This document shows, piece after piece, positions 1 through 42,747 of a stretch of DNA of 42,747 bases. Within the stretch, counting starts at the first letter, position 1, and each line of letters opens with the position of its first letter. Below the pieces are notes generated by a model. It was given only the letters and a program-made list of their open reading frames with translations, was not told the origin of the DNA and did not search any database. Location of the stretch: contig JALSSR010000191.1 in the NCBI GenBank assembly GCA_026984135.1, positions 1 through 42,747 on the forward strand, read 5' to 3'. The position numbers and the translations under genes are program-made. The stretch comes from Bacteroidales bacterium (GTDB lineage Bacteria > Bacteroidota > Bacteroidia > Bacteroidales > JAADJA01).

Positions 1-678
1 GTTCCCGCACAGGATACAACTCTTACTGCAGTATGTTTCGGAAGTTGCTTCCCTTGTGCAGGTCAGGTCACCGTTACTTTCAGGGTTGATATGTCGGAAC
101 AAACTATCTCCGCCGACGGAATACATATTGCAGGTTCAATGCAGGGATGGGATCCCGCCTCTTCCCAAATGACCGATATGGGAAATAATGTTTATGCAAT
201 ATCTTTCGCCGTTAATTCATTTGAGCAGGTTCAATACAAATTTATCAACGGAATAAGCTGGGATTTTGCCGAAACAGTCCCCGAAGAATGCGGTGTGCCC
301 GACGGATTCGGCGGCTTCAACCGTTTTCTTGATGTCCCTGAATATGACACAACGTTGGTTGCCGTTTGTTTTGGTAGTTGCATACCTTGTGCCACCGGAA
401 TTGATGAAGAAAATATCGTTTATGACGGTATCACGGGTATCTTCCCTAATCCTTTCAGAGATAAAATATCGGTCAACTATTCTCTTGCAGGTAAATCAAA
501 TGCTGAAATTTCCATTTACAACAGTTTCGGAGAGAAGGTATTTGATAAGACAGATATTAATTCGGACAAAGGTATGAATAGTGTTACAATTTCATTGGAT
601 AGATTGCCCAAGGGAATATATTTTGTTATGCTGAAAGTTAACGGAAATATTATTCAGACTGAAAAAATTGTAAAATAA
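1..678 (+). CDS. Secreted repeat protein, 3' end only, with type IX sorting domain
   Basis: The frame is open from the first base of the window, so this is the 3' part of a larger gene. An ATG at 91 is internal. The visible protein holds at least one complete module of about 105 residues resembling a starch-binding/CBM-like beta-sandwich: it starts VTVTFRVDMS, has IHIAGSMQGWDP in the middle, and closes with a short Cys-rich strap. The strap occurs twice, as AVCFGSCFPCA near residue 20 and AVCFGSCIPCA just before the tail, so the protein is built of tandem copies. The last 75 or so residues (from GIFPNPF to IIQTEKIVK) form a typical type A T9SS C-terminal sorting domain, so the protein should cross the outer membrane and be cell-attached or released. 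What lies upstream, possibly a catalytic domain, cannot be seen. Carbohydrate binding is inferred from the fold-like motif only. Confidence 0.85.
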   Translation, partial: VPAQDTTLTAVCFGSCFPCAGQVTVTFRVDMSEQTISADGIHIAGSMQGWDPASSQMTDMGNNVYAISFAVNSFEQVQYKFINGISWDFAETVPEECGVPDGFGGFNRFLDVPEYDTTLVAVCFGSCIPCATGIDEENIVYDGITGIFPNPFRDKISVNYSLAGKSNAEISIYNSFGEKVFDKTDINSDKGMNSVTISLDRLPKGIYFVMLKVNGNIIQTEKIVK

Positions 679-698
679 TATATTTTTGTGTAAATTTG
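667..698 (+). promoter_or_regulatory. Bacteroidota-type promoter of the DUF433/DUF5615 pair
   Basis: ATTG at 667-670 and TAAATTTG at 691-698 are 20 nt apart and match the -33 (TTTG/TTG) and -7 (TAnnTTTG) elements of the Bacteroidota primary sigma factor. Transcription would start near 705, about 13 nt before the ATG at 718. The -33 element overlaps the last codons of the preceding gene. Confidence 0.55.
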
Positions 699-717
699 CG
701 CTTTAAATTTATGCTAT

Positions 718-954
718 ATGAAATTTCCTGATATAGAAAGAGTAACATTTGATCCGGATATTATGGGTGGTAAACCTTGCATTCGCGGAATGAGAGTTAC
801 GGTCGGCACTATTACCGGTCTTGTTGCTTCCGGGATTTCTTTTAAGGATATTCTAAAACTATATCCCTATTTGGAGGAGGATGATATCAAAGCGGCCTTA
901 ACTTATGCTGCTTGGAGAACTGAAGAGTACGACTTATCATTACAAGCTTCATGA
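718..954 (+). CDS. DUF433 family protein, probable antitoxin
   Basis: A 78-residue protein with the DUF433 signature: D-P-D-I-M-G-G-K-P-C-I-R-G near residues 12-24, followed by the helical V-G-T-I-T-G-L-V-A-S-G and the Y-P-Y-L-E-E-D-D-I turn. DUF433 proteins are small winged-helix-like DNA-binding proteins usually found directly upstream of a DUF5615 PIN-like gene, and this pair has that arrangement. Its stop overlaps the next start (ATGA at 951-954), which implies translational coupling. The likely role is antitoxin and autoregulator of the two-gene module. A good promoter lies just upstream. Family assignment is firm; toxin-antitoxin function is inferred from context. Confidence 0.85.
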   Translation: MKFPDIERVTFDPDIMGGKPCIRGMRVTVGTITGLVASGISFKDILKLYPYLEEDDIKAALTYAAWRTEEYDLSLQAS

Positions 955-1319
955 AAATAGTTTTGGATATGAATTTATCACCAGTATGGGGTCCTTTTTT
1001 GAAAAAGGCAGGACATATTGCTATACATTGGAGTGAAATAGGGGCAAAAAATGCCCCTGATACCGAGATTATGAATTGGGCCAGAAAAAATGACTTTGTT
1101 GTATTTACACATGACCTTGACTTTAGTGCTTTATTGTATGCAACTAAAGCTTGTGCACCAAGCGTTATTCAAGTGAGAGTGGATGACTTGAGACCGGTTG
1201 CTATTGGCGATAAAGTAGTTTTAGCTATACAAAAATTAGAAAGTCACCTCGAACAAGGTTGTTTGGTTACGATTGACACAAATAAAAACAGAATTCGCTT
1301 ACTACCTTTAATTAAATAA
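951..1319 (+). CDS. DUF5615 PIN-like protein, probable toxin nuclease
   Basis: 122 residues. The N-terminus MKIVLDMNLSP carries the first acidic residue (D6) of the PIN-like fold, and VVFTHDLDFSALL near residues 50-62 holds the second acidic cluster (H-D-x-D-F), both typical of DUF5615. The family is regarded as a Mut7-C/PIN-type RNase fold and is normally encoded behind a DUF433 partner, as here with a 4-bp overlap. RNase activity is inferred from the fold. The D-M-N at the start (many relatives have D-E-N) keeps the Asp. Base composition is similar to the neighbours, so recent transfer is not evident. Confidence 0.85.
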   Translation: MKIVLDMNLSPVWGPFLKKAGHIAIHWSEIGAKNAPDTEIMNWARKNDFVVFTHDLDFSALLYATKACAPSVIQVRVDDLRPVAIGDKVVLAIQKLESHLEQGCLVTIDTNKNRIRLLPLIK

Positions 1320-1342
1320 ACACGATTTTTGACATTTGAACT

Positions 1343-1990
1343 ATGCTTGGAGATATTCTATTAATACAGGAAAAACATAAAAAGGCAGGGGAGATCATCA
1401 TCCGGAAAATCCTTGAAAATAAAGATAAAAGATACATTGTGGCAATTTCGGGTGAATCCGGCTCCGGAAAATCCGAATTGACGCACGTTATAGCCAAAGG
1501 TTTGCGTAAATACGGAATATTTGCAAAGCCTTTACACACTGACAATTACTACAATACTCTACCTCTTGAAAGACGGGAATGGCGTGTTAAAAACGGTATT
1601 GAAAATGTAGTGGGCCCGGATGAATACAAATGGGATGAGATTTATCAAAACCTTGACGATTTTAAAAATAAAAGAGTTTCCGAAATGCCCTGTGTTGACC
1701 TTGTTACCGAACAGGTTGACAGACTAATAACCGATTTTGGGGAGGTGGATATGCTCATTGTTGACGGGTTGTATGCCATTAAAGCCGAAGGAGTTGATCT
1801 TAGGGTCTTCATTGATCTCACCTACCTTGAAACAAAAGAAAAACACACAAAAGATGCCCGCGGAAAAGAGGTTATGGATGAGGTTCGCTGGGCCACGCTT
1901 GCGCAGGAGCATAAAATGGTGCAAAAATTAAAACCTTTGGCTGATTTGCTTATAACCGGGGATTACAAAGTGACGGAAGTTAAGGTATAG
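1343..1990 (+). CDS. Uridine kinase-like P-loop kinase
   Basis: 215 residues. Walker A motif GESGSGKS at residues 37-44, a lid-like D-N-Y-Y segment near 66-69 (TDNYYNTLP) and a Walker B-like MLIVDGLYAI place it in the uridine kinase/phosphoribulokinase family. Udk-type enzymes phosphorylate uridine and cytidine with ATP or GTP; this divergent branch is common in Bacteroidota and its substrate is not established. The helix before the P-loop (residues 1-30) is longer than in classical Udk. It starts 23 nt after the DUF5615 gene on the same strand and is followed by a convergent protease gene, so it may be the last gene of a short transcript. General kinase fold is certain; uridine specificity is a guess, so no symbol is given. 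Confidence 0.75.
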   Translation: MLGDILLIQEKHKKAGEIIIRKILENKDKRYIVAISGESGSGKSELTHVIAKGLRKYGIFAKPLHTDNYYNTLPLERREWRVKNGIENVVGPDEYKWDEIYQNLDDFKNKRVSEMPCVDLVTEQVDRLITDFGEVDMLIVDGLYAIKAEGVDLRVFIDLTYLETKEKHTKDARGKEVMDEVRWATLAQEHKMVQKLKPLADLLITGDYKVTEVKV

Positions 1991-2007
1991 CAAAATACCC
2001 CAAAGAT

Positions 2008-4728
2008 CTACTCCGGCACTCCGCCGGTTTTACCGAAATTCAGAATTAATTTCTCATTCTTGTCGGGATTGTCCGATTGTCCGTCAAGGTTAAAGTCTGT
2101 GGTGTAGTATCCTGTTTTGCCGGCATTCTGGTTCCACAATGCAGTCTTGTCATCACCGTTGATTTTTCCGTCGGCATTACAGTCACCGCTGTACATCCCG
2201 AAAAGGCCGTTCCCAAGGTACTTTTGCGGATCACTACCAAGAGCCTGCGAAGCGGAGCTTGTAAAGTCATAGAAATATGTATCGCCTGATTTTGGAGGTG
2301 TGGTCGCCGAGATTACGTCAAGATGGTTCCTCTGGCGTATTATCACAAAAAGGTTTTTTTCAATTTCAACATCAAATTGCGGAAAAGAAATTCCGTCTAA
2401 GGATACTATTGAGCCGTCGCTTAATAAAAAGGCTGCCTGTAAAGCAATTTGAGTATTCTCATTCGCAAGCTCTGCCTGTGTTGTATCCCTTAACTCAATC
2501 AAAACCCAGTCAACAACGTTGGCCGGAACCGCTGAAACGCTTTCATCTCCGGTGTAATTCCAAGGTGCAGTGTCGAAAGGCTGGTCTGTGGGTATCAATA
2601 CTCCCGGATTCATATCCGTACCGTTAAAAGGCCCTTCAAGATATACTTTTGTATTGAGAAAAAACCTGTTGTCCTGAGCAATAACCACTTCAAACGTATC
2701 GGGCAGGCAGTTATAGCCGGATACGATGAGACTGGCAATTCCGGGTTCGGTGAACAACGAGTCGAAAATGACAATAGCCTCACCGGCGGAATTTGTTTTT
2801 GCAGAGCCATATAAAATTCCATCTTTTAAGAAAGTGCAGGTGAAATTTTCAAGAGGACTGCCGTTTTCGGAAACATTTACTATTGTTGAAGCCGCTCCTG
2901 TCTTTATCGTATCTTCATAAACCACAGTTTCTGTTATCGGTTCGTCAGTCCACACGCTAAGCGCAGGATCTCCGAGAATATTTATGTCATAAAAGTTCCA
3001 TCTTAATGCTCCGTCTTCCCATTGTCCGGGTGCGGTTACCCAGGGTGCCGTCTGAATTTTGCACTCCACGAAAGCAGAGCCGATATGATTCATCTTTTCA
3101 TTATAAAGGGCATCCAGCATTTCGCGATGAAGATGTTCGGCAGGGCCTTCCGTTTGACCTTCGTTAAACCAGCCGTAACGGGAGTTTCCTATGACTGCAA
3201 CGGCGAAATTCTGAATACAAACCATCCTTTCAAGTATGCAATCGCTGTTGTCATAAGCCCCGCATATGCAGCCGTGAGTTTGCAATAATGTATAGTTATG
3301 ATCAATTCCGTTGGCTCCGTAAAAATTAGCATCCGTTATATCCGAATTATACATGTGAGCCACGTAATTGGAATTAGCATGGCCGACGTGGTGGACAAAC
3401 TGTTTACCACTGTTGATTTTATTCATTAAATCCGTTTTACCCCAGGATACATTACGCTCATACAAGGAGTCAATATTATCATCCGGTGGAATACAATTTG
3501 TAGTATATCCGTTGTCACTTCTGTTTCCAATCAACAAATTCATATAATCGGCACCCCAGGTTTCGGGGTTACTCCATAGGTGCTCACCGGCAAGTAACGG
3601 ATCTCTCAGCTCTCCCAAAACCGGATGATTTTGATAATAGATACTTTTATGAATCATATTGGATAATTCCGTGGCATTGCTGAATGAGAAACGTGCAACT
3701 GCAATATCCGGCAGAAGGTCATCCTCACCGGGTTCACCCCAACGATTATCTCCGTCGTCGTTCCAATTGCCGTCCAAAGCCGAATAATAGAGGTCCGCAG
3801 GAATATTATTATCAGAGTATCCGCTGCCGGATTGGACATAACAATAGAATCCCCTGTAAGGAACATATTCCACATCTCCTCCAAGCAGGACATACTCAAC
3901 GGAATGGCTCTGGTACTCCCCAATGATAAAATTTCTTATCTTTTCAGGATTATCCTGACCTGTAGAGTTTGCATAAATATATTCTGTTGTTGTTACTTGT
4001 GCTTTAATCCCTCTGCCTGTGTAACTTTCAACCAAATCCTGAAAGTCTGCTTCATATTGCGATGGTGTTATGATAAGCATTTGATAATCATCTGATTTTG
4101 AATTTACAACAGGATATTGTTTAATAACCGAAGGGTTTTGCGAATAGTTCAATACCCTGTTTTTAATAAATTCGGATGAAGTAAGATTCCGCAATGCATT
4201 TTCCGAAGCGGCGGATTTTTTTGTTGTGATGATAATCTTTACTTTGGAAAAATAGGAGAGCCGGCCCGTGACGGGATTGTATTTTACAGGTGTGAATGTT
4301 GACAAAGCAAATGCATATCCGTTAAGATATTCTGTTGTTGTACTACCGGTGTTTTTTTCAGGGTAAGAAGCATTTGTGGAATAAACGGTTTTATTGAGCC
4401 GGAACTCCATCTTTGTGGTGTCAGACAGAGGCCTGGATTGTTGCTGCGGATAGAGGCGAAAGTGTCCGGGAACAGTCACTTCTTCCATTCCTATAAAATC
4501 TATTGATGAAACAGCCGTTCCCGGAGGTAAAAGCAACTTGACTGCACAGTAGGGGAGAGCAGGTTCGCCGGTCTTTCCCGCAATAAAAGTATTGCTGAAA
4601 TTTGCAATTTGATATCCTTGTGATTCAGTAATTTGAATATCATCAAAAAAGTATTCTTTTTCAATTGTTTGTGCAATCAGCGATAAGAATAAAACAGATA
4701 ATGAAAACGTAAGAAACAATTTTTTCAT
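2008..4728 (-). CDS. Gingipain-family (C25) cysteine protease with dockerin-like C-terminus
   Basis: 906 residues with a signal peptide (MKKLFLTFSLSVLFLSLIAQ). Residues about 20-190 resemble the C25 propeptide, and about 210-600 form the C25 catalytic domain. The probable dyad is His450 (HVGHANSNY) and Cys487 (THGCICGAYD). A beta-sandwich region follows (about 615-700) and then a domain of unknown type. The last 70 residues hold two calcium-loop-like repeats, D-C-N-A-D-G-K-I-N-G-D-D and D-F-N-L-D-G-Q-S-D-N-P-D, resembling dockerin EF-hands, and the protein ends in GKTGGVPE. No ordinary PNP-containing type A T9SS tail is visible, although this protease family is normally exported by T9SS. The start ATG at 4728 gives a clean signal peptide. 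It stands alone on the minus strand, separated by 92 nt from the exporter operon upstream. Endopeptidase function is well supported; substrate preference cannot be read. Confidence 0.85.
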   Translation of the reverse strand: MKKLFLTFSLSVLFLSLIAQTIEKEYFFDDIQITESQGYQIANFSNTFIAGKTGEPALPYCAVKLLLPPGTAVSSIDFIGMEEVTVPGHFRLYPQQQSRPLSDTTKMEFRLNKTVYSTNASYPEKNTGSTTTEYLNGYAFALSTFTPVKYNPVTGRLSYFSKVKIIITTKKSAASENALRNLTSSEFIKNRVLNYSQNPSVIKQYPVVNSKSDDYQMLIITPSQYEADFQDLVESYTGRGIKAQVTTTEYIYANSTGQDNPEKIRNFIIGEYQSHSVEYVLLGGDVEYVPYRGFYCYVQSGSGYSDNNIPADLYYSALDGNWNDDGDNRWGEPGEDDLLPDIAVARFSFSNATELSNMIHKSIYYQNHPVLGELRDPLLAGEHLWSNPETWGADYMNLLIGNRSDNGYTTNCIPPDDNIDSLYERNVSWGKTDLMNKINSGKQFVHHVGHANSNYVAHMYNSDITDANFYGANGIDHNYTLLQTHGCICGAYDNSDCILERMVCIQNFAVAVIGNSRYGWFNEGQTEGPAEHLHREMLDALYNEKMNHIGSAFVECKIQTAPWVTAPGQWEDGALRWNFYDINILGDPALSVWTDEPITETVVYEDTIKTGAASTIVNVSENGSPLENFTCTFLKDGILYGSAKTNSAGEAIVIFDSLFTEPGIASLIVSGYNCLPDTFEVVIAQDNRFFLNTKVYLEGPFNGTDMNPGVLIPTDQPFDTAPWNYTGDESVSAVPANVVDWVLIELRDTTQAELANENTQIALQAAFLLSDGSIVSLDGISFPQFDVEIEKNLFVIIRQRNHLDVISATTPPKSGDTYFYDFTSSASQALGSDPQKYLGNGLFGMYSGDCNADGKINGDDKTALWNQNAGKTGYYTTDFNLDGQSDNPDKNEKLILNFGKTGGVPE

Positions 4729-4820
4729 AGGAATATTAATTTAAGATTACTGTAAAAGTAAATAACTAAAGTTTTTCAGTTCCAAAAGTACTTAAAATTC
4801 TTAAATGTCAAGATGGAAAA

Positions 4821-5981
4821 TCATATCGTCTTACGAGCGATAAATCTAAACCTAAAATAAACAGCTACACCTGAAATCAATGCCAAAATTAGCAAGTGAA
4901 GTGCTTGCGACGTGATATGTTCCGCGCCTCCGCCCATAATTGCCAGTTTTCTTACTATTTCAAGGAAAGGTGTTATGGGTATCAATGAGGATATCCATTG
5001 TAGGGGAAGCGGCATAAAACGGACGGGCCAGGAATAGCCGGAAATAAGAAATATGGGATAACTTGTAAAAGCCATTATCTCCATATATCCGATTTGACTT
5101 TTGAAAAAGGATGAAATTAAAAGCGTATAAAAAATAACTGTTGTAAGAAATAGTAACGACATAAGCGAAAGTGCAATAAGATCGCCGTTTACGGGTAAAC
5201 CGAATGCAGGGAAAACAACTGCATATATCAAAATGAAATATGCAATATAGAGTATGAAATAGAAGCCTGTTTTTGCCGATAAATATCCTCCGATTCCGGT
5301 TCGTGCATTCTCTTTTAGCTCCCTAAAACCGTTGCTTCTCTTTCTTGCAAAACTTTCTCCCAGGCCAATCAACAAAGTCTGATGAAGAATCAAGATAAAT
5401 AGTCCCGGAAGTAGGAAGTCACCGTAATTATTTGTTGGATTGTAAAGGGGTCTTAACTCCGGAATAATTGGAACGACCTGTTCCATAGCAAATTGAGGAG
5501 GCATACCCTTGGCAACAAAGTACTTCAACCTCACTCCTGCCCCTGCCATAATCATAAACTTTGAGATGCTCTCGTTCAGGGTGTTTGAGGGCAAAAAGCG
5601 GGTATTATTCAAATATAGTTTCACATCCGCACCCTGAAGTCTTTTCAGGTCGCGTTCAAAACCTTTCGGAAAAACCAGAAATCCTTCCACCTTCATACTG
5701 TTCAAAAGTCTTACACCATCTTCATAATCGTAATAAACTCCGGTCAGATTAACTTTTTGCTGCGATGCTATCAAACGGGTAAATTCTCTTGTTACAGTGG
5801 TGTTGTCGAGGTCAACAATTGCAAAAGGCACCTGCTCAATATCTTTATACATATAGATTGAGCCGAGAAAGAAAAAATAGAGTATGGGCGCAATCAAAAC
5901 GGTAAGGAGGATGGAATGATCGTCCCCTATCAGGTTCACCTCTTTGATGAAGAGCCGTTTTATGTTACCCGTATTACTCAT
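4821..5981 (-). CDS. ABC-2 type transporter permease (second of pair)
   Basis: About 386 residues from the ATG at 5981 (MSNTGNIKRL); a TTG two codons earlier is possible but less likely. Topology is one N-terminal membrane segment (LLTVLIAPILYFFFLGS), a large periplasmic domain of about 150 residues, then five membrane segments ending near the C-terminus. This is the YhhJ/YbhR/YbhS-like ABC-2 permease pattern (DrrB-like half-permease). It overlaps the end of the previous permease by 8 nt and is the last gene of a TolC-HlyD-permease-permease operon. Together the two half-permeases should form the inner-membrane channel of a tripartite exporter. No ABC ATPase gene is present in or next to the operon. 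Confidence 0.88.
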   Translation of the reverse strand: MSNTGNIKRLFIKEVNLIGDDHSILLTVLIAPILYFFFLGSIYMYKDIEQVPFAIVDLDNTTVTREFTRLIASQQKVNLTGVYYDYEDGVRLLNSMKVEGFLVFPKGFERDLKRLQGADVKLYLNNTRFLPSNTLNESISKFMIMAGAGVRLKYFVAKGMPPQFAMEQVVPIIPELRPLYNPTNNYGDFLLPGLFILILHQTLLIGLGESFARKRSNGFRELKENARTGIGGYLSAKTGFYFILYIAYFILIYAVVFPAFGLPVNGDLIALSLMSLLFLTTVIFYTLLISSFFKSQIGYMEIMAFTSYPIFLISGYSWPVRFMPLPLQWISSLIPITPFLEIVRKLAIMGGGAEHITSQALHLLILALISGVAVYFRFRFIARKTI

Positions 5982-7161
5982 TTGCAATGATTACATTTGT
6001 TGTACTTAACTTTAACTTTACTTTGATTGCCGTGTATGCACCTGCGATTCCGACCGCCAAAAATATCATCAGGGCAAGTATCTCAGGCTTAAGGTATTGC
6101 GAAGGTACATCCATTTGATATATTTTGAAAAATGCAGTCATAAAATGAGAGTAGGGAATCAAATCGGCATAAAAGTTGTCAAAAGCAGGCATTCCGAGGC
6201 GGGGAAAAGTAAAGCCGCTGAATACAAATGCCGGTGAGTTGTAAAAGAAAGCGATGTCAAGTGATAATATCTGGTCTTCAAAGATTGCGGAGATCATAAA
6301 ACCGAGAAAAATATTGGCAATGATAAACAGAAAGAAAAGAAGATAGAGCTTCGATATATCCCCCTTGACGGGAATTCCGAAAACCGTAAAAATAACACCT
6401 GTTATCAAAACCGTGATTATCATCCCGAACATCAGGTATGTCAATGCTTTCCCGAGCAGTATATTTGTTACGCTTCGTCCCGACAAATCAAAAAGCTCAT
6501 AAAAAGTTCCTTCCTGAAATTCGGAATTGATTGCCCGCGTGGCAACAAAAAAGATAATCATCTGAAGCAAAACCGTCAGAAGTCCGGGCACGAGATAGTA
6601 AAGATAATTGTAATATGGATTGTATAATGCATTGGAATGAACCGTTATAGGCATGGTCAGATTATAAGCCTGGCGATGCGTGAGTCCGGCGGCTTTAAAT
6701 TTTTCAATAAGTATTCCCGAAGATACGGTAGTGGCTATTGTCAAAGCTTCGCGTTTAAGAATATTCCCGAAAACGATATTTGTGGAGTTGGTAAAAATAG
6801 TTACCTGCACCTTTTTCCCTTTTAAAATGTTCTTATACATGTCTTTGGGGAGGACAAAAACAGCCTCAATGTCAGGGTGATTGAGGAAATATGTTGACAT
6901 ATCGTCATCCGAGGTAAGATATTCATCAACGCTGATACCTTTGGAGGCATTGAGAAACCTGACAAATGTTGCGGATAGCGATGAATTGTCGCGGTCGTAA
7001 ACGGCAACGGGAATACTATGAAGGCCACCCCTGATATAGATAAAAGCCAGAAAGAAATATACAATCAAAGGGACATAGAACAATAGGTTCCGCGTGGAAC
7101 TTCTGCCCGCCACTCTGTCTATTTCCCTTAGGAATACAGCTATAAAAGGAATTTTTGCCAT
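5974..7161 (-). CDS. ABC-2 type transporter permease (first of pair)
   Basis: 395 residues with the same plan as its downstream partner: an N-terminal membrane segment (NLLFYVPLIVYFFLAFIYI), a periplasmic domain with the A-V-Y-D-R-D-N-S-S-L-S motif typical of YbhR/YhhJ permeases (residues 53-63), then five C-terminal membrane segments. The partner has the matching A-I-V-D-L-D-N-T motif, so the two genes are diverged paralogues, probably forming a heterodimer. The ATG lies 15 nt after the HlyD gene stop. Substrates of such systems include drugs, bile-like amphiphiles and organic solvents in other bacteria; nothing here fixes the substrate. Confidence 0.88.
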   Translation of the reverse strand: MAKIPFIAVFLREIDRVAGRSSTRNLLFYVPLIVYFFLAFIYIRGGLHSIPVAVYDRDNSSLSATFVRFLNASKGISVDEYLTSDDDMSTYFLNHPDIEAVFVLPKDMYKNILKGKKVQVTIFTNSTNIVFGNILKREALTIATTVSSGILIEKFKAAGLTHRQAYNLTMPITVHSNALYNPYYNYLYYLVPGLLTVLLQMIIFFVATRAINSEFQEGTFYELFDLSGRSVTNILLGKALTYLMFGMIITVLITGVIFTVFGIPVKGDISKLYLLFFLFIIANIFLGFMISAIFEDQILSLDIAFFYNSPAFVFSGFTFPRLGMPAFDNFYADLIPYSHFMTAFFKIYQMDVPSQYLKPEILALMIFLAVGIAGAYTAIKVKLKLSTTNVIIANE

Positions 7162-7176
7162 TTACGCGAAAATATA

Positions 7177-8157
7177 TCAGAATGAAATTTGCACTGTCAT
7201 ACCCGGTCTTAGTCCATCAGCTTTGCCAACGGGTTTAAGATGAACCTCAAAAGTTTTAAGATCCAGCTCACCCTTTTCTTTTACCGGAGTCCAGTTGGCA
7301 AAATCAGCCATTGGAGCGATATAACTAACCTTGAATTTAAGTTTTTCGTAACCAAGTCCGGGGACTGTTCCCTCTATTTCGGTTCCTTTTTTGAAACTTT
7401 CAAGGTAATCCTCTCTGACATTTACGACTGCGTGAATCTTTTCGGGTATTTGAATTGTGAGCACCGGATATCCGGGCCCCATAACCTCTCCCTCTTCGGC
7501 AATCTTAGCACTTATCTCCCCCGAAACCGGTGCTTTGATTCTCAGTTGTTTATAAAACGCTTTAGCTTCGTTATAAACATTACGCGCCTGCTCCAGCTGA
7601 CCTTTTGCCATCCCGATTTCCTCATTGGTAGCACCTTTTTTTGCCATATCGTAAATGGCCTTTGCAGCTTCCATTTGCTCTTTCGACGCATTATATTTAA
7701 ACTCCAGTTCATCCATTTCCTGACGGGAGATAATGCTGTCGGCAAACAGTAGCTGAAAACGTTCATATGTTTTCTTTGCAAATTCATATTGACTTTTGGC
7801 CATCTCATATTGGTTTCCGGCGGCTTTTATCTCCTCTTCCCTGGCTCCCTTTTCAGCTTTTTTAACAAGGTTATCCGCACTTTTCAGCACACCTTCGGCC
7901 TGTCCCATTTTTGCATCCATTATGTCGGTCTCAAGAGTGTACAACACCTGACCCTTTTTAACCATATCGCCTTTATCAACGAGAATGCTGTCAATCCTTC
8001 CCGGCAGTTCTGACGAAACATTGACTTCCGTTGTTTCGCAAACCCCGATAAACACTTTCGGCTGCGGCCTGTTAAGCCTTATCAGTAAGATAATAACCGC
8101 AACGATTATTATTATTGCCGGAATGCTTAAAATCAATAAGTACTTTTTATTTTTCAT
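7177..8157 (-). CDS. HlyD/EmrA-type membrane fusion (periplasmic adaptor) protein
   Basis: 326 residues. One N-terminal membrane anchor (residues about 6-27), then a biotinyl-lipoyl-like half motif (PGRIDSILVDKGDMVKKGQV), a long alpha-helical hairpin of heptad-rich sequence (about 80-195) containing the duplicated segment K-A-x-K-G-A-(R/T)-(E/N)-E-E-I, the second lipoyl half (IKAPVSGEISAKIAEEGEV), and a beta-barrel domain ending GLRPGMTVQISF. It bridges inner-membrane permeases to the TolC channel. It is encoded between the TolC homologue and the ABC-2 permeases, in the same order as YhiI/YbhG systems. There is a 200-nt gap after the TolC gene. Confidence 0.9.
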   Translation of the reverse strand: MKNKKYLLILSIPAIIIIVAVIILLIRLNRPQPKVFIGVCETTEVNVSSELPGRIDSILVDKGDMVKKGQVLYTLETDIMDAKMGQAEGVLKSADNLVKKAEKGAREEEIKAAGNQYEMAKSQYEFAKKTYERFQLLFADSIISRQEMDELEFKYNASKEQMEAAKAIYDMAKKGATNEEIGMAKGQLEQARNVYNEAKAFYKQLRIKAPVSGEISAKIAEEGEVMGPGYPVLTIQIPEKIHAVVNVREDYLESFKKGTEIEGTVPGLGYEKLKFKVSYIAPMADFANWTPVKEKGELDLKTFEVHLKPVGKADGLRPGMTVQISF

Positions 8158-8357
8158 TGTTAATAATTTTTGATAGCTACGGTGTTTTTAAACCGGCATT
8201 ATTTTTATTTTCCGGTTCTTCCTTGCCATAATAAAAAATGTATTTTAAAATTTCCTTTTTTTCTAATCATAAAATAAAAAACAATTTCCTTTTTCCCCTT
8301 ACAAAATTACAAAGGTAGAGTAAAACCCGAGTATAAAAACCTAACTGTTTCCATACT

Positions 8358-9800
8358 TTACTTTGTTAAGATATCAACCACTTTCTCCGGTCTGCCGGTT
8401 GCAAAATAGAGTTCCGCCAGAGCTTCGTAATAGCTGTAAAGAGAGTGAAGCCTTTCCGTTTTTGCTCCGGCATAAAGCATCTCTGCGTCAATAACATCAA
8501 TTGATTTTCCAACTCCTTCCTTAAAGCGTTTATTGTTGATATCGAGATTTCTTTTTGCCAGTTTTACGGTAGGCTCCAGTTTTTGATAGCGCTCCTGATA
8601 GTTCAAAACATCGGTATAGGCTTTATTGACCCATAGGTTAACCTGTTTGTCGGCATACTCTTCCGCATACTTTACCTGCATTTGCAAATGTTTAGACGAT
8701 TTCAGCTCGTTGATATCCTTCATTCCGCCGAAAAGCTTCATATTAAGTTGTATGCCTACAATAAAAGGGGGCATAATAACCGGATACTGATTTCTGAAAA
8801 GTCCCCACTGTCCGAAAGCAGCTATTTGAGGCATAAATTTGGATTTGTCAAAGTTGAGCTTTTGTTCGGCAAGAACTTTCTTTTGTTCTATCATCTTAAA
8901 CACAGGCTGATTCTGTTTTGCTTCGGAAGTAAGCGAATCGAGAGGCAAGTCGGCAAGTTTATAGACAAGCGCATCCGTAGGTTCAATTTCCTGATAATCA
9001 TTCATTCCGATGAGCGTTTTCAAGGCAAGAGAAGCCAGCTTCAGCTTGTTTTCATCGTCATCTCTTTCCCTTTCGGCGTTTGCAACAGCCACTTGTGCCC
9101 TGAGTAGTTCGTGCGGCGGAATCATACCTATTTCGACTGCCCGTTTTGCATCTTTTTCGTGTTGTTTGATGCCGTCAACAACTTCCTGACGTGTTTTAAC
9201 GACCTCTTTTAAAAGAACCACCTGAAGGTAGCGTTCAATAACCTCTTTTGTTATCTCATTGGAAGTGTTTTCCAGCTCTATCTTTGCAAGATTATATTCG
9301 GCCATAGAAGCATTTCTCCCTGCTATTATCTTTCCGCCTGTGAAAATCGGCTGAATGGCATTGATACTTAAATTGGGATAATGCTGCTGATCAATTTCAA
9401 TGTTGTATGCCGGCAATTTCCCAAGACTGTTTACAATGGTATTATAAATCTCCTCTTGGGTTTCGTTTGAAAGTCCCAATTCCGAGGCAATGACGGCACC
9501 ATACCTTCCGGCCATATCATCAACGGACTCCTTGACCTGTCCCATATTTATTTCGGGATTTTTTGACAAATAGCTATATCCGGCATTTAAGGAGACTTGC
9601 GGAAGATAATTGCCCTTGGAAGCCTTGTTCAGATACTCCTTTTCATAAACAGCCTCACGACTCTGCTTGATTTTGTTGTTGTTTTGCATTGCCGAGTCAA
9701 TGGACTGTTGCAAACCCAGTTGAATTTGGGAATGAGCGGGCTTCGGCTTAAATAGTGCTAAAATAAAGAGCAAAAAAAATAAAAATATTTTGTTAACCAT
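8358..9800 (-). CDS. TolC family outer membrane efflux protein
   Basis: 480 residues from the ATG at 9800, which gives a normal signal peptide (MVNKIFLFFLLFILALFKPKPAHSQ). An in-frame start at 9836 would add twelve residues in front of the signal peptide and is less likely. The protein has two related halves of long amphipathic helices, with sequences such as NKIKQSREAVYEKEYLNKASKG and the C-terminal repeat AKRNLDINNKRFKEGVGKSIDVIDAE typical of the OEP family. It forms the trimeric outer-membrane and periplasmic tunnel of a tripartite exporter. It is the first gene of an operon with the HlyD adaptor and two ABC-2 permeases, behind a good promoter at 9872-9904. Confidence 0.9.
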   Translation of the reverse strand: MVNKIFLFFLLFILALFKPKPAHSQIQLGLQQSIDSAMQNNNKIKQSREAVYEKEYLNKASKGNYLPQVSLNAGYSYLSKNPEINMGQVKESVDDMAGRYGAVIASELGLSNETQEEIYNTIVNSLGKLPAYNIEIDQQHYPNLSINAIQPIFTGGKIIAGRNASMAEYNLAKIELENTSNEITKEVIERYLQVVLLKEVVKTRQEVVDGIKQHEKDAKRAVEIGMIPPHELLRAQVAVANAERERDDDENKLKLASLALKTLIGMNDYQEIEPTDALVYKLADLPLDSLTSEAKQNQPVFKMIEQKKVLAEQKLNFDKSKFMPQIAAFGQWGLFRNQYPVIMPPFIVGIQLNMKLFGGMKDINELKSSKHLQMQVKYAEEYADKQVNLWVNKAYTDVLNYQERYQKLEPTVKLAKRNLDINNKRFKEGVGKSIDVIDAEMLYAGAKTERLHSLYSYYEALAELYFATGRPEKVVDILTK

Positions 9801-9871
9801 AAATGTACTTTTTAGGTCAAATATAAACTGCAACAATGGTTAAGGGAAACATCCCGTTCTGAAACCGGGTG

Positions 9872-9904
9872 CAAAGGTATGAATTATTGTTCAAAATATT
9901 CAAA
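9872..9904 (-). promoter_or_regulatory. Promoter of the TolC-HlyD-ABC operon
   Basis: On the minus strand, TTTG (9904-9901) is followed 21 nt later by TACCTTTG (9879-9872), matching the Bacteroidota -33/-7 pattern. The leader to the ATG at 9800 would be about 65 nt and contains a small GC hairpin (CCCG...CGGG, near 9852-9869). The -33 box lies inside the 3' end of the GH114-like gene. A second -7-like box (TATATTTG, 9825-9818) has no good -33 partner. Confidence 0.5.
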
Positions 9905-10873
9905 GGCATCAATAATGTCAAGGTAAACGCCGTCGAAACCGGCGTCAAGTATCTTTTGTAGATAGCTTTCGTCGTTCCCGAAAATAATATCCTGCCACTC
10001 TTTATCCCAATATGCCACTTTATAATTTCCTTCCCAATCGGGATTTTCTTCTTTCAACCAATCGGGCGGATGTGTCAACCAACTGTCATTCCAGTAATAT
10101 CTGTAATTTTCGGCTTCTCCGATACTCATATAAGAAATTACCAATCTTTTACCTCCGTTGGATTTGTGCCTTAATTGTTCTATTTCTCCCGGCGTGAAGA
10201 TATCGTCATTGAAAAAACAATCCATAATTATAAGGTCATAATTTGTGGAAGAGACTGCATTTATGAATTCCTGTTTTGAAGAAAACTGTGAAGGGTTGAT
10301 GAGATAAAGGAAGTTTCTGATTTGAGATAATCCGGTGATGATTTCATTGTTTACATTGACAGGTGTTGAAGGATAACCGGGGATATTATCCAGCTCACGA
10401 TGGTCGGCTGCAAAGGAAATATAGTTTTTTTCGCTGTTTTTAGTGTAGGACTCATCCATTTTGGAATGTGTGCTGCAATAGTCCGTTACCAGTACCGTTA
10501 CACTGTTTTGTTTTGCAATATCAAGGAAATGGATAAGGTAGTTTGTGGTTTCCGCCGGAGTTGCTTCATCGTCATTGTCATATCCGAAAAAGAGGTCTTC
10601 CTGCCCCAAACCGTCAATTGCACTCAGATAATCGGTTTCGGGATAATCGGTAAAATCATCCTCTACTGTGACCAGTTCAATCCCGTTTTGAGGAATTACC
10701 GCAAAACCGGGTTTGATATTTTTTGCGTATTTGCTGATATCTTTTACAAAAGTGCGCATCAGGTTTCTGTAGTTCGTTTCAACAGGCGGCTGTTCAGGCT
10801 CTTTATCATTACAAGATTGTAAAGAAGGTAAAAGCATAGTAGTCAATATCAAAATGCTAATGAAGTTTTTCAT
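9884..10873 (-). CDS. GH114-like (TM1410/MJ1477 type) lipoprotein
   Basis: 329 residues from the ATG at 10873; a TTG at 10879 is an alternative. The signal peptide ends in the lipobox LQSC, giving a lipidated Cys21, so the protein should sit on a membrane surface. The rest looks like the TIM-barrel family GH114 / MJ1477-TM1410, related to endo-alpha-1,4-polygalactosaminidase: I-I-M-D-C-F-F near 216, K-R-L-V-I-S-Y-M-S-I-G-E-A-E near 243-256, W-L-K-E-E-N-P-D-W, and G-F-D-G-V-Y-L-D-I-I-D close to the C-terminus. The D and E in MSIGEAE and YLDIID are the usual candidate catalytic acids. Its start lies 2 nt after the stop of the AraC-like regulator, so the two are co-transcribed and probably coupled. 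Substrate is unknown; a galactosamine-containing exopolysaccharide is a reasonable guess. Confidence 0.82.
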   Translation of the reverse strand: MKNFISILILTTMLLPSLQSCNDKEPEQPPVETNYRNLMRTFVKDISKYAKNIKPGFAVIPQNGIELVTVEDDFTDYPETDYLSAIDGLGQEDLFFGYDNDDEATPAETTNYLIHFLDIAKQNSVTVLVTDYCSTHSKMDESYTKNSEKNYISFAADHRELDNIPGYPSTPVNVNNEIITGLSQIRNFLYLINPSQFSSKQEFINAVSSTNYDLIIMDCFFNDDIFTPGEIEQLRHKSNGGKRLVISYMSIGEAENYRYYWNDSWLTHPPDWLKEENPDWEGNYKVAYWDKEWQDIIFGNDESYLQKILDAGFDGVYLDIIDAFEYFEQ

Positions 10874-10875
10874 AT

Positions 10876-11469
10876 TCAATATAATTTTTCCAGAGGTTTT
10901 TTTAAATTCAATCCCAGCTTTTTATACTCTGTTACAGAGTATCCCGTCTCCTTTTTAAATTGACTTGAAAGATACTGAACACTGCTGTAATCCATCATAT
11001 ATGCTATTTCGCTGAAAGTGTACTCATCCTGTAGTATCAGTTCCTTTATCCTTTCTATTTTATTCAAAATTATATAACGTTCAAGAGTGATTTTTTCGTA
11101 TTTGGAGAAAAGCTTTGAAAGATATTGATAGCTATATCCCAGCATTTCAACAAGATATTCCGATTTGCGGACTACTGAATCAACATTATTCATATTATGG
11201 ATGAGGTCGAAAACCGTCCTTTTGATGCTTTCAACAATCTTCAAATCTCTTGACACGATAATGCCGAAACCGAGATTTTCAAGCAAAATATTTATATCAT
11301 CAAGGCTAATAACCGTTTTGTCAAAAGATATTGTTGCCTTTCCCAATTCAATATCTTCAACTTCAACATCGTTTTTTGTCAATTCATCACGAATTAAGTT
11401 TGTGCAGCAGTTACACAGCATATTCCTGATGGAAATGGTGACTGTTACTATGTTTCCTTTTGTAGCCAT
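10876..11469 (-). CDS. HMA-like domain plus AraC-type regulator
   Basis: 197 residues from the ATG at 11469 (MATKGNIVTV); the frame stays open to a TTG at 11583, but the added residues do not resemble the family. Residues 7-75 look like a heavy-metal-associated (HMA) ferredoxin-like fold with the metal-site sequence MLCNCC (residues 17-22, Cys19 and Cys22 in the MxCxxC positions, plus an extra Cys21). Residues about 105-190 are an AraC/XylS double helix-turn-helix (E-R-I-K-E-L-I-L-Q-D-E-Y-T-F-S-E-I-A-Y-M then S-S-V-Q-Y-L-S-S-Q-F-K-K-E-T-G). Such fusions are recurrent in Bacteroidota; metal (copper-like) sensing is suggested by the Cys motif but unproven. It is directly upstream of the GH114-like lipoprotein gene. 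Confidence 0.85.
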   Translation of the reverse strand: MATKGNIVTVTISIRNMLCNCCTNLIRDELTKNDVEVEDIELGKATISFDKTVISLDDINILLENLGFGIIVSRDLKIVESIKRTVFDLIHNMNNVDSVVRKSEYLVEMLGYSYQYLSKLFSKYEKITLERYIILNKIERIKELILQDEYTFSEIAYMMDYSSVQYLSSQFKKETGYSVTEYKKLGLNLKKPLEKLY

Positions 11470-11570
11470 AAATGAATTTGCTAAATTAGAAATATTTTTC
11501 AATTGGGCAATTTGGAATCTTTGATGTTTGAAAATATCTTGCTCAGTATCGCTATTATGAAAATAATTTT

Positions 11571-11578
11571 TATATTTG
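11571..11578 (+). promoter_or_regulatory. -7-like element before the PIN toxin module
   Basis: TATATTTG matches the -7 consensus TAnnTTTG and sits 29 nt before the ATG at 11608. No clear TTTG or TTG is found 17-23 nt upstream, so the call rests on the -7 box alone. Confidence 0.4.
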
Positions 11579-11607
11579 CACAAAAGAATGATTAATGTAA
11601 AGTGGTT

Positions 11608-11883
11608 ATGCTTAATTTATCTATAAAAAGTACAAAAGTTGAACATGAATTCAAGGAGTTTCTTAAAGATTATTTTAATAATAATATTGATGAAGCGATA
11701 AAAAATTTATTGTTTCTATTTAAAAAAAATAGGGTAGATGAAACCGATAATAAATCTTTAAAAATGACAAAACATAAGTCATTTGATGATTTTTCAAAAA
11801 AATGGAAAGGAATTATTAAGGATAAAGATATTAAAAATTGGAGAGAGGATTATGTTAATTATATTGAAATAAAACAAAAATAA
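11608..11883 (+). CDS. Probable antitoxin of a PIN-domain toxin
   Basis: 91 residues from the ATG at 11608; a GTG two codons upstream is possible. The protein is Lys/Asn rich and helical. The N-terminal part (MLNLSIKSTKVEHEF) could be a short DNA-binding strand-helix. The tail S-F-D-D-F-S-K-K-W-K-G-I-I-K-D-K-D-I-K-N-W-R-E-D-Y resembles the C-terminal toxin-binding segment (F-x-G-x-L-K-x-x-D-I-x-x-x-x-x-E-Y) found on small proteins encoded before PIN toxins in Bacteroidota. It ends 9 nt before the PIN gene. The pair is clearly more AT-rich than its neighbours, consistent with acquisition. Function is inferred from context and tail similarity. Confidence 0.7.
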   Translation: MLNLSIKSTKVEHEFKEFLKDYFNNNIDEAIKNLLFLFKKNRVDETDNKSLKMTKHKSFDDFSKKWKGIIKDKDIKNWREDYVNYIEIKQK

Positions 11884-11892
11884 TATTTTGTT

Positions 11893-12312
11893 ATGCAGAG
11901 GGTATTATTGGATACAAACGTAATCCTTGATTTCGCACTTGAACGGGAAAAGTTTGTTGAAGATGCAGAAAAAATTTTGAGGCTGGCATTTACGGGATAT
12001 CTCAAAGCTTTTATCACTGCAACTACGGTTACGGATATTTTTTTCATAGTAAAGAAACATAAAAATAAGTTGATGGCAATGGAATTTCTTACAGAATTGA
12101 TTGGATTTGTTGATATTTCGGATGTAAATAAAAAAGTAGTATTAGAGTCACTAAAATCGGAATTTACAGATATTGAAGATGCTATACAAGAATTCTCTGC
12201 CCGCAACAACAATATTTACACAATAGTTACACGTAATACAAATGATTTTCGTAAATCAGAATTACAAATTTTAACTCCAAAGGAATTTTTAAAAATAAAT
12301 CATAAGAATTAA
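11893..12312 (+). CDS. PIN domain ribonuclease toxin (VapC-like)
   Basis: 139 residues. The PIN fold is recognisable by the opening V-L-L-D-T-N-V-I-L-D (Asp7), the mid helix V-T-D-I-F-F-I-V, D-I-E-D-A-I-Q (Asp96) and T-R-N-T-N-D-F (Asp118), the four-acid metal site expected of VapC-like RNases. This subgroup, with F-x-x-S at the end replaced by I-L-T-P-K-E-F-L, is common in Bacteroidota. It lies 9 nt after its probable antitoxin gene. Cleavage target (tRNA or other RNA) is unknown. An insertion in a region of single-copy housekeeping-type genes together with low GC suggests mobility. Confidence 0.87.
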   Translation: MQRVLLDTNVILDFALEREKFVEDAEKILRLAFTGYLKAFITATTVTDIFFIVKKHKNKLMAMEFLTELIGFVDISDVNKKVVLESLKSEFTDIEDAIQEFSARNNNIYTIVTRNTNDFRKSELQILTPKEFLKINHKN

Positions 12313-12369
12313 AATTTTGAATGTCAGTAAATTATAGTTGTGTTGTGTTTTTGAAACAGGAATGCTAGT

Positions 12370-13374
12370 CTATACCTTAAAAGTAATCCCAATACCAAAG
12401 TTTTCCTTGAATTGAACTTTTGGTCCTTTACCTACCTCCACTTTCGTATCTCCTATCTTTTCATATGTCGGGATGGGGATATCATCGTCATAAAGCAATC
12501 TCATAAAAAGGTTGGAAGAGAGGTAGCTGTTGATTTTGAAACTAAGTGCCGATTCCCAGTCAACATCCATATTCCAGCGATTGCTGATATTATCGTCCAT
12601 ATAATTATTGTGGATATTGATTCGGGTGTCGAAATTGACGTTTTTCAGGATATCACGATTGTATGTCAATAAAAGATTAACTCCGAAAGAGGGTGCCACA
12701 TTTCTTCCTGGCAAAAGGATATTTCCGGCTGTGTCCCTGATGGCGGGCTGCACTCCGAAAGCACCTTTATCCGCCAGCTCCTGATTCATCACAAAAACGA
12801 ATTTTCCGCTTGCCGGTGAAAGGAATATCGAAGCATATTCCACAGGTTTATACTGCAAACCCAGCGAAAGATATAAATTTGCAGGCGAAAGAGTGGACGA
12901 AACAATTACCGAGTCATTAGGATACTTATATCCGTTGGCAAATTGCGATTTCAAATTGATAACAAAAGAGTAGAAAAGATCATTCACAATCTCGTATCCG
13001 AGTAGTCCGCCATATTCAAAACGGTCTTCCGTTTTTCGTGTACCCTGATCCTTATTCCACGTAATTCCGTATGAAGCCATTAAGAAATTTTCAAACTTGA
13101 AAGAGTTTTTCAGATAGTTCCATTTTATATTTGAATAAGCCACTCCCGAAATGGCACTCTCACCGCCTTCAGCCCAGTTTGTCAGACTCATCTGGCTAAA
13201 GTTAAGAATGTTTTTTGAAGAAAATTTCCAATATTTAATGGTATCGGCCTTTGAACTGTCCGACGGGACAACCTGAACGGCAAAATCATCCGGTATGGTC
13301 ATCGTAAAAGGGGGGTTGCCTGCAAAAGAATATAAACCGAACAAAACCAGGAATATTGACAATAGCTTTTTCAT
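12370..13374 (-). CDS. DUF3078 family outer membrane protein
   Basis: 334 residues, with the signal peptide MKKLLSIFLVLFGLYSFA. The mature part begins with the DUF3078 hallmark W-K-F-S-S-K-N-I-L-N-F-S-Q-M-S-L-T-N-W-A-E-G-G-E-S and then alternates amphipathic strands ending in I-G-I-T-F-K-V, with the aromatic/hydrophobic C-terminus of an outer-membrane beta-barrel. The family is restricted largely to Bacteroidota and has no established function. It is transcribed alone, convergent with the PIN toxin module. A near-consensus -7 (TACTTTCG) is found about 25 nt before the start. Confidence 0.85.
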   Translation of the reverse strand: MKKLLSIFLVLFGLYSFAGNPPFTMTIPDDFAVQVVPSDSSKADTIKYWKFSSKNILNFSQMSLTNWAEGGESAISGVAYSNIKWNYLKNSFKFENFLMASYGITWNKDQGTRKTEDRFEYGGLLGYEIVNDLFYSFVINLKSQFANGYKYPNDSVIVSSTLSPANLYLSLGLQYKPVEYASIFLSPASGKFVFVMNQELADKGAFGVQPAIRDTAGNILLPGRNVAPSFGVNLLLTYNRDILKNVNFDTRINIHNNYMDDNISNRWNMDVDWESALSFKINSYLSSNLFMRLLYDDDIPIPTYEKIGDTKVEVGKGPKVQFKENFGIGITFKV

Positions 13375-13479
13375 AAAAAAAATTTTTTCTTTGCGAAAGT
13401 ATCACTCTTTTAACTATCCTGAAAAATTACAAAACGGTTTTTTTAACAAAATAGTGTTGATAATCGGAATGCTTTATAA

Positions 13480-13842
13480 TCACTCTTGATTTTCTTTATT
13501 ATATCCCAGCCACCAAAACATCAACCCGGGAACAAGGAAAGGCAGTGCATACACCAGCATAGCGACCGAATCTTTGAAGCCGCCCTGATAGAGCAGGTAA
13601 AGCCCCATAAGAACACCGCTTACCGACATAATAATACCGCCCTCTTTTTCTCTTTTCCAGGCAAACATATATCCGATAAAAGCAAACCCGAGCAAAAGCA
13701 TCATTGATTGCAATTGTCCCGTCTTATCATTGAATAGATCGGGTATTCCTTCTCCAATAAAGAACATCCCGAAAAAAAGCACTGACAGCCCTCCGAAAAT
13801 TCGGGCTATCCAGCGTGTTGTTTTTATGCCGCTATCATTCAT
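13480..13842 (-). CDS. Small four-helix membrane protein, unknown function
   Basis: 120 residues, with four hydrophobic segments at about 12-30, 44-60, 67-86 and 92-114, separated by short charged turns (KREKEGG between helices 2 and 3). The N-terminus (MNDSGIKTTRWIARI) and C-terminus (YNKENQE) are polar. The ATG at 13842 is unambiguous. Similar small proteins of unknown function occur widely in Bacteroidota, but I cannot name a family with confidence. It is flanked by a DUF3078 gene 105 nt downstream and a 508-nt non-coding stretch upstream, so it is probably monocistronic. Confidence 0.7.
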   Translation of the reverse strand: MNDSGIKTTRWIARIFGGLSVLFFGMFFIGEGIPDLFNDKTGQLQSMMLLLGFAFIGYMFAWKREKEGGIIMSVSGVLMGLYLLYQGGFKDSVAMLVYALPFLVPGLMFWWLGYNKENQE

Positions 13843-14350
13843 CTTTGAAAATATTTGTTAATATATGATATTAAACACCTTATAACCTATCATTTTCCAA
13901 GTTACTTCCCAACGCCATCCCTTATACAATACTTTTCGACTAAAACATTTCATTGGTTTTTATGCTTGAATGCGTTGTTAATGCAACAATCCTTCATCGT
14001 CCACTAATCCCAATAACAATAAAATATTTTTTTTAGCCATTTAAAATATAGCAAAGGTAGTTATGTTTTTGCAAATATCCGTTAATAATAATTATATTAA
14101 TTTATTTCGTGAATTAACCGGTTTTAAACAGATTAGATTGTTTTAACTTGAAATTTCTTTATTGGTTTTGGAAAAAATTGTACTTTTGCTTATAAATAAA
14201 TAATTGTTCAAACGGAAAGGTGAATTTTTTTTTGATAACTTTGCACTTGAAAGCCACCAATGGTAAAACGCTGAATGTATGCATAGGCAACAAATTTTGT
14301 TTACTTTCGTTTAATAATATATATTATCAAATGTTAAAGGAGATTGTCAA
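13843..14350. other. Non-coding AT-rich stretch before the Xre/RES module
   Basis: No convincing gene is seen in these 508 bases. Two -7-like boxes, TACTTTTG (14181-14188) and TAACTTTG (14236-14243), point toward the Xre/RES genes, but neither has a proper -33 partner. The last 25 bases hold a 20-nt-spaced duplication of TCAAATGTTAAA (14327 and 14347). Composition is strongly AT-rich and resembles an acquired island edge. Confidence 0.5.
14336..14342 (+). promoter_or_regulatory. Strong Shine-Dalgarno before the Xre antitoxin
   Basis: AAAGGAG lies 8 nt before the ATG at 14351. Good Shine-Dalgarno sequences are rare in this window, as is usual in Bacteroidota. The motif lies inside a competing mini-ORF (14331-14357, MLKEIVKC) that begins at a duplicated start region and overlaps the antitoxin start out of frame. 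Confidence 0.5.
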
Positions 14351-14818
14351 ATGTTAAAAGAAAAGGAAGAACTCAGAAGAACTACGGAACGTTATGAGAC
14401 ACTCATACGCATTCTTGGTAAAAAATATATTAAAGATGAAATTGAAAGTCCTTTTGATTTCATAACGATTGCTACTAAAGGATTAAATTCTAATGTTATT
14501 CTTAATTTTAGAAAATATTTTGAAATTTCCCGTGGATTTACAGCAGAATTACTAAACATTTCCGAACCAACTATTTATAGGTGGATTCGTATGGATAAAA
14601 AGTTAGAAAGAAATTATTCGATACAACTTTTTGAATTGGCTGACTTATTTCTTTATGGATCTGAAGTTTTTGAAAATAGAGAAAATTTCTTCAAATGGCT
14701 TGAGCTGCCGAACACAGCTATTGGCGGTTTGGAACCAAAAGAATTATTAGAAGTTCCCGGAGGCATATCTAAGGTTAAGGACTTGTTAGGAAGAATTGAC
14801 TACGGTGTTTATAGTTAA
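14351..14818 (+). CDS. Xre/MbcA/ParS-type antitoxin of a RES toxin
   Basis: 155 residues. A degenerate Xre-type helix-turn-helix is visible at about 55-90 (FEISRGFTAELLNISEPTIYRW). It is followed by the toxin-binding (DUF2384) domain with the typical segment L-F-L-Y-G-S-E-V-F-E-N-R-E-N-F-F-K-W-L-E-L-P-N-T-A-I-G-G and the ending K-E-L-L-E-V-P-G-G-I-S-K-V-K-D-L-L-G-R-I-D-Y-G-V-Y-S, which in this family inserts into the RES active site. The gene ends 6 nt before the RES toxin gene. Together they form a RES-Xre module in which the antitoxin represses its own operon. Start choice is supported by a strong Shine-Dalgarno sequence at 14336-14342. Confidence 0.9.
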   Translation: MLKEKEELRRTTERYETLIRILGKKYIKDEIESPFDFITIATKGLNSNVILNFRKYFEISRGFTAELLNISEPTIYRWIRMDKKLERNYSIQLFELADLFLYGSEVFENRENFFKWLELPNTAIGGLEPKELLEVPGGISKVKDLLGRIDYGVYS

Positions 14819-14824
14819 CCAATT

Positions 14825-15277
14825 ATGATTGTCTATAGAATAACTAAAAGCAAAAGAGCTTCTGATATTAGCGGTTATGGTGCATCTATTTATCCGGGAA
14901 GATGGAATAAGAAAGGGATGTTTGTTTTATATACGGGGGAAAGTAAAGAAATAGCTTTGCTTGAAACCATTGTTCATATTCCGCCAATGATGTCACCGGA
15001 CTTAGATATTTTAACTATTGAAATACCTGATAACTCTATAACTGTAATAACTCCGGAAGATTTACCTGAAAATTGGCACCAATTCCCGGCTCCGACAGTT
15101 CTTTCCGACATAGGTAAAAAATGGATGGATGAGGGTAAAACAATAGCGCTAAAGGTGCCAAGTAGTATAGTTCACTCGGCGTATAATATCATTCTTAATT
15201 GTAAACATAAGGATTATAAAACGGTGAAAATTCTTAGCCGTAAGAAATTTTATTTTGATTCCAGATTACGTAAATAA
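14825..15277 (+). CDS. RES domain toxin (NAD+-degrading)
   Basis: 150 residues, full length for the family. The three name-giving residues are recognisable as Arg26 in Y-P-G-R-W-N, Glu47 in A-L-L-E-T-I-V-H and Ser113 in V-P-S-S-I-V. The C-terminal N-P-x-H motif is altered here to N-C-K-H. RES toxins deplete cellular NAD+ by phosphorolysis or hydrolysis and are neutralised by the Xre partner encoded immediately upstream. The gene lacks any membrane or secretion signal, so it acts in the cytoplasm of the producer. Confidence in the family is high; activity of this copy is not proven because of the altered tail motif. Confidence 0.9.
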   Translation: MIVYRITKSKRASDISGYGASIYPGRWNKKGMFVLYTGESKEIALLETIVHIPPMMSPDLDILTIEIPDNSITVITPEDLPENWHQFPAPTVLSDIGKKWMDEGKTIALKVPSSIVHSAYNIILNCKHKDYKTVKILSRKKFYFDSRLRK

Positions 15278-15333
15278 AACTTTGCTAAGTATAGTGTCGC
15301 AGAGTGAAGGCGGACCATACCGAAAGAGATCAA

Positions 15334-15350
15334 GTTTGCTTTTTGCAAAC
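15334..15350. terminator. Possible bidirectional terminator hairpin
   Basis: GTTTGC-TTTTT-GCAAAC forms a 6-bp stem between the convergent RES toxin and S9 peptidase genes. No long U-tract follows on either strand, so strength is doubtful. Confidence 0.3.
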
Positions 15351-15369
15351 CTGACAAGAACCGGTTAAT

Positions 15370-17454
15370 CTACTTCAGCCATTTATCGAGCCAGTCGAAG
15401 AAGGTTCTTTGCCAGAGTATCCCGTTTTGCGGTTTCAGTACCCAATGGTTTTCGTCAGGGAAAAAAAGAAACTCTGCCGGTACATCATTTAAAACCGCTG
15501 CATTGAAAGCGCTCATTCCCTGTGTGTAAGCTATTCTGTAATCTTTCTCACCGTGTATAACCAAAATAGGAGTATCCCATTTATCAACAAAGAGATGAGG
15601 AGAGTTGGCATAAGTACGTTGCGCAACTTTATTTTTTTTGTCCCAGTAAGGACCGCCGAGGTCCCAATTTACAAACCACATTTCATCGGTCTCGAGATAT
15701 TGGGCTTCAAGGTTGAACATACCGTCGTGAGAGATAAATGCCTTAAAACGACCGTCGTGGTGTCCGGCAAGCCAATATACGGAAAAGCCGCCGTAGCTGG
15801 CACCGACGGCACCAAGATGATTTTCGTCAACAAAAGGCTCTTTTGCCATCTCATCAATAGCACTAAAGTAGTCTTTCATATTTTGTCCGCCGTAATCACC
15901 GCTGATCTGCTCATTCCATGCAACACCGAATCCCGGCAATCCCCGTCTGTTGGGTGCTACAACTATATAACCGTTGGCAGCCATCATCTGAAAATTCCAG
16001 CGGTACGACCAAAACTGACTAACCATTCCCTGCGGTCCTCCCTGGCAATATAGTAGTGTCGGATACTTTTTTGCAGGATCGAAGTGCGGAGGATAGATGA
16101 TCCAGGTTAGCATATCTTTGTTGTCGGTTGTTTTTATCCACCTGCCTTCAACCTTACCCATTGTCAACTGATTCAGTAAATCTATATTTATAAAACTGAT
16201 CTGAGTAGCATCCCCGGTCTTTACATCAACGAAATAAATCTCCGTCGGCATAGACATTGACTGACGGGTTGCTATCAGCTTGTTTCCTGCTGTTGCCACC
16301 GACCTGTAATTGTGGACACCTTCTGTCAAGGTAATTATTTTTCCGCTTTTCAGGTTCAACTTGTAGATGTCAATATTTCCGTGCCATTCACTTGTAAAAA
16401 AGATATCTTTTCCGTCTTCGCTCCATACCAATCCGTGGGCATTTTGGTCAAAATCTTTTGTGTAGTAAGTTGTTTCCCCGGTTGCCAAATCAATAACAAA
16501 AAGTCTGCTTTTATCCGATTCATAGCCGTCGCGTTCCATGCTTTCCCAGGCAATCTTTTTTCCATCAGGAGAATAGACGGGATTTACATCATATCCCTGC
16601 ATGCCTTCGGTAATGTTTGTTGTTTTGCCCGATTCCACATCATAAAGATAAATATCCGAGTTTGTGGAAAGAGAGTACTCTTTACCCTTTTTCTTCCGGC
16701 AGGTGTAAGCTATTGTTTTACCGTCGGGACTCCAGTTTATCTGCTCCAGGCCGCCAAAGGGTTTCATTGGCGATTCATAGGGTTCGTCCTTCATCAGGTC
16801 AACACTGTTGGACACACTATTGCCGTCATAATCGGCAACAAAAATATGACTGTAACTGTCAACCCAGGTATCCCAATGCCTGTACATCAAATCGGTGATT
16901 ATTCTGCCTGAAGCCTTGTCAAGATCGGGATAAATATCGTGTGCCGTGGGATGTTTAGGTACTTCAAAAGTATAAAGAATCCTTTTTTGATCGGGAGAAT
17001 ATTTGAATCCCGTTATTCCGCCTTCAATATTTGAGATTTGCTTTTTACTGCTCCCGTCGGGATTCATTTCCCATAGTTGCAGAGAGCCGCCTTCGGAGGA
17101 GATATAGCCTATTTTTTTCCCGTCGGGGCGCCAAACGGCATTGAACTCACTCTTTGGTGTTTTTGTGAGTTGTTTGAAATCTTTTCCGTCAACACCAATG
17201 GAATAAAGGTCGCGGTTACCCTTATTCTGCTCTTTACTGTAGTAACTGACACCGAACAAGACCGTTGACTTGTCGGGCGAAACCTGAATGTCGCTTACAC
17301 GTCCGAAAGACCATAAAACTTCGGGAGTCATTAGGTCGGAATTGAGTTTAAGGTCGGGTTTTCCGATAATGTTGTTATTTTGTGCATCCGCATAGGTTGC
17401 CGAAAAAATCCAAGTTGTCGAAATCAATAAAAATAAAACAAATTTTTTCATCAT
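15370..17454 (-). CDS. S9 family (prolyl oligopeptidase/DPP-like) serine peptidase
   Basis: 694 residues, with a signal peptide (MMKKFVLFLLISTTWIFSATYADAQ), so probably periplasmic. Residues about 40-420 form a WD40-like/PD40 beta-propeller with repeated S-P-D-G-K or R-P-D-G-K turns. Residues about 440-694 are the alpha/beta-hydrolase domain with the triad Ser553 (GASYGGFS), Asp638 (GEKDYR) and His670 (DENHWV). Size and motifs match dipeptidyl peptidase 5-like or acylaminoacyl-peptidase-like enzymes, which in asaccharolytic Bacteroidota release dipeptides in the periplasm. It stands alone on the minus strand. Exact cleavage specificity is inferred only by family resemblance. Confidence 0.9.
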   Translation of the reverse strand: MMKKFVLFLLISTTWIFSATYADAQNNNIIGKPDLKLNSDLMTPEVLWSFGRVSDIQVSPDKSTVLFGVSYYSKEQNKGNRDLYSIGVDGKDFKQLTKTPKSEFNAVWRPDGKKIGYISSEGGSLQLWEMNPDGSSKKQISNIEGGITGFKYSPDQKRILYTFEVPKHPTAHDIYPDLDKASGRIITDLMYRHWDTWVDSYSHIFVADYDGNSVSNSVDLMKDEPYESPMKPFGGLEQINWSPDGKTIAYTCRKKKGKEYSLSTNSDIYLYDVESGKTTNITEGMQGYDVNPVYSPDGKKIAWESMERDGYESDKSRLFVIDLATGETTYYTKDFDQNAHGLVWSEDGKDIFFTSEWHGNIDIYKLNLKSGKIITLTEGVHNYRSVATAGNKLIATRQSMSMPTEIYFVDVKTGDATQISFINIDLLNQLTMGKVEGRWIKTTDNKDMLTWIIYPPHFDPAKKYPTLLYCQGGPQGMVSQFWSYRWNFQMMAANGYIVVAPNRRGLPGFGVAWNEQISGDYGGQNMKDYFSAIDEMAKEPFVDENHLGAVGASYGGFSVYWLAGHHDGRFKAFISHDGMFNLEAQYLETDEMWFVNWDLGGPYWDKKNKVAQRTYANSPHLFVDKWDTPILVIHGEKDYRIAYTQGMSAFNAAVLNDVPAEFLFFPDENHWVLKPQNGILWQRTFFDWLDKWLK

Positions 17455-17566
17455 TATAAATTTAAAAGTTCATATCCAATTCATTTATTTGGGCTTGCTA
17501 AAGTAGTCATTTTTGATAAAAAATACCGTTTCCGTTTTAAAATCCCGAAAAATTACTGTATGTTCG

Positions 17567-18793
17567 CTAACTAAACCTTATGGCTTTCACAGGAGAAATC
17601 TTTGTAATTATATAAGTTGGCAGAATAAGCATCAGAGATGTGACAATCAGAGTTCCGAGATTAATAATTAAAAGGTGCGATAATTGAAGGTTCACAGGTA
17701 CTTCGGAAAGATAGTACGATTCCTGATTAAGCTTGAATACTCCCGTAGTAATTTGCAAAAAACAGAAACTCAAAGCAATAACGTTTCCCCAAATCAGTCC
17801 TTTACCAATGATGTAAACTGCGTTATAAACAAATATTTTTCTGATACTTCCGTTATTAGTACCGAGAGCTTTCAGGGTTCCAATCATATTTGTACGTTCC
17901 AGAATAAGGATTAGCAGTGTTGAAATCATTGTTATTCCGGCAACCAAAACCATCAATGCAATGATTATCACCACATTAATATCCTGTAGTTTAAGCCATT
18001 CGAATATTTGAGGATATAATTGAACAATAGTCTTTGATTTAAGTTTATACCCGATAACTTTGTTTACAACATCTCCCATACGGTCAATATCTTTAAAATT
18101 ATCAACAAACACTTCAAACCCGCCGACCTCGTTATCATTCCATTTGTTCAGCTTGCGAATATGGTGAATGTCGCCAAAGACAAACATTTTGTCAAATTCA
18201 TTAAGTCCCGTTTCATATATTCCCGAAATATTAAACTTCCTCCCTCTTGGTTGCAACTCGTCCTTAATAATAAAATACATTCTTAAAGGATCTCCGACTT
18301 TCAATCCTAATTTTGAAGCAATGTATTTTGATACAATGACATCATTTGAAACAGCCGAGTCCGAAACCTGAAAGAGATGTCCGGCAACCAATTTATCTTT
18401 AAAAAAAGACCGGTCGAAATCACTTCCGACACCTTTCAGCACAACACCTTCGATTTGATTTTTTGTTTTAATGATTCCGGCTTTTTGTGCAAATATCTGA
18501 ATATGCTTTATTCCTTCCACAGAGTCAAGGCCGGGATAAAAAGGCTGCTTCATATCAACGGGTGAAGTTTCATAGGAAGAGTTAACCTCATAACTGCTGA
18601 TTTGAATATCGGCTCCGAATCCGATAACCTTGTCGCGAATTTGATTTTGAAACCCGGTAACTATCGCAACGGAAACAATCATAGCCGCCAATCCAAGCGC
18701 AACACTGATAACGCCTAACCGCACTATGGGCTTTGAAAAGCTGTTACCTCCCGCCGAAAAAATCCTGTTCGCTATGAAAAACTCGAAATTCAA
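17567..18793 (-). CDS. LolC/LolE-type (FtsX-like) ABC permease
   Basis: About 408 residues. Four membrane segments in the order TM1 (about 25-50), a long periplasmic MacB-like domain, then TM2-TM4 in the C-terminal third, ending with T-K-I-S-P-V-K-A-I-R-F-S. The S-P-V-K/A-x-R-x ending is typical of FtsX-fold permeases. LolC/E homologues extract lipoproteins from the inner membrane. There is no usable ATG near the N-terminus. A TTG at 18793 yields M-N-F-E-F-F-I-A-N-R-I-F, which matches how relatives begin; another TTG at 18811 would add six residues. No LolD ATPase is adjacent, which is usual for this Bacteroidota gene. Role in lipoprotein sorting is family inference. Confidence 0.85.
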   Translation of the reverse strand: MNFEFFIANRIFSAGGNSFSKPIVRLGVISVALGLAAMIVSVAIVTGFQNQIRDKVIGFGADIQISSYEVNSSYETSPVDMKQPFYPGLDSVEGIKHIQIFAQKAGIIKTKNQIEGVVLKGVGSDFDRSFFKDKLVAGHLFQVSDSAVSNDVIVSKYIASKLGLKVGDPLRMYFIIKDELQPRGRKFNISGIYETGLNEFDKMFVFGDIHHIRKLNKWNDNEVGGFEVFVDNFKDIDRMGDVVNKVIGYKLKSKTIVQLYPQIFEWLKLQDINVVIIIALMVLVAGITMISTLLILILERTNMIGTLKALGTNNGSIRKIFVYNAVYIIGKGLIWGNVIALSFCFLQITTGVFKLNQESYYLSEVPVNLQLSHLLIINLGTLIVTSLMLILPTYIITKISPVKAIRFS

Positions 18794-18896
18794 ATCTTTT
18801 ATTTTTTGCAAAAATATTAAAATATACCGCTTCCGGACGATTAAAATTTTTAAGCTGTTTTGGAGGTTTTTAGTAATATTGTGAAAAATTTTAATT

Positions 18897-20087
18897 GTGA
18901 AAAGATATTTTATACTGTTAATGTTGCTTATTCACCTTGTGGGATGCACTCAAACACCACGGGGCGGTAGTTCGATAAAACCCGGTGCGGAACGCATTAG
19001 TGAGTATGTTGAATTGCTGAATAATAAAAGAGTGGCAGTAGTAGCCAATCAAACATCATTGATAGGCAAAACACATCTCGTTGACAGTTTATTGGTGCTT
19101 GGGGTAAATATTGTAAAAGTTTTCGGGCCTGAGCACGGTTTCAGGGGAAAAGCCGGTGCGGGAGAAAAAGTAATCAATAGTAAAGATACCAAAACGGGAT
19201 TGCAAATCATTTCACTCTATGGAAAACACAAAAAGCCTACACCGGAAGACCTTGAAAGTGTGGATGTTGTTATATTTGATATTCAGGATGTCGGGGTCAG
19301 GTTTTACACCTATATTTCCACATTGACTTATGTTATGGAGGCATGTGCCGAAAATAATACCGGACTTGTCATTCTTGACAGACCTGACCCGCATGGAAGT
19401 TACATTGACGGGCCTGTTCTGGAATCCGGTTTTTCATCTTTTGTCGGAATGCATCGGGTTCCTGTAGTACACGGAATGACCGTCGGAGAATATGCTCAAA
19501 TGGTTAACGGAGAGGGGTGGCTCAAAAATGGAGTTCAATGCAACCTGAGAGTAATTAAAATTAAGAATTATACTCATAATTCATTTTACAAGTTACCTGT
19601 ACCACCCTCACCTAACTTGCCGAATATGAGTGCAATTGAGCTGTATCCGTCCCTTTGCTTTTTTGAAGGAACCATTATAAGCGTGGGACGAGGCACGGAT
19701 ATGCCATTTCAGATAATTGGTCATCCTGACTTTAAGCAAGGAACATATTCTTTTACTCCTGTTGATAAACCCGGTGTTGCAATGAATCCCAAATATGAAG
19801 GTGAAAAATGTTTCGGGCTGGATCTTTCCGGTTATGCGGATTCAATTGAGCGGGAAAAAAGGCTGGATTTAAGATGGCTCATATCAATGTACAACTATTT
19901 TAAAGGAAAAGACAAATTTTTCAATTCCTTTTTTGACAAACTGGCAGGAACAGACAAGCTTAGAAAGCAGATAGCAGCAGGCCTATCTGAAAATGAGATC
20001 AGGCAAAGCTGGAAGCCCCAACTGACGGAATTTAATAAAATCAGAAAAAAATATTTACTTTATCCCGATTTTGATGACAAACAATAA
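18897..20087 (+). CDS. namZ: DUF1343/NamZ-type exo-beta-N-acetylmuramidase lipoprotein
   Basis: 396 residues from a GTG start. The signal peptide ends in the lipobox LVGC (lipidated Cys17). The DUF1343 body shows R-V-A-V-V-A-N-Q-T-S near 45-54, V-F-G-P-E-H-G-F-R-G-K-A near 78-89, F-D-I-Q-D-V-G-V-R-F-Y-T-Y near 125-137, and V-G-R-G-T-D-M-P-F-Q with G-H-P near 261-275. NamZ of Tannerella forsythia and Bacillus subtilis releases MurNAc from the non-reducing end of peptidoglycan fragments, so this enzyme may salvage wall sugars. It is divergent from the LolC/E-like gene with 100 nt between them. Symbol is given by family resemblance. Confidence 0.88.
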   Translation: MKRYFILLMLLIHLVGCTQTPRGGSSIKPGAERISEYVELLNNKRVAVVANQTSLIGKTHLVDSLLVLGVNIVKVFGPEHGFRGKAGAGEKVINSKDTKTGLQIISLYGKHKKPTPEDLESVDVVIFDIQDVGVRFYTYISTLTYVMEACAENNTGLVILDRPDPHGSYIDGPVLESGFSSFVGMHRVPVVHGMTVGEYAQMVNGEGWLKNGVQCNLRVIKIKNYTHNSFYKLPVPPSPNLPNMSAIELYPSLCFFEGTIISVGRGTDMPFQIIGHPDFKQGTYSFTPVDKPGVAMNPKYEGEKCFGLDLSGYADSIEREKRLDLRWLISMYNYFKGKDKFFNSFFDKLAGTDKLRKQIAAGLSENEIRQSWKPQLTEFNKIRKKYLLYPDFDDKQ

Positions 20088-20116
20088 TAATTGTCAATAC
20101 TTAGGGAAGCCGGCAA

Positions 20117-20177
20117 GACTTTTTAGGCAGTGCTATATTTCGGCGCGAAGCAAAGTATTATAGCTTCCTGAAAAGTC
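20117..20177. terminator. Long imperfect hairpin between convergent genes
   Basis: Arms GACTTTTTAGGCAGTGCTATA (the first arm begins at 20117) and the segment ending AAAAGTC at 20177 pair over about 25 positions with a few mismatches around a GC loop (CGGCGCGAAG). A second short perfect hairpin, GAAAGAT...ATCTTTC, follows at 20185-20205. The location between namZ (+) and engB (-) fits a bidirectional transcription terminator, though no U-tract of note is present. Confidence 0.35.
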
Positions 20178-20303
20178 GAGAAAGAAAGATAAATCCAATC
20201 TTTCCGAAGGTTTATCGGTAGTACTTTAGTCATAATATTGCCTGATATTATAATCGGAAATTCAAAACCGTAATGGGAGCAGGAGACAAAGAAAGTGTTT
20301 TCT

Positions 20304-20894
20304 CTATCTCATAAGATCCTCGATAACGTTAAGCACATCATCTTTTCCCCTTTTGGTTTTTGCGGAGGTGAGAAGCGAAAGAGGTAGCTCTTCCCAGTAT
20401 TTTTGCAGAAATTCTTTCCAGAGTTTAAGATTCCCGGCAAGTTTTGTCTTCGTGATTTTATCTGTTTTTGTAAATGCAATAACAAACGATAACTCATTCT
20501 CGCCCATCCAGGTTAAAAATTCCTGATCTACCTTTTGAGGTTCAATACGGGAATCTATTAGTATAAATGTAGAAATAAGATTTTCGCGGTTCAGAAGATA
20601 TGTTGAAATCATCTTCTCCCAACTTGCTCGGTTTGATTTTGAAGTTTTGGCATATCCGTAACCCGGAAGGTCAACAAGATACCACTCCTCATTAATCAAA
20701 AAATGGTTGATAAGTTGTGTTTTTCCCGGTGTTCCGGATGTTTTGGCCAATTTTTTCCTTGCAACAAGAGTGTTGATGAGTGATGATTTACCAACATTTG
20801 ACCTGCCTATGAATGCAAACTCGGGCATATTGGGTGGCGGGCATTTACGGTAATCCGTATTGCTTATTATAAATTTTGCGTGTTTTATCTGCAT
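20304..20894 (-). CDS. engB: Ribosome biogenesis GTPase EngB (YihA/YsxC)
   Basis: 196 residues, the usual length. G1 motif GRSNVGKSS at 30-38, G2 T-S-G-T-P-G-K-T-Q, G3 D-L-P-G-Y-G-Y-A-K, G4 T-K-T-D and G5-like T-S-A-K are all intact. EngB is an essential GTPase needed for 50S subunit assembly. It lies 15 nt downstream of the GNAT acyltransferase gene on the same strand, so three genes (two acyltransferases and engB) probably share a transcript. Confidence 0.96.
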   Translation of the reverse strand: MQIKHAKFIISNTDYRKCPPPNMPEFAFIGRSNVGKSSLINTLVARKKLAKTSGTPGKTQLINHFLINEEWYLVDLPGYGYAKTSKSNRASWEKMISTYLLNRENLISTFILIDSRIEPQKVDQEFLTWMGENELSFVIAFTKTDKITKTKLAGNLKLWKEFLQKYWEELPLSLLTSAKTKRGKDDVLNVIEDLMR

Positions 20895-20909
20895 AAAAGC
20901 CGAAACCTC

Positions 20910-21842
20910 CTAATTATCTTTAGTGTAAGTGGAAATATGTCTGTCCTTTTTATAATCATAAATATCGGCTATCGTTATTATTATAGCCGTTTCCTCAACA
21001 TTGCCGAATGCAGGATTTATTGATGTTCCAAAGACTTTCATCGAGCCTGAAAGATTCATATAAGCATTCACGAGAGGTGGTATGTTTTCTTTTAGTGATC
21101 TAACCTTTTGAGTAAGAATTCTGTAGTTTTCATCATAGTTTGCACCGGTAAATATACTTTTTAATACTTTTTCCCTTGTTTCTAATTGCAAAGGTTTACG
21201 TGGAACTACCAGGTTTTCATCATCGGGGAAATATATTTTCATAAAATATAGTATCAGATCACGTGCGAAAGTATCAAAATCGGGATACATTGTAATTTTT
21301 CCAAACAGATATTTAATTTCGGGATGATTAATAACAATGGCACCCAATCCGTCCCAGAGGTTATCGAGCGAATACATTCCTTTCCTCAGATTTATAGTCG
21401 GTTGGTATATCGGTTGTACAAACGAACGTCCCAGCTCAATAGTGGCAGGCCAGTACTCCTTGATAAACTTATCCGAAAATTTAAACAGTTTGGAAGTGGC
21501 GCTGATTGGTTGTCCGTCTTTCCCCAAAGCAACATTATTTCCGAGAATGAACCTGTAGCCTCCCACAATCTCCATATCCGCCGGGTTCCATACAATAAGC
21601 TGACTAAAGGGGGAGTCGGAAGTGTCATACGAATCAATATCCATTGCTTTTCCTGTTCCACCTCCTGCTTCCCTGAAAGTCATTTCACGTAATCTTCCAA
21701 GTTCGCGCATTACATTGGGTGCCTGATCGTGAGTAAATACATATATCTCATTATCGGCATTATTGGTTTTTCTGATAAATAGATCTTTTGTCAACTCCTT
21801 TTTCAGTAATGTTCTGTCAACAGGTGGTATTATGGTTTCCAT
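20910..21842 (-). CDS. GNAT-fold N-acyltransferase, GlsB/OlsB-like
   Basis: 310 residues. Motifs such as L-R-E-x-T-F-R-E-A-G-G-G-T-G near 50-63, I-V-G-G-Y-R-F near 92-98 and I-E-L-G-R-S-F-V near 134-141 match the hemolysin/OlsB-type acyl-ACP N-acyltransferases. In Bacteroides thetaiotaomicron the GlsB enzyme of this family attaches a beta-hydroxy fatty acid to glycine, the first step to glycine lipids, and its partner GlsA adds the second acyl chain. Here the gene starts 17 nt after a PlsC-like acyltransferase gene, giving the same pairing. Glycine as acceptor is inferred from phylum and context; ornithine or another amino acid is possible. Confidence 0.8.
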   Translation of the reverse strand: METIIPPVDRTLLKKELTKDLFIRKTNNADNEIYVFTHDQAPNVMRELGRLREMTFREAGGGTGKAMDIDSYDTSDSPFSQLIVWNPADMEIVGGYRFILGNNVALGKDGQPISATSKLFKFSDKFIKEYWPATIELGRSFVQPIYQPTINLRKGMYSLDNLWDGLGAIVINHPEIKYLFGKITMYPDFDTFARDLILYFMKIYFPDDENLVVPRKPLQLETREKVLKSIFTGANYDENYRILTQKVRSLKENIPPLVNAYMNLSGSMKVFGTSINPAFGNVEETAIIITIADIYDYKKDRHISTYTKDN

Positions 21843-21859
21843 AACTTATACTTTTATTG

Positions 21860-22717
21860 TTAATACTTTTCAGGATTAAAAGGTTCTCTGTTACCTACAC
21901 CGAGAGAATAGGAGTAGTTTTTCACCTTTTCCGCCCATTTCCGGTAATTGTATCTCTTGTCAAATGTTTCATAAGGTATCGGTTTCCCGTAAATAATATG
22001 AATTTTCTTCCCTTTCTGCTTGAAAGTTTCATCAGCAAGATAAAGCATTTCGATATTGGCTTTTATTCCCAGCCTTTTCCTCCAACGTGCAAGGTTATAA
22101 AAAAAGTTGGAATTACGAGCAAGGATATGAACCGGAACCACATCCCTTTTATATTGCTTTGCTTTTGAAACAAAAGTCTTTTTCCACTCCAGATCCTTTA
22201 TTCCTCCTTTCTGCTTTCGCGACACAAGTCCGGCAGGGAAATATAAAACAAGCTTATCCGATTCGAATGTATCCTGAATTATTTTTATATTTTCATTATT
22301 CGACCCGTGCTTATTGATTGGAATAAAAAGCGGTTTTAAAGAGGGAAGAAAAAGCAGAATGTCGTTAACCGGAAAGATAATGTCCTTTCTCACCTTGCCG
22401 GTTTCCTGCATAAGTGCAAGGCCGTCAATACCTCCGAGCGGATGATTTGATGCTATAATCGCCCTTTTCTCTTTCGGAATGTTTTCAAGCCCTTCACTGC
22501 TGACTATCGGGCCTATGGTGTCAAGTGTGGCTTTTACCATATCAAGTCCGAGAAGGTCTCTGTTGTTATATAAAATATCATTGATATCCTTTTCATGTAT
22601 TTTTTTGCGTAGATATCCATAAACAAATCCCGGTATCATTGAAGCTAACTTCGGATTCTTCTCCCTGAAAACATTCTCAATGTGTATAGTGCGCTTTGTT
22701 ATCTTAACATCACCCAT
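21860..22717 (-). CDS. PlsC-like O-acyltransferase, GlsA/OlsA-like
   Basis: 285 residues without a signal peptide. Acyltransferase motif I appears as S-N-H-P-L-G-G-I-D-G near 89-98, with His and Asp five residues apart instead of the four of classical H-x4-D. Motif III appears as F-P-A-G-L-V-S-R, where most PlsC proteins have F-P-E-G. These variants are characteristic of the Bacteroidota branch that acylates N-acyl amino acids. It is encoded just upstream of the GlsB/OlsB-like gene, so the pair should make a diacylated amino-acid lipid, probably a glycine lipid. A -7-like TAATTTTG box (minus strand, 22748-22741) precedes the ATG at 22717. Confidence 0.8.
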   Translation of the reverse strand: MGDVKITKRTIHIENVFREKNPKLASMIPGFVYGYLRKKIHEKDINDILYNNRDLLGLDMVKATLDTIGPIVSSEGLENIPKEKRAIIASNHPLGGIDGLALMQETGKVRKDIIFPVNDILLFLPSLKPLFIPINKHGSNNENIKIIQDTFESDKLVLYFPAGLVSRKQKGGIKDLEWKKTFVSKAKQYKRDVVPVHILARNSNFFYNLARWRKRLGIKANIEMLYLADETFKQKGKKIHIIYGKPIPYETFDKRYNYRKWAEKVKNYSYSLGVGNREPFNPEKY

Positions 22718-22740
22718 TTTAAAATAATTCTATTCGCACA

Positions 22741-22748
22741 CAAAATTA
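22741..22748 (-). promoter_or_regulatory. -7-like element before the acyltransferase-engB operon
   Basis: TAATTTTG on the minus strand, 23 nt before the ATG at 22717, matches TAnnTTTG. No convincing -33 element was found at the right distance. Confidence 0.35.
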
Positions 22749-22890
22749 CTCTTTTTTCTTTTAATGCTACTTTTATGTTGAAATAGTAAGGCAGCACAAA
22801 ACTCAAATAGAAAATCCATTCTTAACAATTCAATTTTTATTCAAAAAGTACATACCAAATCCCTTTAAAAACAGTTATAAAGTATTAATG

Positions 22891-22940
22891 TGGTAAAAAA
22901 TGGTAAAAAGTTATTAACAAGTGGTAAAATGTGGGATATT
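22891..22940 (+). promoter_or_regulatory. MraZ-type operator of the dcw cluster
   Basis: Four TGG(T/G) half-sites sit at 22891, 22901, 22922 and 22932: two TGGTAAAAA(A/G) repeats 10 nt apart, then TGGTAAAATG and TGGGATATT 10 nt apart, with 21 nt between the pairs. All are on one face of the helix. MraZ is known to bind about 10-bp-spaced TGGG/GTGG-type direct repeats upstream of its own gene. The array lies just before the -7 box at 22947, the right place for autorepression. Confidence 0.7.
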
Positions 22941-22946
22941 TTATTA

Positions 22947-22954
22947 TATATTTG
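22947..22954 (+). promoter_or_regulatory. -7 element of the mraZ promoter
   Basis: TATATTTG, 20 nt before the ATG at 22975, matches TAnnTTTG. The -33 position falls inside the TGGT repeats and has no TTTG, so the promoter may be weak or shaped by MraZ binding. Confidence 0.5.
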
Positions 22955-22974
22955 ACGCTTGAATTAAAACAGAG

Positions 22975-23436
22975 ATGACAGCACTGACATACACATACGA
23001 ATGTAAAGCTGATTCCAAAGGGAGAGTAATGCTTCCGGCGGGTTTGAAGAAGGAATTAACACCTGTCCTCAATGATGGTTTTGTGATAAAAAAGAGCGTG
23101 TTTTATCGCTGTCTTGAACTTTATCCGAAAGCAGAATGGGATAAAGAGATGGAAGAAATCAATAAACTGAATCGTTTTGTTAAAAAAAATATTGATTTCA
23201 TACGAAAATTCATGGCGGGTGTGAAACCGGTTGTGCTCGACAGCAACAACAGAATACTTATTCCAAAGGACCTTATCGGCTTTGCCGGGATCACAAAGGA
23301 TATTGTGATGACATCTCAGATAAATAAGATAGAAATTTGGGATAAGGCAAGCTATGAAAAAGTTGTAACGGATGAAGAAACCGACTTCGGTTCTTTGGCC
23401 GAGGAGGTAATGGGTAACACTGATAAAACGGAATAA
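22975..23436 (+). CDS. mraZ: Transcriptional regulator MraZ
   Basis: 153 residues with two AbrB-like half domains: residues 6-50 (E-C-K-A-D-S-K-G-R-V-M-L-P-A) and about 80-125 (V-V-L-D-S-N-N-R-I-L-I-P-K). The D-S-K-G-R and D-S-N-N-R loops are the DNA-contacting D-x-x-x-R motifs of the family. MraZ forms a ring and binds the repeats upstream of its own gene, controlling the dcw cluster. It is the first gene of the cluster, with the operator 35-85 nt upstream and rsmH 3 nt downstream. Confidence 0.95.
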   Translation: MTALTYTYECKADSKGRVMLPAGLKKELTPVLNDGFVIKKSVFYRCLELYPKAEWDKEMEEINKLNRFVKKNIDFIRKFMAGVKPVVLDSNNRILIPKDLIGFAGITKDIVMTSQINKIEIWDKASYEKVVTDEETDFGSLAEEVMGNTDKTE

Positions 23437-23439
23437 GTT

Positions 23440-24333
23440 ATGTATCACGATCCTGTATTGTTAAACGAAAGCATTGAGGGTCTGAACATTAAAGAAGGCG
23501 GTGTTTATGTTGACACAACCTACGGCGGCGGCGGACACAGCAGCCGGATTTTGGAAAGATTGGGAAACGGTTCTTTGATAGCATTTGACCGGGATAAAGA
23601 TGCATTGGCAAATAAACCCGACGACAGCAGGCTGATACTGATTAACCAGAACTTCAGGTTTATGCGGAATTTCCTGAAGTTATACAAAGCAGTGCCTGTT
23701 GACGGTATTCTGGCCGACCTTGGTGTTTCGTCACATCAGTTTGATGAAGCGGAAAGAGGATTCTCGATAAGATTTGATGCCGAACTCGATCTCAGGATGA
23801 ACAGAAACAAGGGTTTTACAGCCAAAGATATTGTTAATGAATATTCGGTGCATCAGCTGAAGGAAATATTTCAAAATTACGGCGAATTGAAAAACGCTTG
23901 GAAAATTTCGCAAATGGTTGAGGCGGCAAGGAAAGTCGGGGAAATTAAAACGACAAATCAACTTAAGGAAATTTTAGTAAGGGCGGCAAAAGCGGGGCAG
24001 GAAAATAAATTTTATGCAAGAGTATTTCAGGCATTAAGGATTGAGGTGAATGATGAACTGGGTTCATTGAAGGATATGTTAAAGCAAACGGTTGACGTAT
24101 TGGGGAAGGGTGGCAGACTGGTAGTTATCTCCTATCATTCGCTTGAGGACAGACTGGTGAAAAATTTCATGAAGTCCGGAAATTTTGAAGGGAAGATTGA
24201 GAAAGACTTTTACGGAAATCCGCAGGTTCCTTTCAGATTGATAAGCAGAAAGCCCATTATTCCTACGAAGGAAGAAATATTGAGAAACAACAGAGCAAGA
24301 AGTGCAAAACTAAGAATTGCTGAAAAGATATGA
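23440..24333 (+). CDS. rsmH: 16S rRNA (cytosine-1402-N4)-methyltransferase RsmH
   Basis: 297 residues, normal length. It opens with the family signature Y-H-D-P-V-L-L-N-E-S, followed by the SAM-binding D-T-T-Y-G-G-G-G-H-S near 24-33, D-G-I-L-A-D-L-G-V-S-S-H-Q near 87-99, and the C-terminal V-I-S-Y-H-S-L-E-D-R-L-V-K near 229-241. The enzyme methylates N4 of C1402 in 16S rRNA. Its 3' end overlaps the ftsL-like gene by 4 nt (ATGA), so translation is coupled. Confidence 0.96.
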   Translation: MYHDPVLLNESIEGLNIKEGGVYVDTTYGGGGHSSRILERLGNGSLIAFDRDKDALANKPDDSRLILINQNFRFMRNFLKLYKAVPVDGILADLGVSSHQFDEAERGFSIRFDAELDLRMNRNKGFTAKDIVNEYSVHQLKEIFQNYGELKNAWKISQMVEAARKVGEIKTTNQLKEILVRAAKAGQENKFYARVFQALRIEVNDELGSLKDMLKQTVDVLGKGGRLVVISYHSLEDRLVKNFMKSGNFEGKIEKDFYGNPQVPFRLISRKPIIPTKEEILRNNRARSAKLRIAEKI

Positions 24334-24680
24334 GTAAGAAGAAGAAAACTATTAACGGTAAAGCGGCGGCCAATTCCGTCCAAAGTTTTTTGGGAGGAGC
24401 TTTCCTTATTAACAAAAGGACGGTCAGGCAATTGCCTTTTTTGCTTTTTCTGGCATCTCTCGGGCTTGTTTATATCGCCAATTCTTACTATTCGGAAAAA
24501 ACCATCAGACGTACCGATAAACTTCAAAGGGAATTAAAGGAATTAAGATACGAATATATTTCAACAAAATCGCAGCTAATGCAGATGCAGAGGCAGTCGC
24601 AAATTGCAAAAATGCTTGCAAAAAAGGGAATAAACGAATCGTTGGTTCCGCCGACAAAAATATTTATTAATAACGATTAA
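24330..24680 (+). CDS. ftsL: FtsL-like divisome protein
   Basis: 116 residues. A basic cytoplasmic tail (MSKKKKTINGK), one membrane segment at about 35-52 (LPFLLFLASLGLVYIANSYY), then a periplasmic coiled coil (K-L-Q-R-E-L-K-E-L-R-Y-E-Y-I-S-T-K-S-Q-L) of the FtsL/DivIC type. Sequence similarity in this family is low, so the call rests on topology, size and position between rsmH and ftsI, which is the standard order. FtsL helps recruit and activate FtsW/FtsI at the septum. It overlaps rsmH by 4 nt and ends 3 nt before ftsI. Confidence 0.88.
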   Translation: MSKKKKTINGKAAANSVQSFLGGAFLINKRTVRQLPFLLFLASLGLVYIANSYYSEKTIRRTDKLQRELKELRYEYISTKSQLMQMQRQSQIAKMLAKKGINESLVPPTKIFINND

Positions 24681-24683
24681 AAA

Positions 24684-26789
24684 TTGAAAAGCGTTAAGAC
24701 TGACATATTATGGCGTGTTTATCTGGTATATTTCGGGATGCTGATTTTCGGCCTTGCGATAATACTTAAAGTTATACATATTCAATTTGTCGAGGGTGAC
24801 GAACTGCTGGCTGAAGCTCAAAAGCAGTCAATGAAATATTTCAGTGTGGAGGCTGTTCGCGGTAATATTTGTGCTGAAGACGGCAGCCTGCTGATGACCT
24901 CTGTTCCCATATTTGATGTAAGAATGGATGTGGCTTCGCCTTTAATAACAAATACCGATTTCAATAATAATGTAGGGGCACTCGCAAAAAAACTTGCTTC
25001 TCTTTTCGGCGATAAAACAAGCTATCAGTACAAAAAAAATCTTATTAAAGCACGCAGGCGGGGAAACAGATATTATCTGATAAAAAGGAATGTAACTTAC
25101 GAACAACTGAAAAAGCTCAGGACATTTCCCATTTTTGAAAGAGGTAAATATCGCGGAGGGCTTATTGTTACTCCCAAGGTGAAAAGAGCCAAACCGTTTA
25201 AGGGATTGGCTGCAAGAACTCTCGGATATGAAAATGAAAAGGAAAATTTGTATGTCGGGCTTGAAGGTGCCTATGCAAAATACCTGAAAGGAAAGGAAGG
25301 AAGACAACTTCGCAAGAGAATAAACAGTGGCGACTGGAAACCTGTTTACGATGAGAATGAAGTTGAACCTAAGGATGGAAAAGATATTATCACAACTATA
25401 AATGTTGATATTCAGGATGTGGCGGAATCATCACTTCTTGAACATCTCATTGCAAATAAAGCTGCCTGGGGTTGTGCTGTTTTGATGGAAGTGCAAACAG
25501 GCGAGATAAAAGCCATTGCAAATCTGAAACGAAATGCCGACGGAACATATTCCGAGGTTTACAATTATGCCGTCGGTGCTGCCATTGAACCCGGTTCTAC
25601 TTTTAAGCTTCCGTCGCTGGTTGCAGCTATTGAGGACGGATATTATGACCTTGATGATACGGTTGATATCGGTAAAGGATATGTTGTTTACCATGGCCTA
25701 ACCGTTAGGGACACCCACTTCGGAGGAAACAGTAAGATGACGGTTAGAGAGGCGCTTGAGCATTCTTCAAATGTCGGTGTTTCAAAACTTATTTATAAGG
25801 CTTACAAAAATAACCCGCAGAAATACATTGACCGCATTTACGGTTTTCATCTTAATGAGCCTCTTGGTGTTGATATTCCGGGGGAGGCTACTCCGTTTAT
25901 AAAAGATACAAAGAGTAAAAGCTGGTCGGCAGTCTCACTTCCGTTTATGTCGTATGGATATGAAATCCAGTTGACTCCTTTGCAAATTCTTTCGTTTTAT
26001 AACGCCATTGCCAATAACGGTACTTTGGTTAAGCCCATGTTTGTCAAAGAGGTAAAACAGGGTGGTAAGACAATAGAGAAGTTCAGTCCAACCGTTATTG
26101 ACAATTCCATTTGCTCCCCGGCTACTGTCGAAAAAGCAAAAGAAATGCTTGAAGGTGTTGTGCAGCATGGTACAGCGCAAAGTTTGAAAAAATCACCGTT
26201 TAAAATTGCCGGTAAAACAGGGACTGCCCAGATAGCAAGACCCGGCGGCGGATATGATAAAAAAAACTACAACGCCTCTTTCGTCGGCTATTTCCCGGCT
26301 GATGATCCTGAATTTTCCTGTATTGTTGTTATCAGTAAACCCTCAACAGGGAGATATTATGCGAGTTCGGTAGCTGTTCCCGTGTTTAGAGATATTGCAA
26401 ACAAAGTTTATGCAACTAACCTTGATATCCAGGTTGACCGGGAATATGTTGCCGACAACACAAACTATCCGGTTTATTCAACAGGCTATGAAGAAGAGAT
26501 TGAGAAAGTTTATACGGAACTCAATATTCCTATTGATTCTGCAAGCTCTGTTTCGGAATGGGCTGTGGCGGTTAAAGCCGACAGTGCGGTAATGCTAAAG
26601 ACAAAAATAATCAAGGAAGATGTGATTCCCAATGTTAAGGGTATGGGAGCGAGAGATGCGGTTTATGTGTTGGAAAATCTTGGTTTAAAGGTGAAAATAC
26701 AGGGGCGCGGGTTTGTGAAATCACAATCTGTTTTGCCCGGAACAAGAGTAACAAAAGGAAGAGAGATAATTTTAAAACTATCGGTTTAA
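24684..26789 (+). CDS. ftsI: Septal transpeptidase FtsI (PBP3 type) with PASTA domain
   Basis: 701 residues. N-terminal membrane anchor (about 10-33), a dimerisation/pedestal domain, and a transpeptidase domain with the serine motif STFK (Ser305), SSN (361-363) and KTG (511-513). A single C-terminal PASTA domain covers about 640-701 (V-I-P-N-V-K-G-M-G-A-R-D-A). It crosslinks septal peptidoglycan. The start must be TTG at 24684: the stop of ftsL is two codons upstream in the same frame, and the next ATG lies inside the membrane anchor. PASTA on FtsI is usual in Bacteroidota. Confidence 0.95.
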   Translation: MKSVKTDILWRVYLVYFGMLIFGLAIILKVIHIQFVEGDELLAEAQKQSMKYFSVEAVRGNICAEDGSLLMTSVPIFDVRMDVASPLITNTDFNNNVGALAKKLASLFGDKTSYQYKKNLIKARRRGNRYYLIKRNVTYEQLKKLRTFPIFERGKYRGGLIVTPKVKRAKPFKGLAARTLGYENEKENLYVGLEGAYAKYLKGKEGRQLRKRINSGDWKPVYDENEVEPKDGKDIITTINVDIQDVAESSLLEHLIANKAAWGCAVLMEVQTGEIKAIANLKRNADGTYSEVYNYAVGAAIEPGSTFKLPSLVAAIEDGYYDLDDTVDIGKGYVVYHGLTVRDTHFGGNSKMTVREALEHSSNVGVSKLIYKAYKNNPQKYIDRIYGFHLNEPLGVDIPGEATPFIKDTKSKSWSAVSLPFMSYGYEIQLTPLQILSFYNAIANNGTLVKPMFVKEVKQGGKTIEKFSPTVIDNSICSPATVEKAKEMLEGVVQHGTAQSLKKSPFKIAGKTGTAQIARPGGGYDKKNYNASFVGYFPADDPEFSCIVVISKPSTGRYYASSVAVPVFRDIANKVYATNLDIQVDREYVADNTNYPVYSTGYEEEIEKVYTELNIPIDSASSVSEWAVAVKADSAVMLKTKIIKEDVIPNVKGMGARDAVYVLENLGLKVKIQGRGFVKSQSVLPGTRVTKGREIILKLSV

Positions 26790-28262
26790 GTGAAAAAGAA
26801 GCTGACAGACATATTGCAAGACATAGAAATCCTTGAAACTTTCGGGGATATGAATATTGAGATTACCTCAATAGAATTTGATTCCCGTAAAGCTGGTGAA
26901 GGCTCTCTTTTCACTGCCATAAAAGGAACAAAAACCGATGGACATAAATACCTGCCCGATGTTGAAAAATCAGGTGCCAAAGCAATTGTTTGCGAATATT
27001 TACCTGCTTCACTGGACAAGAGTATTACTTATATTAAAGTTAAAAACAGCAGTGAGGCTTTTGGTGTTATGGCATCCAACTTTTTCGGCAATCCTTCGAG
27101 AAAACTTAAACTGGTTGGTGTGACGGGTACAAACGGTAAAACAACCGTTACAACATTACTGTATGATTTATATACCGGGTTGGGATATTATGCCGGTTTG
27201 CTTTCAACCATTAAAATCAGGATAGGTGAAAAAACCGTTGGAGCTACTCATACTACTCCAGATGCTCTTCAGATAAATAAACTTTTAAAGCAGATGGTTG
27301 ATGAAGGTTGTTCCCATTGTTTTATGGAGGTAAGTTCTCACTCCATTGACCAAAACCGAATTGCCGGTTTGCATTTTGCCGGAGGAGTATTTACAAATAT
27401 TACTCACGACCATCTCGATTACCATAAGACTTTTGAGGAATATCTGAGGGTGAAAAAGAGATTTTTCGATGAATTGCATGATACCGCTTTTGCCCTTAGC
27501 AATATTGATGATAAGAACGGCCGTGTGATGATGCAAAATACAAAGGCCGCAGTCAAGACATACAGCCTTAGTCGTCCGGCTGATTTTAGAGCTAAAATTA
27601 TCGAAAGCAGCTTTGAGGGTATGCAACTCGTTATTGATGGTGAAGAGTTTTGGACAAAACTGGTAGGCAGGTTTAATGTTTATAATCTGCTTGCGGTTTA
27701 TGCTTCTGCAATACTCCTTGGTGAAAATAAGCAGGAAATACTAACAACCCTAAGTACCGAAGGAGCCGTAGAGGGCAGATTTGATTTTATACGCTCACAA
27801 AATAATATTTACGGTATTGTTGACTATGCACATACTCCCGATGCACTGAAAAATGTACTCGACACAATTAACTCAATAAGAACCGGAAATGAGGAATTGA
27901 TAACTGTTGTCGGTGCCGGTGGTGACAGAGATAAAGCCAAACGTCCTGTTATGGCGGAAGTTGCAGCTGTTAAAAGCTCAAAGGTGATCCTCACTTCAGA
28001 TAATCCCCGCTCGGAGGACCCGGAAGAGATTGTAAGGCAGATGGAAAAGGGTGTGGGAGGAGAAAATTATATGAAGGTATTTTCAATTATAAACAGGAGA
28101 GAGGCTATTAAAACCGCTTGTGCACTGGCAAAGCCGGGCGATATAATTCTTGTGGCGGGAAAAGGGCATGAAAAATATCAGGAGATAAAAGGTGTTAGGC
28201 ACCATTTCGACGACAAGGAGTTGATAAGAGAGTTTTTACTAATGAATGTTAATGGAAATTAG
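26790..28262 (+). CDS. murE: UDP-MurNAc-tripeptide synthetase MurE (meso-DAP type)
   Basis: 490 residues from a GTG that directly abuts the ftsI stop codon. The N-terminal domain has I-E-F-D-S-R-K; the ATP loop [10 protein letters not shown] covers 110-119; E-V-S-S-H-S and [11 protein letters not shown] are intact; and the specificity motif D-N-P-R-S-E-D-P (404-411) has the Arg that selects meso-diaminopimelate. It adds m-DAP to UDP-MurNAc-L-Ala-D-Glu, so the organism should have DAP-type peptidoglycan. No murF gene follows, in keeping with the usual Bacteroidota gene order. Confidence 0.96.
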
Positions 28263-28267
28263 AAACT

Positions 28268-29521
28268 ATGTTTTACTATTTATTCAGTTGGCTTGACAAT
28301 GTTTATGACTTCCCCGGTGCAGGTGTATTCCAATACATCTCTTTCAGGGCAGCTATGGCTGTTATAACATCTTTGGTCATTTCGCTCCTTTTTGGAAAAA
28401 GGTTGATCAGTCTTCTGAATAAAAAGCAGGTTGGCGAAACAATCCGCGATCTTGGTCTGGAAGGCCAGATAGAAAAACAGGGTACTCCCACGATGGGTGG
28501 CCTCATAATTCTTGGTGCTATCCTTATCCCCACATTATTCTTTGCCAAACTTGACAATATATATATCATTCTGATGCTTTTTACAACCGTGTGGATGGGG
28601 CTCATCGGGTTTCTTGACGATTATATTAAAGTTTTTAAAAAGAATAAGCAAGGTCTTGCAGGTAAGTTCAAGATTCTCGGACAGGTTGTTTTGGGATTGG
28701 TGGTAGGGTCAACAATGTACTTCAGTGACAGTGTGGTGATCAGGGAAAAGATTCCCGCTGAAAAGACTTCAGGCATTACCGTTAAAGGGGAGATGACACG
28801 TGCAGGTATTTCTTCCGAAAGATTTTCGGAGGAATCCAAAAAGTCCACAAAAACAACCATACCCTTTATGAAACATAATGAAGCCGATTATGCAAATCTG
28901 CTGAAATTTCTCGGTGAGGGCTATGAAAAATGGGCTTTCCTGATTTTTATTCCTTTTGTCATTTTTATTATTGCGGCCGTATCAAACGGTGCGAACCTCA
29001 CCGACGGAATGGACGGCCTTGCCACAGGCACATCGGCAATTATAGGGGCTACGCTTGGAATTTTGGCATGGGTGTCGGGTAACATCATCTTTGCCGATTA
29101 TCTTAATATAATGTATATCCCAAACACGGGGGAACTTACAATTTTTATAAGTGCCTTTGTCGGTGCTGCCATAGGTTTTCTTTGGTATAACACTTATCCG
29201 GCTCAGGTTTTTATGGGCGATACCGGAAGCCTTTCCATCGGTGCCATCATAGCAGTGTTTGCATTACTCATAAGAAAAGAACTTTTGATACCTATTCTCT
29301 GCGGTATTTTCCTGATGGAAAGTATTTCGGTGATTATGCAGGTAAGCTGGTTCAAATATACAAGGAAAAAATACGGTGAAGGAAGGCGTATTTTCAAAAT
29401 GTCGCCTTTGCATCATCACTTTCAGATTAAAGGTTATGCCGAACCTAAAATCGTGCAACGCTTTTATATTGTGGGAATTATGCTGGCTGTTTTAACAATA
29501 ATAACATTAAAACTGAGGTAA
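28268..29521 (+). CDS. mraY: Phospho-MurNAc-pentapeptide transferase MraY
   Basis: 417 residues with about ten membrane segments. Signature motifs are G-T-P-T-M-G-G near 77-83, the aspartate pair in G-F-L-D-D-Y-I-K-V near 117-125, [10 protein letters not shown] near 246-255, [11 protein letters not shown] near 316-326 and the histidine cluster S-P-L-H-H-H-F-Q near 379-386. A hydrophilic insertion of about 55 residues (around 158-215) enlarges one loop, as in other Bacteroidota. MraY makes lipid I on undecaprenyl phosphate. The gene starts 5 nt after murE and ends 6 nt before murD. Confidence 0.96.
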
Positions 29522-29527
29522 TGAATT

Positions 29528-30868
29528 TTGAAAAAACGAATAGTCATATTGGGAGCGGGAGAAAGCGGAGTTGGTTCCGCAATACTGGCAAAAAAAGAAG
29601 GATTTGATGTTTTTGTCTCCGACAGGGGCAAAATCAATGATAAATACAAGAACGTTCTTTACAAGTCTGAAATTCCTTTTGAAGAAGGGAAACATTCGGA
29701 AAGCCTTATTTTGAGTGCCGATGAGGTAATCAAAAGTCCGGGAATTCCTGATAATGTGCAAATCATTAATAAGCTGAACAGCAAGAATATAGATGTTATT
29801 TCTGAAATTGAATTTGCTGCAAGATATACAAACGCAAAATTAATTTGCATCACCGGAAGCAACGGTAAAACGACAACCACTCTTCTAACCTGGCACATTT
29901 TGAATAAAGCCGGATTGAATGTGGGACTGGCAGGAAATGTGGGGCGAAGTTTTGCATGGCAGGTTGCCGAAAATGAGTTTGACTATTATGTGCTCGAAAT
30001 AAGCAGTTTTCAATTGGACGGAATGTTTGATTTTAAAGCGGATGTAGCCGTTTTGACAAACATAACTCCGGACCATCTTGACAGATACGAGTACAAATTT
30101 GAAAACTATGTACGCTCCAAATTCAGGATAGTTCAAAATCAAACCGCTGATGATGTTTTTATCTATTGTGCTGATGATCCGGTAATTGAATCCGAACTAA
30201 AAAAACGCAAGATAGAAGCAAGACGGTTTCCGTTCTCAACACAAAAGGAGTTGAAAGGTGATGGTGCATTTATTAAAGGAAATGAAATTTTATTCAACAT
30301 TAAACCAAATATATTTACAATGACAATAGAAAATTTAGCACTGCAAGGAAGACACAACATTTACAATTCAATGGCGGCCGGCGTGGCTGCGAAATGTTTC
30401 GGCATCAGCAAAGAAGTTATTAAGCAGAGTTTGTCGGATTTTAAAAATGTGGAACACAGGCTTGAGTTTGTAGCAAGAATTCATGGAGTTGAGTTCATCA
30501 ACGACTCAAAGGCAACGAATGTCAATGCTGCGTGGTTTGCTCTCGAAAGTATGAATAATCCGGTAATCTGGATTGCCGGTGGTGTGGATAAGGGTAATGA
30601 TTATGACATTCTCAAAGAGCTTGTAAAGAATAAGGTTAAGGCGATTATATGTCTTGGAAAAGACTGCACAAAAATAAAAGAGGCTTTTGGCGATATTTTG
30701 GAAATTATTGTTGAGACAACATCAATGGAAGAGGCTGTACGTTTCGGATTACATCTCGGCGAAAAAGATGATATTGTCCTTCTGTCGCCTGCCTGTGCCA
30801 GTTTCGACCTCTTTGAAAACTTTGAAGACAGAGGAGAAAGGTTTAAAAAAGAAGTACGCAATCTTTAA
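29528..30868 (+). CDS. murD: UDP-MurNAc-L-Ala:D-Glu ligase MurD
   Basis: 446 residues. The N-terminal Rossmann segment K-K-R-I-V-I-L-G-A-G-E-S-G-V-G-S starts directly from a TTG at 29528; an ATG at 29521 is out of frame. The ATP loop G-S-N-G-K-T-T-T is at 110-117, with T-N-I-T-P-D-H-L-D-R-Y and F-I-N-D-S-K-A-T-N further on. The C-terminal L-L-S-P-A-C-A-S-F-D-L-F-E-N-F-E-D-R-G marks the end of the MurD fold. It adds D-glutamate to UDP-MurNAc-L-Ala in the cytoplasm. It is followed 12 nt later by ftsW. Confidence 0.96.
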   Translation: MKKRIVILGAGESGVGSAILAKKEGFDVFVSDRGKINDKYKNVLYKSEIPFEEGKHSESLILSADEVIKSPGIPDNVQIINKLNSKNIDVISEIEFAARYTNAKLICITGSNGKTTTTLLTWHILNKAGLNVGLAGNVGRSFAWQVAENEFDYYVLEISSFQLDGMFDFKADVAVLTNITPDHLDRYEYKFENYVRSKFRIVQNQTADDVFIYCADDPVIESELKKRKIEARRFPFSTQKELKGDGAFIKGNEILFNIKPNIFTMTIENLALQGRHNIYNSMAAGVAAKCFGISKEVIKQSLSDFKNVEHRLEFVARIHGVEFINDSKATNVNAAWFALESMNNPVIWIAGGVDKGNDYDILKELVKNKVKAIICLGKDCTKIKEAFGDILEIIVETTSMEEAVRFGLHLGEKDDIVLLSPACASFDLFENFEDRGERFKKEVRNL

Positions 30869-30880
30869 TTAAAAATATAA

Positions 30881-32035
30881 ATGCAATATCTCTTAAGTAA
30901 AATAAAAGGTGATAAAGTAATCTGGCTTGTGGTCATAATACTATCCGTATTTTCAATACTGGCTGTTTACAGTTCCACGGGCTCACTGGCGTATAAATAT
31001 CAGGGTGGCAACACAGAGTATTATATGATGAAGCATCTCTTCATTCTGCTCTTCGGTTTTTTGTTGATGTATTTTGCCCACCTGATTAAATACACTTATT
31101 TCTCCAGAATTTTTCAGATTGCATTATATATTGCCGTTCCACTTCTTTTGTTAACACTGTTTGTGGGGCTGAACCTGAATGAGGCAAAAAGAGTATTGCC
31201 GTTACCTTTCGGATTTACATTCCAGACTTCCGACCTTGCAAAGCTTACATTAATAATGTATCTGGCACGGATGCTGACCAAAAGACAGGATAAGATCAAA
31301 GATTTCAAATCCTCCTTTTTGCCGATAATGATTCCCATATTGATAGTTTGCTTCCTTATTCTTCCGGCTAACTTTTCGACGGCAGCCATTCTTTTTACAA
31401 CAAGTCTGGTATTGCTTTTCATTGGAAGGATTAGTTTGAAACATATTATCTCAATGATTGGAATTGGTGTGGTTGTGATGTTGTTGATGGTTATGATAGC
31501 TAAATCATATCCCGATTTACTTCCGCGTGTCGGAACTTGGATAAGCAGGGTTGAAAATTTCAATACCGGTAATAGTGACGATAACTATCAGGTGGAACAG
31601 GCTAAAATAGCAGTGGCATCAGGCGGTATAATTGGCAAGATGCCAGGAAACAGCGAGCAACGTTACTTCCTGCCGCATCCGTATTCGGATTTTATATATG
31701 CGTTTATTATTGAAGAATACGGACTTATCGGAGGTGTTTTACTTGTGTTGCTATATCTGATTTTACTTTTCAGGGCGGTAAAAATCGTAACTAAAGCCCC
31801 TAATAATTTTGGCGCCTTTCTAACTATTGGTGTCGCATTTAGCCTTGTATTTCAGGCAATGATAAATATGGCTGTGGCTGTTAATCTGTTGCCGGTTACA
31901 GGTCAACCTCTTCCGCTTGTTAGTATGGGCGGGACGTCAATCTGGTTCACAAGTATTTCAATAGGTATAATTTTAAGTGTTAGTAAAGAAATAGATAAAT
32001 CGAATAAAAATGCAGAAAGCCTCGCAACAGCGTAA
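30881..32035 (+). CDS. ftsW: Septal peptidoglycan polymerase FtsW
   Basis: 384 residues with ten predicted membrane segments of the SEDS family. Recognisable pieces are A-V-Y-S-S-T-G-S-L-A near 28-37, E-A-K-R-V-L-P-L-P-F near 105-114 (a variant of the usual N-G-A-x-R-W-L), Q-T-S-D-L-A-K-L near 119-126, the G-N-S-E-Q-R-Y-F-L-P-H-P-Y-S-D-F-I-Y-A-F-I-I-E-E-Y-G-L-I-G block near 260-285 and T-G-Q-P-L-P-L-V-S-M-G-G-T-S near 343-356. FtsW polymerises lipid II at the septum together with FtsI. Its 3' end overlaps murG by 26 nt. Confidence 0.95.
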   Translation: MQYLLSKIKGDKVIWLVVIILSVFSILAVYSSTGSLAYKYQGGNTEYYMMKHLFILLFGFLLMYFAHLIKYTYFSRIFQIALYIAVPLLLLTLFVGLNLNEAKRVLPLPFGFTFQTSDLAKLTLIMYLARMLTKRQDKIKDFKSSFLPIMIPILIVCFLILPANFSTAAILFTTSLVLLFIGRISLKHIISMIGIGVVVMLLMVMIAKSYPDLLPRVGTWISRVENFNTGNSDDNYQVEQAKIAVASGGIIGKMPGNSEQRYFLPHPYSDFIYAFIIEEYGLIGGVLLVLLYLILLFRAVKIVTKAPNNFGAFLTIGVAFSLVFQAMINMAVAVNLLPVTGQPLPLVSMGGTSIWFTSISIGIILSVSKEIDKSNKNAESLATA

Positions 32036-33137
32036 ATATAATGTCATCATCAGTGCCGGTGGTACGGGAGGTCACATCTTCCCGGCTGTAGCTGTCGCCA
32101 ACATTCTGAAAAATAGGTTGGAAGAGGTTGATATTCTGTTTGTCGGAGCTAAGGATAAAATGGAGATGAAAAGGGTCCCTGCCGCAGGTTATCCGATTGA
32201 GGGCTTGTGGATAAGTGGTTTGCAAAGAAGTATGACACTTAAAAATCTTTCGTTCCCTTTTAAGGTTATCACAAGTCTTTACAATGCAGGAAAGATAATA
32301 AGGAAGTTTAAGCCTGATGCTGTTGCCGGTTTTGGAGGCTTTGCAAGCGGACCGACATTGCGGGTCGCCTCCAATAAAAGGATTCCCACTCTTATTCAGG
32401 AACAAAATTCTTATCCCGGAATCACAAATAAGTTGCTTGCCAAAAGAGTTGATAAAATTTGTGTTGCTTACGAAGGTATGGACAGGTTTTTCCCTAAAGA
32501 AAAAATTATTTTGACAGGCAATCCGGTAAGAACCGAGGTAATACAAATTGAAGGAAAACGCAAAGAGGCGGCAAAACACTTCGGACTGGATGCAGATAAA
32601 AAGACCTTGTTTATCGTTGGAGGGAGTCTGGGTGCACTTGCCGTTAATAAAGCCATTGCGAAAACATTATATAAGCTTATAGATGAAGGGCTTCAGGTTT
32701 TGTGGCAAACCGGTGACTATTTTTATCCGAATGCGGTTAAAGCAGCAAAGCCGTATTCAGGAAAGGGAGTGAAGGTGACTTCTTTTATTGAAAAAATGGA
32801 TTTTGCTTATGCCCTTTCCGATGTGATAGTCTCAAGAGCAGGGGCAATAGCCATCTCCGAGATAGCTAATGTTGCAAAACCAACAATCTTTGTTCCGCTA
32901 CCGACAGCTGCCGAAGACCACCAAACAAAAAATGCAATGGCTTTGGTTGAAAAAGACGCTGCACTGATGGTTGAAAACAAAGATGTTATGGAGAGTCTTG
33001 CTTCGGTTGTCATTGACTTATCCAATGATGAACGGAAACAGACGGAATTGATGACAAATTTGAAAAAGCTGGCAATTAAGGATGCTGCTGAAAAAATTAC
33101 AGACGAATTATTAAAATTGATGAATTATGATAAATAA
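32010..33137 (+). CDS. murG: UDP-GlcNAc:lipid I N-acetylglucosaminyltransferase MurG
   Basis: 375 residues. The N-terminal G-G-T-G-G-H loop is at 17-22, with G-F-G-G-F-A-S-G-P near 108-116 and Q-E-Q-N-S-Y-P-G near 130-137. The UDP-GlcNAc site follows in V-G-G-S-L-G-A near 203-209, V-S-R-A-G-A-I-A-I-S-E near 272-282 and a Q-T-K-N-A-M-A-L-V-E-K-D-A-A segment. MurG converts lipid I to lipid II on the inner face of the membrane. The start overlaps the ftsW end by 26 nt, and its own end overlaps the next small ORF by 11 nt. Confidence 0.96.
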   Translation: MQKASQQRKYNVIISAGGTGGHIFPAVAVANILKNRLEEVDILFVGAKDKMEMKRVPAAGYPIEGLWISGLQRSMTLKNLSFPFKVITSLYNAGKIIRKFKPDAVAGFGGFASGPTLRVASNKRIPTLIQEQNSYPGITNKLLAKRVDKICVAYEGMDRFFPKEKIILTGNPVRTEVIQIEGKRKEAAKHFGLDADKKTLFIVGGSLGALAVNKAIAKTLYKLIDEGLQVLWQTGDYFYPNAVKAAKPYSGKGVKVTSFIEKMDFAYALSDVIVSRAGAIAISEIANVAKPTIFVPLPTAAEDHQTKNAMALVEKDAALMVENKDVMESLASVVIDLSNDERKQTELMTNLKKLAIKDAAEKITDELLKLMNYDK

Positions 33138-33390
33138 CAGAACATTGGACGCATATCTTAGTTCTCTGGAATTAACTGAGAAATTGTCAGGGATATTGGA
33201 CGGGTGGAACAGTTCTTCACAGGAGAAACTGGCAAAGCGGATTGAAAGTCTTAAAAGAACTCTTTCAACCCATATTGATGATATGTTGAAATCGGACCCT
33301 GATTATTTTATAAACGAAACGGAAAAGGAACGACTAAACAGGGTTCTTAATGAAAGAACAAATAAGTTAAATAGATATTTAAACGGGTAA
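33127..33390 (+). CDS. Small helical protein of unknown function inside the dcw cluster
   Basis: 87 residues, charged and predicted all-helical (segments about 5-50 and 62-86), with no signal or membrane segment and no family I recognise. It starts inside the last codons of murG (11-nt overlap), which argues that it is translated by coupling. Its stop codon TAA is formed by the first bases of the tandem-repeat array (GGTAAGGCC), so the present C-terminus (NRYLNG) may have been shaped by arrival of the repeats. The usual neighbour of murG here would be murC. It may be a lineage-specific divisome or wall protein, or a remnant. Confidence 0.6.
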   Translation: MINNRTLDAYLSSLELTEKLSGILDGWNSSSQEKLAKRIESLKRTLSTHIDDMLKSDPDYFINETEKERLNRVLNERTNKLNRYLNG

Positions 33391-33885
33391 GGCCAATCCT
33401 GTAAGGTTTGCGTGAAAGCCTGTGCGAAAGATGAACCTTGCAGGTTTGGGAACTTGGTAAAATGGTAAAATGATAAAATGGAAAAATCGGTAAAGTGATA
33501 AGGCCAATCCTGTAAGGTTTGCGTGAAAGCCTGTGCGAAAGATGAACCTTGCAGATTTGGGAAAATGGTTAAATTGTTAAAGTGGTAAGGCCAATCCTGT
33601 AAGGTTTGCGTGAAAGCCTGTGCGAAAGATGAACCTTGCAGGTTTGGTAAAATGGTAAAATGGTAAAATGGTAAAATCGGTAAAGTGATAAGGCCAATCC
33701 TGTAAGGTTTGTGTGAAAGCCTGTGCGAAAGATGAACCTTGCAGGTTTGGGAAATTGGTAAGATGGTAAAATGGTTAAAACGGTAAAGTGGTAAGGCCAA
33801 TCCTGTAAGGTTTGCGTGAAAGCCTGTTCGAAAGATGAACCTTGCAGGTTTGGGAACTTGGTAAAATGGTAAAATGATAAATTAA
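33386..33885 (+). repeat. Five-unit tandem repeat array between murG-orf and murC
   Basis: A conserved core of about 60 bp starts with GGCCAATCCTGTAAGG at 33391, 33502, 33589, 33692 and 33795 (spacings 111, 87, 103, 103). Each core carries an inverted repeat: CCTGTAAGGTT pairs with AACCTTGCAGG (10 of 11, the odd pair being G-U in RNA) around a 25-nt loop. Cores are separated by variable linkers made of 8-nt TGGTAAAA-like microrepeats. Single-base differences between units (for example GCAGATTTGG in unit 2, GTGTGAAAG in unit 4, CTGTTCGAAAG in unit 5) show some age. No gene lies in 33391-33894 on the plus strand; long minus-strand frames here are by-products of the repetition. Confidence 0.92.
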
Positions 33886-33894
33886 TAAAAAATA

Positions 33895-35283
33895 GTGAAA
33901 CGGAAAAACGGCATATTATCAAAGGAACTGAGAAATATCTACTTTCTTGGGATAGGTGGTATCGGAATGAGTGCTCTTGCCCGCTATTTTCAGTCTAAAG
34001 GAGTTAAGGTCTCGGGCTACGACCGTACCTCCTCTCCTTTAACTGACCAATTGCAATCGGAAGGTATTGAGATACACTTTGATGATAATCCGCAGCTAAT
34101 TCCCGAAAACATTGACCTTGTCATATATACCCCTGCCGTGCCGAAGACACTGAATGAATATAAATTTATAATTTCAAAAGATATTCCTGTTGTGAAGCGT
34201 GCCGAAATACTTGGCGAGCTTTCTACTGAGTATAAAACTATTGCCGTGGCGGGTACTCATGGAAAAACCACGGTTTCAACGATGATTGCCTGGCTATTAC
34301 ATAATTCCGGTAAATCCTGCAATGCAATATTGGGAGGGATATCGAAAAATTTCAATTCCAATGTTTTACTTTCGGATAAATCCGGGCTATTGGTAACCGA
34401 GGCAGATGAGTTTGACAGGTCATTCCTGCATATTCATCCCGAGTTTGCAGTGATAACCTCGGCAGATGCCGACCATCTTGATATATACAACAATAAAAAC
34501 AATCTTATCCAATCTTTCTCGGAGTTCATACAAGGAATAAATCCTGGAGGTACTCTTTTAATTAAAAAAGGAGTGGATTTAACTTCGGAGACAGATAATC
34601 ACAAAGTCTATACCTATTCTCTTACTGAAAAATCTGATTTCTTTGCAACAAATATCAGGTTGTCGGAGGATAGATATATTTTTGATCTGGTAATCCCCAA
34701 CGAAACGATTAATGACCTTTCTCCCGGAATACCCGGGTTGTTGAATCTTGAAAACTCGGTAGCCGCCCTTGCAGCTGCTATTCTTAATGGCGCGGAAGCC
34801 GACGAATTAAGAAAGGCACTTCCTGAGTTTGAAGGCATTAAACGTAGATTTGAATATCAGATACAATCAAATGAGCTGGTGTTTATTGATGATTATGCGC
34901 ATCATCCGGCTGAAATACATGCCGTGCTGGACTCCGTAAAGAGTCTTTATCCCGGGAAAAAAGTGCTGGCAATTTTCCAGCCTCACTTATATTCCAGAAC
35001 CAGGGATTTTGCCGATGGTTTTGCCGAGAGTTTGGATGTTGCGGATGAGGTCATACTTTTGCCAATATATCCGGCACGTGAAATGCCTGTTGACGGGGTT
35101 TCTTCGGGTTTGATTTTTAATAAAATGAAAAATGAAAACAAAGTGATATTTTCAAAATCGGATTTGCCCGGAAAACTTTCCGGATTTGAATTTGATATTC
35201 TGATAACTCTGGGTGCCGGCGATATTGACAGACTTGTAAGCCCGATAAAGGATTTTTTAACTGAAAACTATCTTGCAAAATGA
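33895..35283 (+). CDS. murC: UDP-MurNAc:L-alanine ligase MurC
   Basis: 462 residues from a GTG start about 10 nt past the end of the repeat array. The N-terminal Rossmann loop G-I-G-G-I-G-M-S-A-L-A is at 19-29, the ATP loop G-T-H-G-K-T-T at 120-126, with E-A-D-E-F-D-R-S-F and the C-terminal D-D-Y-A-H-H-P-A-E-I and Q-P-H-L-Y-S-R-T-R-D-F intact. MurC joins L-alanine to UDP-MurNAc. It overlaps ftsQ by 4 nt. Because the 5' leader is made of hairpin-forming repeats, murC expression may depend on read-through of the array or on a promoter within it. Confidence 0.96.
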   Translation: MKRKNGILSKELRNIYFLGIGGIGMSALARYFQSKGVKVSGYDRTSSPLTDQLQSEGIEIHFDDNPQLIPENIDLVIYTPAVPKTLNEYKFIISKDIPVVKRAEILGELSTEYKTIAVAGTHGKTTVSTMIAWLLHNSGKSCNAILGGISKNFNSNVLLSDKSGLLVTEADEFDRSFLHIHPEFAVITSADADHLDIYNNKNNLIQSFSEFIQGINPGGTLLIKKGVDLTSETDNHKVYTYSLTEKSDFFATNIRLSEDRYIFDLVIPNETINDLSPGIPGLLNLENSVAALAAAILNGAEADELRKALPEFEGIKRRFEYQIQSNELVFIDDYAHHPAEIHAVLDSVKSLYPGKKVLAIFQPHLYSRTRDFADGFAESLDVADEVILLPIYPAREMPVDGVSSGLIFNKMKNENKVIFSKSDLPGKLSGFEFDILITLGAGDIDRLVSPIKDFLTENYLAK

Positions 35284-36071
35284 AAAACAGATTCAAAACC
35301 ATACTCTGGATACTTATTATAGCTGGGATAATTGTGCTTGGTGGTTTCATAAATATTGAAAAGAAAAAAACCGTTTGTAAAAAGTTTGAGGTCAATATTG
35401 ATTACGACGGCGCCGACCCGTTAATAACCGTTGACGATATTAAAGGTAAGGTTTACGAGTCTTATGATTCGCTTCTCGGTAAAAGGATAAAGGATATTGA
35501 CCTTGAAAAAATTGAAAGAGTTGTAAATGAAATAAAATATGTGGCAAAAGGTGATGTTTACACAACACTGGGAGGAAATGTCGAAATAAATATCACACAG
35601 CGAAAGCCGGTGGTAAGGATAATAAACAGGAAAAATCAAAGTTTTTATATTGACCGGGAAGGGATACCTTTCCCCCTTGGAAAAGAATACTCATCAAGGG
35701 TTATTGTTGCCAACGGAAATATCGGGGCATCGCTTAACGATACTATAAAATTATATGGTTATGACGATTTCCGGGAGAGGAACATTAGTAATCCGTCGGT
35801 TTTGCAGGAAATTTATCTGTTGGCAACATATATAAACAAGGATGATTTTTTGAGAGCACAGATTGAGCAAATATATGTGAACAAAAGTTCGGAGTTTGAA
35901 TTAGTACCTAAGGTGGGAAGACATATCATCCTCTTTGGCAAGACGGACAATATGGAAAAGAAGTTTGACAAGCTTTACGTTTTTTATAAAGAAGGGTTAA
36001 GCAAAACGGGATGGGATAAATATAAAGTTATAAATTTGAAATATGAGAACCAGGTGGTTTGCTCAAGATAA
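35280..36071 (+). CDS. ftsQ: Cell division protein FtsQ/DivIB
   Basis: 263 residues. A short basic tail, one membrane segment at about 7-25 (ILWILIIAGIIVLGGFI), and a periplasmic region with a POTRA-like part (V-N-I-D-Y-D-G-A-D-P-L-I-T-V-D-D-I) and the beta domain V-E-I-N-I-T-Q-R-K-P-V-V-R-I, Y-I-D-R-E-G-I-P-F-P. FtsQ links early and late divisome proteins. No ddl gene lies between murC and ftsQ. The gene overlaps murC by 4 nt and is followed 48 nt later by ftsA. Confidence 0.92.
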   Translation: MKNRFKTILWILIIAGIIVLGGFINIEKKKTVCKKFEVNIDYDGADPLITVDDIKGKVYESYDSLLGKRIKDIDLEKIERVVNEIKYVAKGDVYTTLGGNVEINITQRKPVVRIINRKNQSFYIDREGIPFPLGKEYSSRVIVANGNIGASLNDTIKLYGYDDFRERNISNPSVLQEIYLLATYINKDDFLRAQIEQIYVNKSSEFELVPKVGRHIILFGKTDNMEKKFDKLYVFYKEGLSKTGWDKYKVINLKYENQVVCSR

Positions 36072-36119
36072 CGGAAAGTATAAAAGAAGCAAAAGAAGTA
36101 TCAATCAATAAATTAACAG

Positions 36120-37430
36120 ATGAAAACATCAGATATCATCGTCGGGTTAGACATAGGAACAACTAAAATCGCTGCAATAGTCGGCAGAAAAAATGAACAT
36201 GGCAAAATTGAAATTCTCGGACATGGCCGGACAGAGTCAATAGGAGTGAAACGGGGTGTTGTCTCAAACATTGAAAACACGGTAAACTCCATTCTTATTG
36301 CTATTGACGAAGCCTCCAAAAAGTCGGGGGTTGACATCAAGTATGTCAATGTCGGGATTGCAGGGCAGCACATCAAAAGCCTGCAGCATCGAGGAGGAAT
36401 AATCCGCGAAAACTACGAGGACGAAATCAGTCAGCACGACGTTGACAGGCTTTTAAACAATATGTATAACCTGAATATGAGTCCGGGTGAAGAAATCATT
36501 GATGTTATTCCTCAGGAATATATCATTGATAATGAGCAGGGTATCAAAGAGCCTGTGGGTATGCTCGGAAATAGTCTCGAAGCAAACTTCCATATTATTA
36601 TCGGTCAAACAACGGCAGCTAAAAACATTTACAAATGCGTCACAAAAGGAGGTCTTGAAGTTGTTGACCTTATACTTGAACCCATTGCTTCGGCACAGGC
36701 GGTTCTGAGTGAAGAGGAAAAGGAAGCAGGTGTGGTACTTGTTGATATCGGAGGCGGCACAACGGATATTGCCATTTTTCAGGATGGCATTATCAGGCAT
36801 ACGGCAGTAATTCCTTTTGGCGGTGATGTCATTACCGAGGATGTAAAAGAGGGTTGCACCATAATCAGAAAACATGCCGAGGAATTGAAAGTGAAGTTCG
36901 GATCTTCACTCGCAAGCGAAAACCGTGATGACGAGATCGTAGCTATTCCCGGCCTGCGCGGAAGGCCTCCGAAAGAGATAAGCCTGAAGAACCTGGCAAG
37001 CATCATTCAGGCAAGAATGGAGGAGATAGTCGAACATATCTATTATGAAATAAAAAATTCAGGTTACGAGAAAAAGTTGATCGCCGGTATTGTACTTACC
37101 GGAGGAGGAGCATTGTTAAAGCATCTGCCGCAGCTCACCGAATTCATAACGGGAATGGATACCAGAATAGGATATCCCAATGAGCACCTTGCAAAAGACG
37201 TTCCGGAAGAACTTGCAAGTCCCATGTATGCCACGAGTATCGGACTTGTTATTGAAGGGATGGACAGATATAACAAAGAAAAAGAGAATTATCTGAAAAT
37301 GGAGGAAACCCGCGAAGTTGAAGAGGAAGTAAAGGAAAAAGAGGAAGAGACCGAGAGCGATACCGTTAATAAACCTGTCAGTTTTCTTAAAAAAATCCAG
37401 GATTTCTTTGAAAAGGACGGGTTGTCATAG
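36120..37430 (+). CDS. ftsA: Cell division actin homologue FtsA
   Basis: 436 residues. Nucleotide-binding motifs of the actin fold are visible: G-L-D-I-G-T-T-K-I near 9-17, V-D-I-G-G-G-T-T-D-I-A near 203-213 and I-V-L-T-G-G-G-A-L-L near 322-331. The SHS2 (1C) domain lies between. After residue about 385 comes a highly acidic linker (E-E-V-K-E-K-E-E-E-T-E), then an amphipathic helix V-S-F-L-K-K-I-Q-D-F-F-E-K that should bind the membrane. FtsA tethers FtsZ polymers to the membrane. It sits directly before ftsZ with a 94-nt gap that may hold a weak extra promoter. Confidence 0.96.
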   Translation: MKTSDIIVGLDIGTTKIAAIVGRKNEHGKIEILGHGRTESIGVKRGVVSNIENTVNSILIAIDEASKKSGVDIKYVNVGIAGQHIKSLQHRGGIIRENYEDEISQHDVDRLLNNMYNLNMSPGEEIIDVIPQEYIIDNEQGIKEPVGMLGNSLEANFHIIIGQTTAAKNIYKCVTKGGLEVVDLILEPIASAQAVLSEEEKEAGVVLVDIGGGTTDIAIFQDGIIRHTAVIPFGGDVITEDVKEGCTIIRKHAEELKVKFGSSLASENRDDEIVAIPGLRGRPPKEISLKNLASIIQARMEEIVEHIYYEIKNSGYEKKLIAGIVLTGGGALLKHLPQLTEFITGMDTRIGYPNEHLAKDVPEELASPMYATSIGLVIEGMDRYNKEKENYLKMEETREVEEEVKEKEEETESDTVNKPVSFLKKIQDFFEKDGLS

Positions 37431-37524
37431 CTCATATAAATATTAACATTCAATTTGTTAATAAAAAATAAATATATGTACCTAATTGAACAGTTTTAAA
37501 TATAATTTTAAATCCAAAAAAATA

Positions 37525-39084
37525 ATGGATAATATGCTTAAATTTGACTTACCGAAAAACCAGTCGGCAATAATAAAAGTTATTGGAGTTGGCGGCGGCG
37601 GAAGCAATGCCGTTTCATATATGTATAATCAGGGAATTAAAGGTGTTGACTTTATAGTCTGCAATACCGATGCGCAGGCTCTCGAGGCAAGTCCCGTTCC
37701 GATGAAAATTCAACTTGGTGAAAAGGGACTCGGTGCCGGTTCCATTCCCGAAGTGGGTAAAGAGGCGGCTACTGAGAATATAGAAGACCTGAAACATATA
37801 CTTGAAAAAAATACCAAAATGGTATTTATTACCGCCGGAATGGGCGGTGGTACAGGTACGGGTGCTGCTCCTGTTATTGCCAAGGTTGCCAAAGAAATGG
37901 GCATTTTGACCGTCGGAATTGTTACAATACCGTTCTCATTTGAAGGAAGAAAGAGAAAAATGCAGGCTGAAGCCGGAATAGAAGAACTAAAGCAAAATGT
38001 TGACACTCTCCTTTTGATATGCAACGACAAACTTCGTGACCTTCATGGTGACCTGAAGCTCTCGGAAGCCTTCCAAAAAGCAGACAATATACTATCCGTT
38101 GCCTCCAAGGGTATAGCCGAAATAATTACCGTTACGGGCTATATAAACGTTGATTTTGAGGATGTTAAGACAGTAATGGAAAACAGTGGTACCGCAATAA
38201 TGGGTTCTGCAACCGCCGAAGGTGAAAACAGAGCTATCAAAGCCGTGGAAGAGGCTCTTTCTTCACCTCTTCTTAACGATAACAATATAAAAGGTGCGAG
38301 TGATATCTTACTCTACATTTCTTCCGGAAATGAAGAGATTACAATGGATGAGGTTTCGGATATCACAGACTATATCCAGGAAGAGGCCGGTCAAAGCGCA
38401 GAGATTATATGGGGTAACGGAAAAGACGAATCACTTGAAAATAAGATTAGCATAACACTTGTGGCTACGGGTTTCAAAAGTGATGAAGACCCCGGAATAT
38501 TGAGAAGACCGGCAAAGAGAAAGATCATTCCTCTGAACACAAAAAAAGAAGAAAAGAGTGAAAGGCCAAGGATTACGGAGCCTATAAACGAAATTACACT
38601 TATTACTCCTAAGAAAGAAGAAGAAAAGGAAGTTTTGAATGCTGAGAATTCCAAAGCGGAGAACAAGACTTTGGAATTCTCTTTTACAGAGGAGAAAATT
38701 GATGTGAAACCGGCCGGTTCCGTTGAGCCGGCAGTTATGAACGAAACAAAGGTTGAGAAACCGGAGCCTAAAGTTTTCAAGCCAATAAATCCCGATACAA
38801 TAGTTAGGAAAACAAACTATGCCGGGGATTTGGAACAGAGCGATATTGAAAAAAAGGCTAAGGAAAGAATCAGAAGATTGAAAGATCTTAGTATCAAACT
38901 GAGGTCGAATGAGGAAATTGAAGAGATGGAAAATGTTCCGGCTTACAAAAGAAGAAATGTAGAACTGTCGGATGTTACCCCCTCCTCGGAATCTGTTGCG
39001 GCACGCTACACTCTTGGTGAGGATGAAAATCACAATCCGGAACTAAAGGAAAACAACTCATACCTGCATGATAATGTTGATTAA
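37525..39084 (+). CDS. ftsZ: Cell division tubulin homologue FtsZ
   Basis: 519 residues from the ATG at 37525 (MDNMLKFDLP); an in-frame TTG at 37486 would add 13 residues with no family support. The GTP-binding tubulin signature G-G-G-T-G-T-G is at 107-113, and the N-terminal G-V-G-G-G-G-S-N-A-V is at 21-30. A long Glu/Lys/Pro-rich linker follows residue about 330, typical of Bacteroidota. The conserved end is P-A-Y-K-R-R-N-V-E-L-S-D-V near 471-483 and NNSYLHDNVD at the C-terminus, the FtsA/partner-binding peptide. It forms the Z ring. yqeY follows 12 nt later. Confidence 0.97.
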   Translation: MDNMLKFDLPKNQSAIIKVIGVGGGGSNAVSYMYNQGIKGVDFIVCNTDAQALEASPVPMKIQLGEKGLGAGSIPEVGKEAATENIEDLKHILEKNTKMVFITAGMGGGTGTGAAPVIAKVAKEMGILTVGIVTIPFSFEGRKRKMQAEAGIEELKQNVDTLLLICNDKLRDLHGDLKLSEAFQKADNILSVASKGIAEIITVTGYINVDFEDVKTVMENSGTAIMGSATAEGENRAIKAVEEALSSPLLNDNNIKGASDILLYISSGNEEITMDEVSDITDYIQEEAGQSAEIIWGNGKDESLENKISITLVATGFKSDEDPGILRRPAKRKIIPLNTKKEEKSERPRITEPINEITLITPKKEEEKEVLNAENSKAENKTLEFSFTEEKIDVKPAGSVEPAVMNETKVEKPEPKVFKPINPDTIVRKTNYAGDLEQSDIEKKAKERIRRLKDLSIKLRSNEEIEEMENVPAYKRRNVELSDVTPSSESVAARYTLGEDENHNPELKENNSYLHDNVD

Positions 39085-39096
39085 AATATTCATAAA

Positions 39097-39546
39097 ATGA
39101 GTCTTGAGAACACAATAAACCGGGATATTAAGTCGGCAATGCTTGCCAAAGACAAAAAGACTTTGGAAGCTTTAAGAGCGGTAAAGGCAGCTATCCTCCT
39201 TGCAAAAACAGATAAAGGAACCGGCGGGGAAGTTGCCGAAGATGCCGAAATGAAAATTTTGCAAAAGCTTGTCAAACAACGCCGGGAATCGGCTGAACTT
39301 TACAAGGAGCAAGGCCGCAACGACCTCGTGGAGGAAGAGATATTCCAGATGAAGGTTATTGAGAAATATCTTCCCGAGCAGATGAGTGAAGAGGATATCA
39401 GAAAGGCTGTCCGGGAAATAATCGCCGAGACAGGAGCCTCCTCAATGAAGGATATGGGACGAACAATGGGAATGGCAAGTAAAAAACTGGCGGGAAAAGC
39501 CGATAATAAAATTGTTGCCGGAATTGTTAAGGAATTGCTGGGATAA
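39097..39546 (+). CDS. yqeY: GatB/YqeY domain protein
   Basis: 149 residues, the normal length. Typical pieces are M-L-A-K-D-K-K-T-L-E-A-L-R near 15-27, V-K-Q-R-R-E-S-A-E-L-Y near 60-70, E-K-Y-L-P-E-Q-M near 90-97 and M-K-D-M-G-R-T-M-G near 117-125. It resembles the tRNA-binding tail domain of the GatB amidotransferase subunit but stands alone; its cellular role is not settled. It follows ftsZ by 12 nt, a common arrangement in Bacteroidota, and is the last gene of the dcw transcript. Confidence 0.93.
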   Translation: MSLENTINRDIKSAMLAKDKKTLEALRAVKAAILLAKTDKGTGGEVAEDAEMKILQKLVKQRRESAELYKEQGRNDLVEEEIFQMKVIEKYLPEQMSEEDIRKAVREIIAETGASSMKDMGRTMGMASKKLAGKADNKIVAGIVKELLG

Positions 39547-39849
39547 ATAAAGTAACCAAAATACCATTAGTCGCCAAAGGCTTGTACACCTGACCGAATG
39601 CTTATAAGCAGTGGCCGGCAATACAAATTATTTTGGAGCCGCTTTATATACCGGCTTTGCCGGGAAATAAAAAAATTTTACATCTGCCTGTCCGAAACAA
39701 AATATTTTGACAACGAAACCTGAAATATCATTGAAATTCGATAGGCACAAGGGTAACAGGTTGAGTTGCATTAATCCATATATGGCTGCCGGTTAATTAT
39801 TAAAACTTTCTCGTCGTCAATCTGAAAATAGCCGTATTCATAGCAAAAT
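39547..39849. other. Non-coding region with hairpins upstream of the recombinase fragment
   Basis: No intact gene. It contains a short GC hairpin CCGGC-TTT-GCCGG (39651-39663) that may end the dcw transcript, although the run after it is A-rich rather than T-rich. It also contains a degenerate palindrome with arms TATAAGCAGTGGC (from about 39604) and GCCGCTTTATA (from about 39638) that recalls attC arms but lacks core sites. Around 39738-39790 one frame reads D-R-H-K-G-N-R-L before a stop, faintly like the N-terminus of the recombinase family, so part of the region may be decayed integrase. Confidence 0.4.
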
Positions 39850-40305
39850 TTGTATTCATCAGGGCTTCGTATTAGTGAATTGATAAGAATGCAAAAAGAA
39901 GACATCCAATTTGACAGAAAACTTGTATTTGTGAGAAGAGCAAAAGGGAATAAGGACAGGTATTCAATACTGTCCGATACAGTTTGTAGTATATTATCGG
40001 ATTATATCGGAGAATACGATCCGAAAAATTATTTGTTTGAGGGGCAATACGGTCAGCAATATTCCGCAACAAGTATTCGTAAAATATTCAACAGAGTGGT
40101 TCGTAAAGCGGGATTACCTAAAAAGGGCGGGCCGCATATCCTGCGTCACAGTTTCGCCACTCATTTGCTTGAACAGGGCGTTGATATACGCTATATACAA
40201 GAGTTGCTTGGGCATAAAAGCAGTAAGACCACGGAAATATATACCCACGTAAGCACAAAAAATATAGGCAATATAAAAAGTCCGGGAGATTTGTTAAAAA
40301 TATGA
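39850..40305 (+). pseudogene. Truncated tyrosine recombinase (catalytic domain only)
   Basis: 151 residues readable from a TTG, with an in-frame stop (TAG at 39841) just upstream. All catalytic residues of a tyrosine recombinase are present: Arg7 (SSGLRISEL), Lys32 or Lys35 (KGNK), His96 and Arg99 (HILRH), His122 (LLGHKSS) and Tyr131 (TEIYTHV). The N-terminal core-binding domain that should precede them is missing. The sequence belongs to a Bacteroidota integrase group marked by Y-L-F-E-G-Q and an I-K-S-P-x-D end; it lacks the extra helix inserted near the third motif of true IntI. It is immediately upstream of, and on the same strand as, the attC-like cassette array. Probably inactive, although a short translated product cannot be excluded. 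Confidence 0.8.
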
Positions 40306-40469
40306 TTGGAGAAATGAAAAAAGTTATTATCTTTGAAGCCTCGACCAATGAAACACAAAATATGGAAATTATTCATTTAATATATAATGCTAAAAATCAA
40401 GCGATTATTAAAAGTAAAGGTTATAATATAAGCGGAATATGCGCACCATTGGTGGTGGATATTCGGTAG
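40302..40469 (+). CDS. Possible 55-residue ORF overlapping the recombinase stop
   Basis: ATG at 40302 overlaps the TGA of the recombinase (ATGA) and the frame stays open for 55 codons to a TAG at 40467-40469, directly at the first cassette core site. The product begins M-I-G-E-M-K-K-V-I-I-F-E-A and is not recognised. Overlap and composition make translation possible, but the short length leaves real doubt. Confidence 0.3.
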   Translation: MIGEMKKVIIFEASTNETQNMEIIHLIYNAKNQAIIKSKGYNISGICAPLVVDIR

Positions 40470-40477
40470 TTACCAGC
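40469..40477 (+). other. Candidate attI-like core site (start of cassette 1)
   Basis: GTTACCAGC, 164 nt after the recombinase fragment. It is the exact reverse complement of GCTGGTAAC at 41289-41297, which opens the palindrome at the end of the same unit. No palindrome partner lies upstream of it, as expected for an attI site rather than an attC site. Cleavage by analogy would fall after the G at 40469. Confidence 0.5.
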
Positions 40478-40636
40478 AATTGGGCTTTGATGAAAAATAT
40501 CGATGAATATTTTCGCTAATATCAAAATTCAGAAAGTGAAAATTTATTGGAAATATGGAAAAAATGAGATTTCGTAAGTTGCTGATTATTAATTACTAAT
40601 TTTGACGTTAGTTGGAATGTTGAAAACTGAACATTT

Positions 40637-41278
40637 ATGAAACAGATAATTACCATTGGATTTATTTTATTAGTCAACTATATATTTGGACAAGAATTCC
40701 AGAATCAAGATAAAACTAAAAAAACATATAAAAAAAGAAACTTCATTTATTATACTCCAAGTGAGTCTGACCAAATAAATGGATTGGCAATTGGAGCATG
40801 GGCTGAAAATACGAGATATTATAAAGATAGTATAGAGGTTAATGGACTTAACATTGAGATTAACCCAGTAATATTCTTTATATATGCAAGAGGAGGTTTT
40901 ACAGTCCCTTATCGAGACAGTATTGAATATTACTTAAGTGAGAAGAGAAAGAATTATTATGGCTTGACTGTAAATGGTTTTAATTTTAGCTTACCTGGTA
41001 CAGTTAATGAGATTTCCACAGTTAATGGGTTAAATATAACATTACTTACAACTAGTATAGGTAGAATAAATGGTTTTTCATTTTCGACATTAACAAATAC
41101 TTGCTATTTATTAAATGGAGTTAGTATTGCAGGTCTATATAATTCCGCAACAAAAGTGAAAGGAATTCAAATTGGATTAATTAATAAGACAACGACTTTG
41201 AAGGGGATCCAAATTGGACTTTGGAACAAAAATGGTAAACGATCTCTACCATTTATAAATTGGCAATTTAAAGAATGA
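40637..41278 (+). CDS. Exported repeat protein resembling the LA_2272 surface-repeat family (cassette 1)
   Basis: 213 residues with the signal peptide MKQIITIGFILLVNYIFGQ. The mature part carries seven or eight short repeats of the type (I/V)-(N/K)-G-(L/F/I)-x-(I/F): I-N-G-L-A-I-G, V-N-G-L-N-I, V-N-G-F-N-F, V-N-G-L-N-I-T, I-N-G-F-S-F, L-N-G-V-S-I, K-G-I-Q-I-G-L-I-N-K and K-G-I-Q-I-G-L-W-N-K. It ends in R-S-L-P-F-I-N-W-Q-F-K. Such repeats suggest a stacked beta (solenoid or barrel) structure at the cell surface or in the periplasm. Function is unknown. It is the only gene of cassette 1, begins 168 nt into it, and stops 10 nt before the attC-like palindrome, as cassette genes often do. Confidence 0.75.
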   Translation: MKQIITIGFILLVNYIFGQEFQNQDKTKKTYKKRNFIYYTPSESDQINGLAIGAWAENTRYYKDSIEVNGLNIEINPVIFFIYARGGFTVPYRDSIEYYLSEKRKNYYGLTVNGFNFSLPGTVNEISTVNGLNITLLTTSIGRINGFSFSTLTNTCYLLNGVSIAGLYNSATKVKGIQIGLINKTTTLKGIQIGLWNKNGKRSLPFINWQFKE

Positions 41279-41288
41279 AAAAACACAG

Positions 41289-41422
41289 CTGGTAACAAAG
41301 GCTAATAAAGCATGGCGGGCGGAAATCGTAAAGCAAGCTTCCGGGCAGTAAACTATTATTGCCGTGCACCGAAATTTTGCCACAATTTAACCGCCCCGCT
41401 TCATAGCCCACACGTTAGCAAC
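41289..41422 (+). other. attC-like recombination site 1
   Basis: Outer cores are GCTGGTAAC (41289-41297) and GTTAGCAAC (41414-41422). Inside, GGCTAATAAAGCATGGCGGGCGG (given here as GGCTA-x-T-AAGC-xx-GG-x-GCGG) pairs with the reverse complement of CCGCCCCGCTTCATAGCCC with few bulges. Total length is about 134 bp, similar to the Vibrio cholerae VCR, which likewise starts TAACAAA and ends CGTTA. The site is GC-rich against AT-rich flanks, and the centre (about 41325-41385) is not palindromic, matching a variable loop. Confidence 0.7.
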
Positions 41423-41457
41423 AAGGCTGACAAAAGAATACACAATAATTTTAAGGA

Positions 41458-42507
41458 ATGATGAAAAAGATATTTTTTTTAGTATTTATTACACAATCAA
41501 TATTTGCACAAGGACAGTATGACTTTGCAATCTATCATGATGGAGATGTTGGTGCTTGGGAAGATGGTGTTGTCGCATTTGAACATTTTTTGGACTGGAA
41601 AGGAGTAACGCATAATCGAGTTACCGCACAAGATATTAATACAATAGTTTTAAAAGATTTTTACACAGCGATATACTTCCCTGGCGGAGATGCAGATTAT
41701 TATAATGCCGATATTAATTCAACAGGAATACTACACATTCAAGACTTAATTTTAGATAATGGTGCATATATCGGCATGTGTGCGGGAGCAGAATTTGCTT
41801 GTGATAAATTGATATGGCAAGGAATTGAAATTGATTATCCGTTAGATTTGTTTCAGGGTGAGGCAATTGGTCCAATTGATGAACTAGCTGTTTGGCCTGA
41901 TTATACTATGACAACTCTATCCATGAACCTTGACGACGAAATAAACCAATTTGAACCGGAAAACGAAGATATGCTATACTGGGGAGGCACTGTTTTTAAT
42001 GCTTATACAAGTACAAATATAGATACAATTGCAACCTTTGATGGATTTTATAATAAACCTGCAATAATAAAATTAACTTATGGAGATGGCAGGGTTTTGC
42101 TTATTAGCCCACATCCTGAAATAGAAGAAGATAGCAATAGAGATGGTGTCAATGTTGCGGAAGAGCTTGACGATAATGGTTCTGACTGGAATTTTTTATG
42201 GACAGCAACAGATTGGCTTTTAGGAAATCCATTATCGGAGCCAAATCCTTTATCAATACTATCACAATCGAATAATCCTAATATTACAATTTACCCAAAT
42301 CCAACAAAGAATATTTTAAATATTTCAATTAGAGATTACCTAAAAATTGAAAAACTAACAATTTATAATCAAATAGGACAAAAAACATTAGACACAAAAT
42401 CAGCAAATAAAGCTATTGACTTGACAGGTTTCCCAAATGGAATGTATTTAGTAGAAGTTGAAATTAATAACAAAAAAATTAGAAAAAAACTATTAATCAT
42501 AAAATAA
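41458..42507 (+). CDS. Secreted BPL-N/GATase1-like protein with T9SS sorting domain (cassette 2)
   Basis: 349 residues with the signal peptide MMKKIFFLVFITQSIFAQ. Residues about 20-255 look like the biotin-protein-ligase N-terminal (BPL_N) domain, a class I glutamine-amidotransferase fold: the nucleophile elbow G-M-C-A-G-A (Cys108) and S-P-H-P-E (His219, Glu221) supply a complete Cys-His-Glu triad, and Y-F-P-G-G-D-A near 73-79 is the oxyanion strand. Residues about 270-349 (Y-P-N-P-T-K-N-I to K-L-L-I-I-K) are a type A T9SS sorting domain, so the enzyme is secreted through the outer membrane. The reaction is unknown. It is the only gene of cassette 2, 35 nt after the attC-like site, and more AT-rich than chromosomal neighbours. 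Confidence 0.8.
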   Translation: MMKKIFFLVFITQSIFAQGQYDFAIYHDGDVGAWEDGVVAFEHFLDWKGVTHNRVTAQDINTIVLKDFYTAIYFPGGDADYYNADINSTGILHIQDLILDNGAYIGMCAGAEFACDKLIWQGIEIDYPLDLFQGEAIGPIDELAVWPDYTMTTLSMNLDDEINQFEPENEDMLYWGGTVFNAYTSTNIDTIATFDGFYNKPAIIKLTYGDGRVLLISPHPEIEEDSNRDGVNVAEELDDNGSDWNFLWTATDWLLGNPLSEPNPLSILSQSNNPNITIYPNPTKNILNISIRDYLKIEKLTIYNQIGQKTLDTKSANKAIDLTGFPNGMYLVEVEINNKKIRKKLLIIK

Positions 42508-42521
42508 AAGAAGAAAGCCCA

Positions 42522-42644
42522 GTTGCTAACAAAAAATATAGTGCATTTGGCAGATAGTGCTAAAATTCAAGATGATAGCAATAAATAAACATAGTGCAAA
42601 ACCGAAAATTAAGTGCTTTGAAATGCCAAACGCACCCTTTAGAT
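42522..42644 (+). other. attC-like recombination site 2, probably degenerate at its 3' end
   Basis: The core GTTGCTAAC (42522-42530) is followed by the arm GTGCATTTGGCA (42541-42552), which pairs 11 of 12 with TGCCAAACGCAC (42624-42635). The expected closing core GTTAG... is replaced by TTTAGAT (42638-42644). The loop region is AT-rich with AGTGC repeats. This may be the worn end of the array or a site of another core type. Confidence 0.5.
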
Positions 42645-42747
42645 TTGCAAAATAAAAAAATAGAGTTCTTTGAAAATATAATGATGTTGTAACAATTTCT
42701 TTTTTTGTTACTTTTTTTCTTTGTTAATAACTTTAATTTTGTTAATA
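42645..42747. other. AT-rich end of window
   Basis: No gene. A -7-like TAATTTTG (42734-42741) points toward a gene beyond the window; no well-spaced -33 partner was found. GTTGTAACAA at 42686-42695 could begin another core site, but its partner would lie outside. Confidence 0.3.

Follow-up and report, generated by a model that had tools for sequence, protein, structure and literature searches.

A likely remnant of an integron-like gene-cassette array with a non-IntI recombinase in a Bacteroidales genome

INTRODUCTION

Recombinase-associated acquired interbacterial defense (rAID) arrays were reportedly described by Ross et al. in 2019. In the available sections of one account, these arrays of gut Bacteroidales combine a tyrosine recombinase, co-oriented short genes and conserved intergenic motifs, with orphan immunity genes as cargo (PMC12247911). 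The classical integron, in the available sections of two further sources, is defined by IntI with an additional domain, known as I2 or the patch III region (PMC9668308, PMC4792948); the same sections of the latter describe this insertion as serving attC sites in their folded form and as having no identified counterpart elsewhere (PMC4792948). Here we analyze a window of 42,747 nucleotides (contig JALSSR010000191.1, positions 1 to 42,747, assembly GCA_026984135.1, Bacteroidales bacterium), which very likely carries the degraded end of an integron-like array of gene cassettes with a non-IntI recombinase.

RESULTS

A broken array at the contig end

The array occupies the end of the window, which is also the end of the contig (Table 1). 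The original prediction, made from the sequence alone, placed a tyrosine recombinase fragment here, and it matches Phage_integrase (PF00589, E = 1.5e-40, profile positions 31 to 170 of 172), with the R, K, HxLRH, LGH and Y motifs all present; a stop codon lies three codons upstream of its start, and no SAM-like domain was found in it with Pfam. The fragment is 64% identical to another truncated copy (genome G003) and about 45 to 58% identical to longer array-type relatives. The two predicted single-gene units are likewise present. The first core had been taken to lack a palindrome partner; there is indeed no palindrome in the attI-like region, but 819 bp downstream the first palindrome opens with GCTGGTAAC (41288-41296), to which GTTACCAGC is exactly reverse-complementary, and the second core, GTTAGCAAC (41414-41422), pairs exactly with its reverse complement GTTGCTAAC (42522-42530) in the second palindrome. 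Of the two long imperfect palindromes foreseen, site 1 is complete, whereas site 2 has lost its 3' end and reads CCTTTAGATTTG beyond GCAC (42632-42635), without an L' box or a GTT core.

Table 1. Features of the array remnant in the window
Feature	Position	Strand	Details
Recombinase fragment	39850..40305	+	151 aa from a TTG start; catalytic domain retained, N-terminal HARP-like and SAM-like domains missing
Putative attI-like region	40306..40468	+	placed by position only; 163 bp, recombinase stop to first core
First core GTTACCAGC, 5' boundary of cassette 1	40469..40477	+	exact reverse complement of 41288-41296
Cassette 1	40470..41414	+	core-to-core unit by the cassette rule
Cassette 1 ORF, LA_2272-type surface repeats	40637..41278	+	213 aa; NCBIfam NF047436, E 1.4e-12
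attC-like hairpin site 1, complete	41288..41422	+	R'' 41288-41296 to core 41414-41422; model R2, 37.6 bits, E 4.4e-6
Second core GTTAGCAAC, 5' boundary of cassette 2	41414..41422	+	exact reverse complement of 42522-42530
Cassette 2, end approximate, 3' boundary lost	41415..42640	+	no GTT core after palindrome
Cassette 2 ORF, BPL_N domain and type IX secretion tail	41458..42507	+	349 aa; Pfam PF09825, E 4.9e-15, and PF18962, E 1.2e-12
attC-like site 2, without L' and R' boxes at its 3' end	42522..42640	+	model R2, E 0.0017

Because the second site is without its 3' end and the recombinase without its N-terminal half, we read the window copy as a relic, and with recombinase and last site both broken it is therefore probably inactive. 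The same genome also holds a full-length relative (C222, 384 aa), which might act in trans. Site 2 is 87% identical across 109 bp to a site in G003 (G003:C131) that lies about 1 kb from another truncated recombinase. The truncated G003 recombinases were considered as an orthologous locus and rejected: among window proteins from 34000 on, recombinase aside, only a 46-aa secretion-tail piece matched. No whole copy of cassette 1 was found in 99 relatives (short partial matches occur in five other genomes), nor a second good copy of the attC1 DNA in its own genome; cassette 2 was compared only with the loci already collected.

Taken alone, the window distinguishes its sites weakly from chance. Folding energies are not significant (38/200 and 70/200 shuffles fold equally well), the two-link core chain is equalled in 13/200 shuffles, and arm-to-arm pairing is matched by 2/1000 shuffles for site 1 in its circular-cassette form, by 32/1000 in its linear form and by 28/1000 for site 2. 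The matter is decided by a covariance model trained without the window (R2), which matches 41294-41416 (E = 4.4e-6) and 42528-42646 (E = 0.0017), the next match having E = 0.9; window scores of model R1 are by construction, because R1 was trained with the window sites included. Two simpler measures were discarded: a longest-common-subsequence palindrome score proved useless, and simple 8-mer chains were noisy against shuffles, with most loci not above them and some of those that were (L180, L179, L151, L140, L264) looking accidental.

Arrays in related genomes

Judged from sequence, fuller relatives of the window system occur in many Bacteroidota. The original prediction anticipated further copies of the palindrome, tied to single-gene units and to the recombinase group, and we find all three. 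Sites are present in 69 of 99 related genomes. They occur in 34/37 genomes with an array-type recombinase versus 35/62 without a detected one (P = 1.2e-4), at a recombinase threshold (E below about 1e-30) picked after seeing the list and with genome-wide search filters that lose weak matches. The arrays are co-oriented, the largest ORF lying on the array strand in 54/54 sampled cassettes, and 48 of these cassettes hold one ORF. Pfam matches were obtained for 8/20 sampled cassette ORFs, three of them below Pfam cut-offs (PIN_12, WGR, DUF3828) and none to an immunity family.

Around 85 named or plasmid loci, R1 recovers 41 sites, which are spread over 17 loci and without exception follow the recombinase downstream on its strand, and a paired core follows the recombinase within 600 bp in 15/16 loci scanned, by a loose test that admits chance links. 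At three loci (L278, L043, L044) sites lie on the opposite strand. Among 27 stretches collected around sites, 12 contain an array-type recombinase or fragment, 15 no recombinase, and none IntI.

Cassette rule and site anatomy

In these relatives the R'' arm of a site tends to be reverse-complementary to the 5' core of its own cassette (the cassette rule). All five variable core bases, which sit outside the covariance model, agree in 79 of 108 consecutive site pairs once places counted twice are removed, and 90 pairs agree with at most one mismatch; the rule holds in 63/74 pairs less than 1.5 kb apart and in 59/87 outside the R1 training loci, versus 7/170 when each site's own right-hand core serves as control. 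The other 29 pairs break it, 18 by at least two bases, and some straddle sites missed by the model (L138). A first count over 190 typed sites gave 78/109 (control 8/182), omitting same-place loci (L021, L022, L024, L025, L031, L035, L133) and four weak or partial matches (L044, L069, L288, L276); the final count includes these four and drops the minus strand of L068 as well as L078 (same place as L284), and with nothing removed it is 80/111. The 19.9 kb of L068 form a perfect inverted repeat that probably arose in assembly.

The stem is also conserved as a pairing. Across 115 sites, none in R1 training yet R1-aligned, 94.9% of cells are paired, versus 55.1% when shuffled and 30.5 to 45.8% when slid, with 721 double-sided changes. 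An alignment of 19 sites on sequence alone has two-sided changes in 14/17 pairs and one-sided changes in none, and retains fixed unpaired columns within the stem, which may or may not be extrahelical. Few G-U pairs occur: 39 over 17 pairs in 114 rows, with a single pair accounting for 26. Model-found sites measure about 124 nt, and lengths run from about 50 to 160 nt across the arrays seen. Cores outside GTTRRRY, which the original prediction emphasized, are the norm (only 12/182 fit), but we rejected them as a sign of novelty because an IntI control array (L267) has such cores as well.

Two cases preserve traces of movement. An empty and an occupied attI are seen in one genome pair, L296 and L297, which differs by one 2,232-bp cassette (519/548 ungapped identities to L296 once it is removed from L297), a single natural case of insertion at position one of attI. 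In L270, a repeated cassette has identity that begins at GTT and ends just past the next core. The cassette rule, the hairpin covariation and the association with the recombinase are thus joined by signs of cassette gain or loss at attI and of cassette duplication, with ends at or adjoining GTT.

The recombinase

Profile and motif comparisons confirm the predicted absence of the IntI-specific insertion from the array recombinases. The integron-integrase profile TIGR02249 matches in two pieces both the window fragment (best piece, profile 239-313) and five full-length relatives (best piece ending at profile 176-180), all five scoring 197 to 220 bits against a cut-off of 265; the full-length relative in the window's genome likewise gives a split alignment to IntI (PDB 2a3v), over chain 13-184 and 244-310. 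The distance from K to HxLRH is 64 to 66 residues in the 30 array-type rows where the motif was found, versus 108 and 107 in the IntI loci L191 and L194.

In a phylogeny of rows of at least 250 residues (which cost one of 12 "other" rows), array recombinases form their own clade (40 rows, support 91/93), outside IntI (19 rows, 100/100) and apart from a housekeeping Xer branch (4 rows, 100/100); for IntI, 9/30 loci gave a sequence under the motif filter, of which one (814 aa) was left out. The window fragment was assigned by identity, since 151 aa are too few for the tree. The XerD-like group originally proposed stands as a separate group, whose profile scores place it nearer XerA and IntI than the housekeeping XerC/D. 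The catalytic fold is shared with XerA and XerC/XerD, and the best whole-model Foldseek matches are XerA (5hxy), then IntI (2a3v).

Full-length members carry one or more HARP-like N-terminal domains, a SAM-like domain and the catalytic domain, in that order. Pfam HARP reaches 5.8e-6 at best and is absent from the matches listed for 31 of 35 members; the SMARCAL1 HARP domain (4o66) is the top match both by sequence profile (E = 0.026) and by fold (Foldseek probability 0.96, E = 0.017, TM-score 0.43 to 0.50, rmsd 7.3). The nearest outside group in the tree, weakly placed (81/62), comprises IS91-linked tyrosine recombinases of Alphaproteobacteria and others, which also lack the IntI insertion and whose similarity to array recombinases starts at the SAM-like domain; they differ in that a Y2/Zn IS91 transposase follows in 2/2 loci tested, and no array-type sites were matched at eight such loci.

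Relationship to rAID arrays

The rAID traits of recombinase, co-oriented short genes and intergenic motifs recur in the array family at large, and the window retains a fragment and two genes. Two recombinases (L196, L120) fall inside the array clade, with co-oriented short genes beside them. In L196, a rAID-type immunity-gene array on a gut Bacteroidales plasmid, eight chained units obey the cassette rule; the first link of that chain lacks a palindrome and could represent attI or a chance match. L196 differs in that all eight cores begin with ATT and the sites, found by neither R1 nor R2, are about 50 nt long. In the available sections of the rAID account the cargo consists of immunity genes (PMC12247911), whereas cassettes elsewhere are more varied, and the window encodes LA_2272 and BPL_N/type IX secretion proteins rather than immunity genes.

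DISCUSSION

The best reading of these data is a non-IntI integron lineage of Bacteroidota, whose chemistry we infer. Shared with classical integrons are the cassette rule (hairpin attC-like sites with R'' complementary to their own core), R, L and spacer parts, variable cores, insertion at position one of attI and co-oriented single-gene cassettes. The array recombinase differs in lying outside the IntI clade, lacking the IntI insertion, bearing a HARP-like N-terminal domain and, in most loci seen, sharing the cassette strand. Both halves of the original prediction, an integron-like system or its relic, find support here, in that fuller arrays exist and the window copy is broken.

That these are classical integrons with IntI encoded elsewhere, the adjoining Xer-like gene being incidental, seems very improbable to us. 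Site anatomy is similar to attC, IntI exceeds the cut-off in 105 of 395 (GTDB) phylum genomes, many also with these sites, and a phylum-wide model search, with filters that lose weak matches, places 104 of 156 site-bearing genomes in other classes, in which IntI is frequent (a few of them were inspected). Yet the window's genome yields no TIGR02249 match at E 1e-40, only one of the genomes searched from its class (G135) exceeds the cut-off while 51 others hold sites, such sites are missing from 12 of the 13 IntI loci examined, and the array recombinases are a clade apart from IntI. Four such sites do lie near one IntI locus (L261), and a 389-bp match to the same genome's array recombinase region sits on their strand, upstream.

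Mobilization by host XerC/XerD at dif-like sites we regard as just as doubtful: the genome has a housekeeping XerC (L004) and a second Xer (L001), and the linked enzyme is Xer-related, but dif sites are 28 bp, unlike these hairpins of about 124 nt and fixed anatomy, which go with a separate recombinase clade. Least probable of all is that the palindromes are RNA elements (terminators or small RNAs) or scattered short transposable repeats, for although hairpins between co-oriented genes could terminate transcription and many genomes hold only a few sites, Rfam gives no match at E 1 over window positions 36000-42747, an RNA element would have no use for complementarity between R'' and its own core across a gene, few G-U pairs occur, and the attI insertion carries a gene-sized unit.

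In the fuller relatives, a locus of this non-IntI lineage consists of the recombinase, an attI-like core and co-oriented, mostly one-gene cassettes, each beginning with TT plus a variable core and ending in a hairpin site. As the R'' arm is the reverse complement of its own cassette's 5' end, the full R box pairs only in the free circle. We propose that the recombinase binds a site folded from one DNA strand and joins this at GTT to the attI-like core in double-stranded form, so that the cassette enters at position one, and site-by-site recombination could excise or duplicate cassettes; the single-strand substrate, the choice of strand and the part played by the HARP-like domain are all putative.

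We lean slightly toward a broader proposal, in which Bacteroidota harbor a second, IntI-independent integron lineage whose HARP-bearing Xer/XerA-type recombinases, never with the IntI insertion, handle folded single-stranded sites. The HARP-like domain would read hairpins as the insertion does in IntI, and gut rAID arrays (one tested) and phage arrays (one candidate, L042) would be members. With arrays that appear to follow integron cassette logic without I2, the role of the IntI insertion becomes testable.

Organization of the window locus

In the window, ORFs that we take to be ftsA-, ftsZ- and yqeY-like genes precede a tyrosine recombinase fragment. Two units follow it, each closing in a palindrome as in the original prediction, although the second site lacks its 3' end. 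The first core had been thought to have no palindrome partner, which does not hold: each core pairs with the far palindrome of its own unit, so that a unit's 5' end is complementary to the first bases of the palindrome that closes it, as in integron cassettes. When circularised, site 1 is predicted to pair through an R box of 9 bp, a spacer, an L box of 5 bp and a further stem, with an arm pairing equalled in 2 of 1000 shuffles.

Features of the window locus
Feature	Position	Strand	Detail
Tandem repeat	33379-33881		103/206 bp units, inner TGGTAAAA repeat
Tyrosine recombinase fragment	39850-40305	+	151 aa
Gap between recombinase fragment and first unit		+	163 bp
First core, GTTACCAGC	at 40469		exact reverse complement of 41288-41296
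Unit 1, ORF then palindrome	ORF 40637-41278	same as recombinase fragment	
Second core, GTTAGCAAC	at 41414		exact reverse complement of 42522-42530
Unit 2, ORF then second palindrome	ORF 41458-42507	same as recombinase fragment	

Distribution and covariation of sites

Searched against 99 genomes, the fragment matched mainly array-type recombinases, with ~45-64% identity, or housekeeping Xer proteins, with ~34-43%. Many array-type genes lie within a few hundred bases of a contig end, a position to be expected where assemblies break at a repeated array; twelve chained units follow the recombinase of one long contig (L061, genome G080). Nineteen sequence-aligned sites, the two window sites included, share a 17-pair stem with two-sided changes at 14 pairs and one-sided changes at none. 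G-U steps are lacking in these stems, which would fit selection on the DNA fold and not on an RNA.

A covariance model built on this alignment (R1) found the further palindrome copies anticipated for Bacteroidota, with matches in 69 of the 99 relatives and in 156 of 395 phylum genomes (the window's own, 51 of its class and 104 of other classes). Near named or plasmid-borne recombinases, R1 had 41 matches, in 17 of the 85 loci searched; every one lay downstream of the recombinase, on its strand and in a record named Bacteroidota. For 115 sites outside R1 training, in an alignment fitted to the model, pairing held in 94.9% of cells, versus 55.1% when shuffled and 30.5-45.8% with the partner slid. 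A second model built without the window sites (R2) recovers both of them and no further site in the window below E 0.5.

Sites lie on the strand opposite to the recombinase in L278, L043 and L044. The last, a viral contig (IMGVR_UViG_3300033566_000060, 1529-5420) with a short recombinase, has the divergent layout of a classical integron, and a DNA-methylase ORF (1563-2609) overlaps its first site. On L042 (IMGVR_UViG_3300000568_000548, 549-10453), also classed as viral, an array-type recombinase and a gene for a tape-measure protein accompany a chain of five cassettes whose sites measure ~89 nt; the leading cassette codes for a caspase-domain protein. A perfect inverted repeat of 19.9 kb in L068 (G005:C87:55000-74999) is probably an assembly artefact.

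Recombinase domains and phylogeny

All 35 full-length members combine SAM-like and catalytic domains, and full-length members carry one or more N-terminal modules resembling the HARP domain of SMARCAL1. Pfam matched HARP in 4 of the 35 (best E 5.8e-6), a PDB profile search returned 4o66 as top match (E 0.026), and an 80-residue model (pLDDT 92.3) had 4o66 chains as its top two Foldseek matches (prob 0.96, E 0.017, TM-score 0.43-0.50). The HARP domain looks present but divergent. One reference states in its title that the annealing-helicase activity of SMARCAL1 is dictated by this domain, and the 4o66 entry describes itself in its title as a substrate recognition domain. Archaeal, spirochaete and Firmicutes MAG recombinases (L151, L152, L154) have a similar N-terminus; we detected no sites at these three loci.

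As first noted for the window fragment, the array recombinases lack the IntI-specific insertion. Their separateness from IntI is borne out by an 85-row tree that places the 40 array recombinases together (91/93; 92% of bootstrap trees), with IntI (100/100) and Xer as two other groups. The window fragment is too short for the tree, which includes the full-length copy of its own genome (L002, contig C222). The nearest relatives of the array recombinases may be an IS91-linked group (support 81/62) or IntI. Recombinase relatives lie directly upstream of IS91-family transposases in two alphaproteobacterial loci (L160, L171), and a TnpF-type recombinase of many Acinetobacter plasmids (H11-H34) is ~49% identical to an array recombinase over 61% of it.

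IntI loci as control

Of 395 phylum genomes, 105 have IntI above the curated cut-off; G135 is the single one from the window's class. R2 found sites in one of 13 IntI loci searched (L261), with a 389-bp match to the same genome's array recombinase region upstream of the sites, and none in the other 12. Around sites, 12 of 27 stretches fetched contained array-type recombinases, whole or fragmentary, and IntI was absent from all 27. Cores outside GTTRRRY had been proposed as a distinguishing mark; the IntI array L267 also has them and obeys the cassette rule (R'', the left arm of a site, is the reverse complement of the cassette's own 5' core), so neither is diagnostic. Classical integrons such as L267 and array-type loci have the rule in common, and it is the recombinase that separates the two systems.

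Cassette content and signs of movement

Among 108 neighbouring site pairs, the five variable core bases and the R'' of the site that follows are perfect reverse complements in 79 (90 with <=1 mismatch; 63 of 74 pairs <1.5 kb apart); the control comparison inside one site matches in 7 of 170. Of 54 cassettes from seven arrays, counting the window's two, all had their largest ORF on the array strand and 48 had a single ORF (median ORF 198.5 aa), in keeping with the expected arrays of short ORFs. Eight of 20 sampled products matched Pfam families: PIN, HNH, WGR, S41 peptidase, cation efflux, DUF3828, DUF6756 and Eco57I-type methylase. Several site loops of a Flavobacterium enshiense array (L138, 13161-18849) contain TATATTTG, which we take to resemble the Bacteroidetes promoter motif, so that sites may carry promoters.

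Two genomes of one genus differ by a 2,232-bp unit, which in L297 stands between the attI-like sequence ATAAGCAA and a cassette that in L296 directly follows ATAAGCAA. With this unit removed by cutting at GTT on both sides, L297 matches L296 ungapped at 519/548 bases; of the L296 recombinase reading frame, the C-terminal end alone remains at the attI-like locus. In L270, one cassette is present twice between differing neighbours; the two copies match from GTT to a point slightly beyond the next core. A 3.98-kb block ending at or near cores is common to L271 and L276, which otherwise share no more than the recombinase and a short site match.

Relation to rAID arrays and state of the window copy

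A full-text literature search (rAID/interbacterial defence or HARP, plus integron), with the original rAID paper outside its scope, found nothing treating rAID as integron-like. PMC12247911 defines rAID by three features: a tyrosine recombinase, short genes in one orientation and conserved motifs between them. A Parabacteroides distasonis plasmid (L196) has the layout so named there, with immunity genes of SMI1/KNR4 and Tdi1-like type behind an array-type recombinase. Its intergenic motifs obey the cassette rule, with eight chained units versus <=4 in 200 shuffles. In the 1.6 kb examined of another gut-type locus (L120), no array was seen.

The window ends where its contig ends, in a 307-contig assembly. 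The window copy is at least partly a relic: its recombinase is truncated, the last of its sites is broken and it has two cassettes. The same genome has four further sites (two on C91, one each on C235 and C192) and a full-length recombinase relative on C222, which would make movement in trans possible.
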